Positions 1 to 64,000 of a stretch of DNA of 64,000 nucleotides are shown here, piece by piece (position 1 is the stretch's first letter; every line of letters begins with the position of its first letter). Made by a program: the position numbers and the translations under genes. The notes under the pieces were generated by a model. It had not been told where the DNA came from. It was given only the letters and a program-made list of their open reading frames with translations, and did not search any database. The DNA comes from Bryoerythrophyllum caledonicum. Taxonomy: Eukaryota > Streptophyta > Bryopsida > Pottiales > Pottiaceae. The stretch spans positions 13,831,218 to 13,895,217 of the forward strand of contig OZ020514.1 of assembly GCA_963971425.1 (NCBI GenBank), in the 5' to 3' direction.

Positions 1-282
1 ATGAAACTCTTCTTACAGCTACCCCATGTTGGTAAATCTTGGATATCTTTTTTTGTATAAATGTTTTGGCCTTGAAATTTGGCACACATGTTTACAATAT
101 AGAAGTGATCTTGTGCCAAAAATTTCATGGTAAATTGACAAATGTTTAGCCCTCAGGACGGTGCCAAAGTTGGCAGCAATGTAGTGTGGAAATTGTAAAG
201 CAAAATGTACGTATACTTGTGTGAGGGTACTATACATGTAATGGGTATGGGCGGAAAGAGTGGATATCGTGACGGATCCCAT
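1..282. other. AT-rich DNA, no feature recognised
   Basis: No coding, RNA or repeat structure that I can support. The small reading frames on the minus strand have low-complexity composition and no recognisable motif. The stretch ends where the inverted-repeat element at 283 begins. Confidence 0.5.
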
Positions 283-1219
283 TTAACCCCTAAAGGACCA
301 AATCTCCTTCGGGGGATTTCTAATTTTGAATAAGTTCCTAAAATTTGTAAAAAAATCCTTTTTCTCTGAATTTTTTATTCTAGATTGCCTCTGATAAGAG
401 CTTTGTGGAGATATTTATATTTTATTTTTTGGATTTCTGGTTTGAAAGTTAGTGCCACTTAAAGCCAAAAGTGGGGACTCCGGGCACCTCCAATTTTTTT
501 TACAAAAGTTTATATTGACATTGAGATTTTTCACACATATAAAGAATATATCCTTCTTTGGAATTTTTTTAAAAAAGATCTTGTCTTTAGTGTAAAAAGG
601 CTTTTTATTCCAAGTCAAACATTTTCACACATTGTCAGGCAATGGGAGAAAAAAAAATCATCTTTTCTACATAAAACTTGGAGATCTTCATATTTTTCAC
701 TTTTTACTTTTTCAACAACAATATGTGGTGAAAACCTTCTTATTCACCGTTTGGATTATCATTCGAATACAAACGTAGTTCACCAAAAAAAAACGTGAAA
801 TGGCAATTGTTGAACCTCCACTCCTTGCACACTTGTTTTGAATATGCCACACCCCTTTTTTACCTCTAAGAATTGATGTGTTGGGATATAACATCATGCT
901 TAAGACAACGTTTAAAGATTTAGACCTTGTACAATGCAAAAATTTGATACAAAGTAAAGTCAAAGTCTCTTGATCTACTCAAGGCAGGGGAAAAATTAAC
1001 CATTGTTTTGACTTTAAACACTAAAATCTATCAATTCGTGCGGTGGATTGCAACCAAAATTCAATGGCATGTTTATGTAGAAGTCTATTTTAAGATTTTA
1101 GGGTTGAAAATCCGACAAATCACTTTTAAATGTGATTTTCATGTCTCTTTTTGGCAGTGGCAGTTTTAGAGCAAAAATTGGTTTTAGAGCGAAAGTGGTC
1201 GTGGTCCTTTAGGGGTTAA
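283..1219. mobile_element. TIR element, TTAACCCC family, 937 bp
   Basis: The ends are an 18-bp perfect inverted repeat, TTAACCCCTAAAGGACCA at 283-300 and its complement at 1202-1219. The interior has no long reading frame, so this is a non-autonomous DNA element. Its middle part (about 485-1110) is a dispersed sequence also seen at 2350-3440, 4980-5470 and, inverted, 12120-12900. The shorter element at 4403-4623 has nearly the same ends. Target duplication was not resolved. Confidence 0.75.
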
Positions 1220-1274
1220 CAACCATGTTGACAACGATCACTCTCTTTACATAGTATTGATAGTTGTACTTTTA

Positions 1275-2113
1275 GGCCTCTTTACACTAGAGGCGAGAGG
1301 CCGTGAGGAGAGAAATTTCAGCCAATGGGAGGCGTAGAAACCGAGAAGACCAAAGAATGTCACTTTACACCCGATTTTTTCAGCCCAAGGGATGAAAGAG
1401 GAGAAAATGACATGGACAACACTTTTGTCCTTAGTGGCAGCAAAAAAGCACATTTTTCACGGCCCCCGGATTTTTAATCAAGCCCATCTCAAGAGGTGGG
1501 CCTGACGCAAAATCCGGGAGGCCATTTGGCCAAAATTCTTAGAGCCAATCATTTTCTATTTTTTATGAATATTTCAAAACGGCCACTTTTATCTTTGGGC
1601 ATTGAAGAATGTTTTGAAAATAGCTGTACAGTAGCATTGTCAGGAATTAGTGGTTTCCTGGCTGATTCGAGAATGATGTAGGTTTCCAGAGCTGATTGCG
1701 ATTGCAGACCTGCACCTCTGGCATCTGTGGGAGCCCTCTTCTGCCTCTTGCATTGCCGGCTCTGTTTTTGTTCTTGGTCTCCTTGCAATCAAACTTTGTT
1801 TGGTTTGTGCTCAAAAGAAAATACTTAAAAAATAATAAAATTACCATCTTCATGTCTGTCACAGGATGTCGTCTGTTTCATGACCTTATAGCCCTCCACT
1901 GGTGAGTGCATCATGTCATCTTTTTGTGTTGGTGGTTGACAGCACGTTTAATAAAAAAATCATATTTAAAAAATGAGCACTTTATTTTGTGGCCCCTTCT
2001 CACTTTACACTATATCCAAAGGCCGTCAAGTTCAAAGGTTGGCTTCTCAAGGATGAGCCATGGCCCTTGTGAGGTTTTCTCTATGGCTTCTCGCCTTTAG
2101 TGTAAAGAGGGCC
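1275..2113. mobile_element. Tourist/PIF-Harbinger-like MITE, 839 bp, TTA duplication
   Basis: Terminal inverted repeats begin GGCCTCTTTACACTAGAGGC at 1275 and GGCCCTCTTTACACTAAAGG reading inward from 2113; similarity continues for about 35 bp. Both ends are flanked by TTA (1272-1274 and 2114-2116). The related repeat copy at about 4885-4900 has the uninterrupted site (GTTGTACTCTTAGTAAAAAT), an empty site that confirms the boundaries. TTA duplications and GGCC-type ends are usual for PIF/Harbinger-derived MITEs. No transposase is encoded. Confidence 0.8.
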
Positions 2114-2116
2114 TTA

Positions 2117-4042
2117 GTAAAAATCTTCATAAAATGTAAAAGGTTTAGTGCGTTCAAATCATTAATCCCTAAGGTACCAAGTGTCAAAAATGGGCTTTTT
2201 GAAAGTTTGGTCAGGTTCCTATGGTGTCAATTTCCAACATTCTTCCTTGAAATTTTTACTACAGAAAGACATTACCAAGACCTTCGTGGGAATTTTTTTT
2301 CTTCCTAAATTGGACATTTGATGAAAAAGTTATAGGGTTTTGAATTTTAAATGGGGAGGGGGGGCACCTCGGGCACCTCCAAAAACTTTTGATGGGACAC
2401 TCTATTGAAAGTGAGATTTTCAGTACTTGCAAGTGATATTATTTCCCTTCATATTGTCAAAAAAAATTCTTGTCTTTAGTGAAAAATAGCATACCAACCT
2501 AAGTCAAACATTTTCACACATTTGAGTTATTTGTAAAGGGAACCGGTCGTTTGTCCTCCTCTTTTCATGCAAAAGAGAATCTGACCTGTATTTGAGTGTA
2601 GCCGCAAAGTAATCCAGTGAAAAAAATTCAGGGTTTGAGGGTTTTGAGGAGGTGTTATTTATGGCACAAATGGCACAAATCTCCCAAAAACAAACAAGAA
2701 CAATCATGAACGTCATGACACTCTAGCATGTATCCTACAATCCTAGAGTTGTGCATGATGTGAAGGCAGAGTTTGCTTAAAATAAAAGCCATGCACAAAC
2801 TCGAGTCTGGGAATTCTAGGGCTCAAAAACTAGTCTATCCAGTGTTCTATTCAAGGTCTACAGTGAAACCCTGCTAGTAGACTCAACGACCCTGGCTTTG
2901 CCATTTTACCGGTTCGAAACTGAGGATTTGGGGTACTTAGCGGATAACTCTATTGTCACTCATTGTCGGGCAAGGTACCAAAAAAACTTCTCCTTTTCCA
3001 CATAATACCTAGGTGTCTTTATAATTTTTCACATTTTATTTTTTCCACAATAATATGTAATGTAAACCTTCTTATTAACCATTCGGATTATCAATCGAAA
3101 ACATATTAAGTTCAAAAAAATTAAAGTGTGAATTAACAAAATTCGAGCCTCCACTCTTTGCACACTTGTTTTGAATATGCTACACCCCGTCTCTACCTCT
3201 AAAAATTGGTGTGTGAGGAGCTAACATCATGCTTAACAAGATGGTAATAGATTTAGACCTTGTGTAGTGTAAATTTTTGACACCAACTGAAGTCAAAGTC
3301 TGCTGATCCACTAAACGCAGGGAAGAAAATGAACCATTTGCTTGACTTCAAACACTATAATATTTCAATCCGTGCGGTCAAAGTTTATGAAATTTTGTAC
3401 ATGTATTACTTAATGAGCCTTTATTGAGATCCTACGGTCAGAACTAGAAATAAAAGTTTTTGTTATATAATAATTTATTACTAAAAAATAGTTTTGCTGG
3501 GCAATGTGATTTCTTGTACTATGAACTTTGCTCAACAGTTTTGGTGTACACAATAAGCAAGAGGCTCAATAAGAAGTCCATCTCTTTGTTTTATTTTAGT
3601 AAACTTTATTTAATTAAAAAAAGATAAAAATAAACTTAATGAAAAATGAAATAATATGTTGCAAAAAAATGAAGGGCTTTTATTTAATTATTTGATACAT
3701 TACTGTAATAAAAAAGAATAAAAAAGAAAAAAATTGAATCAAAGAAGGAATTTTTTGTTATCTAATTATTACTAAAAATTAAAAAGGGAAAAAGGAAACA
3801 ATGAACAATATATTAAGTTAAAAATAAGTATATAGAGAACAATTACCAAAAGAGAAGAAAAAGGTCTAAAGACCTTTGTTTCACATAATGATCTCTTCTT
3901 TTTGAGCAAGTAAGGAGTATGTTACAGACCATCTCTTCGGAGGCATATGATATAGGCATGGTCTTAGTGGTGGAACGAACAGACACTTTATTCACGCCGG
4001 CCCCTTCGGGAACCGGTGTTCTTCTTCTATGTTACAGACCTC
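2117..4042. other. Dispersed-repeat sequence and AT-rich DNA
   Basis: The first part continues the dispersed repeat interrupted by the MITE at 1275-2113. From about 2960 to 3440 it matches the sequence at 640-1110 (shared phrases around TTTGAATATGC, ACCTCTAA and the words just before 3300). From 3440 to 3900 it is AT-rich with oligo-A runs. No gene seen. Confidence 0.5.
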
Positions 4043-4291
4043 TACAGTTTGAGGGCATGAGGTTTCCTCGGGAGGTGGGCCCCGTCTTAATTGCATGAGG
4101 TCATTTTTCTGGCCATCTCATTTTTAGAGGTTCAAAGGCTTTTCTGGAATTTTTTGGACAAATTAGGGCATGCGGCCCTAATTTATCCTAGGAGACTCCT
4201 TTGCTACAATTAGGGTCCCTATCCAAAATAAAAATAGGGCCCAGGTTTGGCCTCACCACCCTCCAAGAAAACCTCATGCCTCAAAACTATA
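4043..4291. mobile_element. Small inverted-repeat element (MITE-like), about 249 bp
   Basis: The sequence around AGTTTGAGGGCATGAGGTTT at 4046-4080 is repeated inverted at 4250-4287 (AGTTTTGAGGCATGAGGTTT on the other strand), with further similarity inward (GGAGGTGGG against GGAGGGTGG). The pair encloses about 170 bp without a reading frame. Target duplication not identified. Confidence 0.5.
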
Positions 4292-4402
4292 AACATCCAT
4301 ATGCTACACTGATTGTCTTATTTACCACGGGACCTTGATTTATCTATTGGATCACGTGATGGTTCTCATACTAATTGTGGTAACACTTGACATGACACAA
4401 AA

Positions 4403-4623
4403 TTAACCCCTAAAGGCCCAAGCTAATTTAGAAGAATCTCTACTTTGTTGATTAAAAACCACCAAGATGAAATTATTGAAAATCTAACCATAGGATCTTC
4501 TAAACTTATATGAGATGATGTGGTCAAATTTTTGTGAATTTTGACCGTAGAGATTGAAAGATAATTGTAGTTAAAGTATACACTTTTGTACCTTGTGGGT
4601 ACACTTGGGCCTTAAGGGGTTAA
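4403..4623. mobile_element. Short TIR element, TTAACCCC family, 221 bp
   Basis: A 20-bp inverted repeat with one mismatch, TTAACCCCTAAAGGCCCAAG at 4403-4422, returns inverted at 4604-4623. The outer 14 bases are those of the 937-bp element at 283-1219, so this looks like an internally deleted relative. Both copies are followed by similar DNA (TTAACAA), so they may occupy equivalent places in a host repeat. Confidence 0.7.
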
Positions 4624-5537
4624 CAAACGTAGCATCCCTCACACTTTTTCTAGTTCCAAAATTACCGTGCATTTTTGTTAGAATTAGATTTATATATCTA
4701 AAGTTATGATCAATTATCATAGTATGTAGATCAATAGTGATTTTTTTGAAGCCAACTACACTAAATTGATGTTTAGTGTCGGCACACTATATTATTTACA
4801 AATGCTATAAATTTTTATTCTTGATGAATATTTTTTCCACCCATATCGACAATAATCACCCTCTTTGAATATTATTGAGAGTTGTACTCTTAGTAAAAAT
4901 CTTTCTCAAAAGTAAAAAATTATAGCGCTTTCAAATCATAAAGTACCACTACACTAAACACCAAATTTAGTGAAGTGCTAGGTAAGGTATCCAAAGAACT
5001 TCATAAAAATTAGAGATTTAGGTCTTTTTTATTTTTATTTTTTAAAACTTAGAAGGTAGCATAAATCTTTGTTTTGATTGTCTAGATTTGCATTTAATGA
5101 AGTATTTAGTTCAAGGAAGGAAAATGGATTTTGGCAAATTTTGAACCTTTGGTCTTTGCATAATTTTTTGAAAAATGCTAGACCCTTCTGTTAACTTTGA
5201 AAATTGGTGTACAAGGAACTAACATCATGATCACCATAATGGTATAAAATTTAGACCATGCATATTTCAAAAAATTGACACCAATCAATGTCAAAGTCAG
5301 TCAATCCTCTTAATGTAACGCATGATAGAAAAAAACATTTTTCTTCACTTCAAACTACTGTCTTCCAATCTATGTGGTCAACTTTTATGGAAATGTAAGA
5401 GGTGTTCCTTTTTAAGTTCAAATCAAGATCCTACAATTGGAATACAAAATAAAGATTTTTGTGATTTTATTTATGCTCAGTATATTGGAATGGGCAGTTT
5501 TGAAGTGTCTTGATGAGAAATAGCCATAGATTTTTAG
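4624..5537 (+). repeat. Dispersed repeat copy, carries the empty MITE site
   Basis: About 0.9 kb of AT-rich non-coding DNA related to 1220-1274 plus 2114-3440. The stretch 4850-4950 aligns with both flanks of the MITE at 1275-2113 but lacks the MITE. It ends near a TAGGGGTTA motif at 5535. No coding potential seen. Confidence 0.6.
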
Positions 5538-6048
5538 GGGTTACTGCGGCTCACACTCTATAAGATAATTTGTGTACTACTCAACACTTCTAATACAAGC
5601 GATGGCAAGATTTCTTTGCTATGTTAATGTAATCCACACAACCTCAAGCATGTGGATCCTTCTTTCAAAGACTGTAAAATAACCTGCACATAGCTATACC
5701 GTTCCGTGAATATGGTGTAGACCAGACTATTTGAAATTTCCTACACTAATTGTAAATTTACATGCAATTGGTGATTGTGACACACTTGCTTGAGAACAAA
5801 TACCCAATCAGAACTTGGCATGCACATGCTTTGATGGAAATTAGTGTGAGTGATCTACATCAATAATCCCTCTACACTATATTGAGTGTTTAGTGTAGTG
5901 AATATGATGCCACTTGGTACTACCTAATGGGCATTAAAAAAGTAATCTGCCCTTGCCCCCCCTCCAAAAAGAAATGCAGGCTGAAGAGCAAAATGGACTC
6001 CTTCCCGTTTCCAACGACACTCACTCGTGACTATTAGTGCAACTTGCA
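5538..6048. other. Intergenic DNA, nothing recognised
   Basis: Mixed-composition DNA with several near-repeats of short words containing TACACTA. No frame, hairpin or RNA gene that I can support. Confidence 0.4.
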
Positions 6049-6205
6049 ACCACTGTTACTAGGCTATTTGACGCATCTCATTCGAGTATGATCCTTTCCA
6101 CATCGTTTTTAGTACCCCGCTTTTTGTAACCACTGTTACTAAGTATTCCACGCATCTCGTCCAAGTTTGATTCTTTCTACACCCTTTTTAGCACCTCCGT
6201 GTTTG
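6049..6205 (+). repeat. Direct duplication of about 77 bp
   Basis: Two tandem units beginning AACCACTGTTACTA (6049 and 6128) share the phrase ACGCATCTC, then a TTTGATTCTTT-like word and CTTTTTAG. They differ at several positions. Confidence 0.6.
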
Positions 6206-8051
6206 ATAGGTCCGCCTCCACCAAACTCTGTGGCGGTCAGGGAGGAATTAGGTTGCGCAATTACAGAAGCGAGATCAACGAGTTTAGGATTCGGCATGGA
6301 GTGGGATCGCAACAATCTCTCCGTTCGTAGCCATCTCGCAAGGTACAGATTCTCCGCCCTCTCTTTTTTGCGGCACCTTTCCCGATCAAGGGATTGCGGC
6401 CATCTAAATTTTCTGAGGGTACAGGTCCAACACAACATCCCCATGCCCTTTGGTTTACGTTTATCTCTATTTCTAGAAAAATATGGAGAGGAAGTACGTT
6501 GGGGTTGGCGTGGAGCGGAGTCCGGAGTTGCGGAGCGGAGTCCGGAGTAGCTTGTGTCAGGGCTTCGAACGCGAGTTTGGGTGCTCGATCTCTTCTCTCA
6601 GCTCAAGAATTTTTTTGATAGGAGTTTTGAGTATGTTTTTTTTTTCCTGTCTATGACATGCATCGTGAGCACGAACTCATGCAGTAAAGTTTTACACGAT
6701 GCAGGGAAGGAGTTTAGTGTTTCAGGTTTTTGTGTCTGCGTAGTACTGGTTTTAAGCAGGGAGCTTCCATTCGGGGCGGATGTATGCAAACCTAGATGTT
6801 GGAGAGCTGCCTGGAGAGAGTTCAGAATTGCTACATTGTGACTTGGGCGTTGGAAATCAGGGTTCAAGAGCACTAAAACAAACTGGAGAGGGGCCGGAGC
6901 TCGGGGAGGAGGATTAGTTTCTTGAGGGAGAGAAGAATTCGGAAGTGAGAATTTGGAGCAAGTTAAGAGCAGATTTGAAATAGCAGTGGAGCGCCTGTCA
7001 ATGCGCGCACCAAGGTGAGTGGAAGACAATTTTTAGGTCGAATGGCTTTCCACTCCATCTATGTTCTCATTATTCTTGTTTATTGATCTGTTTTTTTTGC
7101 TTGCTCCTCGTGCTCATTTTGCCTTTTCTTCTTCTTCTTGAAGCAAGGAGATACGGCACTACTTTGAGCTGCGAAGTCAGGACACGTCAAGGTGGTAGAG
7201 CTATTGCTAAAATCTGGAGGTTTCCTTGTTCGGGAAGTTCATTTACGTCACGTTGGAGTTCAGGTTCATGAGTCTCATGAGTAGACGAGAGGCACTTTCC
7301 AGTGACAAAATCGGGATTTTGAGCTCTTACAAGTTGGGATCTGGATGAGTTACAGGTGTTGATCCACTTGTGCGGAACAATCGCGATGAGGCCGCCCTTG
7401 ATGTAGCAAAGGACGAGGTTGTGCGTACTTTGATATCATGTAAGCACTCTTGCAACATGCACGTTTCAATAATATACGGAATCAAAGCATAGTATGATCT
7501 ACAGAGTCAGTTGTTTTAAGCTTGATCTCTAGATTGTTTGTGAAGTGATTATCTTATCAACTGCAAGATCGTATCCTTTCACAGTGTAAAATATTATATG
7601 AAGTATACATGTGTGTGTCGTCTCTCATTGGACAGTATCTGTATGGGGGAGAACGTATCTTATTATCATATTGAACCACTAGTCTGGGAGTTGCTATTAG
7701 TAAATATGAATCTTGGTGAGGCCGAACGAAGTATGTAGCGAGTCAACTAGAGAGTTGGGCATGTCACTACAAAGGCAGGTGTCGATGTAGATTCCATCTT
7801 TGATACCTTGAGTTCGGGAGACAAACATGCAGAACACGTATGAATTACGAGACTTGAATTTGAAGTGATACGTGCACTTACTCATGGAATGAGGAGTACC
7901 AATATATTTAATTCTGATAAAAACCTTGTGTATATACTTAGTGTGTCTCCCCCTGAATATGATAATTTCTGTACATGTTTATCAACCATATTCTGAATTT
8001 GAAACACTACTTACGATTTGGAATTTGGATAGCTGTAGTACCCGACAAGAC
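6206..8051. other. Moderately GC-rich DNA, possible decayed transcription unit
   Basis: Reading frames up to 143 aa exist on both strands (for example minus 6598-7029), but none has a recognisable motif and they overlap in opposite directions. A possible splice donor (AAGGTGAGT) lies at about 7012. I cannot assemble a credible gene. Confidence 0.3.
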
Positions 8052-8262
8052 AACCACCGTTGAACCTGCAGCTCTTGAGAAGACGACCACCACTGAATCC
8101 AGTGCCCGAGGAGACCACCACCGTTGAATCCAGTGCCCGAGAAGACCACCACCGCTGAATCCAGTGCCCGAGAAGACCACCACCGCTGAATCCAGTGCCC
8201 GAGAAGACCACCACCGGTGAACCTGCAGCTCCTGAGAAGACGACCACCACTCAGTCCAGAGT
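8052..8262 (+). repeat. Minisatellite, 31-bp unit
   Basis: Four to five tandem units of about 31 bp, built from GACCACCACCGCTGAATCC and AGTGCCCGAGAA. The unit length is not a multiple of three, so the repetitive frame on the minus strand (8011-8250, Gly/Val/Trp-rich) is a by-product rather than a coding repeat. Confidence 0.75.
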
Positions 8263-8550
8263 TACTGAGTAGACAACAACCGCTAAAGTTACAGTTCCTG
8301 CTCCTTTGGTGTAAAGAGCTAAATCTCCAGTCTCCTGGTAATCAATAATGCCTTCACACTTTCTTTCTTAGTCAACAAACTCCTTCTGAATTTGTTTTCT
8401 AGAGGTCGGGTGGTTCATTTTTCCGAGCATGCGGTTATTTCTGTAATCGGCTTTTCTTTCCCCAAGTCTTAGCAACCTTGTACACGTCATGGAGAATTTC
8501 CTCTACATCAGATGGATAGTCTCTGATTTGTTTTCCTCTCACCTCTCCAG

Positions 8551-8962
8551 GCTGAGACTGTAGCTGACGTCAACGAGGACGTGAAGAACTCAAATGAGAT
8601 GGTGGAAGGAGAGGAACAATTCATAGTGACTTCGTCGCCAGCGGATGACGTGAAGGAATCTCGGAGGGACGCAACATCTATTGTAAAGAGCTAAGGCGGT
8701 GTAAAGAGCTGAGGCAGAAGATGCACAGCCTGAGAAGGCCGTGGATGTGAAGGAAAAGGCGCCTATATCATTGGAGAGTGGTGTGCCCAGGACCACTTCT
8801 CTAGGCAATCGTGCATTCGCAGGGTTGCCCAAGGGTGGAAAGGTTGGCACCTCGGGTGGCCTGTTGTTCTCCGCTTACAACAAGCAGCCTCTGTCTTTCT
8901 CATCTAGATGGGGCTCCGGCCTAGGGCCCAAGAAAATGAAGATAACCCTTTACAAGATATGA
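8551..8962 (+). pseudogene. Coding-like fragment, broken, unknown protein
   Basis: Plus-strand translation from about 8551 gives a polar, acidic stretch (VADVNEDVKNSNEMVEG), then stop codons near 8693 and 8711, then a second stretch from about 8716 (AEDAQPEKAVDVKEKAP) running to a stop at 8962 through a basic glycine-rich tail ending GPKKMKITLYKI. The composition looks like real protein, unlike neighbouring frames. I do not recognise the family. It may be a decayed last exon or a captured gene fragment. Confidence 0.3.
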
Positions 8963-10016
8963 TCCCAGGTTATTTCATCTAATTGAAAGGATCCCTAGTT
9001 ATTTCGTGATCTCTGGTTATTTTGTCCTGTATTCTTTGATGTTAACCTATGATCACACTAAGGCCTACAATCACATGACGAAATAGTGCATCTTTTACGG
9101 GCCTATCAATTGAACTCTAGCGCTTGGGCAACAACAGTCAGGTGGAGTAGAATAGTTCAGGCATGTCAACATGACCTTCAAGAGTAACGAATGCAGGGTG
9201 CTCTTTGCTACAGAAGTGAAGAATTTATCCATATACTTCTGAGATCTAGTGTTAAGGGGTCATTGACTTGGAGAAATTAGGTTTAGGAGTGAGAGAAGCG
9301 TTGGCTTTCTGTAGGAGCAGGGCGGCAGTGATGGAATGCAGTCGTTGTTTATGGCTTCTTTTTTCTTTGATCGTGCCTAGCAAGCGCGGATGGCGGGGAC
9401 TTTGAAAAGTGCAGTAAGGTTATTCTGAAGGCTCTGCAAACGGATGCAGTTCTTGAAGGCATCAAGTGCACTAGTTCCGAGATTAGATTCATCACTTCCA
9501 GTAAAGGTGGCTCCAGTATGTGGGGCCCATTTGAGAGTTGGTTGTCGTGCCTACTAGCTGCTTGTAATATGGGGGCTCCTATCTCGCATTTCATCTCAGG
9601 TACAAAAATGGAAATCAGTTTACAGGTTTCATAGTAACTAGATAGCTTAGATACAACCAAGTTTGTACATCTATGAGTATTCTTTACGGGATTTTGGTAA
9701 TTACACTTTAATTTTGGATAGATGGACTCCCATGTTTACGTAAACTCATCATCCTAATAATTTATTCTTATTTAGTCTGATGAATGAAAGTTTTGATAAA
9801 TCGTCTAAAAGGATATTGGCCTGCTGAAATTAACATCGGGCGATTTCTTTCATGACTTATCAAAACATTCATTTAAAAGACTTTAAAGAAATAACATTTT
9901 AAACTTAGAAATTATAATGTTTTATTGAAATCCTATATTCTTATTTAATATCTTATAAATATATTCTTATTTAATATCTTATAAATATTTTGGTTTATTT
10001 TGCAGATTTCGTAAAA
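8963..10016. other. AT-rich DNA, nothing recognised
   Basis: The 103-aa minus frame at 9349-9660 has no recognisable motif. The last 150 bases before 10016 are very AT-rich with a direct repeat of TATTCTTATTTAATATCTTA. Confidence 0.4.
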
Positions 10017-10185
10017 ATGGTGATAATGATTATGATCATTCTATCATATGTTTTCCTGGTTATTCTTACTGTGAGTAAAGAAAAGAACAAGAAAGGTGCA
10101 AAGGCCTACACCAGGAAAAGAAATAAAAAAGCAATTTCAAAATTTCACAAAAACATTCCAGGTTTGTTATTTTCTTATATTTATA

Positions 10186-10217
<32 letters not shown>

Positions 10218-11399
10218 AATTTTCTTATACTTTGATTAACTCTTTTTTCTGTTATGATGTAGATAAACCATACTTGGTTATGAAGAAGCGAGATGATAAA
10301 AACTTCAAAGGAGAGTTTATGGAAATTGTTCCTGAGGAATATACCTCATTATATCAAAATAAAGTTCTAGTTTTTGACAAAGATAATGATGATATTATAC
10401 TTGTAACCAAGTTTAATTCATTCAATTCTATGTCGGAAGAACTTAAACATGAATTTAATGAATTAACAAAAAAATTATTGGATCTAAAAGATGGAGCTGC
10501 TGAAATTAAAATTAACTCTGCAAAAATCCCATGGACAAATGTTCTCCATCGGATGGAGAGGAGGTAAGTTTATCTATTTTATTATATTTTTTATAGTTCA
10601 TATAAGTTTTAATATTAATTTGTTTTAATTTTCAAATGATTTGATTTAGATATATTTTTTTGCAGGAATGCAGAAAGGTAAATCACTAGGAAGGTACAGT
10701 CCTAGTACCTTCATGCAGCAAACACCATCACGGATTCAAAAATGGGAAGAGGTTCAGAAGACCGTATTAAAGTGGATTTCCTCTTTTTATTTAAAAATAT
10801 TTAAATCACTTGCACCCTCTTTATCCGAAGTAATGTTAAAGGAGGCTAAAGAAAGTAATATTCCTGATTTTTCAGATTGTGAATTTCACGATTTAGAGTC
10901 AGAGTCACCTTTTGTAAATAATTTGGTTTTTACTGTTGATAAATTTGATAATCGAATGCACAAAGATAATAATAAAAGTTCATATGCATTTGGGATTTTT
11001 GCTCCTATTTTTAAAAATAATGGAAATTGAGCAACTCATCTAGATGGTTTTACCTCAGTAGGAGGTCAGTTTATACTACCATCTTATAAATGTAGTATAG
11101 ATTTTGGATGTTGTGATGGGATAGTTGAATTAATATAGAGGGCTAATAAAGACTTCCATGGAACTGTTCCATCGGAATTTTCTGCAAATTTTAGTAGAAT
11201 TGGAAGTAGTGTCCAAATTAGTGAAACTTTAGTTGGTAGAATTCGAAATTTGATGGTGGAGAAAAAAAATGGTAAAAACATTAATGGAAGAGTTAAAGGC
11301 TTGAACGAAATTGTAATTGAAAAACTACAAAAATTTGAGTCCACTTCGGAAGCTCATCCGAAGTTACCCAGTGTTGGACTGGTTTGCAAGGACCAGTGA
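10017..11399 (+). pseudogene. TET/JBP-like 2OG-Fe(II) dioxygenase, decayed
   Basis: Three putative exons: 10017-10160, 10263-10563 and 10666-11399, with GT-AG boundaries. The N-terminal part has a hydrophobic segment then a lysine-rich stretch. The third exon has features expected of TET/JBP-type 2-oxoglutarate/Fe(II) oxygenases: an HKD (H-x-D) motif near 10959, GGQFILPSY then IDF after it, and a distal histidine in DFHGT, followed by an Arg-containing segment. Known family members oxidise methylated pyrimidine bases in DNA. Lesions: TGA at 11028-11030 and TAG at 11136-11138 (probably CGA and TGG originally), and the exon 2/3 junction is not in the downstream frame. Stop at 11397-11399. The family call rests on motif order only; another 2OG oxygenase family is possible. 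Confidence 0.5.
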
Positions 11400-12949
11400 A
11401 GAGCAGGAAGACCATCAAGGTACAATATCACTTTCTAAACTCTTTATTAAAGTAGATATGTATGAACTTGGACTCCATTTGGTGTGTCATCTATATTTAA
11501 AGTTTAGATAATCAATTTACACTGAATATAAATGCTTTAGAAACTTTGATCTGATGCTATTTTGTGAATGTGGAGGTGATAGGAAATATGAAGAAATATC
11601 TTGAAAATAAAATTTGTAGAATCTGTAGATAGAACTTTTATCAATTATATTTTGGATCTTCTTTTATCACAGAAATGTTTGTAAGCTTAATATATTTTTT
11701 TGTAGGGAAGAGATGCGTTGCATTTATCACATGATGTAACATGTCTTCTGTATTTTATCTTTTGTAAATGTGATTAAGACATGGAACTTTAATTTGAAAG
11801 GTGGAATTGGTGTCCACAATATCCTACATGTATGATATTGTATTTGAAAATGATAATATTAAGATATTGAAATGACTTCCAAATGAAAGATGTTAGTTGA
11901 ATAATCTTCAATATAGTATTGAAAATTACAAATTTACTACTGTTGCATCAAAAGTTGTAGGAGGTTTCCAATCCACACTTGAGAGTTTTTTCCTTAACCA
12001 CTTAATTTTTATTATAAATTCCTAGGAAAATACTTCAAATTTAATAATTTTAGTGGAATAAGCAAGGAAGGTAATAAATACTGAAATTTTTAGTCTGAAC
12101 TATAGGATCTCAATTAACACTTATTAAGTGACATACTCAATAAATTTCATTTACTTTCACCACATGGATTCATAGATTATAGTGTTTGAAGTAGAGAAAA
12201 TGGTTCATTTCTTCCTTGGATCAGTAGACTTTAACTTCACGTACTGTGAAATTTTTGAACTATACAAGATCTAAATTTCATACTATCATGTTGAGCATGA
12301 TATTAGTTCCTTAATTTTTACAAGTAGAAAACGGGTATGAAATATTCAAAAAAACTATGCAAGGAGTGGCCCATTCAAGAATTGCTAATTCAGGTTATCT
12401 TTGTTTGTGAACTAAATATCTTTTAGAAGAAGAATCTAAATGGTTTTAGCAAGAATTTTTGCAGGTTATAGTAGAAAAAATAAAAATAAAAAATAAAAAT
12501 ATCTATAGTTCATATGTAGAAAAGAAGTTTTTTGGTACCTTCCCAACAATGTGTGAAAATACTTGAAAATTGAAATATATTTGACTTGGATTAGCATGCT
12601 ATGTTGAACTCAAGACAAGTTTTTTTTTAATTATATGGAAGGAAATAACATTATCTCCTAGTATTGAAAATCTCACATTAAATAGAGTGTCCTAGAATTT
12701 TTTTAGTAGATGAATGATGTGGCTGGGCTTGCGAAGTTTTGCTTGAAGATGGTATAACTTTTGCATCGAATGTTAGATTTAGAAAAAATTTGTATTCGCA
12801 AAAAGATTTTGGTAATGTTCACATACAATAAAAAATAATTTTCTAAATTGACATCGTAGGAACCTGTTCAAATCTTCAAGAATCCGCCCATGAAACTATT
12901 GAAAATTTAGGGGTAAGATGGTATAAAAATTTCTGATATGTCAAATGAG
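11400..12949. other. AT-rich DNA with an inverted copy of the dispersed repeat
   Basis: From about 12120 to 12920 the sequence is an inverted, diverged copy of the dispersed repeat seen near 700-1110 and 2960-3440. It includes the TTTGAAGTAGAG and GGATCAGTAGAC words and ends with a TTAGGGG motif near 12910, where the T2 gene remnant begins. Nothing recognised in 11400-12120. Confidence 0.45.
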
Positions 12950-14900
12950 AAAAAATCATATACTGCCATGTACTTCTTGTGTTTTTGCATCTCTAATGGC
13001 GCACGCAAACTGCTGTGAGGAAAAAGTTTACCCGTAACGCGAATGGGAGGTTCTTCAAGACGATGAAGCAATCTCGCTAGTGATGAGATTGTGTAATTTG
13101 AGTCCCCTTGCCACAAGTCGGTAGAATAGTGGGCGTACGCACCGTCTCCATGTCCATGTGTCACCATACTGGTGACGTTCATTGGGAGCTCACCAAGAGG
13201 TGAAGTGAGTTTGGTGGAAACACGCATGCGCGAGTTCGCAATCTTGGCTGTATCCATTTTATCGTGGATAATGCAAAGAATCTCCCCCTTTTTGCGCTTT
13301 GACTCCTCTCTCCAACTATGGTACACACGCCTACATGAAGCTTGAAGATTCAAGTGCTGACTCCGTTGTTTCACGAAGGATATATACTCGGCAGAGCCTT
13401 TCACCGATTTGTTGATGAACTGTTGAAGAGTGTCGCAGACAGTGCACTTGGCAAAGGAACTCCCAACATGCTTAACCGCAACGTTGTTGAAGAACTCCTT
13501 CTTGATTCAGCTCACAACAGACTGCAAAACAATGGGCAATCCATATTGTAGATTTGTCTACAGACAGGGCCAAACAACAAAAATCAAGAAACGTGTCATT
13601 GTCGGCAGTGAAGGGATCAAAAGATCTTCCTATCTACGAGGAGATCGAATTGATGCCATTTACTGGTGAGAAAATCCAAGCAATAACTCATGAGTTGGAT
13701 AGGAAGATCTACCTATCCTCTAGAGCATCCACATGAATGAGTCAAAGACTAAATTGACGTGAATTCTGTCAAGTAATACCTCTGTGGCGTCAGCCTGGAT
13801 CCTCTTCCAACTATGCCTAGAGGGCAGAAACTTCAATGTGTCCATCCGCCCTGGTATAGTTGTGCGCATCTAATACGGCATGTGATTAGCGTTCTCACTT
13901 ATGATAGCAGAAATCGTACCCATGGCTTGCACGGTTCCGAGGCGCGGACATTTGACGCCTTTGTTCCCGTGCGTTGACGAAATGATGCCCTCCTTGTACT
14001 GGTCGATATATGTGGGGAACGTTGACTTTGGAATACCATGGATCTGGTACCATGCTGTTGAGCAGACATCTTGTCCAAGCAGAGTCACATACTTTCTTTT
14101 CCTATTATTTCCCAAGTAATGGAATTGCCCACCCACAGCTCTACCATACTCCCGTCGATCATCAAAATCTTTCAGCCAGAACTTCTGCCGAACGAGCAGC
14201 ATATCTTGGGGCCGGAATAATCTGACGCATTCGTCAGGACATCATGACAATGAACTAACTGCCTGAATTGCTTTGGAGAGAGTCTTCTTTGCATAAGAGG
14301 TGAATTTCTCCTCGATTTGTGGTTTGCGACGAACAAAGCGGTAGGATGCTTTCGGACGACCACCAAAGTGGGTGTTGGGGTCCACATGAGGAGGAAGTCG
14401 GATGAAGTGGTCCACTGTCTCGCTAAGACCACGCCCTCATCGAATCTACAATCAAGAATGAGCCACCTCTGATGGCTCATGATGTCGATACGGTCTCCGA
14501 TGAATACATCAAAGACAGTGACGCCAATGTTCCCCTCCCCCAATGTACTGTCCTGGAAAGGCTCAGCAGGCAGGGCGCAATTGATGCGACCAGATGCAAT
14601 CGGAAGTCCATCGCAATTATAGCATATCACCACCATCCCCACCCATTCCTCGTGCGGAAAGAACGGACGAGAGTCCGCAGATTCGGAACTGCCATCAAGT
14701 TCTGGGTCGACCGATACTGGCTCATCTAGAAGGACAATGCATGCTGACACCCAAAGAACAGTTCTACCGATTGAATCAGCCAACAAAGTAAGACCCTCTT
14801 GAATTGGGTGAATCAGAAGACATCTAGCCGTAGGCAAATTTTTCATAGGTCGGAGAAGAGTCATCTGAGGCATGTGAACGTTGATGCCAACGCCAGCCAA
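12950..14900 (-). pseudogene. Transposase-like protein T2, C-terminally truncated
   Basis: Homologous along its length to T1 (19956-22786). Matching landmarks in order: an N-terminal domain with EEWVGMVV (T1: RRLWVGMTV), VTLLGQDVCSTAW (T1: VTLEGVDVCAHA), an ANHMPY segment (T1: ADHMPH), a CxxCD zinc-like motif (KCTVCD; T1 RCSTCD), LCIIHDKMDTAK (T1: LTIMHDKMDHSK), HGHGDGAYAHY, and a LEEPP...GKLFPHSS segment. It stops there, so the RNase H-like core with the GHTHDDID motif seen in T1 is missing. Lesions: a frame change near 14190, a stop after HMPY at about 13870, and a stop near 13508. A region at about 13560-13735 that interrupts the homology looks like an intron and contains two family-2 palindromes. 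Upstream frames to 15133 show no similarity to T1. Confidence 0.65.
13560..13735 (-). repeat. Probable T2 intron with two family-2 palindromes
   Basis: Between the T2 segments matching T1 residues KVLPASF and RCSTCD there are about 175 bp without similarity to T1. On the minus strand a candidate acceptor (TGTCTGTAG) lies at the downstream edge near 13560. The stretch holds GATCAAAAGATCTTCCTATC at 13617 and GATAGGAAGATCTACCTATC at 13697. T1 has no interruption at this place. Confidence 0.45.
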
Positions 14901-15177
14901 CGCCCTGAGGGGGTTGCTTCAGTAAAAGTGGCTCGTCCTACAACCCCATGGCCGGCATAGCAAAGGAGAACAGCCATTCCTAGCGCTAGTTCACCTCGGC
15001 GGTCTCGCATGCCATTGTCACGGGCACAAGAAGAAAACATCCTAACTGGTCCGATAATGGCCCGGCGCAAGCATTCAAAACAGTCCATCAACAACCGGAC
15101 AAGAACACCATCAGGCACAGAAGAGAGATTCACATATCAACATATCTGGCAAAATTCACACTCACCCTGAGAGACAA

Positions 15178-15560
15178 GTCGACCACGAGAAAGATCAAAA
15201 TATCTTCCTATCCAGTGGATCCCTCCAAGGGACTCAAAGATCATCCACCCTACAAGGTTACTCAGTAGCCATAGTAAACCATAAGACAAATCAAAAGATC
15301 TTCCTATCTACAGGGTCTTCCCAAAGACTGACCGGAACATTTAGCGTATCAATAATCTTCCAATCCCCAGGTCCCTCACAAATGGAAGTAAACCATGACA
15401 GTGATCAAAAGATCTTCCGATCTTTAGGTCCCAAACACACCAAATTGTCTACGAGGGAGTTTGAAAGATACTCCAATCCACGAGGTCTCGAAAAAACCTT
15501 ACACGAACCAAGTGAGATCGAAAGATCTTCCTATTAAGAGGGTCGACGAAATGGATCGAA
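15178..15560. repeat. Family-2 palindrome array upstream of T2
   Basis: At least six copies of a 20-bp quasi-palindrome of the type GATCGAAAGATCTTCCTATC, spaced about 55-65 bp (near 15190, 15292, 15345, 15403, 15460, 15515, 15555), some diverged. The array sits just upstream of the T2 5' end. The same motif fills introns and leader regions of the B and B' copies at 42-54 kb. Confidence 0.75.
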
Positions 15561-15629
15561 AGATCTTTCGATCAATGAAAGCCACGAGAGGGTCTAGTGG
15601 TTATTTATAAACCTCAATTTAGTGTGTTC

Positions 15630-15880
15630 TATTGGAATGGAAACAACATTGACATTGGAACGAAACTGACAGAATTGTGCAATGTATGAATCCATACCAC
15701 AAGATTAATTCCATTCACAAATAAGTTGACACTGGAACGGAATCATGTGCCTAGTCAATGAAGTCAATGTTGTAGGACAACATTGTCACTGGAACGATAT
15801 CAATAGAATTGTGCAAAGTATGAATCCATACCACAAGCTTTATTACATTCACATACAAATTGTGAGAGCCTTGGAATTCG
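15630..15880 (+). repeat. Direct duplication of about 130 bp
   Basis: Two units share AGAATTGTGCAA, then GTATGAATCCATACCACAAG and an ATTCCATTCACA-like word (first 15640-15735, second 15773-15865). No coding potential. Confidence 0.6.
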
Positions 15881-16639
15881 AGGCATACAACAATTCAATT
15901 CTACTCGTATATAGAAAAACACTAGTATGGAAGTGATCGACGTTGAAGTTCAGGAGACAGTATCAACCTTAACACATCGAATGAACGGCGTCATAGCAAT
16001 TTCCTAATGTTTGAGCTAACAAACGCACTCGCAGAAGAAATGATGAAAGAGGGAGGCGACGGTACCGTTGTTGAGGCAAAACTTAGCAGAGATGGATCAC
16101 GATTGAGCTCCAGACGATAGCATCAATGAACACAATCCAACTCCACGCACAAACACCCACCACCGAGCTTGCGCTGAAGGCACCAGCATCTACTAACTCT
16201 TAAGCGCTCATACTCCAACACCACACTCGATACAACGCATGCTCAAGCTCTGCTGCCTTGAATACAAACTCCTTGACCACGTCCCTTACGTTCTCCCTCT
16301 AAGATTCGCTCTAACGTTCTGTCAACCTTATTGCGCCTTACTACACACGATGCCGACCACTTGCTGTAGTGCTGAAAAATAAAACTTGAAATTGCTTCAA
16401 GTCAGGGATGGAGCGTCTCCTTTCAAACTTGAGCGGAAAATTGTACGTCCAATTCTTGGTATCATAGAATGATTGACCATTTTGGCGGGGATGGAGAGTA
16501 GCGTTTGTTGTAATGATTGACAGATGAAATGGAATCTTGAGTGTAACGGTTCTTGACAATTAAGTGGTCGGAATTTAATGATGAAGATCTGTAGTTCTCA
16601 TGAGCATCCCACGGTGCACCACAAGTGCTCATTGACATC
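15881..16639. other. Intergenic DNA, nothing recognised
   Basis: Mixed composition. The minus frame 16341-16559 has no motif. No repeat structure noted before the tandem array at 16640. Confidence 0.4.
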
Positions 16640-17175
16640 CGACGGTTTGAATTAGTCTAATGAAAGATTGAATACAAATAAAATTGAGAATTAGTCTAAT
16701 GAAGGATTGAAAAGAAAAAATTAGAATTACAAGATAGAAAAGAGAATCAAAAAATAGAATAAAGAAATAGAATGAAAGATTGCATAGAAATAATTAGATT
16801 CACCAAATAGAATAGAGAATAAAATAAAAAAATAAAGAAATAGAATGAAAGCTTGAATAAAAATAACTAGAATAAAAAAAAAGAATAAAGAAATAGAATG
16901 AAAGATTGCAAAGAAATAATTAGAATCACAAAATAGAAAAGAGAATCAAAAAATAGAATAAAGAAATAGAATGAAAGACTGCATAGAAATAATTAGAATC
17001 ACAAAATAGAAAAGAGAATCAAAAAATAGAATAAAAAAATAGAATGAAAGATTGAACAAAAATAATTAGAATCACAAAATAGAATATATAAATAGAATGA
17101 AAGATTGAATGGAAAATACTAGAATCAAAAAATAGAATTAAGAATTAGAATGAAGGATTGAATAGAAATTACTAG
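16640..17175 (+). repeat. AT-rich tandem repeat array
   Basis: Seven or more diverged units of roughly 60-75 bp, containing AGAATGAAAGATTGAATAGA and AATTAGAATCACAAAATAGA. A single related unit occurs at 40677-40715, next to the inverted copy of the C-rich block, so this array belongs to a composite repeat present at both places. Confidence 0.75.
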
Positions 17176-17480
17176 AATTATACATACATTATACAATTAT
17201 ACATCGATACATTTTATATATTTATATATATATCCAACATACAACTATACATACACAGATCTTATATATATATATATAAAACACACAATTATATCTCCAT
17301 TTGATTTATATCTATATTAGTGGGGTACCCGTGTCCTCTCGACACAACATTTTTTTGTATTGAGTCCCCACCTCTCCGTCCCCTAGCCCTTTCCCCCCAA
17401 TCCATCGTCCCCCCGTCCCCCGTCCCCGATCCCCCGTCCTCGGCCTCGTCCCCATCTCCGCCCCGTCCCTTTTTTTTGGT
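17176..17480. repeat. AT satellite fragment plus C-rich simple repeat
   Basis: 17180-17315 is the reverse complement of the ATATAC-type satellite at 56229-57930. 17330-17480 is a block of GTCCCC-type repeats preceded by a short palindromic word (GTGTCCTCTCGACACAAC). An inverted copy lies at 40450-40665 and a partial copy at 55985-56100. The C-rich frames here are simple-sequence artefacts. Confidence 0.7.
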
Positions 17481-18258
17481 GGTTTTTCTTGTCATGCTAA
17501 CCTGGTAAAATTTGTTTTTTCTAACCCAGGTTAGGAATTATTGATATCCAAGGTTTGAGATTAGGGTTTCAGGGGGTTGATGCTCTAGTTGGAGGTTTGG
17601 GGTTGAGTTTTTGGGGATTTCAGGTTACCATATTGTTCATGGGTGGGATGTGATTGCATTTACAAAGCAGCAGAAGGTGTTGGAGCTTACGCAACTTGCT
17701 GGCCTTGATATTTGAGAGGACACCTTTTTGTTTGTGAGTTCGTAGTAGATCTGGAATACTTTTGTTGTGTCCGTTTCTTGATTTGTGTGGTTTATGTTTC
17801 GACATTGTATGATGATTTTGTGCTCTTTGTCACTAAAAAACGATCACACGATTGCTTCATGAAACACATGAACGTTCCTGTGGAAACAACTCGTGACGCA
17901 AAATTAGGTGTTGGGCAACAGTGAACACTTGTGCATGTCCGAAATCTTGGCCAGCAGGTTGTTTTTCATTGGCACGCTCGTTTTTCATCGGCGCGTTCAA
18001 GGGAGAGTAACATAATCATCAACAATTAACACCTTCAGATGGTCTATTATAATCATCAACAATGCACACCTTCAAAGATCAGACATAATCACCAATGCAC
18101 AACTTAGATTTCTTGTGTGATCATCAACAATTAACACCTTCAAAGATCTGAGAAAATCATCAACAGTGAAAAAATGAGAGAAATAGGGAAATAGACAATG
18201 GTTTATATACAAAGCACGTTTACACTCTCGGGAGGCTCCTGGACACGTGATACTCGAA
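17481..18258. other. Intergenic DNA, nothing recognised
   Basis: No supported gene. 18000-18170 contains three near-repeats of ATCATCAACAATTAACACCTTC. A phrase near 17955-18000 (CGTTTTTCATCGGCGCGTTCA) resembles 40015-40060 in direct orientation. Confidence 0.4.
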
Positions 18259-18648
18259 CTAGTCCACGACCTGACGCAACGTCTTGAGCTGCGTAGCCAA
18301 TCCGCCAACCGCCTTCATCTCCTCGTTCAACCGCAAGCACACATTGATGAAGCACTGCCCCTTGGCGGCCGAATCGATGGAGGCGTCTTGGAGCAGCCCC
18401 GCGGCTTCGCTGTGGCACCGCATGTGCTCCACGGAGCTCCCCGTCACCTCCGAGAGTGCAGCCTGCAGCGAGGAGAAGAGCGTCGCTAGGCTGCTCGCCA
18501 CGGCTGCGGCATCCCGCTCCACGTGCTTCACCATCCTCACCGCCATCGCCATATCGCACTCGCGCCCCTCCAAAACAAAGATGGTGTTCTCTGATTCTTC
18601 TCCGCCTTCGCCGACTTCGGATTGCTGCTCCCCGTGGTTGTCTTTCAT
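18259..18648 (-). CDS. BORC subunit 6-like protein, possibly C-truncated
   Basis: A 129-aa open frame, GC-richer than its surroundings. After an acidic N-terminus (about 40 residues) it has a helical stretch with VERDAAAVASSLATLFSSL, then LQAALSEVTGSSVEHM, then GQCFINVCLRLNEEMKAV and a C-terminal LATQLKTLRQVVD. This resembles plant relatives of BORC subunit 6 (lyspersin), a small helical subunit of the lysosome-positioning BORC complex. The frame ends soon after the last helix begins, so the C-terminus may be lost. It lies on the same strand as RPL15 and glucose-6-phosphate isomerase fragments, so it could be a captured copy. The family call is from memory of the helix pattern. Confidence 0.45.
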   Translation of the reverse strand: MKDNHGEQQSEVGEGGEESENTIFVLEGRECDMAMAVRMVKHVERDAAAVASSLATLFSSLQAALSEVTGSSVEHMRCHSEAAGLLQDASIDSAAKGQCFINVCLRLNEEMKAVGGLATQLKTLRQVVD

Positions 18649-18895
18649 CCCGCAACGTTAATTCCTCTCAATTGCAACGCTTGCGAAACCCTAACATTCA
18701 ATCTCTACGAATTGATCGAAGTGGATCATTGTGCGAACCCGAAAATCCTCAAAAATCTTTACGTAAAAGTACTTGCGAGATCCTCATCTTCAAGAAGAAA
18801 CCTAAAACCCTAAACCATCTATCATCATCGAATCCACATCTATCATCATTGCTAGACCTCACCACCAGCATTTGGAGTGGCATTTGAAGTCGTAC
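18649..18895 (-). promoter_or_regulatory. Upstream region with telo-box motifs
   Basis: Two AAACCCTAA motifs (near 18686-18694 and 18805-18813, plus strand) lie 40-170 bp upstream of the frame at 18648. Telo-boxes of this form are common in plant promoters of ribosomal and growth-related genes. Whether they act here is not known. Confidence 0.35.
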
Positions 18896-18968
18896 CTGGT
18901 TGATCCAGTAAGAGTTGAGCACTCTCAGGCCTCCGAGCTTGCATCCTGCACGCTCCTCGTCGACAAAC
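18896..18968 (-). pseudogene. RPL15: RPL15 exon fragment, downstream half
   Basis: Minus-strand translation gives DEERAGCKLGGLRVLNSYWI then NQ, the conserved centre of 60S ribosomal protein L15 (eL15), followed by a splice donor (CAG|GTACGA) at 18896/18895. The upstream half of the same exon is at 38699-38827. The two halves join in frame if the 19.7-kb element and one copy of the AAAC duplication (18965-18968 or 38699-38702) are removed. No further RPL15 exon was found downstream, so this was probably already a gene fragment when the element inserted. Confidence 0.85.
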
Positions 18969-18997
18969 AACACCATATCCGTTATATTGGGAGATTT
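18969..18997 (+). repeat. Left terminal inverted repeat of the 19.7-kb element
   Basis: First 29 bases of the element. They pair with 38670-38698 with mismatches only at positions 11 and 19. A shortened echo (AAATTGGGAGGTAATG) occurs about 85 bp inside, at 19083-19098. Confidence 0.85.
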
Positions 18998-19545
18998 AGC
19001 GACTCCCAAATTAACACATGTAGATCATAAGAACTAAAGTGCACATCTAAACTCTACAATATGGAGGGATATGAGTTTCCATTAAATTGGGAGGTAATGT
19101 TTTCTACAAAAACCCCTAGAAAAATAAGTACTACGGATGACATTACATTACGAATCTAACTATAATATTAAAAAGAAGAACACATTAGTTGACACTTCTT
19201 TTATACCACATGTGTTCATTGAATATGAATAGCTAAATATTCACACTCGATCTTACTAACCCGGATTAACACCATGCTCCAATTTAGCTAAAAGTGAGCT
19301 AAATGACGGACAAATATCCACTTGTAAGAGAATTAGCTAAACACATTTTTTTTAATTTTTTTTAATTTAAAAGAATTTCAATTCTCCTTGTGGAATACAC
19401 ATTGGCAAAAAATATGTATAACGAGTTTCAAATGATGGTGCTCAGAAGTGGAAAAAAAAATTGCACACACTACCTCTCTTCGAACTAAAGTGTCCCCATC
19501 ACTTAGAGGTGCAATGAACTCTAGAAGGCAATTCCACACACTTCA

Positions 19546-19650
19546 GCTCCACTTGACCTAAAGTGCGCACCATTACTAAGTACAGTGAACTAAATAAGAA
19601 GATTTGCTCACACTTTAGCTCTACTAGAGCTAAAGTGCGACTCAACATTT
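19546..19650. repeat. Palindrome variant 1b, two tandem units
   Basis: Two units of about 70 bp, each an inverted repeat of CACTTTAGCTC around a short centre (CTACTAGAG or CACTTG), separated by a linker with GCACCATTACTAAG. The same two-unit arrangement with linker CACCATCACTAAGTG occurs at 25490-25725 and 28311-28425. All three lie inside the 19.7-kb element. Confidence 0.7.
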
Positions 19651-19955
19651 GCTTTTTATCATTCACCATGAAGGCAATTGCTGGTATTACTGGTTTCAAG
19701 ACTAGAAGCAATTTACCACATTGTTATTTTAAAAAGAAAATAAAACATGCTGCAAATTATCACCGATACTCAAAAATAATGGAAAGAATATTTCATAGCA
19801 ATCATTGGCATCACATATTATAGTCATACAAAGTGTAAATTAATCAAATACAAATATCTATAATCTCAGCACCAATGAATCTAACCATACTACATGAAGT
19901 ATTACGCATCAGAATCTAAAATCTAGGAAAAGGAAACTCCATTTATCTAAGTCTA

Positions 19956-22786
19956 TTACGATTCAGACCTGGCAAGTGCTTCCAAGGAGGCCTTGATAAT
20001 TGCTACTTGTCCCTTCAGAATTTTTGTAGCTGAATCTTGCACATGACCTCTATCCCTCTTTGAAGACCTAGGTTTCCATGCTGTCAAGATTGAATCGGTA
20101 TTCTCCCACGTTATGGCTATCCCCTTTTCAATTGTCGAGCGAAGGTTGCAATCTGTATCCCAATCTTTTTAGAACTTCAGAACATTCCGATCGCGCGATA
20201 TAGGGCGGAAGAATTGGATACGTACGGTGTTTGGCATATCCAGGTTAGAATTAGGATCTGAAACTGCTTGAGCAATCCAAAATGGGCGCTCGTCGCCATC
20301 ACGAGGCCGCAATGCAACAAAATAGCCAGCAAAAAGATCACGACCAACTCTAAAAGAAGGAGGTGGACGATCGCGTCTCTGGCCAACAAAATGCTCATCT
20401 TCACGGTACTCCTCGCGAACCTCACCCTCCGCTGAGAACTCATCTTCAATGGCATGGGCAATTCGCGTCGTTGGCCAAAAGCCGTCTTCCAATGATATTG
20501 GCATATCCATTGGAATTATCAAAGCATCTCTAACATCGCGCCAATAGTACGATAGCGGCTCAAAACATGATCTGGCTTCAACAGACTCCCACGATGATTG
20601 CTCCCAGTGATCGATGAATCCTGAAAGTCCCTTCACCACCTCATGGAGATGCCGCATCATAGAAGGCTTCAGTGCATCAGGTTCTCTGTGAGGCCATAAA
20701 GACCTCCCTTCATAATCCTCCTTCCACAATTTGATGCCACTACCTTCTCCTCCCTTAGGAAGCCAATCCTCATCATGACAAAGGATTTTATACTTCATTA
20801 CCGGACAACCACTAGAGTCCACATAAAACTTGAACTGATGAGCCTTCGTATGACCCTGCAAAGCTTCATCACCGTCCCCAATCATATCCCCAATGAACTT
20901 CTTAAAGTCAGGAACCTCTTCAATGAGATGTGGGATTGTGGGAACCCTCTCATTTTTCATAAACGACCTCATGAGGAGAGGAATGGTTGGAAAACTCTCC
21001 TTCCCCAGTGTCATACTCCAACGTCCAAATAATGCATCTATATCATCATGTGTATGACCAACTAGCATAAAATTAACATATACCTCGCGGAAGATGCATT
21101 TTGCTTCAAGGAGAGACCAAAACAGAAAACAAATCTATTTATGTTATCACCAACTGCATTGTCTATTTGCACGTTCAATATTGGTGGCAAAGACCTCCCT
21201 GGAAATGGGATATCTGGAATCGGTCCTAATGGATCCAAACACATCTCCGCACCCCTTAATACCGTCGCATACAATCGATGAGAACTAGATTCTGGAAAGA
21301 GTTGCCGGGACGATGACTTCGGAGGCGCCTCCAGGTCACGCAATAGTTTTGCAAACGACCCGACCGTGTAATTGGCATCATGGGAGTATAAATCAAGGCC
21401 GTAATGGACGTAACGTTGGTCCACATGACCATGGGCAAGCATGCCTGTGATTGCAAGAGGCAACTTCATAAGCCCATCTAAGTGCTTTGTTTTATGTGAA
21501 AAAACCGGGGAGGCAGTCTTTGAGTGATCCATCTTATCATGCATGATGGTAAGAACCTCTTGGGGCGACGACTTTGATCGGAATCGGTTCAGGTAGTACA
21601 AGTCCCGATGTGAGAAAGCAGAATCGATGTGAACCTGCATCTTCTTTTGCCATAGCAGTGATGCTTGTGTTCCAGGTTGAGTAAGCTTCTTCTGATCCTG
21701 GTATTTGTCACAAGTAGAACAACGGGCAAAGTTGTCTCCACCTTTCTTGGCATAGTGCTCAGGGAAGCTCACTCGCCGAATCTTACTCAAGCTTGAGGTT
21801 GAGATTGGCGGCAATCCAGAATCAGCGAGATGATCATCAAGAAGCGGTATCTGATCCTTCCACTTAAAACTTGCAGGTAAGACCTTTGCCACAGCCTTCT
21901 CGCGAGATGGAAGAACACGAGACTTGTGAGGCATGTGGTCCGCATGTCTATCGAGAATGGCTCCAAGAGCGGCAGTAGCCACAACCGTATGACCTGTAGG
22001 CTTGCGCAAACCGGTATTCCCGTGGTGTCGAGCGGCATGACCAGCAGCAGCGTCCTTCGCATTCCGATTGAAAGTACTTACACTTACACCCATGATTTTC
22101 ATCTAGGCATGGGCACAAACGTCCACACCCTCTAGAGTCACAACCTTCCTACCCGCAGCGTTTCTATGAAATTGTCTGTGAACGTCAAGTTTGATATGAT
22201 TTCTGAACTGCACGATGGTCTCACTGTACAAGCTAGTCCGAAGGACTTTTATTTTATCTCTAGGGTAGTGTTGAACACAATTTTGAGTGCAACAACTATT
22301 GCTCGCAACAACGTTAATGGAAACAGGGGTCATGAGGAATTCAGCATTCCAGGACACTATTGGACGTGTATTCCTTGAGGAATTGTCGTACGAACGGGAG
22401 CTCCGACCTAGAGGTCTGTTACGCTCAACCAACCAGACATTGTAAACGTCCCTAAGGCAATGATGGAAGAGACTCACACCGTTTAAGACGACTTGTTGAA
22501 TAGGCCAAGACTTAAACGAGTACCTCCATTCATCAGAAGCTTCCTCCAGAACAAAAGTACTGGACACCTGTACTACAACATTCGAATCCCCAAGAGGACC
22601 AGAGGAACCTAGAAGTGCACTGGACCGGACATTGCGAACCAACCCCTCCGCAACGCAAACACCCGAACCATTGTGAAGCGAAACAGTCATCCCGACCCAG
22701 AGACGGCGAGGAATAACATCAAACTCAGGAAGGTTTGGGTTCACGGGAGCGTCAACATGAACATCGTCGCCCTCTGAAGATGACAT
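19956..22786 (-). pseudogene. Transposase-like protein T1 of the 19.7-kb element
   Basis: Read as one gene of about 940 codons with three lesions: TAG at 22103-22105 where T2 has Trp, a one-base frame loss near 21110, and TAA at 20169-20171 after which the frame stays open to a TAA at 19956-19958. Domain order: N-terminal domain (RRLWVGMTVSLHN then FKSWPIQQVVLNG, perhaps DUF8039-like), a middle region with RCSTCD (zinc-like), LTIMHDKMDHSK and HGHVDQRYVHYGLD, then an RNase H-like core with VQIDNAVGDNINRFVF and VGHTHDDIDALFGRWS, and a C-terminal region with PFWIAQAVSDP. The QxDN...GHTHxDID signature is that of DUF7869-type, DDE-transposase-like proteins. This supports a role in moving the element. 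Start chosen at MSSSEGDD (22786); an upstream ATG at 22864 is also open. A palindrome array lies 170 bp upstream. Confidence 0.7.
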
Positions 22787-22959
22787 CCTGCATTCCAATG
22801 AGATGAATATTAAATAACCCTGACAAATAAGATTGGGAAAATATCTTGTAGGAATAGACATCAATGAAGAAGCATAGGAGGAGGGTAATTAATCTCGATT
22901 CGTGGTAAGGTCTGGTGCTTAAAAATAACTATGATTTAAGTGTGTTGACATTGTAAACC

Positions 22960-23380
22960 AGGCAAATTTAGCTCGACTCGAGGTAAACTCATGCGGTATT
23001 TTATGACAAGTATAAAATTTCATGCGATTAGTTTTAATCCGAATATGAAATCATCTCACCCTAGTCAGTGACAATTAAGCCCGACCCAACCTAAATTAAT
23101 GACTATCAGACTCATTGTCATTTTTTCTCGAGTCGAGTTAAACAAAAATAGAAAATAAGGTATGATAGTTTAGCTCGAGTCGAGCTTAACTGTCATTGGA
23201 CAGAAAGAAAGTCAGTTTAGCTCGAGTCGCGCTAAATTGTCTTACAATATTGATTTGACAGTTTAGCTCGAGTCGAGCTAAACTGTAGATACATTATAGT
23301 AAGACAGTTTAGCTCGAGTCGAGCTAAACTGTCAATACATTATAGTAAGACAATTTAGCTCGACTCAAGCTAAACTGTCC
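22960..23380. repeat. Family-1 palindrome array upstream of T1
   Basis: Seven copies of a 21-bp palindrome, core AGCTCGAGTCGAGCT with TTT/AAA arms, at about 22970, 23127, 23170, 23217, 23262, 23307 and 23353. The last five are spaced about 45 bp and extended by ACAG...CTGT. Several copies are perfect palindromes around one central base. The array lies between the T1 start and the non-coding middle of the element. Confidence 0.9.
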
Positions 23381-23385
23381 TTCCG

Positions 23386-25489
23386 TGATTCTCAGCGTCT
23401 TCTTAGGGATTCATATGGTAAAACTCTTCAGCTTGTGAATCTGACTAGGTTTTAGGGTTTGGGGTTTAGGGTTCACATTACTACAACCCAAATCTTTCTG
23501 TCAGTCGTCACGAAACTCGCAGTGATGCTTCTAAATCACAGTAGCAACTGGAACCACCGCAATAACCCTACACACTGTCACATCCTAATTGCTAGAGACT
23601 GTGCATGGAGAATGCAAGAAGTATACATTATGTACCTTATGAAGAAGACAACTGGTGCGTTGTTGCCTCGCACAAGCGTCCTACTCAACCGTGCGCAACC
23701 TATAGATGTTACCCTCCTCAACCTCCGACAGTTGTTCTACCTCCAAGCCTCTCCACAACAACCTTGTAGAGCAACCAAAGTGAGAAGGAAAGAAATGAAG
23801 AAAGTTTTCGAGGATCGGCGAGGTCACTCACGGACACACGACTGTTTCAGAATTGGCGGGAGGAAACTTCAGAATTGGCGGGGGGACTTTTCCACAGCCC
23901 CTAAAAAAGTGCAAATTCGAAATCTTAGCGGGAAACTGAATCAACTATTTCCTGGCTGACTAAAATAAGGAAGAGTACATACCTCAAATCTACTCGCACA
24001 TGCGAGTTATATACAAGGTTTTAGGGTAACGCTCAGGGTTTGGGTTATATTTAGGGTTTAGGGTTAGGATTTTTAGGATTTGGTTTTAGGGTTCAGGATT
24101 TGGTATTTAGGTTCAGGGTTTTTAGGGTTTAGGGTTTAGGGTCCTTCGTATAGGTGTTATCTTCTGATGTCATTTCATTTCAATATAATAATACTTTGAA
24201 GATTCAAGATATTTGCCAATTCAACTTAGTTATAGAAAAATGTAGAGAAGATATTGAGATGATTAAAAAATAATTTGTATTACAATCCAAATAGGACTTA
24301 TCTATTATGTTGAAATCAAAGACCTTAACAAACGAGTAGCATTCACCACAAAAAAAAACATGTTATATGTGCACGTGTATTTTTAGCAAAGAAGTATGTA
24401 TTCAAACATCCTTTGGACATCATTTCTTTGGGGTTTTAAAAATGTGCATCATGTTACTATCTTGTCATCAATTGAGAATGTGCATTCTTTGGCAAGAATC
24501 CCATGTGCCCTCATGGTCTGAATTTCAAATTGAAATTGGTTACTATCCACTTAGAGGTACTCAAAGACTTGAAATGTGCGCAAACTAATATTAATTTTGG
24601 ATTCAAATATCTTATATTTGAGTTCACATTGTATTATCATGAGTTTAGGGTGTGGCAATCTAAGCATGACATGAAAGATGGAAGAATTCTTGACCATACA
24701 CAATTTATTTCATGTTTTGACGTGAAATTAAAGACTTTGTCATTTGTAAAACATAGAGAGTGGAACAATTTTTAATGATTTAAACAAGAAACGGAGAGAC
24801 CTCCTCATGACAAAAAAAGGATAATCAAAATATAAAATATAACTAATACAAAGTGTACCACTTAGTGCATCAGGCATAATTTAATGTTTGTAATGTAAGT
24901 AATTTTGAATTTATTTATACATGCAAAAAAGGAATAATTAGTTTTTGAGCACGTTCTAGTGGTCGCAAATTATATTTGAAATTCTCAAAATTTTGTAGAA
25001 GGATGATAAAAGTCATGAGGCATAATTATTAGTAATTTATTTTCTCAATGAACGTCTTCAATAAAAGTTATGCGAGCCAAAAGAGAAACTTCTCGATTGC
25101 CGGCACGTCAGGCAACCTAAAAAACATTTTGCTATGACACAGTATGGAATGTGATATTTTCAATACATAGAAGTAATATTAGAACGAATGATATTGTAGA
25201 AAAACATGTTATTTTTCTAGTGAAAAACAAGACTACATCCCAATTCATACATTTTCACACATTGTCACATATTATTGATTTAGGGTACCAAGAATACTTA
25301 GACTTCATATCCACCGAAGACTATGGGATCGTCATATTGTTTTGCTTTTTAATATTACTACTGGAGATTTAGGTCCACATATTATGAAAATCCTTTTAAA
25401 ATTCAAAAGATTACTATTTCACTTGTGAAATACTTAACCATAAAGAGAAGTACGGAGTTCAAAATGATTGTTTGTAGAAGTGGATATAC
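23386..25489. other. Non-coding middle of the element, with telomere-like repeats
   Basis: 23445-23470 and 24015-24145 contain degenerate TTTAGGG repeats, the plant telomere type. The 166-codon frame at 23459-23959 starts from a non-ATG codon and has no recognisable motif. 24200-25489 is AT-rich with nothing recognised. Confidence 0.5.
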
Positions 25490-25725
25490 ACATTGCACAT
25501 ACATCAGCTCGGTTTTTAGGAGAGGTGTGCGCCATCACTTTGTGCAATGAACCAAAAGGAGTGTGTGCACACATGTTAGCTCCAGTAGCGCTAATGTGTG
25601 CCTCATCACTAGGTGCAGTGAACAAAAAAGAAAATATGCACAGTTTAGCTCTACTAGCGCTAAATTGTGCACCATCACTAAATGGAGTAGATTAGAAAGC
25701 AAAAATGCACTATGTAGCTCCAGTA
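25490..25725. repeat. Palindrome variant 1b, three diverged units
   Basis: Units of about 70-75 bp with TTAGCTC...GCGCTAA arms and the linker GTGCACCATCACTAAATG; see 19546-19650. Overlapping frames on both strands are by-products of the repeat. Confidence 0.6.
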
Positions 25726-26515
25726 TACAGAAGATGGCTTCTAGAGAAGTGGACACTAAGTAGGAATCCATACAGTAATTGTAAAATGTACAATAACTGT
25801 AGTGACAAAACTATACATCACCCAATGCCAACTACTACTCTAAATGTCAATCCTAGTAAATAGTGGAACATAAAGTTTTTTACTTGTGGACAATTAGTTT
25901 AGGAAACCTTAATCATGGTTTGATTACATCTTGAGCATCATAGTAAAGAAGGGTTGAGTGCATGTAGAAAAGCAAGAATTTGCAAGAAAGAGCTTGGGAA
26001 TAATCGGACGTAGGTAAGGAGCAAACGAAAAATATCAAAATTTGGACAAAGTAGAATGTAAAATATGGAAGGAAAATGAAACAACAAGTAGAAGATTGGA
26101 AATATAAGAACATTCTTCTGGAAACGAAAATGAGTAAAGAAAGGAATATTCGAAAAGGAAAAAACTTAAACATACAATAAATATAGAAATACAAGTAAAA
26201 TACTCATTAGATATCCATCACATATTATGCATTCAATGTGCATTACATATTCAGTAAATATTCATTAAATACTTATTGAATATTCAAATACACATTAATT
26301 TTACATTAGAAATTTATGCATTATTCATTAACTAATCATTAAGCGTGCATTATATACTCTATAAATAATCATTAAATATACAAATATTAGTTAAACTATC
26401 ATAAAATATACTTTTAAAACTTCAAACATTCATTAGGTAAAATTTAAATATTCTTTAATTGTGCATAAAAGTTACAGATATACAAATACACATGAATCAT
26501 ACTACTAAAATCATA
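25726..26515. other. AT-rich DNA, nothing recognised
   Basis: Contains many near-repeats of ATTCATTAAATA-like words between 26210 and 26450, suggestive of an old AT-rich tandem array. No gene. Confidence 0.4.
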
Positions 26516-26700
26516 ATCCGCGCAGTGAACCACGCAGCGATCAACCACGCAGTGAATCGTGCAGTGAACTATAGAAACGATGCAGTCAACCGCGCAGTTA
26601 ATTGTGCGGTCAACCGCGCAGTTAATTGTGCGGTCAACCGCGCAGTTAATTGTGCAGTCCACCGTGCAGTTAATTGCGTGGTCAACCGTGCAGTGCATCA
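26516..26700 (+). repeat. Minisatellite, 24-bp unit
   Basis: About seven units, each GCAGTTAATTGTGCGGTCAA plus CCGC, the middle three nearly identical. Because 24 is a multiple of three, both strands stay open and give eight-residue repeats (AVNCAVNR), but nothing suggests expression. An oligo-T run follows at 26701-26717. Confidence 0.8.
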
Positions 26701-26717
26701 TGTTTTTTTTTTTTTTT

Positions 26718-27500
26718 GAAAATAAAAACTACATTGAAATGGTTGAACTATTGCGTTGCAAAGCAAGCACCAATTGCTAATTATTGTGTGGTTTATTGCA
26801 CGGTTTTGAAATTTAGGGTCTTGAGTTTCTTGGTGTGTCAAATTTGCATTTGTGTGTTGCAATTTGTGCTCTTGATTACAAATTTGACGTTCAAAATATT
26901 TTTTGAATTAAGCATTTAAAGATTGGATTGTAAATTATGAATTGTAAACTTGGAGTACAAAAGGTGTGAAGTTGGAGTTGTGATCTTGGAGGTTGGCATA
27001 CAAAGTTGGAGTTGTAAAATTGCATATTTGAGTTGTGGAGATTGAAATTATAAGTTTTGAGGTGAGATTGCAAGTTTTGAGATTGTAATTGCTAATTGAG
27101 TTTGTGGGTGTGTGAAATTGAGATTGTAATTGCAAATTCAGTTTGTGGGTAAGTGAAATTGAGATTGTAATTGCAAGTTGAGTTTGTGGATGTCTGAAAT
27201 TTGCATTTGTGTGTTGCAATTTGTGCTTATCCAAAACAAATTTGAAACTCTTTATTACAAATTTGACGTTCAAAACATTTTTGAAATTCCATGTTAAAAT
27301 GCAAAAAATCTAAAACCTAATTAATTTTTCTCTATTCTATTCTATTACATAATGAAAATTCATGAATATATTTCAAAGACATATATATATATATATCTTA
27401 TGTAGATTGTTGTTACCTTTTTTTAAAGTATTTCGTGATACAAAACTACATTAAAATGGTTGAACTAATGCGTTGCAAAGCAAGCGCGAGCTGCTAGTTA
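26718..27500. repeat. Repeat pair with Helitron-like 3' ends
   Basis: Two copies of a roughly 75-bp sequence, at 26712-26785 and 27425-27500, share ATGGTTGAACTA, TGCGTTGCAAAGCAAGC and end in CTAA|TT and CTAG|TT respectively. A short GC hairpin followed by CTRR and a T is typical of Helitron 3' termini. Between them, 26840-27290 holds direct repeats (TTGCAATTTGTGCT; GAGATTGTAATTGCAA). No Rep/helicase gene is present. Assignment is tentative. Confidence 0.35.
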
Positions 27501-28310
27501 TCCTATAAAAAATCATTACAAAGTCATTAGTTATTGGCTAATTATATGATGACACATTAAATTATCATTAGATAATTTTTAAAAATATTTTAAAAATGCA
27601 AGAGATGGGAATGAGAATAGTTGTGGATAAGACGATAAGAAATTGAGGTTGAAGATGAGACAAAGAATAAATGCATGCCGACCAGTAGTCAAAACATGTT
27701 GAGCTTATACAATTTATCAAGTATCAAAATTGTGTGCTAGGGAAGAGTTTTGATAGAGGGCTATTACAAAATGAATTGTAGTAGGTGAACAAATGAGGGA
27801 TAATATTCATGACAATGGTGGCTAAAACTAGTTTCCAACTTGTTGACAAATAGTGTACTAGAAAAAGAGAATCTCCACCGGGGCCGAGGGACCGGGATGC
27901 AAGAATAAACACGGTAAAGCCCACTCCGTGAGGCCTAGGCCTGTGTCTCGGCCCACTGGAGTGGCGGCGACGGTTCTTTTAAACAATAAATTTACAAATA
28001 GTACAGGGAGACCAAAATTCCCTGGTAGCATGTGTTGAATCATGTAATTACACGAGGGAATTAAAGAAAATCAATAAACACCCCAAAAAAAATTAGCCTA
28101 CTATGGCGTTAATGTTGGGCGCAGGCGTTCCCTCATAGTGGCCAATTCGGGGACGGTGCGGGGGGAAAAGGGTAACCCCCCTCCCTTCATCTCAAACTTG
28201 GGCACCTTCCCACTGGCGTGGAAAATTCCCCGTCAGGGGTGGGGATGTTGTAAGTACTGGATTTGTACCCTTAGAGTAAAAGCAAAATGAAGTGAAAAGT
28301 AAAGAAAAAA
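27501..28310. other. Non-coding DNA, nothing recognised
   Basis: Mixed AT-rich DNA with GC-richer patches at 27870-27970 and 28100-28250. No supported frame or structure. Confidence 0.4.
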
Positions 28311-28425
28311 TTCACACTTTAGCTCTATTAGAGCTAAAGTGTGCACCATCACTAAGTGTAGGGAACTAAAAAGAAAGTATGCACACTTTAGCTCCAACAG
28401 AGCTAAAGTGTGCACCGACGTTTAT
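28311..28425. repeat. Palindrome variant 1b, two tandem units
   Basis: Two inverted repeats with arms CACACTTTAGCTC, separated by the linker CACCATCACTAAGTGTAG. This is the best-preserved copy of the variant also at 19546 and 25490. Confidence 0.75.
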
Positions 28426-29409
28426 TTTATAATTATACAATTGCAAGATGTGGTCTTAACATACTTATTGTCTGTTCGATTTTCATAGTAAATAATATCA
28501 AACTCATAAAAAATCAAAATGTGAATTGAACGTAATAGAATTTTAAAATCGTAGCTTTAGAACTCTCTTAAGTGTGCTCCACCTAATAATTGGTGTAGGA
28601 GGAACTTATATACATCGATGGTAATGAATTTACTCCTTGTGTAATGTAGAAATCAAAATCGAGTCAAGCGAAAGCGAGCTGATCCACTAAAACCATGAAA
28701 GAAAACTAAACACTATAATCGTGTTTCTAACACTAATATATAATCGTTCACTTCCGTCCAATCGAAGTTTGTGTATTATTGAGAAAATGCTAAGTTAGAA
28801 GTTTTAATTGAGATCATACGAATGAAATTGGAAATAATCACTTTTCTTTTGCTACATGTTTGTTGGCCTAGAAAAAATGTGTAGGAAATATATGAGTACA
28901 GAAATACTACACGCGCGTAATACCTTGAACTTGTTCTAATAAGATTAAATTGGCTTCTTGAAACTCCGGGTATCAATAGTAAAGGTGAATGAATTGTAGT
29001 GCAACCATATGTAATACCCAAGGGTCTCACCCGAATATCACGAAGGGTATCCCGAGGGTATCTCGGGAGCACCACACGGTCACAGGGTTTCGACCCTCAC
29101 GGCTTTAGGTGCCCCCACGAACTCCCACGAAATCTGGGCGCGAGCCTTTTCTTCTTCTCATTTGGTTGTTGACCAGGTTTTCTGAGTGTACTTCCAAGCG
29201 TTCTTATTTTGCGAGTTTTGTGAGTTTATGCGTTGGTTCGTCGTTGCGACTTTGTGCCAGTTTCGTTAGCTACAGGGTTTGTTAAGTTTGTGTATATTGT
29301 AGCGCTGAGTTTAGGCTTTAGAGCGCAATTCACTAGAGGTTAGGGTTTCCTGTGGATAGGGTTTGTAGGACATGCGATTTTTTTGTTGTGTGAGTTCGCG
29401 TATGCTGTA
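28426..29409. other. Dispersed-repeat relic, then upstream DNA of gene A
   Basis: 28440-28890 contains degraded words of the dispersed repeat of 700-1110. 28990-29409 is a GC-richer stretch with a repeated GGGTATC word and may hold the gene A promoter and start of its leader. I could not fix a transcription start. Confidence 0.35.
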
Positions 29410-30236
29410 GCGCTAGAGTTTAGGGCTGTTTGTGTGAGATTCTTTGAGTTTCAGTGAGTTTGTGAGAGTTTGTGTGAGTTGTGTGAGTTCGTGTGACTTT
29501 CTGTGAGTTTCCGAGAGTTTCTGTGAGTTTCTGTGAGTTTCCGAGAGTTTCTGTGAGTTTTTGTGAGTTCCTGTGAGTGTGTGTGAGTTTCTGTGAGCAC
29601 GTAGAGTCTGAAACGACCGTGCGCGGAGGATTGACGTGAACAAGGAACAAGACTTGCAGCTATTTTAGTTGGATTTCTCAGTTTTAAAGGTAAGTGCACT
29701 CATTCAGTCTTGCATTTCTTTCGATATTTGTGTAGTTTTGCTTTAGATCTGATGTCTTGAAAACATTATGATAGCATTGCTTTTGATGTATGTGTGAGAA
29801 AATATATGAGATTGTGTATTCAATGTGCTGGTTTGAATGTGGTGGTTTGAATGTGGTGGTTTGTGGTGGTTTGTGGTTATTCGTCGTGGTTTGTGCTAGT
29901 TTAAATGTGCTAGTTTGTGCTGGTTTGAATGTGGTGGTGTGTGGTGGTTTGTGGTTATTCGTCATGGTTTGTGCTAGTTTTGAATGTGCTGGTTTGTGCT
30001 AGTTTAGATGTGCACATTGAAGTCAATGTTGTGGTTTCAATTGCTAAATTCAATGTGCTGAATTCAATGTGTTAATTTCATTGTGCTCATTTCAAAGTGC
30101 TGATTTCATTGTGAATGATTTCAATGTGTTGGTTTCCATGTGCTACTGTGATTGATATTGTGTGTGTGGGTTTGTTATTGTTGTTGCAGGACGTCTAGTT
30201 CCAACAGAATTAGACTGGAATTAAGGTTCATAAACC
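29410..30236 (+). other. Leader (5' UTR) of gene A with an intron
   Basis: 29430-29600 is a run of GTGAGTTT(CT) repeats. A good donor (AAAG|GTAAGTGC) at 29689/29690 and acceptor (GTTGCAG|GACG) at 30189/30190 define a likely 5' UTR intron. Inside it, 29820-30150 is built of GTGGTTTGTG and AATGTGCT(G) simple repeats. The leader then runs 47 bases to the ATG at 30237. B and B' have the same leader-intron layout. Confidence 0.5.
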
Positions 30237-30247
30237 ATGGCTGAAAG

Positions 30248-31588
30248 GTAAAATCCATGCTCTCACCCAAGAGCCCTAAACCCTACACCTTCAATATCAT
30301 AGCACGAAAGAAGAATTTGCACAAACTGCAATAAATATGCTCTTCAATGAACACAGTTTAGCTCGAGTCGAGCTAAAGTGGAAAATCGATATTGCACTAA
30401 TGTCCACACTTTAGCTCGACTCGAGCTAAAGTGGGCCTCCACTAAGCACTATTGTCCACACTATAGCTCGAGTCAAGCTAAAGTAGGCCTCCAATGTGCA
30501 CATTTGGCCACACTTTAGCTCGAGTCGAGCTAAAGTGCGCTCTCCAGCATGCTCTTTTGGCTACACATTAACTCGACTCGACTCGAGGTAAAGTGTGACC
30601 AACAAAGCACGCTTAAGAGCGCAGTTTAGCTCGAATCGAGCTAAAGTGGGGACAATAGTGCACAGTGGAGGCCCACTTAAACTCGAGTCAAGCTTAAATG
30701 TAGACTTAATACGTCTTTGGTTGCGCTAAAGCCGGCTCCAGCGAAAGAAATTAAAAATAATTCTCGAAAATTCTCAGTCAAAAATAGCATGACCTTCCAG
30801 TAAAGCCAGCACACTTTACCTCGAATCGAGCTAAAGTGTGAGACAATAAACATAAACAACAACTCAAACACAACAAGATTCGGACTTTAAACATTCCAAA
30901 AGTATAGTAAACCAATGATATCGACGACCCAACTCATGTCCACTTCTCGTTATATTTTCACATGTGTGCAAGAGCTTCAGTCTCGCTTCAACCACTTGAG
31001 AACCTCAAAGAGTGAGGTTCGTGAGTGATTAAAGCGTGAACTGAAGCTCTTTCGCAGTTCTGAGAGTTAAACGAGAAGTAGCCATGCTTGAATAAAAATG
31101 TATAGGATAGTCGTTTGAATGAATACTGTAAGTCTCAGAACTGTTCAGCTATGCATTCCATGCATGAGCACTTTAGCTCGAGTCGAGCTAAAGATGAAGC
31201 TAAAACTTGAATACAACATTGATACATTGGTGTAATTGCAGTCTCCTACCTCAACTCACGTCTACTTTTCGTTTACCTCTCATAAATCGTGCAAGAGCTT
31301 CAGTCCCGCTTCAACCACTTGAGAACCTCAAAGAGTGAGGTTCGTGAGTGATTTAAGGGGAACTGAAGCTCTCCCACATTTCTGAGAGTTGAACGAGAAG
31401 TAGGCATGAGTTGATTGTAAGCGTCTAAGAGAACGTTCTCAATGACTAAATTTTGTTGCAGAGTATTACTCACATACTTGAATAACGGTAGACTTTAGCT
31501 CGAGTCGAGCTAATGTGTGACCTCGCCGTCCTAATCGGATGATCAATAGAGCAATCTAATATCTTTGCTCTGTTTCGTGTTTGTGCAG
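30248..31588 (+). repeat. Gene A intron 1 with family-1 palindrome array
   Basis: The intron between the 11-nt first coding exon and the main exon holds about ten palindromes with core AGCTCGAGTCGAGCT (near 30358, 30412, 30463, 30514, 30570, 30626, 30688, 30815, 31171, 31494). The first seven are spaced about 50-60 bp. It also contains two 160-bp hairpins (30930-31090 and 31251-31413). The equivalent intron of B and B' holds the family-2 palindrome array instead. Confidence 0.85.
30930..31413. repeat. Two copies of a 160-bp nested hairpin
   Basis: Copies at 30930-31090 and 31251-31413. Each is a long inverted repeat: outer arms CTACTTCTCGTT/AACGAGAAGTAG, middle arms AGAGCTTCAGT/ACTGAAGCTCT, and a central stem GAACCTC...GAGGTTC with loop AAAGAGT. 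The outermost 23 bp of the second copy pair with three mismatches. This could be a MITE-type insertion or a structured RNA element in the intron. About 80% of positions agree between copies. Confidence 0.75.
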
Positions 31589-33260
31589 ATCTGAGAGGGA
31601 CAGGATGGTGTCGCAGCTGCAGCACTTCTTCCAGCCAAAGCCTGTCGACGTTGACGATGACGATGGGGACGACAACAACCACTTGGATTGTTGGGAGCTG
31701 AAGGACCCATCAATGACATTGAAGTGGACGCTTCTGTGGGCGACCTATACAGATCATTTAGTGTTTGGTCAGACCTTCGCTGGTGCTGTCGTCAATCCCC
31801 AGCACATCGACTTCAAGACCAGAGTTACTGATGTAGTCCACAAAGATAACGATCACGTTAAGTTGTCGTGTGAGACAACCACTGAGTCCTTAGATCCGTA
31901 TTTCTTTACTATTATAGTAAACAATAGTTCATCTCCCTTCTGTATCCTGGATTTAGTTGATTCTCTTAGGTCTTCCAAATTTGAGGAAATAGTGACTCAT
32001 GTCGAGCATGAGATCTCTCTTAAGAAATGGGAGACTAGTAGTGGACAGCCACTGAAAGCAAAGGCTGTAGCTAATAAACTGCGCGTCATTTTATCTAGAA
32101 CGAGTACCTTTGCCGCTCTAGATAAGGCCAAGAATATCGCGGCACGACGCCCGATAGAACTTTCAACGGTTTCGGGGGCTGTGACCGGTAGCCAGGACAT
32201 GAGTCAAGCGTCGGTACCGGTTAGAACTCCAGGTGCGAGAACAAGTTGAAGCACCCTGCGCAGCACTCTGTCTGCTTCCCCCGTCAAGAAGCGGTCAGCT
32301 GCCAAGAAGCAGGAGACCTCTTCCTGAAAGAAGTCGAAGCTCATATCGGAGGAGGAGCTAGCCAATTCGATGGCCTCTGCACTCTCGGAGCTCCCTAAGG
32401 CGCTCGGATACGGAGAGACAATCGACTTCAACAACGTCCAACAGATTTTCCAGAAATTTTGGACGGAGTGTCAGAGCTGCTTTTTCAAAGGCAACAGAGA
32501 GATGAAGATCGAGCTTGACGTAATGAGGTTGCATAATGCACCGCCGGAGTGGACGATCCGTGCGTTCGAACCACGGGGCATGGAGGAGTTGAAGCATTAC
32601 TACCTCCAGATGCCAGACAAGACGCAGAAGCAGACTCTCTGCGTCATGCCGAAGCTCGATACTATGCCGACGACTGTGGAGGAGCTCAGCGACTGCGACT
32701 TCTACATCATCAATGGCCAGCACAGCGTTGCAGCCTCAAAGGAAATGATTAACGGCAACGTTCCGGAGGTGATGAGAAGGCACTTCCGAACATGGCAGTG
32801 TTACATTGTCTGGACGCAAGATCCGGAGAAGCTGAGGAAGATTTCCGCGTATTATAATCGCATGAATCATTTGGTCCAGTTCAAGCCGACGTGGGCAACA
32901 AATATCCTCGGCTCCCGTGCTGTGTGGATCCAAGGTGGGAGACCAATCCCGAAGCACTCCGCCACAGGTGTTCGCGGGTCTCACAAGTCAGGTCGAAGAA
33001 CGGTAGCGGAGTTTGCAAATGACAAGAGGTTTGAGGTAATATGTCTCAACAAATGTCATGCACTTTAGCTCGACTCGAGCTAAAGTGCAAATTCGCTCTA
33101 TATCTGTACAGTCATATGTATAGATAAGAAATCGTCATTCTCTGCTCATGGGTTGCAAGTTAGCTCGACTCGAGCTAACTTGCAGTATTTGGACCCTACT
33201 GGACATGTTTGTATTCCTGCTATATTGTATACTCAAACGATCCTTTTATGTTCTGCGCAG

Positions 33261-35869
33261 CCATTTCTTAACGTGGTTTGTGAGCGCTTCGCAATGATCG
33301 ATGTTGCGAAGAGCCAGGCAGCGCTCAAGAAAGCCGGGAAAGCAAAGGAGCTTTCAATTACGAACAAGGTGAAGATCATCACCGCGACAGATGAGACCTT
33401 CAAGCTCTGGTCCGATGTCATCTCTTCTGTGGCGCATGGCGACCTCATCAACGTCGATTCAACTTGGACGCCCTTGGCAAAGTTCAAGGACGCGAAGTCT
33501 TGGGTACATGAGAAAGATGGGGTCCTGACGCGCGAGTTCTTCAAGTTTCTCGGCAACATGACCGAAGCCGATCACGTAAAAATGTGCAAGCACATTCTCA
33601 ATCGATCAGGGCCATCTCGGAAACTGCCCTACTCTAAGGTGGTCATCAAGCTGCCGAATTCTGCGCTGGAGGATTGCTATACAGCCCGAGACTGGGTGGA
33701 TCGGAGGAAGAGGAAGGAGGTCGCTCGGATGGAGCTTCAATTGATCAGGCCGGAGCTGGCCTTCTTCAACAGCACTGGAGCGTACAGACGTTCAAACTGG
33801 CGGACGTTCAAGAAGAACTACAACATCAGCAAGGCCTCCAAGCGTGCCCTCTTGGATTGGGGTCCACCGGATTCGTACTACGCCAACTCGAGGCAGACGC
33901 AGTTTCGCAACTGCAAATGTGAAGATCTCTCTCCGTACGCGAAGGAGTTCTTCAGAGTCTTCATCGATGTGCGGTCGCGGTTCGTTTCACCACTGGGAGC
34001 CCTGCACTTCTGTTCTTACAAGGCGGCAACGAATTCGCTCGGGACGTGGCCTTCGGATTCGTGGCGCAACCTGGGCTGCAATGTGAAGCTCGGCATCATC
34101 GACTTCCGGAACATCCCTAGGTTCTCTGGGACGGCAACGTCGTCGTTGGAGAGGCCCTTCTTTGACGAGTTCATGACGATGTTCGCATCGAAAGGGCAAC
34201 CTCCCCTCACCGATCTTCCAGCCTGGCTCTTCATTTGCGACAACGAGCAGTCACACCTTCAAGTGACAGCGTTTGCTGAGGGTCTATCCTTGTGCCATGC
34301 ATACGATGTGTTGCAGTCGAAGTATCTTCCCTCCGAGAACGAGCGCCTCGGAGGATACGCGCCAAAGACCAACAACGCTCTAGACCCGGTTCGGCTCCTC
34401 TTTCTCTTCAAGAAGGAGCTTACGGTGATCCCGGCCGTAAAGAAGATCTACGCAGCTCCAGAGCATGTGTTGTACACGAAGGTTCGCAAGTACAACGAGT
34501 TGGCGTACTCCATGAATTTAAACGAGCTGAGGATGGAGTTCTTCATCAAGGTCCTGGAGCTGTTCTGCAAGAGGGGGGATTCTGTTGTCCAGCTGTTTGG
34601 CGGGACGAAATTACTGATTGCAAGTGTGGTAAGCATCCCTGCAGTTTAGCTCGAGTCGAGCTAATCTGTTTATTCCCTTTCTGACTCGTGCATAGTTTCA
34701 ATGAGGTCATGCCTATGCTGTTTGGTGACACTTTAGCTCGACTCGAGCTAAAGTGTCGGCTTTTACTTGTATGATTTTATGGATGTCATTAACTTCGTTC
34801 GTATCTTTTGAAGTTATAATAACTGAGTTTTTGTACCAGCAATTGTTTGTATTGACTTTAGCTCGACTCGACCTAAATTGAATCTTGTTCAATCCATTGG
34901 TGTGCAGATGCTGGACCTGGAGGCATTCTGCATTTCTCACGACACCGATGAGCAGGATCTCGACGACGCCTTTGAGGTCGCCTTGACGTTGGATCGGGCC
35001 GATTTCGATATTTCTGCGTATCACGTCAACTCGGAGATCTTCCCCGAGCTTGGAGATGCCGTTGGAAAGGGGAAGGGGAAAGCCATTGTTGACCTCGGCG
35101 ATGAGGAGGAAGATGCGGAGCCGAGCGCTGTGGTTGCGTGCCCGATCTCGAGCACCGTCACTCCGGATAATGAGTCCCAGGACGACTTCGTTGACGCTAC
35201 TCCGCCTGAGTTTCAGAGTGCCTCTCAATCTGAAGCAGGAGACACAATCGCATCCTCGCGACAACGACTTGACTTCCCGGAGTTGGATTCGTTGGAGATT
35301 TCCGACAGGCCTCATTCAGCTCCCACCTTGGGCGCTTCAACCGCTCGTCCCGCGACCAAAAGAGGAAGTTTGCTAGCGCGAGCACGCGCTCTTCTTTGGC
35401 TATCGCGAGCAGCGCTGCTGCTGAGGATGACAGCAGGTTGATCTCCCTTGAGAAGAAGCTCGAAGAAGAGGCCACTCCGATGAGGTTGATGGAGCAGCGG
35501 CTGGCGGAGCGCGACGAGGAGCTCAAGGATCTGCAGCGGAGGCGTGACCATGAAATGAAGAGGGACCAAGATCAGAGGCATGCCGAGATGATGCTCATGA
35601 TGCAGAGATTCATGTCGGCTAATTTGCCTGTTGCCGCCACAACACCGCCCGTAGTTAATGCTGCGATCCCCAGCCTCCCGCCTCACCGGACGGCGGGTTT
35701 GCGAGTCCGTCTCGCGATTTGCAGCTACCATATCCGTCGGGTACCTCCCCTGTCTCCAGTGGGTCTCAATTGCTTCATGTTCTTGCTTCCGCGTCGGCCC
35801 GCCCCTCCTCCCCTCCGAAGTCGCCCGATCGGGACGAATCTATCGCAGATGTCCCCAGGTCATCGTCAG
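33261..35869 (+). pseudogene. Gene A, exons 3-4: DNA-methyltransferase-like half and coiled tail
   Basis: Exon 3 is 33261-34628 (456 codons) and exon 4 starts at 34908; both junctions are phase 0. The end of exon 3 reads LRMEFFIKVLELFCKRGD then SVVQLFGGTKLL, and exon 4 opens MLDLEAFCISHD. This follows the C-terminal pattern of beta-class N4/N6 DNA methyltransferases (helix, PGD-x-VLDPFGGSGTT, then lgR-x-igiE), with the intron just after motif I. The Asp of VLDPF is Gln here, and no clear DPPY motif was found (DLPAW at 34217-34231 is the nearest), so activity is doubtful. Exon 4 continues with an acidic region, a KKRK-like patch, a coiled coil (SLEKKLEEEATPMRLMEQR, about 35440-35610) and a Ser/Pro tail to a donor at 35869. 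Frame losses near 35360 and 35660. Confidence 0.55.
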
Positions 35870-36079
35870 GTTAGTGTAACGTAGTTGCGAGTGTATAGAG
35901 GCAGAACATTTTGTAAATGTCCAATTTTGTACTCTAGTATTTTTTTTGTTAATATTACGGAGCACGGCAAGCACTTCAGCTCGACTTGAGCTAAACTGCT
36001 TGGCATCTAACCACTGTGACTTGTATCCGTGTCCTCTATGTGCATCCGCTGATAGGGTGAACTTGTTGAATTTTTCCAG

Positions 36080-37290
36080 ATCTAAGTGTCGGTGATGATG
36101 CGATTGCTCAACCAGTCATAGAAGAGGTCGTCCAAACTACAGTCCCAGTCATGGAAGAGGTCGTCCAAGTTTCAGCCGTGCTCGTAGACGAGATCAATCA
36201 TGATTCTGCTGTCCTGGAGCCACCTCTTCTTGTCCCAGATTTGTGCCCCCAAATGGATGTCGGGCACTTCGGGCCCCTTGACAGCATGCAGGGTTCGTTG
36301 GGATCGATGGATGCCCGAGATGAAATGCTGCAGGACGATGAAGTTCTCGAGGTATTCTTCTAACTCTTTTCGAACTCCACTCATTCCCCCATCACTCCTC
36401 CCCCCATTTACCTCTTACGTTCTACGTATTGTTGCTTCGTCGTTGTTAATGAATCTGTAGTAATATTGGTCGTTCTCTTGGCGTTTCCGAACCAGGTCGG
36501 CGAGGCATCAATAAGTGGTGCCAGTAATCTAGAAGAAATACCTAGAGTCCAATCACATATCGAGGGCAGGTGGTTGAACATTGTGCTGGACCTCAATGGG
36601 ATTCTATGCACGTGTGAGCCTTTGAGGCAGGCTAGAGGATCCAGGAACTCTATCCCGTCCATTCACTCGGCTTCGCTTCCGGCCGAAGTAGGCCCTAAAC
36701 TAGTTTGAGTGCGCCCTGGTTGTGCTGAATTCCTTACGAAGTTGTCTAAGATTGCCACCATCACGATCTGGAGTTCGATGATGGAATCTACAACGCGTCA
36801 GATATGTAATTATCTTTTTCATCATAGTTCTTTGTACCCTATCAGGATCTTTGGTCAGGAAAGTTGCGATAGGGTTCCCGAGCGTAGAGTCGGTAGCAGA
36901 ACAATCTACATGAAGGAATCTGGCACTCAGAAGGACATCTTCTTGAAGACCTTATCGAGCCATCTCTTCAATAGGTTGGGTCGTGAGTATACTCCAACAA
37001 ATACGCTTGTCATTGACGACAGCCCAATTAAGCACATGCTCAATTTGCCGGAGAACGTCCTTCTTCTTCCATCATGGTCGCACAAACATGTTGGCGCGAG
37101 AGACGACTTTGTATTGTTGGAGGAATTGCTGCCATATCTCTCTGACCTTCATCAGTTTCCGGGTGGTCTAGCACAGTACCGGGCCGAACATCCCTCTGGC
37201 CGAGAGATGTTTTATAATGATCAGAAGACGTGCGGTCAGTCTGCGAGTATCTGGAACGCAATCCAAGCGTCTCAGAATCTCCGCTCTTAA
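36080..37290 (+). pseudogene. Gene A, NIF/FCP1-type phosphatase domain
   Basis: Exons 36080-36351 and 36496-37290, phases consistent with the donor at 35869, so this may be the C-terminus of the same protein or a second gene as in B. The second exon has the NLI-interacting-factor/FCP1 phosphatase pattern of the HAD superfamily: motif I IVLDLNGILC (Asp at 36589), motif II region ITIWSSM, and motif III TLVIDDSPIKHML (Asp-Asp at 37015-37020) followed by ENVLLLPSW. Motif I is D-x-N, not D-x-D-x-T; this form also occurs in plant proteins annotated as FCP1-like. Substrates in the family are usually phosphorylated CTD or other Ser/Thr-phosphoproteins; here unknown. TGA at 36706-36708 interrupts the domain, so this copy is broken. 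Ends TAA at 37290. Confidence 0.7.
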
Positions 37291-37558
37291 TGCCGTTGGG
37301 AACGCTTAGATGCCTTTTACACTTTAGGTCGGATAGAGCTAAACTGTATCGATTGACTGCAGCTCGATGTTGTAAATTTGGTTGGACCATTTTTTGTGTA
37401 TATTTTTTTTATATATGAAACTGAGATGTTTCACCGCTTTGTTTGTTGTGGGATTTGGATATCTACTGCTGATGGAATGTCGTGCTATTTTGAATGATTG
37501 GAATTTTCATCTATTGTTCTTGGGTATGTGAGTGTTGCTGTGGTTGAAATTTCTACAG

Positions 37559-38406
37559 GATTGTGACTGTCGGGCGTCCGTGGATTCCTTGCTAGGCCCA
37601 GAGGAGTTCGTCCTTTCTCTTCGGAGTAAAGGGCTTTTGTTGCACTCTGCCGCAACCGCGCAATCAACCATGGATTATTCGACCATGGCAGTGGACGACG
37701 GAGTTGTTGAAAGCCCTATTGCGCAAGAGCCAATTCATGATAGGGACAACTCACCTTCGCCGTAGTGGCCTCGTTTAGTTCCTGGGTCCCCGCCTTTAAA
37801 TCCGGATAATTGTACTCCAGCAAAGCGTATTCTCTACGACAGTTTAAGGGATGGTACTTCCCAACGCTCGCTTGCGGTGCGTGTTATAATGACCTCCAAT
37901 TTATTGCACTATTGAGATGTTTTGTCCTAGACAATTTGGTATGTTGTTGAGCTACATTGCACTAATGTAGTTTTGGTTCATTTGAGCTTTTTTTTTTGTT
38001 GGAGGTTAAATGTGCTCTGTGGATCTTTCCTTCTGCATTTTAGCTCCATTCGACCTAATGTGCGCTAGGATGGATCTCAATGATTAAATTTTCATGTGTG
38101 TCGTGTAGGAGTATTCGACCTAAAGTGTATTTCTTTGGATTGTGTGTGGCGCCTATTGTGCAGGAACCATCCGGTAAATGTCTCCGTCCCCGAACTTTGT
38201 CAGGAGATGCTGCTAGAGGCAAATGCTCTCCTTCCCCCACCCGCCGGCAGTCGCTGTCCAAATCAAACAGTGACGAGGTGCGTAGGCGGGGTTTGCAGCG
38301 TCTTCTAGAGAGTCCATTAATGCAAGAGAATGGCGCAACATGGACAAGGCAACGTCAGAGGGCTTTTTTGAAGACGCGTATAGAGGCTTATGGTGGAACT
38401 CCGTAG
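37559..38406 (+). pseudogene. Gene A 3' coding block, unknown
   Basis: Two putative exons, 37559-37876 (acceptor CTACAG, donor GCG|GTGCGT) and 38161-38406 (acceptor GTGCAG), joined in phase 0. The product is polar (MDYSTMAVDDGVVESPIAQE; CSPSPTRRQSLSKSNSDEVR; WTRQRQRAFLKTRIEAYGG) with no domain I recognise. TAG at 37763-37765 interrupts it. The intron 37877-38160 carries diverged family-1 palindromes near 38037 and 38109. It may be a small separate gene or the last exons of gene A. Confidence 0.4.
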
Positions 38407-38669
38407 ACCATTTGATTAGTGATAGGACGATTGTGTTTTGCCTCAGGGTGAATGACTGTTGTTTGTGATTTTTTTTCATGAAGTTTTAAATAAAGCTTGG
38501 AATAATGGTACATGCTTCTTTTAGCGTTACCATTTTTTGGGACATTTGGCTAATTTGGTCCATCCATGTAATGATATATAGTATTGTTGGTGCATTGTCG
38601 ATATGCTTTGCACCTACAATTGTCTATATATATTGATACTTTAAAGATCATATATCTTCAAAATCATGG

Positions 38670-38698
38670 AAATCTCCCATTATAACGAATATGGTGTT
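38670..38698 (-). repeat. Right terminal inverted repeat of the 19.7-kb element
   Basis: Pairs with 18969-18997 (27/29). It is followed directly by AAAC at 38699-38702, the second copy of the target duplication. Confidence 0.85.
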
Positions 38699-38827
38699 AA
38701 ACCTCAGATTACGCTGAAACTTGAGCTGCGTGATACCCTGGTCCTTGGGCTTTCCGTACACAATACCCTTCGCAACTGGCCTCTTTCTGCCTCCACGGCA
38801 GACACGGACACGGTAGACCACATATCC
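38699..38827 (-). pseudogene. RPL15: RPL15 exon fragment, upstream half
   Basis: Minus strand, 43 codons from an acceptor (TTTGTAG) at 38828. It reads [18 protein letters not shown] then [20 protein letters not shown], the conserved middle of ribosomal protein eL15. It ends at the insertion point of the 19.7-kb element after RNLRF; the rest of the exon is at 18896-18968. The N-terminal exon (MGAYKY...) was not found upstream. Confidence 0.9.
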
Positions 38828-39136
38828 CTACAAACAAAACCACATCAAAAGCACAAAATCAGCCATTCAGGTGCAGCAACCGAACTCAAAATCAAACCCT
38901 CAAATTAATACCAAAATGGCTCATCTGGACTTTAAAACAACAAAACGACATCGTACTAACACTTACGACGACCACTCTAACCAATCAAAGAGAAGATTTG
39001 ATGTCACATCATACTCCACAAACCTATTCAGTGGCACATCATGATACAACTTTTTTCATCACAGGCAAACCTTGAGCCTCCCTCCCACGCTGAGTAACCA
39101 CTTCAACATGACTCCAAGCAAAAGCTCTGCAACCGA

Positions 39137-39478
39137 GGCTATGTCCATCTTTAAACTCAATCACTTTGCACTGATCACATCATCGGCGAATATTTGCACA
39201 CGTTCAAGCGTGTCTTGGATTAGCTTATAAAGGCACGGCGTTGGAGCAAGTTCGGGCTTCCGAAGCTAGTAATGTCCAACCATGCGGCCTTCATCAGGAT
39301 TCGCAATCGAGCCACCCTCGAGCTCCTTCATATGCTTGAACGCGTCCTCAAACCGCGGTAGCATAGCCTATAAAAATTCATCCGAGAATCCAATTCGGCT
39401 CACATCAAGGTAGAGCCCTAGCTCCTTCACGTACAGCCAATTCACATACCTATTCCACAGCACAATCACATTCGTCTC
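39137..39478 (-). pseudogene. PGI1: Plastid-type glucose-6-phosphate isomerase fragment
   Basis: One minus-strand frame reads [20 protein letters not shown], then [51 protein letters not shown] and LERVQIFADDVISAK. This is the N-terminal region of plant plastidial glucose-6-phosphate isomerase, a glycolysis/starch-pathway enzyme. TAG codons at about 39371 and 39268 interrupt it; the second replaces the Trp of GHYWLR. No other PGI exon is near, so this is a captured, dead fragment on the same strand as the RPL15 pieces. Confidence 0.85.
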
Positions 39479-40103
39479 CAATTGCGGGGATGGCAATTGG
39501 AGACGGGTACCCAATTCGTATCCAACACGAAGCGAACAACAACTACCAAAAAGGAGGCATCACAATGACGACAGGCTTGAATGGCAAGGGAATACAACGA
39601 ATTCAAGGTGAAGCCATGAATCAAAACCTAAGTACAAAAGAGAGCTGAAATCCATGAAACAAATCCTGAATACATGAGAGAGCTGAAGCCCTGATGCAAA
39701 TCTTGAAGACATGAGAGAGATGATCCACACGGACCTTGTTAGCATCGAGGACGCCCGAGAGAATGGTGATTGCTTCTCATAAAACTTAGTTAACCACAAC
39801 CTTCAAATCTTAAACCTCATCAAAGCTTCCTTGAGACGTGTATTGTCTTCTCCGCATTCTTCCTCCATCACAGACAAAAATCCTAGGCGCTGATTGTGAA
39901 GCTTTCTTCCATCATCGAGCGACACAAAAAAGCTTGTGCACAATAGCATTCTCCTCCGCCATGCAACGCGTCCCAGCGCAAATCCTAACTGCAACCGGAC
40001 TCGAATGTTTTTCAGCTCGTTTTTCATCGGCACGCTCATTTTTCATCCACGGGTTCATCCAAGAGGATCATCCTTCATCATGTATTCTTTTATAGATATA
40101 GAC
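39479..40103. other. Non-coding DNA next to the gap
   Basis: Minus frames of 78-79 codons (39560-39799, 39803-40039) show no motif. 40015-40103 resembles 56105-56205 (CATCC..., then GTATTCTTTTATAGATATAG), where that sequence borders the AT satellite. Confidence 0.4.
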
Positions 40104-40303
40104 NNNNNNNNNNNNNNNNNNNNNNNNNNNNNNNNNNNNNNNNNNNNNNNNNNNNNNNNNNNNNNNNNNNNNNNNNNNNNNNNNNNNNNNNNNNNNNNNN
40201 NNNNNNNNNNNNNNNNNNNNNNNNNNNNNNNNNNNNNNNNNNNNNNNNNNNNNNNNNNNNNNNNNNNNNNNNNNNNNNNNNNNNNNNNNNNNNNNNNNNN
40301 NNN
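40104..40303. other. Assembly gap (200 N)
   Basis: Exactly 200 undetermined bases. The sequences on both sides (TTTTATAGATATAGAC before, ACGATTTATATCA after) are those that border the AT-rich satellite at 56210-57930, so the missing DNA is probably a copy of that satellite. Confidence 0.9.
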
Positions 40304-40439
40304 ACGATTTATATCAAAAAAATAGAATCTATATCTATAAATGAATACATGATGGCAAACACGTCGATGGATGAGTGCGTCGATAAAAAACGCTTTTGGA
40401 TGAAAAGCTAAAAGTTAGGGTTTTAGATAAAAAGATGGG

Positions 40440-40900
40440 GTAGGGATTAGGGTTTGGAGATCGGGACGGGACGGAGATGGGGATGGGGATGGGGACGGGG
40501 TCGGCGGACGGGGACAAAAGACGGGGGACGTGGATGGGGATGGGGACGGAGGACGGGGGACAAGGGGACAAGGGCGGGGGGGATGATGGATTGGAGGGAA
40601 AGGGCTAGGGGACCGGGAGGTGGGGACTCAACACAAAAAAATGTTGTGTCCGGAGGACACATGTAACACTCTAGTAAAGATATAGAATGAAAGATTGAAT
40701 AGAAATAACTAGAATCAATTTTTCATTTAGGGATATCGGGTTTGAAGGTTAAGAATGTAGGATGTAGGATTAGGGTTAGGACAGGGTTTAGGATTTAGGG
40801 TTTAGGGTTAGGATTAGGGTTTGTAATAGGGTTAGGTTTAGGGTTGGGGTTAGAGTTTAGGGATTAAGTTTAGTATTTTTTGTTGTTTTCAATGTTTTAA
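40440..40900. repeat. G-rich simple repeat and telomere-like repeats
   Basis: 40460-40620 is GGGGAC/GGGGAT simple repeat, followed by ACACAAAAAAATGTTGTGTC at 40632. 40740-40870 holds degenerate TTAGGG/TTTAGGG repeats. The mirror copy is at 55918-56100. Confidence 0.8.
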
Positions 40901-41301
40901 TAATTTAATCCACAAATGCAAAAGTATATACCTTGATTGTTTAATAACAATTAATCTTCTGGATTTTGATGTCTTTAGAAATTGTATTCAAATTAACGAG
41001 ACTTACTTCATTCATTTGTTAATTTTCAACTAACATCTTTTATTTAAAGGTTATTCCAAAGTTAAAACTTTATCATGTTCAAATACACCATAATACATGT
41101 AGAATATCGCGGCCGCCACTTTACAAATTAAATTGTGAAAAGTAAGTTCATAAATCAAATGTATAAATTATATTTGCAAATGAAATGTATGAAAATAAAA
41201 TTTGCAAATGAAATGTGTAAAATTAAATTTGAAAATCAAATGTATAAATAAAATTTGCAATTTAAATTTACATTTAAAAAAAGTTCACAGTAAAGAAAGT
41301 A

Positions 41302-42232
41302 ATGAAAATTCATGAAAAGAAAGTAATGAAGACTCAAATCACACAAGAAAGTAATGAAGAGACAGATCAGAAAAAGAACTTCACGGCTTGTAGAGAAGTT
41401 CACCCGAGACAAATGATGGAAAAATCATCATTAGAAGTGCCAAATGGTAACTCAGCCGTCGTGGTCGACGGCTTGGTTCCATCATCATTACTTTTTCCAT
41501 TACCTCCCTCTCGCCACCACCAACTCTAGCCCTCCCAGCTCTTCCAACTCCTCCCATTCTTGCTTTTCAAACGCTTCTTGTTTTCTTAGCTTCCCCGCCT
41601 TCGTGTCTCTCCTCCTGCGTGTTGTTTTTTCTTGCGTTGTGTATGGACTTTGGTACGTTAGCGTGAGTTTGAATGCGAGGCCAATTTGTGAGTAGATGCA
41701 GGAGGAGTGTGAGGTCTTTTTGTGACTAGCAGCAGCAAGAATGCGAGGTATTAGTGTCGGTCGAAGGCGATTTCGTAAGCGCGATCAAGAGCATCGTCGG
41801 AAGGTCTAGGAGGAGCACGAGCAGCACCGGTGTTTGAAGGTTCTAAGGGAGCGAGCAAGCAAACAAGCGAGCAAGCGAGTAATTTTTTTGAGCGTGCGAC
41901 TGCAGCTAACGGGTGCGTCTAAGAATTGCAACCCTAGTGCTAACCAGCGGGTGCCTCGACGCACTGATTCATAAAGACGAAGGTAATTTTAGCGCTCATT
42001 CTTATTCCTCAACTTTTTCTTGCATGCTTGAAGGATTTTAGAACCAAAACAGCGTAGTAAACCTAGGTTATCTCTCCAGTTCGTTTCTTATTCACTTCGG
42101 AATAGAGTTCCTCAAATGAATATCAATCTGCTTATACTAGTTACGTATTAATCATGTAAGTAATCAATAACGACTAATTCCAACATGTTTTCTTGTGATT
42201 TTTAAGTTGCACATTGTTTTGGACGCAGCACG
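41302..42232 (+). other. Leader region of B', with UTR intron
   Basis: Matches 54528-55576 (inverted). A short frame (41302-41529, MKIHEKKVMKTQITQESNEE) is conserved in both arms but with frame differences, so it is probably leader or promoter DNA. Donor GAAG|GTAATT at 41982/41983 and acceptor GACGCAG at 42229 define a likely UTR intron. Confidence 0.4.
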
Positions 42233-45200
42233 ATGTTCGAAACCACCTCAAAAAATCCCGTCAAGTAAGATTCCATGCTCTGAATGATCTCTGTTGTGAT
42301 ACACACGAACCTAGATCACTGATAATATCATATGATATTCACTACGCTTAGTTATATTATGCATTGCAATTCAAGGTGCAGTAGATAGAAATTTCTATGA
42401 ATCCCTCCTTATTGAGAGAAAGGTTTCCAAAGCACTTTGTGGATCAGTGGATATAGCGATATCTCCTTGAGGTTTAGGGTTTTAGATGATAGGAATATAT
42501 TCCTATCCTACTCTGCGGTGGGCTTGGGTTCTTTGATAGTTTGTGGATCGATAGATCTTCCTATCTATCGTTGTGGGGTCATAGGATCGGTATTAATTCA
42601 AAGGTTGTTTGTTGATAGGAATATATTACTATCCCACTCTGTTGTGGGCTTGGGTTGCTAGAGAGTTTGTGGATTGGTAGATCTTCCCATCTATCCTTGT
42701 GGGGTCATAGGATCGGTATTAGTTCAAAGGTTGTTTGTTGATCGGAATATATTCCTATCCCACTCTGTTGTGGGCTGGATTGCTAGAGAGTTTGTGGTTT
42801 GGTAGATCTTCCCATCTATCCTTGTGGGGTCATAGGATTGGTATTAGTTCAAAGGTTGTTTGTTGATGGAATATATTCCTATCCCACTCTACGGTGGGCT
42901 TCTGATGCTTCATAGTTTGTAGATCGGTAGATCTTCCCATCTATCCTTGTTGGGCCATGGGATCGGGATTAGTTCAGAGGGAGTTCGTAGATCGGATTAT
43001 ATTCCTATCCCACACTACGGTAGGCTTGGGTTACTTAAGTGTTTGTGGATCGGTAGATCTTCCTATCCCTTCGCGTGGATACTTAGCGATGTCTGGTTTA
43101 GTTTTGATCGGTAGATCCCCATCCCATCATGCCGTTTGATTTGACCATTTTGTTTGTATGAGCAGTGCAAATTGATTCCGTGGTTGGAGACGAACAAGGA
43201 CTGGCATCCTCACTGCCACCATGATGCGGTGAACCGTTGGCCGCACATTCAATAAACCTAAACCGAGCAACTTGTTCATTGCAAGTAATGTCACCGAATG
43301 GGGTCTTGCTTGGGTTTGGGATGATTCGAAGCGGACAATCCAAATTGCGCCAGTTATGTTTGTAGCCGATGTTGCCGAGGGACGTGAAGAAACGATTGCG
43401 CTCACAATTCAAAACATGGAGGTCCTGGATGTGTTGTACATGCCTAGAATTGAACAGACTTGTTGTTCTTGTTATTAAGGAGTTTGTTGCAAGTGCGAAG
43501 TGTTTGAGGATCTACGGCCTTTTTGTATCAACAAAGGATATGGTCCCCCGACTTTGTGCTTTGGTCAGAGATCAGAGTTTTTCTATTGCTAAGACGGGAC
43601 CAGACGTTGAACGAATTATTGATAGTTGGACGGAGCTCCGAGCTTGTCGTGATGCCGCCAAAAGCGAGTTGGCCAAGCAGGATCCGCCTACACCTCCCAG
43701 AAAGAAGACCAGGCCGTCACAGGCAGCTGGGGAGACTTCACGGCCTTGGGACACATAGAAATAGCGGAAGAAGTCAGATTCCAAGATTGAAGACTTCTCA
43801 TTGGCTCAAGCTGTGCTGTTATCGAGCAGTTTTGTTTCGAAGTATTTGGCACAGGACCTGCAGAATGTGAGGGCGTTGTACGAGAAAGAAGTCTCGAGTC
43901 TGCATATATTTGGTACGTGCTCCGTAAAGAGACTCGACGATGCGAAGATTGACCTCGTTGTCGGAATTCAACGTCTGCATAGGGCCACACTTGGGGTGGT
44001 GGTGTATCGGAAGCTCGAGAAGAAACGTGTTGGCGAGATCGTTGACCACGAGCGAACGATGCCGTTTCAAGCTTCGCTCCAGCATCTGTACGTTATGCCG
44101 ATTAAAAACAAGCCTGCTGGTGACGATTTTAGTGTGGATCCCATCGATAGTTTATTCAAGTATTTTCTGACAAAGCCGACAAGACGGGACATTACAGATG
44201 ATACGCACTACGTTATCATCGGTGGGCAGCACTGCGATGCTACGCATAAAGTCCTTATTGCCGAGAAGCCTCTTAGTGATGATGAACTAGCCGACGCACA
44301 AAGCTTCATAATTACCATCATTTGGGCATATCCAGCCAATTTTGGGAGGTTATGCTATTACTCAAGAATCCTTAACCAAGATCTGGCCGGAGTTACGGCG
44401 GAGAGCAACTATCTTACTCAACTGGGACTTGCACGAAAGAGCTGGGCCCAGGCGGGGTATCCAAAGCCGTCTCCAAATGGTTTGGCACACTCGCTTCAAT
44501 TCAATGTAAGTCTGATACCATTTGTTAAATTGCATTTTCTTGTCCGCGTTGTTGTGTTGTTTACAACGGAGTTGATCGGAATATATTCCTATCCCAAGGG
44601 TCCTCTAATCACCGCAGAGATCAAAATATCTTTCTATCCGCAGTGTCCTTTGACGTCTGTTATTAATGTTGGATGTTGTCGTTCTAAGGATTTTCCCATG
44701 CACCTTTTGACCCCGTTGCATTAGCGTATGCTCTAACTTCGCTGCCTCTAGACTTCGCGTCATTCTTATAGATCGAAAGATCTTCCTATCTTCTCTGCCT
44801 TTAGACTTCATATCATTCTTGTAGATCGAAAGATCTTCCTATCTTCTCTGGCTCTAGACTTCGCATCATTCTTTTAGATCGAAAGATCTTCCTATCTTCT
44901 CTGGCTCTAGACTTCGCATCATTCGTATAGATTGAAAGATCTTCCTATCCTCAGCGTCTCTCTAGATGGGAAGATCTTCCTATCATACCCTCGTGCTTTC
45001 TTTGATCCGAGTCTCTGATGATGTTCTTTGTGTCAATTTTTTCGTGCAGGCTTGGCTAGATAAGGTTCCCGCTATTTTCACGAAGAATGACTTCACAAAA
45101 GATGATGCCACCTGTCAGCCAAAGTTGCCGCTTCTCTTTGTCGATGAGCGGGTTTATCAGACCTGGCTTAGCATCTAGGAGAACTGGATTAGTGGTCTAC

Positions 45201-45460
45201 TACCTGATCCATACGGGGTGCAATGCACTTTTTCTGGCGGTGCGGACGGCGACTCTGCCGACGAGGCCGATGATGCGGATGTTGTGGTGAGGAGGGCAAA
45301 GCAAAGGCGGTACCAAAGTAGGGCCTTGAGAAAGGCCGATCTTCAGCCGCTGTATGCCATGTGGGAGACCGATATTGACAGAGTTGCTAAGCTGGTCATG
45401 GTAAAGAAGTGCTCGATTAAGTCGACGAAGTCCACGAAGAAGGCTTCTGTTCTTAAGGGA
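42233..45460 (+). pseudogene. B', truncated ParB-type element gene
   Basis: Same gene as B (49667-54527). Exon 1 is 42233-42264 (ATGTTCGAAACCACCTC..., 32 nt, donor GTCAA|GTAAGA), and the start ATG is kept here. The main exon (about 43151-44506) has many frame changes and stops. It still shows LVVGIQRLHRATLGVVVYRK, then DDTHYVIIGGQHCDATHKV (ParB-like motif near 44216) and IIWAYPANFGRL, to the donor AAT|GTAAGT at 44506. The second exon starts AWLDKVPAIFTKNDF at 45051. It is cut at 45460, where a reverse-transcriptase fragment is joined in frame. The intron 44507-45050 holds six family-2 motifs. Confidence 0.7.
42437..43110 (+). repeat. Tandem 125-bp units with two alternating palindromes
   Basis: Five units of about 125 bp in intron 1 of B'. 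Each unit has one GATCGGAATATATTCCTATC-type palindrome (near 42492, 42616, 42737, 42864, 42988) and, about 60 bp on, one GATCGGTAGATCTTCCTATC-type palindrome. The linker contains CCACTCTGCGGTGGGCTTGG. The mirror array is at 53760-54290. Confidence 0.85.
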
Positions 45461-46183
45461 GTCATCAAAAAAGAAGAATTGGATAAGTTATTGGATGTGG
45501 GATTTATATATCCAGTACCCTGTAGCAAATGGGTTTCACCAATTGTTATGGTTCCGAAAAAGAATGGGAAAATTCGTATTTGTCAAGACTTTTGGAAATT
45601 GAATGCAGCGACTAAGAAGGATTATTTTCCATTACCGTTTACAGATAGTATATTAGATGCTGTAGCTGGACATGAATGTTATTCTTTTTTAGATGGATTT
45701 TTTGGTTATAATTAGGTGAAAATTGCTAAAGAAGATCAATTGAAGACTACTTTTACAACGGACTGGGGAACATTTGCGTACAAAGTAATGCCATTTGGAC
45801 TTTATAATGCACCTGCCACATTTCAACAGGTGATGACACAAGCTTTTCAAGAGTATTTGAGAATTTCTAGGGAGATATTTTTAGATGACTTTTGTACGTT
45901 TAGTTCACGAGCGAGACATTTGGAATGTTTGGGAAAGTGTTTAGAACAATGTGCAAAATATGGAATCTCTCTACATACAGACGATTGTCAATTCGGGGTA
46001 CCCTTTGGTAAATTATTGGGTCATATAGTTTCAACTGATGGTATTGCTACAGACCCTGATAAAGTTAAGCTTATATTAAATTTACCGCAACCGGATACAG
46101 TAACGGGAGTTCGTGGCTTTGTTGGACATGTTACTTATTATATGCCACATTTAACTAAATCTAGACTTTATGATGTAATCTAG
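45461..46183 (+). pseudogene. Ty3/gypsy reverse transcriptase fragment
   Basis: About 240 codons of a Ty3/gypsy pol gene: KWVSPIVMVPKKNGKIRICQ (fingers), FPLPFTDSILDAVAGH, MPFGLYNAPATFQQVM, the catalytic FLDDF motif, and the connection LLGHIVSTDGIATDPDKV, ending TKSRLYDVI. TAG at 45713-45715 (for CAG after GYN) interrupts it. Protease, RNase H, integrase and LTRs are absent. It begins exactly where the inverted-repeat arm ends, so it marks a rearrangement or insertion breakpoint. The open frame across the junction is fortuitous. Confidence 0.9.
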
Positions 46184-46758
46184 ACTCTGGCTCAATATTA
46201 TGTACAGGATGCTAGATCCAAAAACACTGTCAATGTTACCATTATAGCAAAGTATTGAAAAATATTACAATAAATGAGCACGAAGAAAGATAGTAATAGC
46301 CATTGAGTTGTTATCATGGGTCAAAACTGAATGAGAAACTGATCAAACGACAGTTACATAGAAGGATCTCCCTATAAATACATACATTGATAGATCTGCC
46401 CATCCATGAAACACATTATCAAGTAAGCATAAAAGTACTAGGCGTTCAAGTAGGGCGCAAAGATAGACAATATTAGCATTGAATTGTTATCATGGATCAC
46501 CAATACACAATAAGAAACTTATCAAATGATAGCTACATAGAGGGATCTTCCTATAGATACATTGATAGATCTACCGATCTTTGAAACACATTAACTAGTA
46601 AGCATTAAAGTAATAGGTGTTCAAGGGCAATCGAAGAAAGACAGTAATACTCATTGAAGACTTTATTCATAAATCAAAAGTGAATGAGAAGCTGTGGCAA
46701 AACAAAAATGGTAAAACCAACCATGTAATGCAGTTTAGTTCTACAAAGTTTGCAGTAC
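46184..46758. other. 3' flank of copy B with a duplicated palindrome unit
   Basis: Two related units of about 180 bp (46290-46450 and 46475-46640) each hold diverged family-2 motifs (AGGGATCTTCCTATAGATAC; GATAGATCTACCGATC) and a GAAACACATTA word. No gene. Confidence 0.55.
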
Positions 46759-47386
46759 TCAATCACTGTGCCATGATTCAAGCAGTCTTCGTTTGTACTT
46801 TCCATCCATCTGATGTTGACGTAGATGGTTTTTCACCAAGGCATAAGATTGCAGCGGAAGGATGAACGGAATCAATGTTGTAGTAATATTTGGTATGACA
46901 TTGGATGCATTGGGCAAGACCATTTCACCACACCAAGGCTTTGGAAAGTAGCAAGCCATGTCTCCGTTAAAGACATGTCGCATTCGTTGATCATCAACCA
47001 TCAAACACTTTGTCAGAAAGGCAAATTTTCTTTGTCTTTTGGTCTATTGATAGTCTTCGAAGAACCTTGTAACAGTAAGGATAAAATTGTGGCCTTGAGC
47101 ACTTGTTTCGTCCATAAACGAAGAGAAGTCTCAACCTTATGTCATCGGGGAGGAGCACTTGAAGAACCCTCTTCAGCCGTCCGGGGACCATGGACGACCA
47201 TATACCAACATGGAAGGACCTCAATAGGATTTGGAAGAACTCTATGAGACCAGGTCGAACAATAATGTTTTTGTGATCGAAGCGTCGGGGGGTGTAGTAA
47301 TAGTATTGCTCAAAACAAAGCAATCCGTTCATAGATAATACGATTACTTTTTTTGAGTCGTCGCGGACTGGCTGCGAACATAACAA
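46759..47386 (-). pseudogene. Second NIF/FCP1-like domain of B, degenerate
   Basis: From an acceptor (TTCGCAG) near 47374 the minus strand reads VRDDSKKVIVLSMNGLLC, NIIVRPGLIEFFQILL, HVGIWSSMVPGRLKRV and CYKVLRRLSIDQKTKK, then after a one-base frame shift near 46999 MMVDDQRMRHVFNGDMACYF and PKPWCGEM. This is the NIF phosphatase pattern, but motif I is LSMNG: the nucleophilic Asp is Ser, so it could not be catalytic as it stands. It follows the NIF1 gene (47589-49343) with one family-2 palindrome between (near 47412) and may once have been its third exon. Confidence 0.6.
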
Positions 47387-47588
47387 AAGAGAAGAGCTGG
47401 AAGTTAGATGGAAAAATATTCCTATCTAGGCATCACAGAAAGAGAGGGCATGAAGCGTGTTACATGTGGTAGTTGTAAACCATTGACAAGGATATATTGA
47501 AGCCATATTAACAAATAAACAAATCACCGATAGCAGTGCTTAATCAGTGAAATTTTCCATTCTTGGAATCCCATAGTTTAGAACACCC

Positions 47589-49343
47589 TTATACGATATT
47601 ACGTGCGATGGTAGACTTCCTAAATCCAGTACTAGCCCCACATCCGGAAAGAGGATTCTCTCGAACAAAATCAACAACAGGGAGCTTAGAGGCAATCATA
47701 ATCTGCAGCCACGGAAGCATGGTGTTCATGAGGAACCGGTCCGGCGATTCACCAGACCACTCCAAAGGATGAACAACGTTGAACTGCCCGTTGAGGAGGT
47801 TCTTCTCTGGGCTGTCGACAACAAGCAATGCCCGATCAAGGTCCACATGCTCAAGAACACCTCTAAGTTTTCTAAGATCTTTCATCATGTACTTCTTGTC
47901 TGTCTTGCCCTTGCTTCTGGGAAAGGAAGAAAACGTCACATCGTTCTGTGACAAAACCGGCAGCTGCTCTCGTTTGAGAAAAGAACCAGACAGAACACAG
48001 TGTGACATGAATTCAATGTTTATCGGAATGGCGCAACTCCATACCACAACATTAGCCTTACTCCACAACCAGTGCAAAAACGGAACACAGTCGGGTCTAG
48101 GGATACAACCGCGACCGCTATTAGTTCTGTGGACCAGAAATCCATTCAAGTCCAGGACGACCGTGTACCTCAGATCCATTACCTTTGCAGAGCGAGGGGT
48201 CACAGTCAGAGCGGGTGGAGGTATTTCAGCTGCAGCGAACCAAAGAGCAAGGGTTAGTAGAGAGCGAAGGACATCGAAAGATCTTCCTATCTAGCAATAT
48301 AGAGCACCAAAAGGAGGAGGTTCGGACATCGAAAGATCTTCCTATCAAGATCTATAAAGCACCAAATGAAGGAGGCGAGGACATCAGAAGATCTTCCCAT
48401 CTAGATATATAGAGCACCAAGAAGGCGATGACATCAAAAGATATTCCCATCTATCGAAACATCGCAAAAAGAGGAGAGTAGTGAAGGTAGAGCGGCCTCC
48501 AAGAGATGTACCTTTAGTAGAGAGTCGACCACCAAAATGGGCACCGCAGCGTGCATTCATCTCCCCAACAGCAGCTTCATCATGAAGCAACTCCAAGTCG
48601 ACCCTGTAATCCTGGCTAAACTTCAGTGAGTCTGAATTTGCATCATTGACCGCAGACTTCAACACGTTCGCAGGAGGACTGAAGGCCTGCAGAGATTCGC
48701 TGGCCTCATCGAATATCCTAGGCAACAATTCTTCCGCAATCTCCATGCCATCTCGGGAAGAAGTCCGAGCTTGAGGAGTTGGAGAAGACGCAAAGCAATC
48801 AGTAGCAAAAAGTCTGGCAAGTGTATGTGCAACCGAGTGTTGCTCACGATCCGAGATAGTCCCCACTGCAGCGCTGGAACTAGGCTGAGATGATGCATCT
48901 ACCTCCATTGGCATCGCGCCGGACATAGGACGCTGAACATCGTCCGATGGAACTTTCGGTGGAGATAAACGTACAATCGGACATGTCACTCTCGTCCTAG
49001 AGCCAGATTTCCCCGGGGAATACTCCGTTGTGTATATAAATACTGGCTTCTTATATTTCGAAACAGTTGGTTTCGGCAACGGCGCAACAACTGCCTCGAT
49101 GTCCTGTGGCAGCTTTTCAACAAGGGTCTCAACAGAGTTGTCCTCGATGCCTTCATCGGCCGTTCCACTCACACCTCCATGCTCGATGTCGGACAACGAC
49201 GCCACTCCATCCATCGCCTCGGTATGAGCAGCAAGACGTACCACCACATCTTCACCAGTGCATGCACTCACGTCCTGGATATTAGGCCACCGTCGAGCTT
49301 TCCGAATGGAGGGATCCCCCTTTGCACATAACCCCGACACCAT
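47589..49343 (-). CDS. NIF/FCP1-type phosphatase-like protein of B, intact
   Basis: Two exons, 49343-48512 and 48229-47589, join in frame (donor AAAG|GTACAT, acceptor GCTGCAG) to give 490 aa with no internal stop, the only long undamaged gene of the B system. The N-terminal 300 residues are polar and low-complexity (VSKYKKPVFIYTTEYSPGKS is the only compact patch). The C-terminal part is a NIF domain: YTVVLDLNGFLVH (motif I, D-x-N), PFLHWLWSKANVVVWSCA (motif II region), KKYMMKDLRKLRGVL and ALLVVDSPEKNLL (motif III) then EWSGE. It corresponds to the phosphatase exons of gene A. Start chosen at the first ATG (49343); upstream exons cannot be excluded. The intron holds four family-2 palindromes. 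Confidence 0.65.
48230..48511 (-). repeat. Intron with four family-2 palindromes
   Basis: Copies of the type GACATCGAAAGATCTTCCTATC (core GATCTTCC) occur near 48270, 48328, 48383 and 48430, spaced about 50-58 bp with ATATAGAGCACCAA linkers. Confidence 0.85.
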
Positions 49344-51872
49344 AGATTTAGGACAGAGAATTAGAACATGATAGAATTAGGGTGCTCAAATTTTCGTATT
49401 AAAAACGGGCAAAGCGTAAGACCAATGTGGATCGAAAGATCTTCCTATCCTCCAGTACTCACTGAGGAATGAAGGATCCTCCAATCCACAAAGACTAACC
49501 GAGGAACTTCTAAAACAAAAAAATTTACAATAATATACAAAAAAAATTACAACAGTAAACCAAAAAAATTTCCTATTAGATTACAGAGCATCTAAGAAAT
49601 TGTTATGAACCGTTAGAAGATTAATTTTTCTGGTGATTGAGTTTAGAGTGAGCCGTTGCATCATACTTGAGAACAGTGCGGAGAGGAGCCTTCTCCTACA
49701 AGAGCCTGAGACGGTAGAAACTCGTCATGCTGATGGGGTAGCGGCTCCTTCGAGACTTTCTTCTTTAAGATCTTACTCTTTCGAGGCTGCCGAACTTGGA
49801 CCTCCTCCTCCTCGTCCTCCGGCTCGTCCTCTTGCTCGTCCTCCCCCTCGTCCTCTGGCTCGTCCTCCCGCTCATCCTCCGGCTCGTCCACTGGCTCGTC
49901 CTCTCTGCTCAATTCTTCATCAGATGGCTCTTGCCGACGTTTCATCCGCATCTTCGGGTTGATGTCCTCCTCCTCATCTTCGTTTTCCTGCTCTTCCTCC
50001 ACGTCCTCATTTGCCTCCTCCCTCTGCGTTTGCCTGGACGCCACAATCACCTCTTGCTCGTTGGCAGAGACCAAATTCTTACGATCGTGCCCTCTCTTAG
50101 AGGCCCGCTCCTTCTTCATGGGCTGTCTATCCCTGGGCTCTATCATCATGGGCTCCTTCATCGTGGGCTGCTTCTTCTTGGTTCGTTTTTCTTGTTCAGG
50201 AACTGTTACAGTAGCCACTTTTTGAGAGTCCCAGATACTTGTGGCCGTCCTTATGGCAGCCAGACGTTCGTCCTTCGAATAGACGACCTCGATGACTTGC
50301 GCGCCCTTTGTCTGCAAGCAACATCGAGCGACACAAATGAGAACCTGGAATGCCAACAAGCACAATGCATCAACGAGAATCATACACATCATAGCATACG
50401 GCGGGGAGATTGAAATATATTCCTATCCACTTACCAAACCAAGCCAGGTTATTGCAGGGCCTCCACTAATGTTCACAATGACATTCTTGGGCGCCACAAG
50501 TGTCCCAATAATATCATCAACCGCGTCGATATTGAAATTTGCCCACCTGAGCTGATTCCACTGCGTTGTCGCATTCTTGAAATCCGATGCGGATACTACA
50601 CACTTGAATGGCATGTCGTTTCCAAATAATCGACGAAAGGATGCCGTAGGCTAGCAACCCTGTTCATTCCCATAGACAAAATTGAAGTAGAGAGGAAGTG
50701 TCAGTTCAGGAGTTGGAGGTCTCTTGAAGCCCTCAGTACCCTCCATGATATATAATGTCGATGAAAAATTCCATGGTTTGATCTGGTGAACCGTTGAACC
50801 TTCTCCGCAATAGCATTCGCAATGTCCACCATACCATCCCGGTCGGTGATAAACACGCCAAGATTACGAGCCCTCCGAAATTGATGCTCATCCTTGTTCT
50901 CCATGGCCTGCAAAGTTCTCACGACCTGCTCATAGATCCCATTGAAATCGGATTCACGGCTCGATCAACGAAGCAGGAAACAAACACCATGTTTCCATCC
51001 ATTGCCAACCATCCCTTCTATAATAATGTGGACAAGCAGGTAGACTTCTCAACATCCCCAATAAGCATGTCCATGGTGTTGCACCTATAAAAGGCGAAAA
51101 ACGACTCAACGGCAGTCGACGGCTCGGGCAGACGCTCCTGCGATGAAATTTGCCTCTGCTGATCGAAGAGCAACTTCAGAACGGCTGGAATGTCTTCTGG
51201 CTTCGAGGATGGCGCCAAGTTATTCCCTCGCTTTGCAAAGAACTTAATGCCACCCTCATCCTTCATCAACCTGTCATACCAAGACTCAACGACAAACTCC
51301 GAGACCTTGAATTCATTGACCGCAACACTGTACTTTGTCTCCGTGTAAGACACATCCTTCTCAGTCTTTGACTTCAGCGGCTTCGACTTAAAGTAGTGCA
51401 TAAACTCATTTTTGATGAGTCTCTTCTTCTTCTCGATGCTGCACCAATATTCAAGTCCCTTAAGCACAGGAGCCTTCTTCGTGGACTTCGTCGACTTAAT
51501 CGAGCACTTCTTTTCCATGACCAGCTTAGTACCTCTCTCAATATCGGTCTCCCACATGGCATACAGCGGCTGAAGATCGGCCTTTCTCAAGGCCCTACTT
51601 TGGTACCGCCTTTGCTTTGCCTTCTCCCTCCTCACCACAACATCCGCATCATCGGCCTCGTCGGCAGAGTCGCCGTCCGCACCGCCAGGAAAAGTGCATT
51701 GCACCCCGTATGGATCAGGTAGTAGACCACTAATCCAGTTCTCCTGGATGCTAAGCCAGGTCTGATAAACCCGCTCATCGACAAAGAGAAGCAGCAACTT
51801 TGGCTGACCGGTGGCATCATCTTTTGTGAAGTCATTCTTCGTGAAAACAGCGGGAACCTTATCTAGCCAAGC

Positions 51873-52363
51873 CTGCACGAAAAAATTGACACAATGAACA
51901 TCATCAGAGACTTGGATCAAAGAAAGCACGAGGGTATGATAGGAAGATCTTCCCATCTAGAGAGACGCTGAGGATAGGAAGATCTTTCAATCTATAAGAA
52001 TGACGCGAAGTCTAGAGCCAGAGAAGATAGGAAGATCTTTCGATCTAAAAGAATGATGCGAAGTCTAGAGCCAGAGAAGATAGGAAGATCTTTTGATCTA
52101 TAAGAATGACGCGAAGTCTAGAGGCAGCGAAGTTAGAGCATACGCTAATGCAACGGGGTCAAAAGGTGCATGGGAAAATCCTAAGAACGACAACATCCAA
52201 CATTAATAACAGACGTCAAAGGACACTGCGGATAGAAAGATATTTTGATCTCTGCGGTGATTAGAGGACCCTTGGGATAGGAATATATTCCGATCAACTC
52301 CGTTGTAAACAACATAACAACGCGGACAAGAAAATGCAATTTAACAAATGGTTTCAGACTTAC
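51873..52363 (-). repeat. B intron 2 with family-2 palindromes
   Basis: Six motifs near 51938, 51974, 52027, 52079, 52226 and 52269; the middle ones sit in a 53-bp tandem unit with the linker GCGAAGTCTAGAGCCAGAGA. Splice sites GTAAGT (52363) and CGTGCAG (51873) are clear and phase 0, as in gene A. Confidence 0.85.
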
Positions 52364-53720
52364 ATTGAATTGAGGCGAGTGTGCCAAACCATTTGGAGAC
52401 GGCTTTGGACACCCCGCCTGGGCCCAGCTCTTCCGTGCAAGTCCCAGTTGAGTAAGATAGTTGCTCTCCGCCGTAACTCCGGCAAGATCTTGGTTAAGGA
52501 TTCTTGAGTAATAGATTAACTTCCCAAAGTTGGCTGGATCTGCCCAAACGATGGTAATTATGAAGCTTTGTACGTCGGCTAGTTCATCATCACTAAGAGA
52601 CTTCTCGGCAATAAGGACTTTATGCGCAGCGACGCAGAGCTGCCCACCGATGATAACGTAGTGCGTATCATCTATAATGTCCCGTCTTGTCGGCTTTGTC
52701 AGAAAATACTTGAATAAACTATCGACGAGATCCACACCAAAGTCGTCAGCAGCAGGCTTGTTCTTAATCAGCATAACGTACAGATGCTGAAGCGAAGCTT
52801 GAAACGGCATTGTCCGCTTGTGGTCAATGATCTCGCCAACACGTTTCTTCTCGAGCTTCCGATACACCACCACCCCGCGTGTGGCCCTATGCAGACGTTG
52901 AATTCCGACGACGAGGTCAGTCTTTGCATCGTCGAGTCTCTTTACCGGGCGCGTACCAAGTACATGCAGAGTCGAGAATTCTTTCTCGTACAACGCCTTC
53001 ACATTCTGCAGGTCCTGTGCCGAATACTTCGAAATAGAACTGCTCGATAACATCACGGCCTGAGCCAATGAGAAGTCTTCAATCTTGGGATGTGACTTCT
53101 TCCGTTGTTTCTTCGTGTCCCCAGCTCTTGAAGTCTCCCCAGCTGCCTGTGACGGCCTCTTCTTCTTTCTGGGAGGTGTAGGCGGGTCGTGCTTGGCCAA
53201 TTCGCTATTGGCAGCATCACGACAAGCTCGGAGCTCCGCCCAACTGTCAATAATTCGATCAGCGTCAAGTCCCGTCCTAGCAATAGAAAAACCATGATCT
53301 CTGACCGAATTACAAAGTCGGGGGACCATATCCTTTGTTGATACAAAAAGGCCGTAGATCCTCGAACACTTCGCACTTGCAACAAACTCCTTAATTAGAA
53401 GAACAACAGTGTCTGGAATTCCAGACACGTCGACCACATCCAGCACCTCCACGTTCTGAATCGTGAGCGCTATCATTTCTTCACGTCCCTCGGCGACATC
53501 GGCTACAAACATAACTGGCGCAATTTGGATTGTCCGCTTCGAATCATCCCGAACCCAAGCGAGACCCCATTCGGTGACATAACTTGCTATGAACAAGGCG
53601 CTCTGTTTAGGTTCTTCGAATGTGCGGCCAACGGCCTTGACACCACAGTTTACTGCATCACGGAGGCAGTGAGGACGCCAGTTCTTGTTCGTCTCCAACC
53701 ACGGAATCAAGTTTGCACCG

Positions 53721-54491
53721 CTCATACAAACAGAACTGTCAGATCAAACGGCATGATGGAATAGGGATCTACCGATCAAAACTAAACTAGACGTCGCAAA
53801 GTATCCACGCGAAGGGATAGGAAGATCTACCGATCCACAAACTCTCAAGCATCAGAAGCCCACCGCAGTGTGGGATAGGAATATATTCCGATCAACAAAC
53901 AGCCTCTGAACTAATACCGAAGTTGTGACCCCACGAGGATAGATGGGAAGATCTACCGATCCACAAACACTCAGGCAATCCAAGCCCACCGCAGTGTGGG
54001 ATAGGAATACATTCCGATCAACAAAGAGCCTCTCAACTAATACCGATCCTAAGACCCCACATGGATAGATGGAAAGATCTACCGATCCACAAACACTCAA
54101 GCAACCCAAGCCCAGAGCAGAGTGGGATAGGAATATATTCCGATCAACAAATAGCCTCTGAACCAACACCGATCCTATGACCTAACAAGGATAGATGGGA
54201 AGATCTACCGGTCCACAAACTCTTAAGCAACCTAAGGCCACCGCAGAGTAGGATAGGAATATATTTCTATCATCTAAAACCCTAAACCTCAAGGAGATAT
54301 CCTATATCCACTGATAAAGGAAGTGCTTTGGAAACCTTTCTCTCAATAAGGAGAGATACATTGAATTTTCTATCTACTGCACCTTGAATTGCAATGCATA
54401 ACATAACTAAGCGTAGTGAATATCATATGATATTCATTGATCTAGGTTCCTATGTATCACAACAAAGATAACTCAGAGCATGGAATCTTAC
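53721..54491 (-). repeat. B intron 1 with 125-bp palindrome units
   Basis: Mirror copy of 42437-43110. GGATAGGAATATATTCCGATC motifs at about 53875, 54001, 54129 and 54251 (126-bp spacing) alternate with GGAAGATCTACCGATC motifs. Lies between the tiny first coding exon and the main exon. Confidence 0.85.
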
Positions 54492-55917
54492 TTGACGGGA
54501 TTTTTTGAGGTGGTTTCGGATATCGTGCTGCATCCAAAACAGTGCGCAATCTGAAGATCACAAGAAAATTAGTCGTTATTGATTAGTTACATGATTAATA
54601 CGTAACTAGTATAATCAGATTGATATTCATTTGAGGAACTCTATTCCGAAGTGAAAAAAAAAATAACTAGAGAGAATCATAACCTAGGTTTAGAACGTTG
54701 TTTTGGTTCTAAAATCCTTCAAGCATGCAAGAAAAAGCTGAGGAATAAGAATGAGCGCTGAAATTACCTTTGTCTGTATGAATCAGCGCGTCGAGGCACC
54801 CGCTGGTTAGCACTAGGGTTGCACCTGTTGGACGCACCCGTTAGCTGCAGTCGCTCGCTCGCTTCGTCTGTTATCAGAGCGCTGAAATTACCTGCGCTTG
54901 CTCGAACAATTTCTCGCTTGCTCGCTCTCTTAGAACCTTCAAACACCGGCGCTGCTCGTGCTCTTCCTGGAACGTTCGACGATGCTCTTGATCGCGCTCA
55001 CAAAATCGCCTTCGACCGAAATTAACACCTCGCACTCCTGCTGCTGCTACTCACAAATACACCTCGCACTCCCGCTGCATCTACTCACAAATTGACCTCG
55101 CACTCAAACTCACGCTAAAGTACTACAGTCCATACACAACGCAGGAAAATAAAACATGAAAAATCAACACGCGGGAGGAGAGAGACGAAGAAGGGAAGCT
55201 AAGAAAACAAGAAGCGTTGGAAAAGCAAGAATGGGAGGACTTGGAAAGGCTGGAGTTGGTGGTGGCGGGAGGGAGGTAATGGAAAATGTAATGATGATGG
55301 AACCAAGCCGTTGACCACGACGGCTGAGTTACCATTTGGCACTTCTAATGATGACTTTTTCATCATTTGTCTCGAGTGAACTTCTCTACAAGCCGTGAAG
55401 TTCTTTTCTTGATTTGACTTTTCATTACTTTCTTGTGTGATTTGAGTCTTCATTACTTTATTTTCATTACTTTTCATTACTTTCTTTGCGTGAACTTTTT
55501 TGAATTGTAAATTTAAATTGCAAATTTTATTTGAAGATTTGATTTCCAAATTTAATTTTACACATTTCATTTGCAAATTATATTTTCACACATTTCATTT
55601 GCAAATATCATTTTACACATTTGATTTATGAACTTACTTTTCACAATTTGATTTCCAAAGTGGCGGCTGCGGTAATCTACATGTATTATGGTGTATTTGA
55701 ACATGATAAAGTTTAAACTTTGGAATAACTTTCATATGAAAGATGTTGGTTGAAAATTAACAAATGAATGAAGTCTTGTTAATTTGAATACAATGTCTAA
55801 ATACATCAAAATCCAGAAGATTAATTGTTATTAAACAATCAAGGTATAAACATCTCCATTTGTAGATTAAATTTTTTAAACATTGAATACAACAAAAAAT
55901 ACTAAACTTAAACCCTA

Positions 55918-56100
55918 AACTCTTATCCTAATCCTAACCCTAATGCTAACCCTAACCCTAACCCTAATGCTAACCCTAACCCTAATGCTAGCCCTAATTC
56001 TAATCCATCGTCCCCCCGTCCTTGTCCCCTTGTCCCCCATCCCCCGTCCTCCGTCCCCGTCCCCGTCCCCATCCCCAAACCCTAATCCCCGCTCCGTCCT
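55918..56100. repeat. Telomere-like repeats and C-rich simple repeat
   Basis: 55918-55995 is CCCTAA/CCCTAATGCTAA repeat, an inward copy of the plant-type telomere motif with variants. 56005-56085 is CCCCGTC simple repeat. Mirror of 40440-40900. Confidence 0.8.
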
Positions 56101-56228
56101 TTTATCCAAAACCCTAACTTTTAGCATCCATCCAAAAGCGTTATTCATTGACGCGTTCATCCATCGACATGTTTCTCATCCTGTATTCTTTTATAGATAT
56201 AGATTCTTTTTTTCTATATAAATCGTAT

Positions 56229-57835
56229 GAAGATATAATTGTACAATAATAGATATCGTATCGAGAAACAATTAGATATAAATCGTATGGAGATATAATT
56301 GTATGTAGAATATATATATATATAACATCTGTGTATGTAAAGTTGTAGGTTGGAAATATATGTATATATAAATAAAATGTATCCACATATAATTCTTGTA
56401 TGTTGTATATATGAATAAAATGTATGTATGTATAGTTGTATATTGTATATATTATACATAGATATAAATCGTGTGGAGATATAATTGTACAATAATATAT
56501 ATTGTATCGAGAATCAATTAGATATAAATCGTATGAAGATATAATTGTATGTTGTATATATATATACATATAACATCTATGTATGTATAGTTGTATGTTG
56601 GATATATATAAATATATAAAATGTATCGGTATATAATTATTGTATGACATTGTATATATGTATAAAATGTATGTATGTATAGTTGTATGTTGTAGATATA
56701 AATTTGTATGTTATATAGATATAAATTGTATGGAGATATAATTGGGTGTTGTATATATATATAACACATGTGTATGTATAGTTGTAGATTGGAAATATAT
56801 GTATATATAAAATGTATCAATATATAATTGTATGTTGTATATGTATATACATATAATATCTGTGTACGTATAGTAACATAGTTATAGGTTGGATATATAT
56901 AAATATATAAAATGTATCGATATATAATTATTGTATGTTGTATATATGTATAAAATGTATGTTGTTTATAAAGATATAAATTGTATGGAGATATAATTGT
57001 GTGTTGAATATATATAAAACATCTGTGTATGTATAGTTGTAGGTTGTATATATTATATATAAATATATAAAATATATCCATATATAATTATTGTATGTTG
57101 TATTTATGTATAAAATGTATGTTTGTATAGTTGTATGTTGTTTATTAAGATATAAATCGTATGGAGATATAATTGTGTGTTGAATATATATAAAACATCT
57201 GTGTATGTATAGTTGTAGGTTGGAAATATATGTATATATAAAATGTATCAATATATAATTGTATGTTGTATATATATATACATATAACATATGTGTATGT
57301 ATAGTAACATAGTTGTATGTTGGATATATATATATATAAAATGTATCGATATATAATTCTTGTATGTTGTATATATGTATAAAATGTATGTATGTATAGT
57401 TGTATGTTGTATATATAGGTATAAATCATATGGAGATATAATTGTGTGTTGTATATATATATATATATAACATCTGTGTATGTATAGTTGTAGGTTGGAA
57501 ATATATACATATATAAAATGTATTGATATGTAATTATTGCATCTTGTATATATGACTAAAATGTATGTTTATATAATATATGTGAATAAAATGTATGTAT
57601 GTATAGTTGTATGTTGTATATATAGATATAAATCGTATGGAGATATAATTGTGTGTTGTATATATATATATAACATCTGTGTATGTATAGTTGTAGGTGG
57701 TATATATATATATATAAATATATAAAATGTATCGATATATAATTCTTGTATGTTGTATATATGTATAAAATATATGTTTGTATAGTTGTATGTTGTATAT
57801 AAAGATATAAATCGTATGGAGATATAATTGTGTGT

Positions 57836-57881
<46 letters not shown>

Positions 57882-57930
57882 AGATCTGTGTATGTATAGT
57901 TGTATGTTGGATATATATCTACTTATATAA
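56229..57930. repeat. AT-rich satellite, about 240-bp units
   Basis: About seven diverged units containing AGATATAAATCGTATGGAGA, TATAATTGTGTGTTGTATAT, AACATCTGTGTATGTATAGT and AAAATGTATCGATATATAAT. Internal TA microsatellites reach 19 repeats at 57838-57877. The long Tyr/Ile-rich frames on the minus strand are artefacts of the satellite. A fragment lies at 17180-17315. Confidence 0.9.
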
Positions 57931-58043
57931 TAGGCGTCAATGTCTGTCCGTCCGCCGCTCCTGGTCACATGACCTTTGGAATTGCCATTTGAATCAAATG
58001 TGCCTTTTGAATTGAATGTGAACTTTGAAAGAATCCTCCATAT
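57918..58043 (+). mobile_element. Possible Helitron 5' end
   Basis: TCTACTTATATAATAGGCGT is followed by CAATGTCTGTCCGTCCGCCG. A TC start after A, then a TATATAA stretch and CTGTCCGTC words, resembles Helitron 5' termini. No matching 3' end or Rep/helicase gene was located downstream. Confidence 0.25.
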
Positions 58044-58178
58044 GTGCCCTTTGGAGGAATCCTTTATAGTGCCCTTTGGAGGAATCCTTTATAGTGCCCT
58101 TTGGAGGAATCTTTTATAGTGCCCTTTGGAGGAATCTTTTATAGTGCCCTTTGGAGGAAACCTTTACAGTGCCCTTTT
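58044..58178 (+). repeat. Tandem repeat, 25-bp unit
   Basis: Five and a half units of GTGCCCTTTGGAGGAATCCT plus TTATA, nearly identical. Confidence 0.9.
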
Positions 58179-59631
58179 ATTCAAATTTGGCTTATTGAGT
58201 TTTGATATAGTATTATGTATCAAAAATAGAAAAATAAAACCATAATTTTCAACATATTGAAACTACACAATGTACTACCTCGGGTACATAAAATAAATGA
58301 TAGTTATCTAAAGACAATAACACGTATATAAAATAAATAATGGGTATTTAAAGTAAATAATAGGTATATATAGTACATAATGCATATATAATGGGTAAAT
58401 TTTATTTTTGCATTTACATATGTTTATTTAACTTGGGATTGCCCCGGTCAGTTGATGACAACGGGGAATGGACTTGATTCGATTTAGATTTGATTCGAGC
58501 TTATAGGTTTTTAAAAAAAAAACATGCAAATGTAACTTTAACACACCACCCTCCGCTCTCCCCGTCCATAACATTAAGTAGATGGAAGATATGGACCTCT
58601 TGCCAAAAGAATCAAAAGCCAATTGGCAAATGATTCTTCTTCTACAAAGAGTAGAGGCTCGTCCTGTAAAGAATTTGAGAGGAAAAGATGGGATGACAAT
58701 GGTGAAAACCGAGAAAGAAATGATAAAAACAACCTAGAAACCTTCTATTTGCAAGTCACAACCTCCTTCAAAAGACAAAAGTAACCGACATGTGGCCAAA
58801 ATACTCCATGAATTTGATAAAAAGTCAACATAGGCCATTAAAAGCGTCCTAAAAATGGGCTGACATGGTGTGTATGATGAAATCATGCACTACACTCCAA
58901 ATGGCAACTACAATAAAATATTAGAATTATTCCTACAACTTGCAAAAGTAGTTGGCAAATGGATTACTATATCTTTTAAAAGCAAGCACCAGGTCAATGC
59001 ATGATGAAGTGGCATGTCAAAAGAAAAACTTTTGCATAAATATTTGATAACATACTAGGGAACATTATAAGGAACATACTGGGAACGAGTCGGGAACTCT
59101 TAAATAACATTCACTGCGGTAAATAAAATAATGTTTAGTGAATTTGTAAAATATAAAATGTTGGGAACACGTAATAATAAACTACAGTGTGGGCCACCAC
59201 CAGTAAAGTTCATATGAAAAGGAATAAAGACAAAATCAATTATATGCAAGTACTCAATTTATTGAAAGCATGTGATGTGCAAATGCTTGTTTTGGACTTA
59301 GTGGATTAGAATAGATGTATGCTAAACACAATAACAACATGATGCAATGGTGGAGATTGGCCAAGATGATTTTGGGCCTTCAATTCCATGTTACCAATTG
59401 AAATATTCATAACTTTTAGAATAAATATGGAGGATTTTAAGGTTGGACTCCCTTTCCCAGACGATGTGCTTCGGTGAGAAGTATAGTGGTTTGGTTTGCA
59501 TAGTGTTCATATTTTTGACTTTCTAATGATTGTCTTACTTACACTATTCTATGGTTGAAACTTGATTTTAAACCATCTATAATTTTCAGTAGCTAACTAT
59601 ATTTTTTACACATGTGTAGGTATATACAATG
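58179..59631. other. AT-rich DNA upstream of the transposase-like gene
   Basis: 58300-58390 contains ATAAATAATGGGTATTTAAA-type near-repeats. No gene seen. The last 200 bases may hold the promoter of the gene at 59632. Confidence 0.4.
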
Positions 59632-62600
59632 GAAAACATGAGAGATCATTTGCATTCACCACCTTCGCCGAGTACTCGTACAAGTCAAGCGTGTAATTCA
59701 ATTCCAACTTTACCTCCATTTACCGGTACACTGACTTTTACACCGGTGGGTGGAGTTTGACGCCGTGCACCTCGGCTGGGAGTTCCTAGACCTTCATCAA
59801 CGGGTTTTCTTGTATCATCATCTATTCCGGTTCATGGAGGCAGAAATCATGTCTCGTTATTGTCATCAGAGACTATTGGTGTTTCAAGGGTCCAAAGGTC
59901 ACCATCGATTGTTATTCCATCTTCATCTTGCAATGAGGTACCTATTTATCCTTGACCACAAATTGGAGAACCATCATTGATTCAAAATGACCATGCACAC
60001 AATGGTAATGTAGCATCTTCTAGTAGATGTGTTAATGATTTATCATTAATGCATGGGCCAATCTTGGATGAAGTTGATGAAGATTCTGAGGCCAACACAA
60101 TGGAAGGTATTGGTGATTTCTTTGATGTTTACAATAGAGGGGGTTTGAAGGAAGGTGAAAATTTAGCACCTAAAGCAAGGGTAAGAAAACATATGAATGA
60201 TTTAGCTCATGGGGGACACCTAACTCGTCAGAAGCGAGAATGGTGGTTAGGCATTTGTTACTCCGCATCAGCTGTGACGGGGATTCCATTAGACCAAATT
60301 GGAGATGAAGATGTAATGGAAGCAATTCAATATCAGGGTTCAAGTGACATATTAAAACGACGTTTGGGCTTAGATCGAGCTATGCAAAATTGGACCGTTC
60401 GAACATCTATTGAAGATATTGCTGAGAAGAAGGTTCTTGAAAGGATTCAAAGTTACTTCAATTCGGATATTTTTGCTTTGCTTATGGTAGACTCTGGTCT
60501 AACTCATAAAGCATTGCGAGCCATTAAGGCTACTGACGAACTTGGAGTTTTCAAGAATGTTACAAGTTCAAATATCATCAAACGAATGAAGGTAAGCATT
60601 TATTCTCTGTGTGATTTTAATTCAAAGTTTTAGTAATTATTTGATGTATTAAATGGATATTTTATAAGTTATAGGAAATCTACATTATTTCTTGTATTTT
60701 ATTGATTTCGTAAATATGTGAATTATAGAAATTTGTAGAAGAGGCTACACGTGATGGTCTTGGTTGGCAAAGAACGGATGGTGTATCTTTTGGAGTACAA
60801 GTTGATAGCATTGAAGCTTGGTGTATTTTTATGATATTATTATACGAGAGGAGATCAGGAACGATTTTGCAAGATGTGGTGTATTTTAAACTAGGAATTG
60901 ATGCAAGATGTCATTGGAATCGTGGAGGTTAGGTATGTGAAATATGCCTAGAACTTTTGCATGATCGTGGTCTACTATCTTGCATATCAATAGCTAAGTA
61001 CGAAGGAAAAGATTCACAGAGTGAGATACTAGTTCATATTGGAAATCGAGATGCATTTCCATTAGGTGGCCATATCCTTGACCAGCTAAAAGACCTCATT
61101 GTCAAAGGCATTACTATTGAGAACCGGTACTTGCAATTTAAACTTTATGAGTGCCATGATTTAGCCTGTTCATATAGTCTTGTCACTAGAGGTGAAGCAT
61201 CCGCAATAGGTAAAAATTTTTGTCCATGGTGTATGGCTACAAAACCTACTTCGGCAAATGTCACTTCGCAAGAAACATTAGCAATTGAGGATACTATATC
61301 CTCAGTTGCAAAGAAATATTTTATGAGAGAATCTCTCATACAAGAGCTGAATCCATCTATTCCTTTAGATGTAGGTTTGGATACACCCTTATTACCTCTA
61401 TTGTTATTAGATGGAGATAATTGTATACCAACGATCTTGGTACTTAAAGAGTGGCCAATGAATAGGCCAAACATCCATAAGATTACTCCTCCGTCGATGA
61501 GTGATTTAGTGTATTGTACTAGACATGCATCTATCCGGTCTATATTGAAAATGTTCAAATACCTTGAACGTTTTGCTCAAGAGCTTGATTTGATAGACAA
61601 AAGAAGACCTTCAAGGTTTGAAACATTGCGTGCAACCATGCAAAATCCTCCATTGAGGATACAGGTTACAGTGAAGTCAACAACGGGAGTTGAGTATAAA
61701 TCTTTGACTTATGGACAATCAGATGGTATTATCTCAGACCGTATACTCTTGAATATGGATTTACTATTGGATGTCGTTAAAGAGGGTACCGATCCTGAAC
61801 GGTTCATGAATATGTATAAGATGTGGGATGCATATCGTGAATTTGGATGGTATGCATCCAAATGTTTTCATGAATTCACACCATACTTTCATGTGCAAGT
61901 AGCACACGCTGGAGAAATGTCTCGTTCATTGCCTCCTTGTATCACCCTAGGGCGATTAAAGAATGAGGTTATTGAAAGAAAGCATCGGGAAGCGAAGAAT
62001 ATGCACACGGCACAAGGGGCTGGACGAGGTGGACCGCCGGCGGCGGTTCGTGGAACCGCCGAATGGGATCGAATGGATTTGGAGAAGGAAATCCTTACTC
62101 AATATGTACGGTTGAGAATGTCTTACGATGACATGATTCCGGTGAGAACTCAAGATTTATTACAAGCCTTATTGGTGATTTTTAATATTGTATTTTGTTA
62201 ATGTTTTTTTTAATAAATTTCATACGACAAATATTATTTCTTATTCATTGTTTTTGTTGTTAACATATATAGAAATATAGGCAAAAAACATGGATACAAG
62301 AGCCAATTTGAAGTGAATTAAAGCAGGAATTCCTAAGAAGGGGTTCGATCTTCATAAGTATTGAAGAGGCTGAAGATTTGGCAACACCATATGATGGTCA
62401 AGTGGCTCCTCATCAAATCAAGCAAATTTTTAGAAATTGGTATGATAAGTACCAAAGAATTCAAAATGTCGTGACTACGCCTCACCTTGAGGTAAGAATT
62501 TACAACATTTATTAATAGGTTATGATATTTTGTACTATACCGTTTACCACTTTACTAATTTTACGCATACTAATTGCATATTATTTTATCAGGTTCATCA

Positions 62601-62901
62601 ACCATTAGTGCGTACGAGATTGATAACTCAGTCCGCTATTGCCGCTGAGGCGTCACGCCATTCTTTTAGACTCCAAACCAAGAGACCTAGTTTGTGTCCA
62701 ATACCGGAAGGATCTATTTTAGAACCCTCAAGTATCTCAAGCATTCCTACTGTAGAAAATGTAGAAACTTTAGAGGAGATACCTTTGCAAGGACATATTG
62801 CTACTCCTGGACGTGGAAGAGGTCCAAATCGGGGCCGTGGACGAAATTCTTCTAGTAGTCCCCGACCTCGACGAGGGTTCACAACACCGGTGTTAGAATA
62901 G
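59632..62901 (+). pseudogene. DDE-transposase-like protein, four exons, four stops
   Basis: Exons 59632-60591, 60729-62174, 62273-62491 and 62593-62901 are all phase 0 with clear GT-AG ends and total 978 codons. In-frame stops: TGA 59758, TGA 59953, TAG 60930, TGA 62309, each one C-to-T change from a sense codon. Features: a Ser/Pro-rich N-terminus; a helical region (RQKREWWLGICYSASAVTGI); VVYFKLGIDARCHWNRGG (candidate first catalytic Asp); YECHDLACSYSLVTRGEASA then NFCPWCMATKP (CxxC in a second-Asp region); a late LKNEVIERKHREAKNMHTAQ (candidate catalytic Glu); a C-terminal RGRG tail (GRGRGPNRGRGR). This order fits DDE transposases with a Cys-containing insertion, such as KDZ- or Plavaka-like groups, but I cannot assign the family. 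Its partner at 63093-64000 converges on it. Confidence 0.6.
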
Positions 62902-63092
62902 ATTATCTATTATCTCATGTTTGTTTTTTATTTGTAATCTTGTTATGGTTGATTAATTTACATGGCATTTATTATTTGAAAGTCAACACAAGGTAAAACA
63001 ATAAACCTTCAATGCCCAAATAAACAATCAGCTCAGCAATTCGCTTGATTGTAGATTAAAAATTGTAAAACAATACATAATATTAGTCCAAA

Positions 63093-64000
63093 TTATGGAC
63101 TAATGTGACGATGCACTGCACCTATGCCTTCATAACGATGATGCACGGGGTTCCAAACAAATCTTTCCCATGTAAATGAAACACGTAAATGTGGAACACA
63201 AATGGAGTGCGCGTAGAAACTAAATGTCATAGTCGGGTCGACTTGACTCCGTGGGGGATGAGCACAATCATCGGTTACATCACCTAATTCACGATAAGGA
63301 AAGGTTGACCATGCATAGAATATGTGTTGGCGAAGTAAATCATAACCCGATAATGTCACTCGAATGTGATTGTTGTGATGGTCAACAAGACCTAAATGGA
63401 GTATAGGAGAAAACACACAACTCCAAGTGTCGCTATCGCAATCGACATCGATATATGATTGTTCACCTGAGCCCCTCAAGTGTCGCATACTTGTGAGTCT
63501 ATCATAGATTTGACGACCAAGTATATTCCGGAACACTACAACCCGTACGTGAGGTTGAGGAATGCCAATAGACGATGGTAATACTCCATTTGTGGAGTAG
63601 GCACGGCTAGTTGCAAGTCGCTTAACTACAACTTCCGACGTAGAATCCACGGATAGCGGTCGCCATATTGTGTTATTTCCGTGAACAATGATCATGTAAT
63701 GACAAAAGTATGCCATACATAATGACACTCGTCCTGACCATAATCGATAAGACTTGAGTGTATAGAAGCAATCCACAACACCTACACATTAAAAAAAAAT
63801 TAGACTGAAATAAATTCGAAATTTAAGATTCATTGGCATTTATCAAATTTAAAGTACTTACCGTACAAACTCTTGATTGATTCTAGAATAGTCGTAGTTG
63901 TATAAAAAATCTCTTGGCGTAAACACTTCCGCCCTCCCACTTCTTTGGAATGGACAAATGAAGGAACTTTGTAGCCTCTCGATAGAACATCCGATCGCCG
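63093..64000 (-). CDS. Partner gene of the transposase-like element, partial, unknown
   Basis: Two exons: 64000-63862 (runs off the window) and 63781-63093, joined in frame (donor TACG|GTAAGT, acceptor TGTAG), at least 275 codons, no internal stop. Recognisable stretches: RQEIFYTTTTILESIKSLYG, MIIVHGNNTIWRPLSV, RVVVFRNILGRQIYDRL, HHNNHIRVTLSGYDLLRQHI and SFTWERFVWNPVHHRYEG. No domain recognised. Tail-to-tail with the gene at 59632-62901, 192 bp apart, suggesting the second gene of one transposon. Its lack of stops contrasts with its neighbour. Confidence 0.55.

Follow-up and report, generated by a model that had tools for sequence, protein, structure and literature searches.

What kind of genetic unit encodes a protein that appears to join a ParB-like domain, a methyltransferase-like half, a coiled coil and an NIF phosphatase-like domain, and what might such a protein do? 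The question is raised by gene A (30237-38406, + strand), which lies in a window of 64,000 nucleotides from Bryoerythrophyllum caledonicum, the whole stretch of DNA analysed here, and for which a sequence-only reading had proposed an undescribed architecture shared with a diverged relative, gene B.

Results

Gene A is a decayed copy of a gene conserved in mosses

Gene A is a real yet decayed gene of a moss-like genome. Its proposed exon model is upheld by GT/AG sites and by a piecewise match to the homologue P0001, which aligns with 36-53% identity and E values of 9e-21 to 9e-121, far past chance. All exons lie on the + strand. Exon 1 (30237-30247; GT/AG model) is followed by exon 2 (31589..33035; GT/AG model and homologue match), which encodes an N-terminal domain and the DGQHR/ParB-like domain, including FYIINGQH at 32700-32723, and by exon 3 (33261..34628; GT/AG model, profile tests and homologue match), which encodes a middle region together with the bulk of the methyltransferase-like half, with a motif-I-like stretch at 34575-34628. 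Exon 4 (34908..35869), which contains internal frame changes, covers the end of this half and the acidic and heptad-like segments. The linker exon 5 (36080..36351; exon model) and exon 6 (36496..37290; Pfam, exon model and homologue match), which encodes the NIF-like domain with DLNG and IDDSP, have ends placed by reading the sequence. The copy is broken by in-frame TGA codons at 32247 and 32325 (exon 2) and 36706 (exon 6), in addition to the frame changes within exon 4. Since the Ceratodon proteins P0016 and P0014 also align to 37559-37852 and 38194-38403, where the alternative 3' exons (37559..38406, +) match their C-termini, gene A appears able to end at either 37290 or 38406. The acidic tail was confirmed, the respective part of exon 4 containing 20% D/E versus 8% K/R, and is followed in another frame by a charged stretch judged heptad-like by eye.

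Searches for intact homologues yielded 18 matches with 39-45% identity, all of them moss proteins, namely 16 from Ceratodon purpureus, 12 of which are U/V-tagged, and two from Physcomitrium; they fall in a cluster of 139 sequences. Intact homologues in which the domains are never linked would have spoken against the proposed architecture, and the opposite was found: the IINGQH motif occurs in 17/18 homologues, with P0018 starting downstream of it, and the NIF domain resides within the same predicted protein in 15/18, from which we conclude that the architecture is conserved across the moss homologues. We found no prior account of it in the literature searched, so the description as undescribed holds as far as these searches reach.

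Pfam, PHROGs, NCBIfam and PADLOC contained nothing above cut-off for the DGQHR-like or methyltransferase-like parts, there were 0 Rfam matches, and PDB sequence searches gave nothing significant (one returned eight matches, best E 0.34, the others none). PF08831 matched the middle region weakly in 13/18 members (best E 0.0027, below cut-off for P0001). Candidate phage relatives were rejected (best E 3), a Spo0J probe gave nothing confirmed, and two peptide patterns each run against viral contigs and genome contigs confirmed no relative.

The DGQHR/ParB-like domain is statistically supported, and both enzyme-like parts look inactive

The profile score of the DGQHR/ParB-like domain was reached by 0/200 full shuffles and by 3/200 motif-preserving shuffles, so that the resemblance claimed for gene A is supported statistically. 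Among the 17 homologues having the motif, the pentapeptide region reads INGQHS in 16 and NGQHR in one. After GQH, gene A and four of the five homologues compared carry YNRVN or YNRMN, with Tyr replacing Phe at the FxxxN position, while P0016 is without it; KR stands, by eye, where the upstream QR pair of the DGQHR/ParB-Srx superfamily would be. The moss proteins resemble DGQHR/DndB, DUF262 (GmrS) and ParB/Srx-fold proteins, for whose superfamily the FxxxN motif is defined in PMC4619093, in the IINGQH signature followed by [FY]xxxN, but differ from them in that Asp is replaced by Asn and, with P0009 as the exception, Arg by Ser, and in being eukaryotic and fused to further domains.

The beta-class methyltransferase-like half fared less well, as a weak profile resemblance stood and the catalytic motif did not. 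The match by hhalign (score 25.7, probability about 4%) extends over ~48 columns with the alignment register on motifs X to I, and 1/200 shuffles scored equally high. N6/N4 DNA methyltransferases of the beta class, YhdJ for example, align with the moss proteins over these ~48 columns, but a DPPY-like motif is found in 0/18 homologues and the glycines of motif I are mostly gone, with [FYC]xGTK in 18/18 instead of FxGxG.

The NIF domain of gene A is significant (PF03031, E 1.1e-14, 54.9 bits versus a gathering score of 21.8), but is not a following gene as had been proposed, since it sits in gene A's own open frame. The catalytic motif of FCP1/SCP phosphatases is DxDx(T/V). The moss proteins share with this family the Pfam match above cut-off and IDDSP, but lack DxDx(T/V) and read DLNG instead in 8/8 homologue rows having residues at that segment, a count that leaves out eight Ceratodon models skipping the segment and two proteins without NIF. 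Given the missing DPPY motif and the DLNG replacement, both the methyltransferase-like and the NIF-like parts look inactive.

Gene B is related to gene A but diverged

Gene B (46994..53725, - strand; Pfam, hhalign and tblastn-type homologue matches) comprises a DGQHR-like exon (53725-52364), a next exon with broken frames (from 51872 to 50435, then 50344 onward) and two NIF ORFs (48290-47589 and 47425-46994), all on the - strand; several of its exon ends were placed by eye. Its proposed relationship to gene A is borne out by the NIF matches and by the DGQHR region (hhalign E 1e-8), which identifies a diverged relative, whereas the methyltransferase half shows a resemblance at motif level. One intron position is, by eye, common to both genes. 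Gene A and the gene B copies stand on opposite sides of a 200-N gap in the assembly (40104-40303). The two gene B arms compare at a dN/dS of 0.65, every copy in the window is decayed, and none of the 7991 candidates scored for the gene B protein proved to be a homologue at E<=1.

Each lineage shares a private motif with a DUF7869 gene

An A-lineage DUF7869 transposase-like gene, identified by Pfam and disrupted by one stop codon and one frame change, lies at 19962..22888 (-), and a partial, diverged B-lineage DUF7869-like gene at 13009..14918 (-). The latter has a Pfam match under the cut-off and is hit by P0019 in tblastn at E 2e-30. P0019 gave 0 matches in viral contigs.

Gene A and its DUF7869 neighbour have a 21-bp palindrome in common (A-type; 24 sites versus 0.00 expected), gene B and the second DUF7869-like gene a 20-bp motif (B-type; 41 sites versus 0.04 expected), both of which the sequence-only reading had overlooked. 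None of these sites overlaps a modelled coding exon (A-type 0/24, B-type 0/41). Gene A introns harbor 14/24 A-type sites: eight in intron 1 (30357..31514), two in intron 2 (33064..33179), three in intron 3 (34645..34877) and one in intron 4 (35975..35995). Seven more lie upstream of the A-lineage DUF7869 gene (22967..23374), partly as a 46-bp tandem array. Seven B-type sites (13615..15573) are located upstream of the B-lineage DUF7869-like gene and in the gaps separating its matched parts, and 34 in the introns and flanks of the two gene B copies (42488..54271). Isolated sites of both types have the core alone in common: similarity is 0.90 in the core of eight isolated A sites from introns, versus 0.26-0.31 at 5-45 bases and a background of 0.257, and 0.79 in the core of 11 hand-picked isolated B sites, versus 0.26-0.31 in the flanks. 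The A dyad covaries, yet its count of double-change pairs was matched by 73/500 shuffles and is not exceptional; covariation in the B motif was no greater than chance. The A palindrome occurred 0 times in viral contigs. As there are two types of motif across four gene blocks, the pairing of motif and lineage has few independent replicates.

A candidate terminal inverted repeat was rejected, as no target duplication was seen, and it left the ends of the element unplaced. A second match to the C-rich part of this candidate lies at 55999-56076, so the candidate may be a plain repeat.

Discussion

We infer that the DUF7869 gene and gene A form one element. It would belong to a family of moss DNA transposons with two genes, the first for the DUF7869 transposase-like protein and the second represented here by gene A. 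The product of gene A would be a large regulator with N-terminal, DGQHR/ParB-like, degenerate methyltransferase-like, acidic and heptad-like, and NIF-like parts, the last probably without catalysis now. This putative DNA-binding protein would recognise its own element's 20-21 bp motif, which has amassed in introns and non-coding flanks outside the coding exons, with lineages A and B each using their own motif. By binding, the protein would flag its element as self and would most likely keep both genes active against host silencing, anti-silencing being the predicted outcome. The sequence-only reading had guessed at a self-recognition or chromatin/transcription module; because the palindromes are element-specific, the self-recognition part becomes the leading reading. 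We regard sequence-specific self-recognition, whatever its purpose, as somewhat more likely than not, and both anti-silencing as its purpose and the explanation as a whole as somewhat short of an even bet.

The closest logic appears to be that of VANC proteins, which act in anti-silencing in Arabidopsis VANDAL elements (PMC5735166 and PMC10398659) and target motifs in introns, often in tandem arrays (PMC5735166), although the sequences are unrelated. VANDAL elements and the putative moss element both have a separate accessory gene and element-specific motifs repeated in introns or other non-coding parts, often in tandem, which differ between related lineages. In contrast to VANDAL, the moss transposase-like gene is DUF7869 and not MULE, the motif is a 20-21 bp dyad and not 9-base and directional, and the protein combines regions that resemble DGQHR, methyltransferase and NIF domains; Pfam detected no DUF1985 in gene A pieces or homologues. 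It is conceivable, if on balance doubtful, that mosses independently evolved transposon self-recognition and anti-silencing, with the second gene of a DUF7869 element, combining DGQHR/ParB-like, dead methyltransferase and NIF-like parts, reading lineage-private palindromes, and with many similar copies on the sex chromosomes. If true, this would be a second plant transposon, unrelated to the first and far from flowering plants, that evolved a private DNA motif with its own reader protein, and the escape of elements from silencing would become testable in the laboratory moss Physcomitrium. The exact motif sequences are now available for a simple binding test.

The En/Spm (CACTA) element encodes a DNA-binding accessory protein, TnpA, with repeated motifs at subterminal sites; its domains are not known to be related to those of the moss protein. 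Similarly, the moss protein might bind the motifs to join element ends or to aid the transposase or replication, like TnpA or like ParB on parS, without any anti-silencing. That the motif stands at the transposase-like gene and again along gene A would suit this reading, as would the pairing of a ParB-like domain with a dyad, but the location of 14 of the 24 A sites in gene A introns and not near ends, which themselves could not be fixed, speaks against it. We consider it unlikely, if a serious contender. Less probable still, the palindromes could be unconnected to the protein, being a local satellite or acting in RNA as hairpins in introns, and could have been duplicated with the element. In its favour, tandem arrays are present, mutation alone can bring one arm of a quasi-palindrome into line with the other, and the B motif is without covariation. 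Against it, isolated sites have no flanking sequence in common, no site falls on a modelled coding exon, and a one-base or zero-base loop would be unfavourable for an RNA hairpin.

Self-recognition by a transposon-encoded protein also has to be weighed against a moss host gene family, multiplied otherwise and found beside DUF7869 elements by chance. The adjacency of the two genes comes from one window, and locus tags in Ceratodon do not put them together, as the three DUF7869 tags among the 120 matches listed do not adjoin DGQHR-NIF tags; however, motifs are common with DUF7869 genes in both lineages, and the 139-sequence cluster and many decayed copies fit a mobile element, which renders a host family improbable. 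That the protein is an active writer, methylating DNA and dephosphorylating Pol II or other targets, is very improbable, as the fold-level resemblance to beta-class methyltransferases and the NIF match with IDDSP are set against the missing DPPY-like motif (0/18) and DLNG in place of DxD (8/8 rows with residues).

The moss homologues are currently labelled just 'hypothetical' or 'FCP1 homology domain-containing', and the present analysis offers a handle on this protein family and its presence on the Ceratodon U and V chromosomes.

Gene A and its moss homologues

Gene A, on the plus strand, could be modelled as six exons (30237-30247, 31589-33035, 33261-34628, 34908-35869, 36080-36351 and 36496-37290) with GT/AG sites and joining frames. 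The copy is broken, with in-frame TGA codons at 32247, 32325 and 36706 and internal frame changes in exon 4. A search with the joined protein, in which the 7986 candidates sharing the most words with it were scored, gave 18 matches at E<=1 (best E 1.3e-279), exclusively from mosses: 16 from Ceratodon purpureus and two from Physcomitrium patens, at 39-45% identity. These entries are clusters, one of which represents 139 sequences. By locus tag, nine of the Ceratodon entries belong to U, three to V and three to other chromosomes, and one is unplaced; UG and VG in these tags presumably denote the sex chromosomes. The homologue P0001 matches the window in four stretches (36-53% identity). Two other homologues, P0016 and P0014, extend the matched sequence to 37559-37852 and 38194-38403. 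Gene A therefore seems to have alternative ends, one of which agrees with the end at 38406 proposed in the sequence-only reading. The NIF phosphatase that this reading described as following is not a following gene: the PF03031 match (NIF, E 1.1e-14) falls within gene A itself, and a Pfam scan detected NIF in 15 of the 18 homologues. The domain retains IDD, and DLNG is found in 8/8 alignment rows with residues at that segment, a count that omits eight Ceratodon models skipping the segment and two Physcomitrium proteins without NIF.

Domain likeness of the gene A protein

Seventeen of the 18 homologues carry the motif IINGQH (P0009 has the variant NGQHR); the model of P0018 starts downstream of it. 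Against a DGQHR reference profile of at least 119 viral ORFs collected by DNA pattern, the gene A family profile scored 46.3 (probability 93, E 3e-7), a value that none of 200 full shuffles reached (largest 18.8). Because the viral references were picked by motif, the fair control is a shuffle retaining the motif block, of which 3/200 reached this score (mean 39.6); masking the motif brought the score down to 20.4. Beyond the motif itself, support for the ParB/DGQHR-like domain proposed in the sequence-only reading is modest. PMC4619093 names DGQHR, FxxxN and a QR pair as hallmarks; the gene A family has NGQH for DGQHR and KR for the QR pair, and YNRVN stands at the FxxxN place in four of five homologues compared, the P0016 model being without it.

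The METHYLTRANSFERASE-like half of gene A, previously read as beta-class methyltransferase-like, was compared with 32 YhdJ-like sequences, namely YhdJ and the 31 viral-contig ORFs that were left when 18 near-identical ones had been dropped from a set of 49. The alignment, about 48 columns long, covers the stretch from motif X to motif I with a score of 25.7 and a hhalign probability of only ~4%; one of 200 shuffles equalled or beat this score, while scores of 14.9-16.3 were obtained for three regions elsewhere in the protein. A DPPY-like motif is absent from all 18 homologues and their motif I reads [FYC]xGTK; we therefore read this half, tentatively, as methyltransferase-like and probably inactive.

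Gene B and the inverted duplication

Gene B, the diverged relative on the minus strand (53725 to ~47000), is also broken. The 18-sequence profile matched its DGQHR region over 205 columns (hhalign probability 95.7, E 1e-8), and in tblastn its NIF domain was matched by P0001 (E 5e-8) and its DGQHR region by P0017 (E 5e-4). The motif-I-like stretch of gene A and that of gene B are each interrupted by a phase-0 intron, by eye at the same position. A search that scored 7991 candidates found no gene B homologue at E<=1. Past its NIF domain lies a second, NIF-like one (46994-47425, minus strand; PF03031, 7e-6), in which SMNG replaces DLNG.

An inverted duplication (40795-45460 and 51456-55985, 87-90%) contains two converging gene B copies; between its arms dN/dS is 0.65 (445 codons of the first exon, two stop codons skipped), close to relaxed selection. 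The left copy gives way to a reverse-transcriptase ORF, and a reverse transcriptase fragment (45716-46180; PF00078, 7e-13) adjoins the end of the left arm. Telomere-like TTTAGGG/TTAGGG tracts occur at 23450-24140, 40770-40870 and 55910-56000; two of the three sit at the duplication's outer ends.

DUF7869 genes and element limits

The opposite strand, left of gene A, holds a DUF7869 gene that is likewise broken (PF25273 in two parts, E 7.5e-21 and 3.8e-11). Searching with it gave 141 matches at E<=1e-10, and among the best 120 of these 141, identity was 81% to the metagenome protein P0019, 63% to a Ceratodon protein and 51% to a Physcomitrium protein. A more diverged, B-lineage DUF7869-like gene at 13009-14385 (Pfam E 1.7e-4, below the cut-off) matches P0019 at 38% and 30% (E 2e-30 and 3e-19). 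DUF7869 is read here as a probable transposase from its conserved Asp-rich blocks.

Two stretches, 17289-17473 and 40516-40704 (~82%), form a candidate terminal inverted repeat that would put both A genes in one 23-kb element, with the B-lineage DUF7869-like gene on one side and the left gene B copy on the other. No target duplication was seen at this repeat, part of which is found again at 56 kb, and a 200-N assembly gap (40104-40303), past gene A but before the gene B copies, breaks the stretch.

Lineage-specific palindromes

A dyad scan of the window revealed two dominant palindrome types. The A-type, TTTAGCTCGASTCGAGCTAAA, has 24 sites within 19614-35995 (0.00 expected, <=3 mismatches), and the B-type, GATMRRAAKATMTTYYKATC, has 41 (0.04 expected, <=2 mismatches), seven at 13615-15573 and 34 at 42488-54271. 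Fourteen of the A sites lie in gene A, where four of six introns hold 8, 2, 3 and 1 of them; the A-lineage DUF7869 gene has seven upstream of it, and the remaining three, with a variant centre, lie elsewhere. In the B lineage, two sites fall between the two matched parts of the DUF7869-like gene and five upstream of it. As sites occur at the DUF7869-like gene and at gene A or B alike, each lineage's motif marks both gene kinds. Variant-centre dyads (e.g. CTCTACTAGAG) in related repeats at 19614, 25644, 28318 and 28380 may be the mark of a third lineage.

None of the 24 A and 41 B sites overlaps a modelled coding exon, several gene B exon ends being placed by eye, with some sites in stop-to-stop ORFs just beyond them. 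For gene A this avoidance would have p ~5e-6 were sites independent and uniform over the gene, but tandem copies lack independence; some sites form arrays with periods of 46, 52, 53, 55 or 126 bases. Core identity among eight intronic A sites was 0.90, falling to 0.58 and 0.45 in the first five flanking bases and to 0.26-0.31 at a distance of 5-45 bases, against 0.257 for 20-mers drawn at random from introns; among eleven hand-picked B sites it was 0.79 vs 0.26-0.31 in the flanks. The isolated sites are therefore not fragments of a longer common repeat. The A arms covary, with 25 double-change cells vs 11.2 in shuffles (0/500 as high; 23 of 24 sites); a double change appeared in 5 pairs vs 3.7, which is not exceptional (73/500). 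No covariation was found between B arms (81.3% paired vs 81.2%) in 25 of the 41 sites, 24 of them distinct, with mirrored and repeated copies omitted.

Possible role of the gene A protein

The putative element has distributed its own motif across its non-coding parts, and the gene A protein, whose domains appear to resemble readers and not enzymes, may bind the motif of its own element with an anti-silencing outcome. We take VANDAL/VANC as the nearest working analogue: as described in PMC5735166, each VANC protein of Arabidopsis binds the VANDAL element that encodes it at motifs located in introns and elsewhere in non-coding sequence, these motifs form tandem repeats and vary from one related lineage to another, and DNA methylation is lost when VANC is expressed. 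The main rival reading is that the gene A protein is a transposition accessory. Membership in VANDAL/VANC itself is ruled out because neither a MULE transposase nor DUF1985 was found. No description of the gene A protein, DUF7869 or such palindromes was found in the open literature searched by topic (for some topics, the best 8 of hundreds or thousands of matches), and the Ceratodon genome paper may mention them.

Elsewhere in the window, two long ORFs at 59956-62201 (plus strand) are transposase-like by eye, with no Pfam match above the cut-off, and an AT-rich satellite-like array at 56216-57930 has a reverse copy at 17179-17318.
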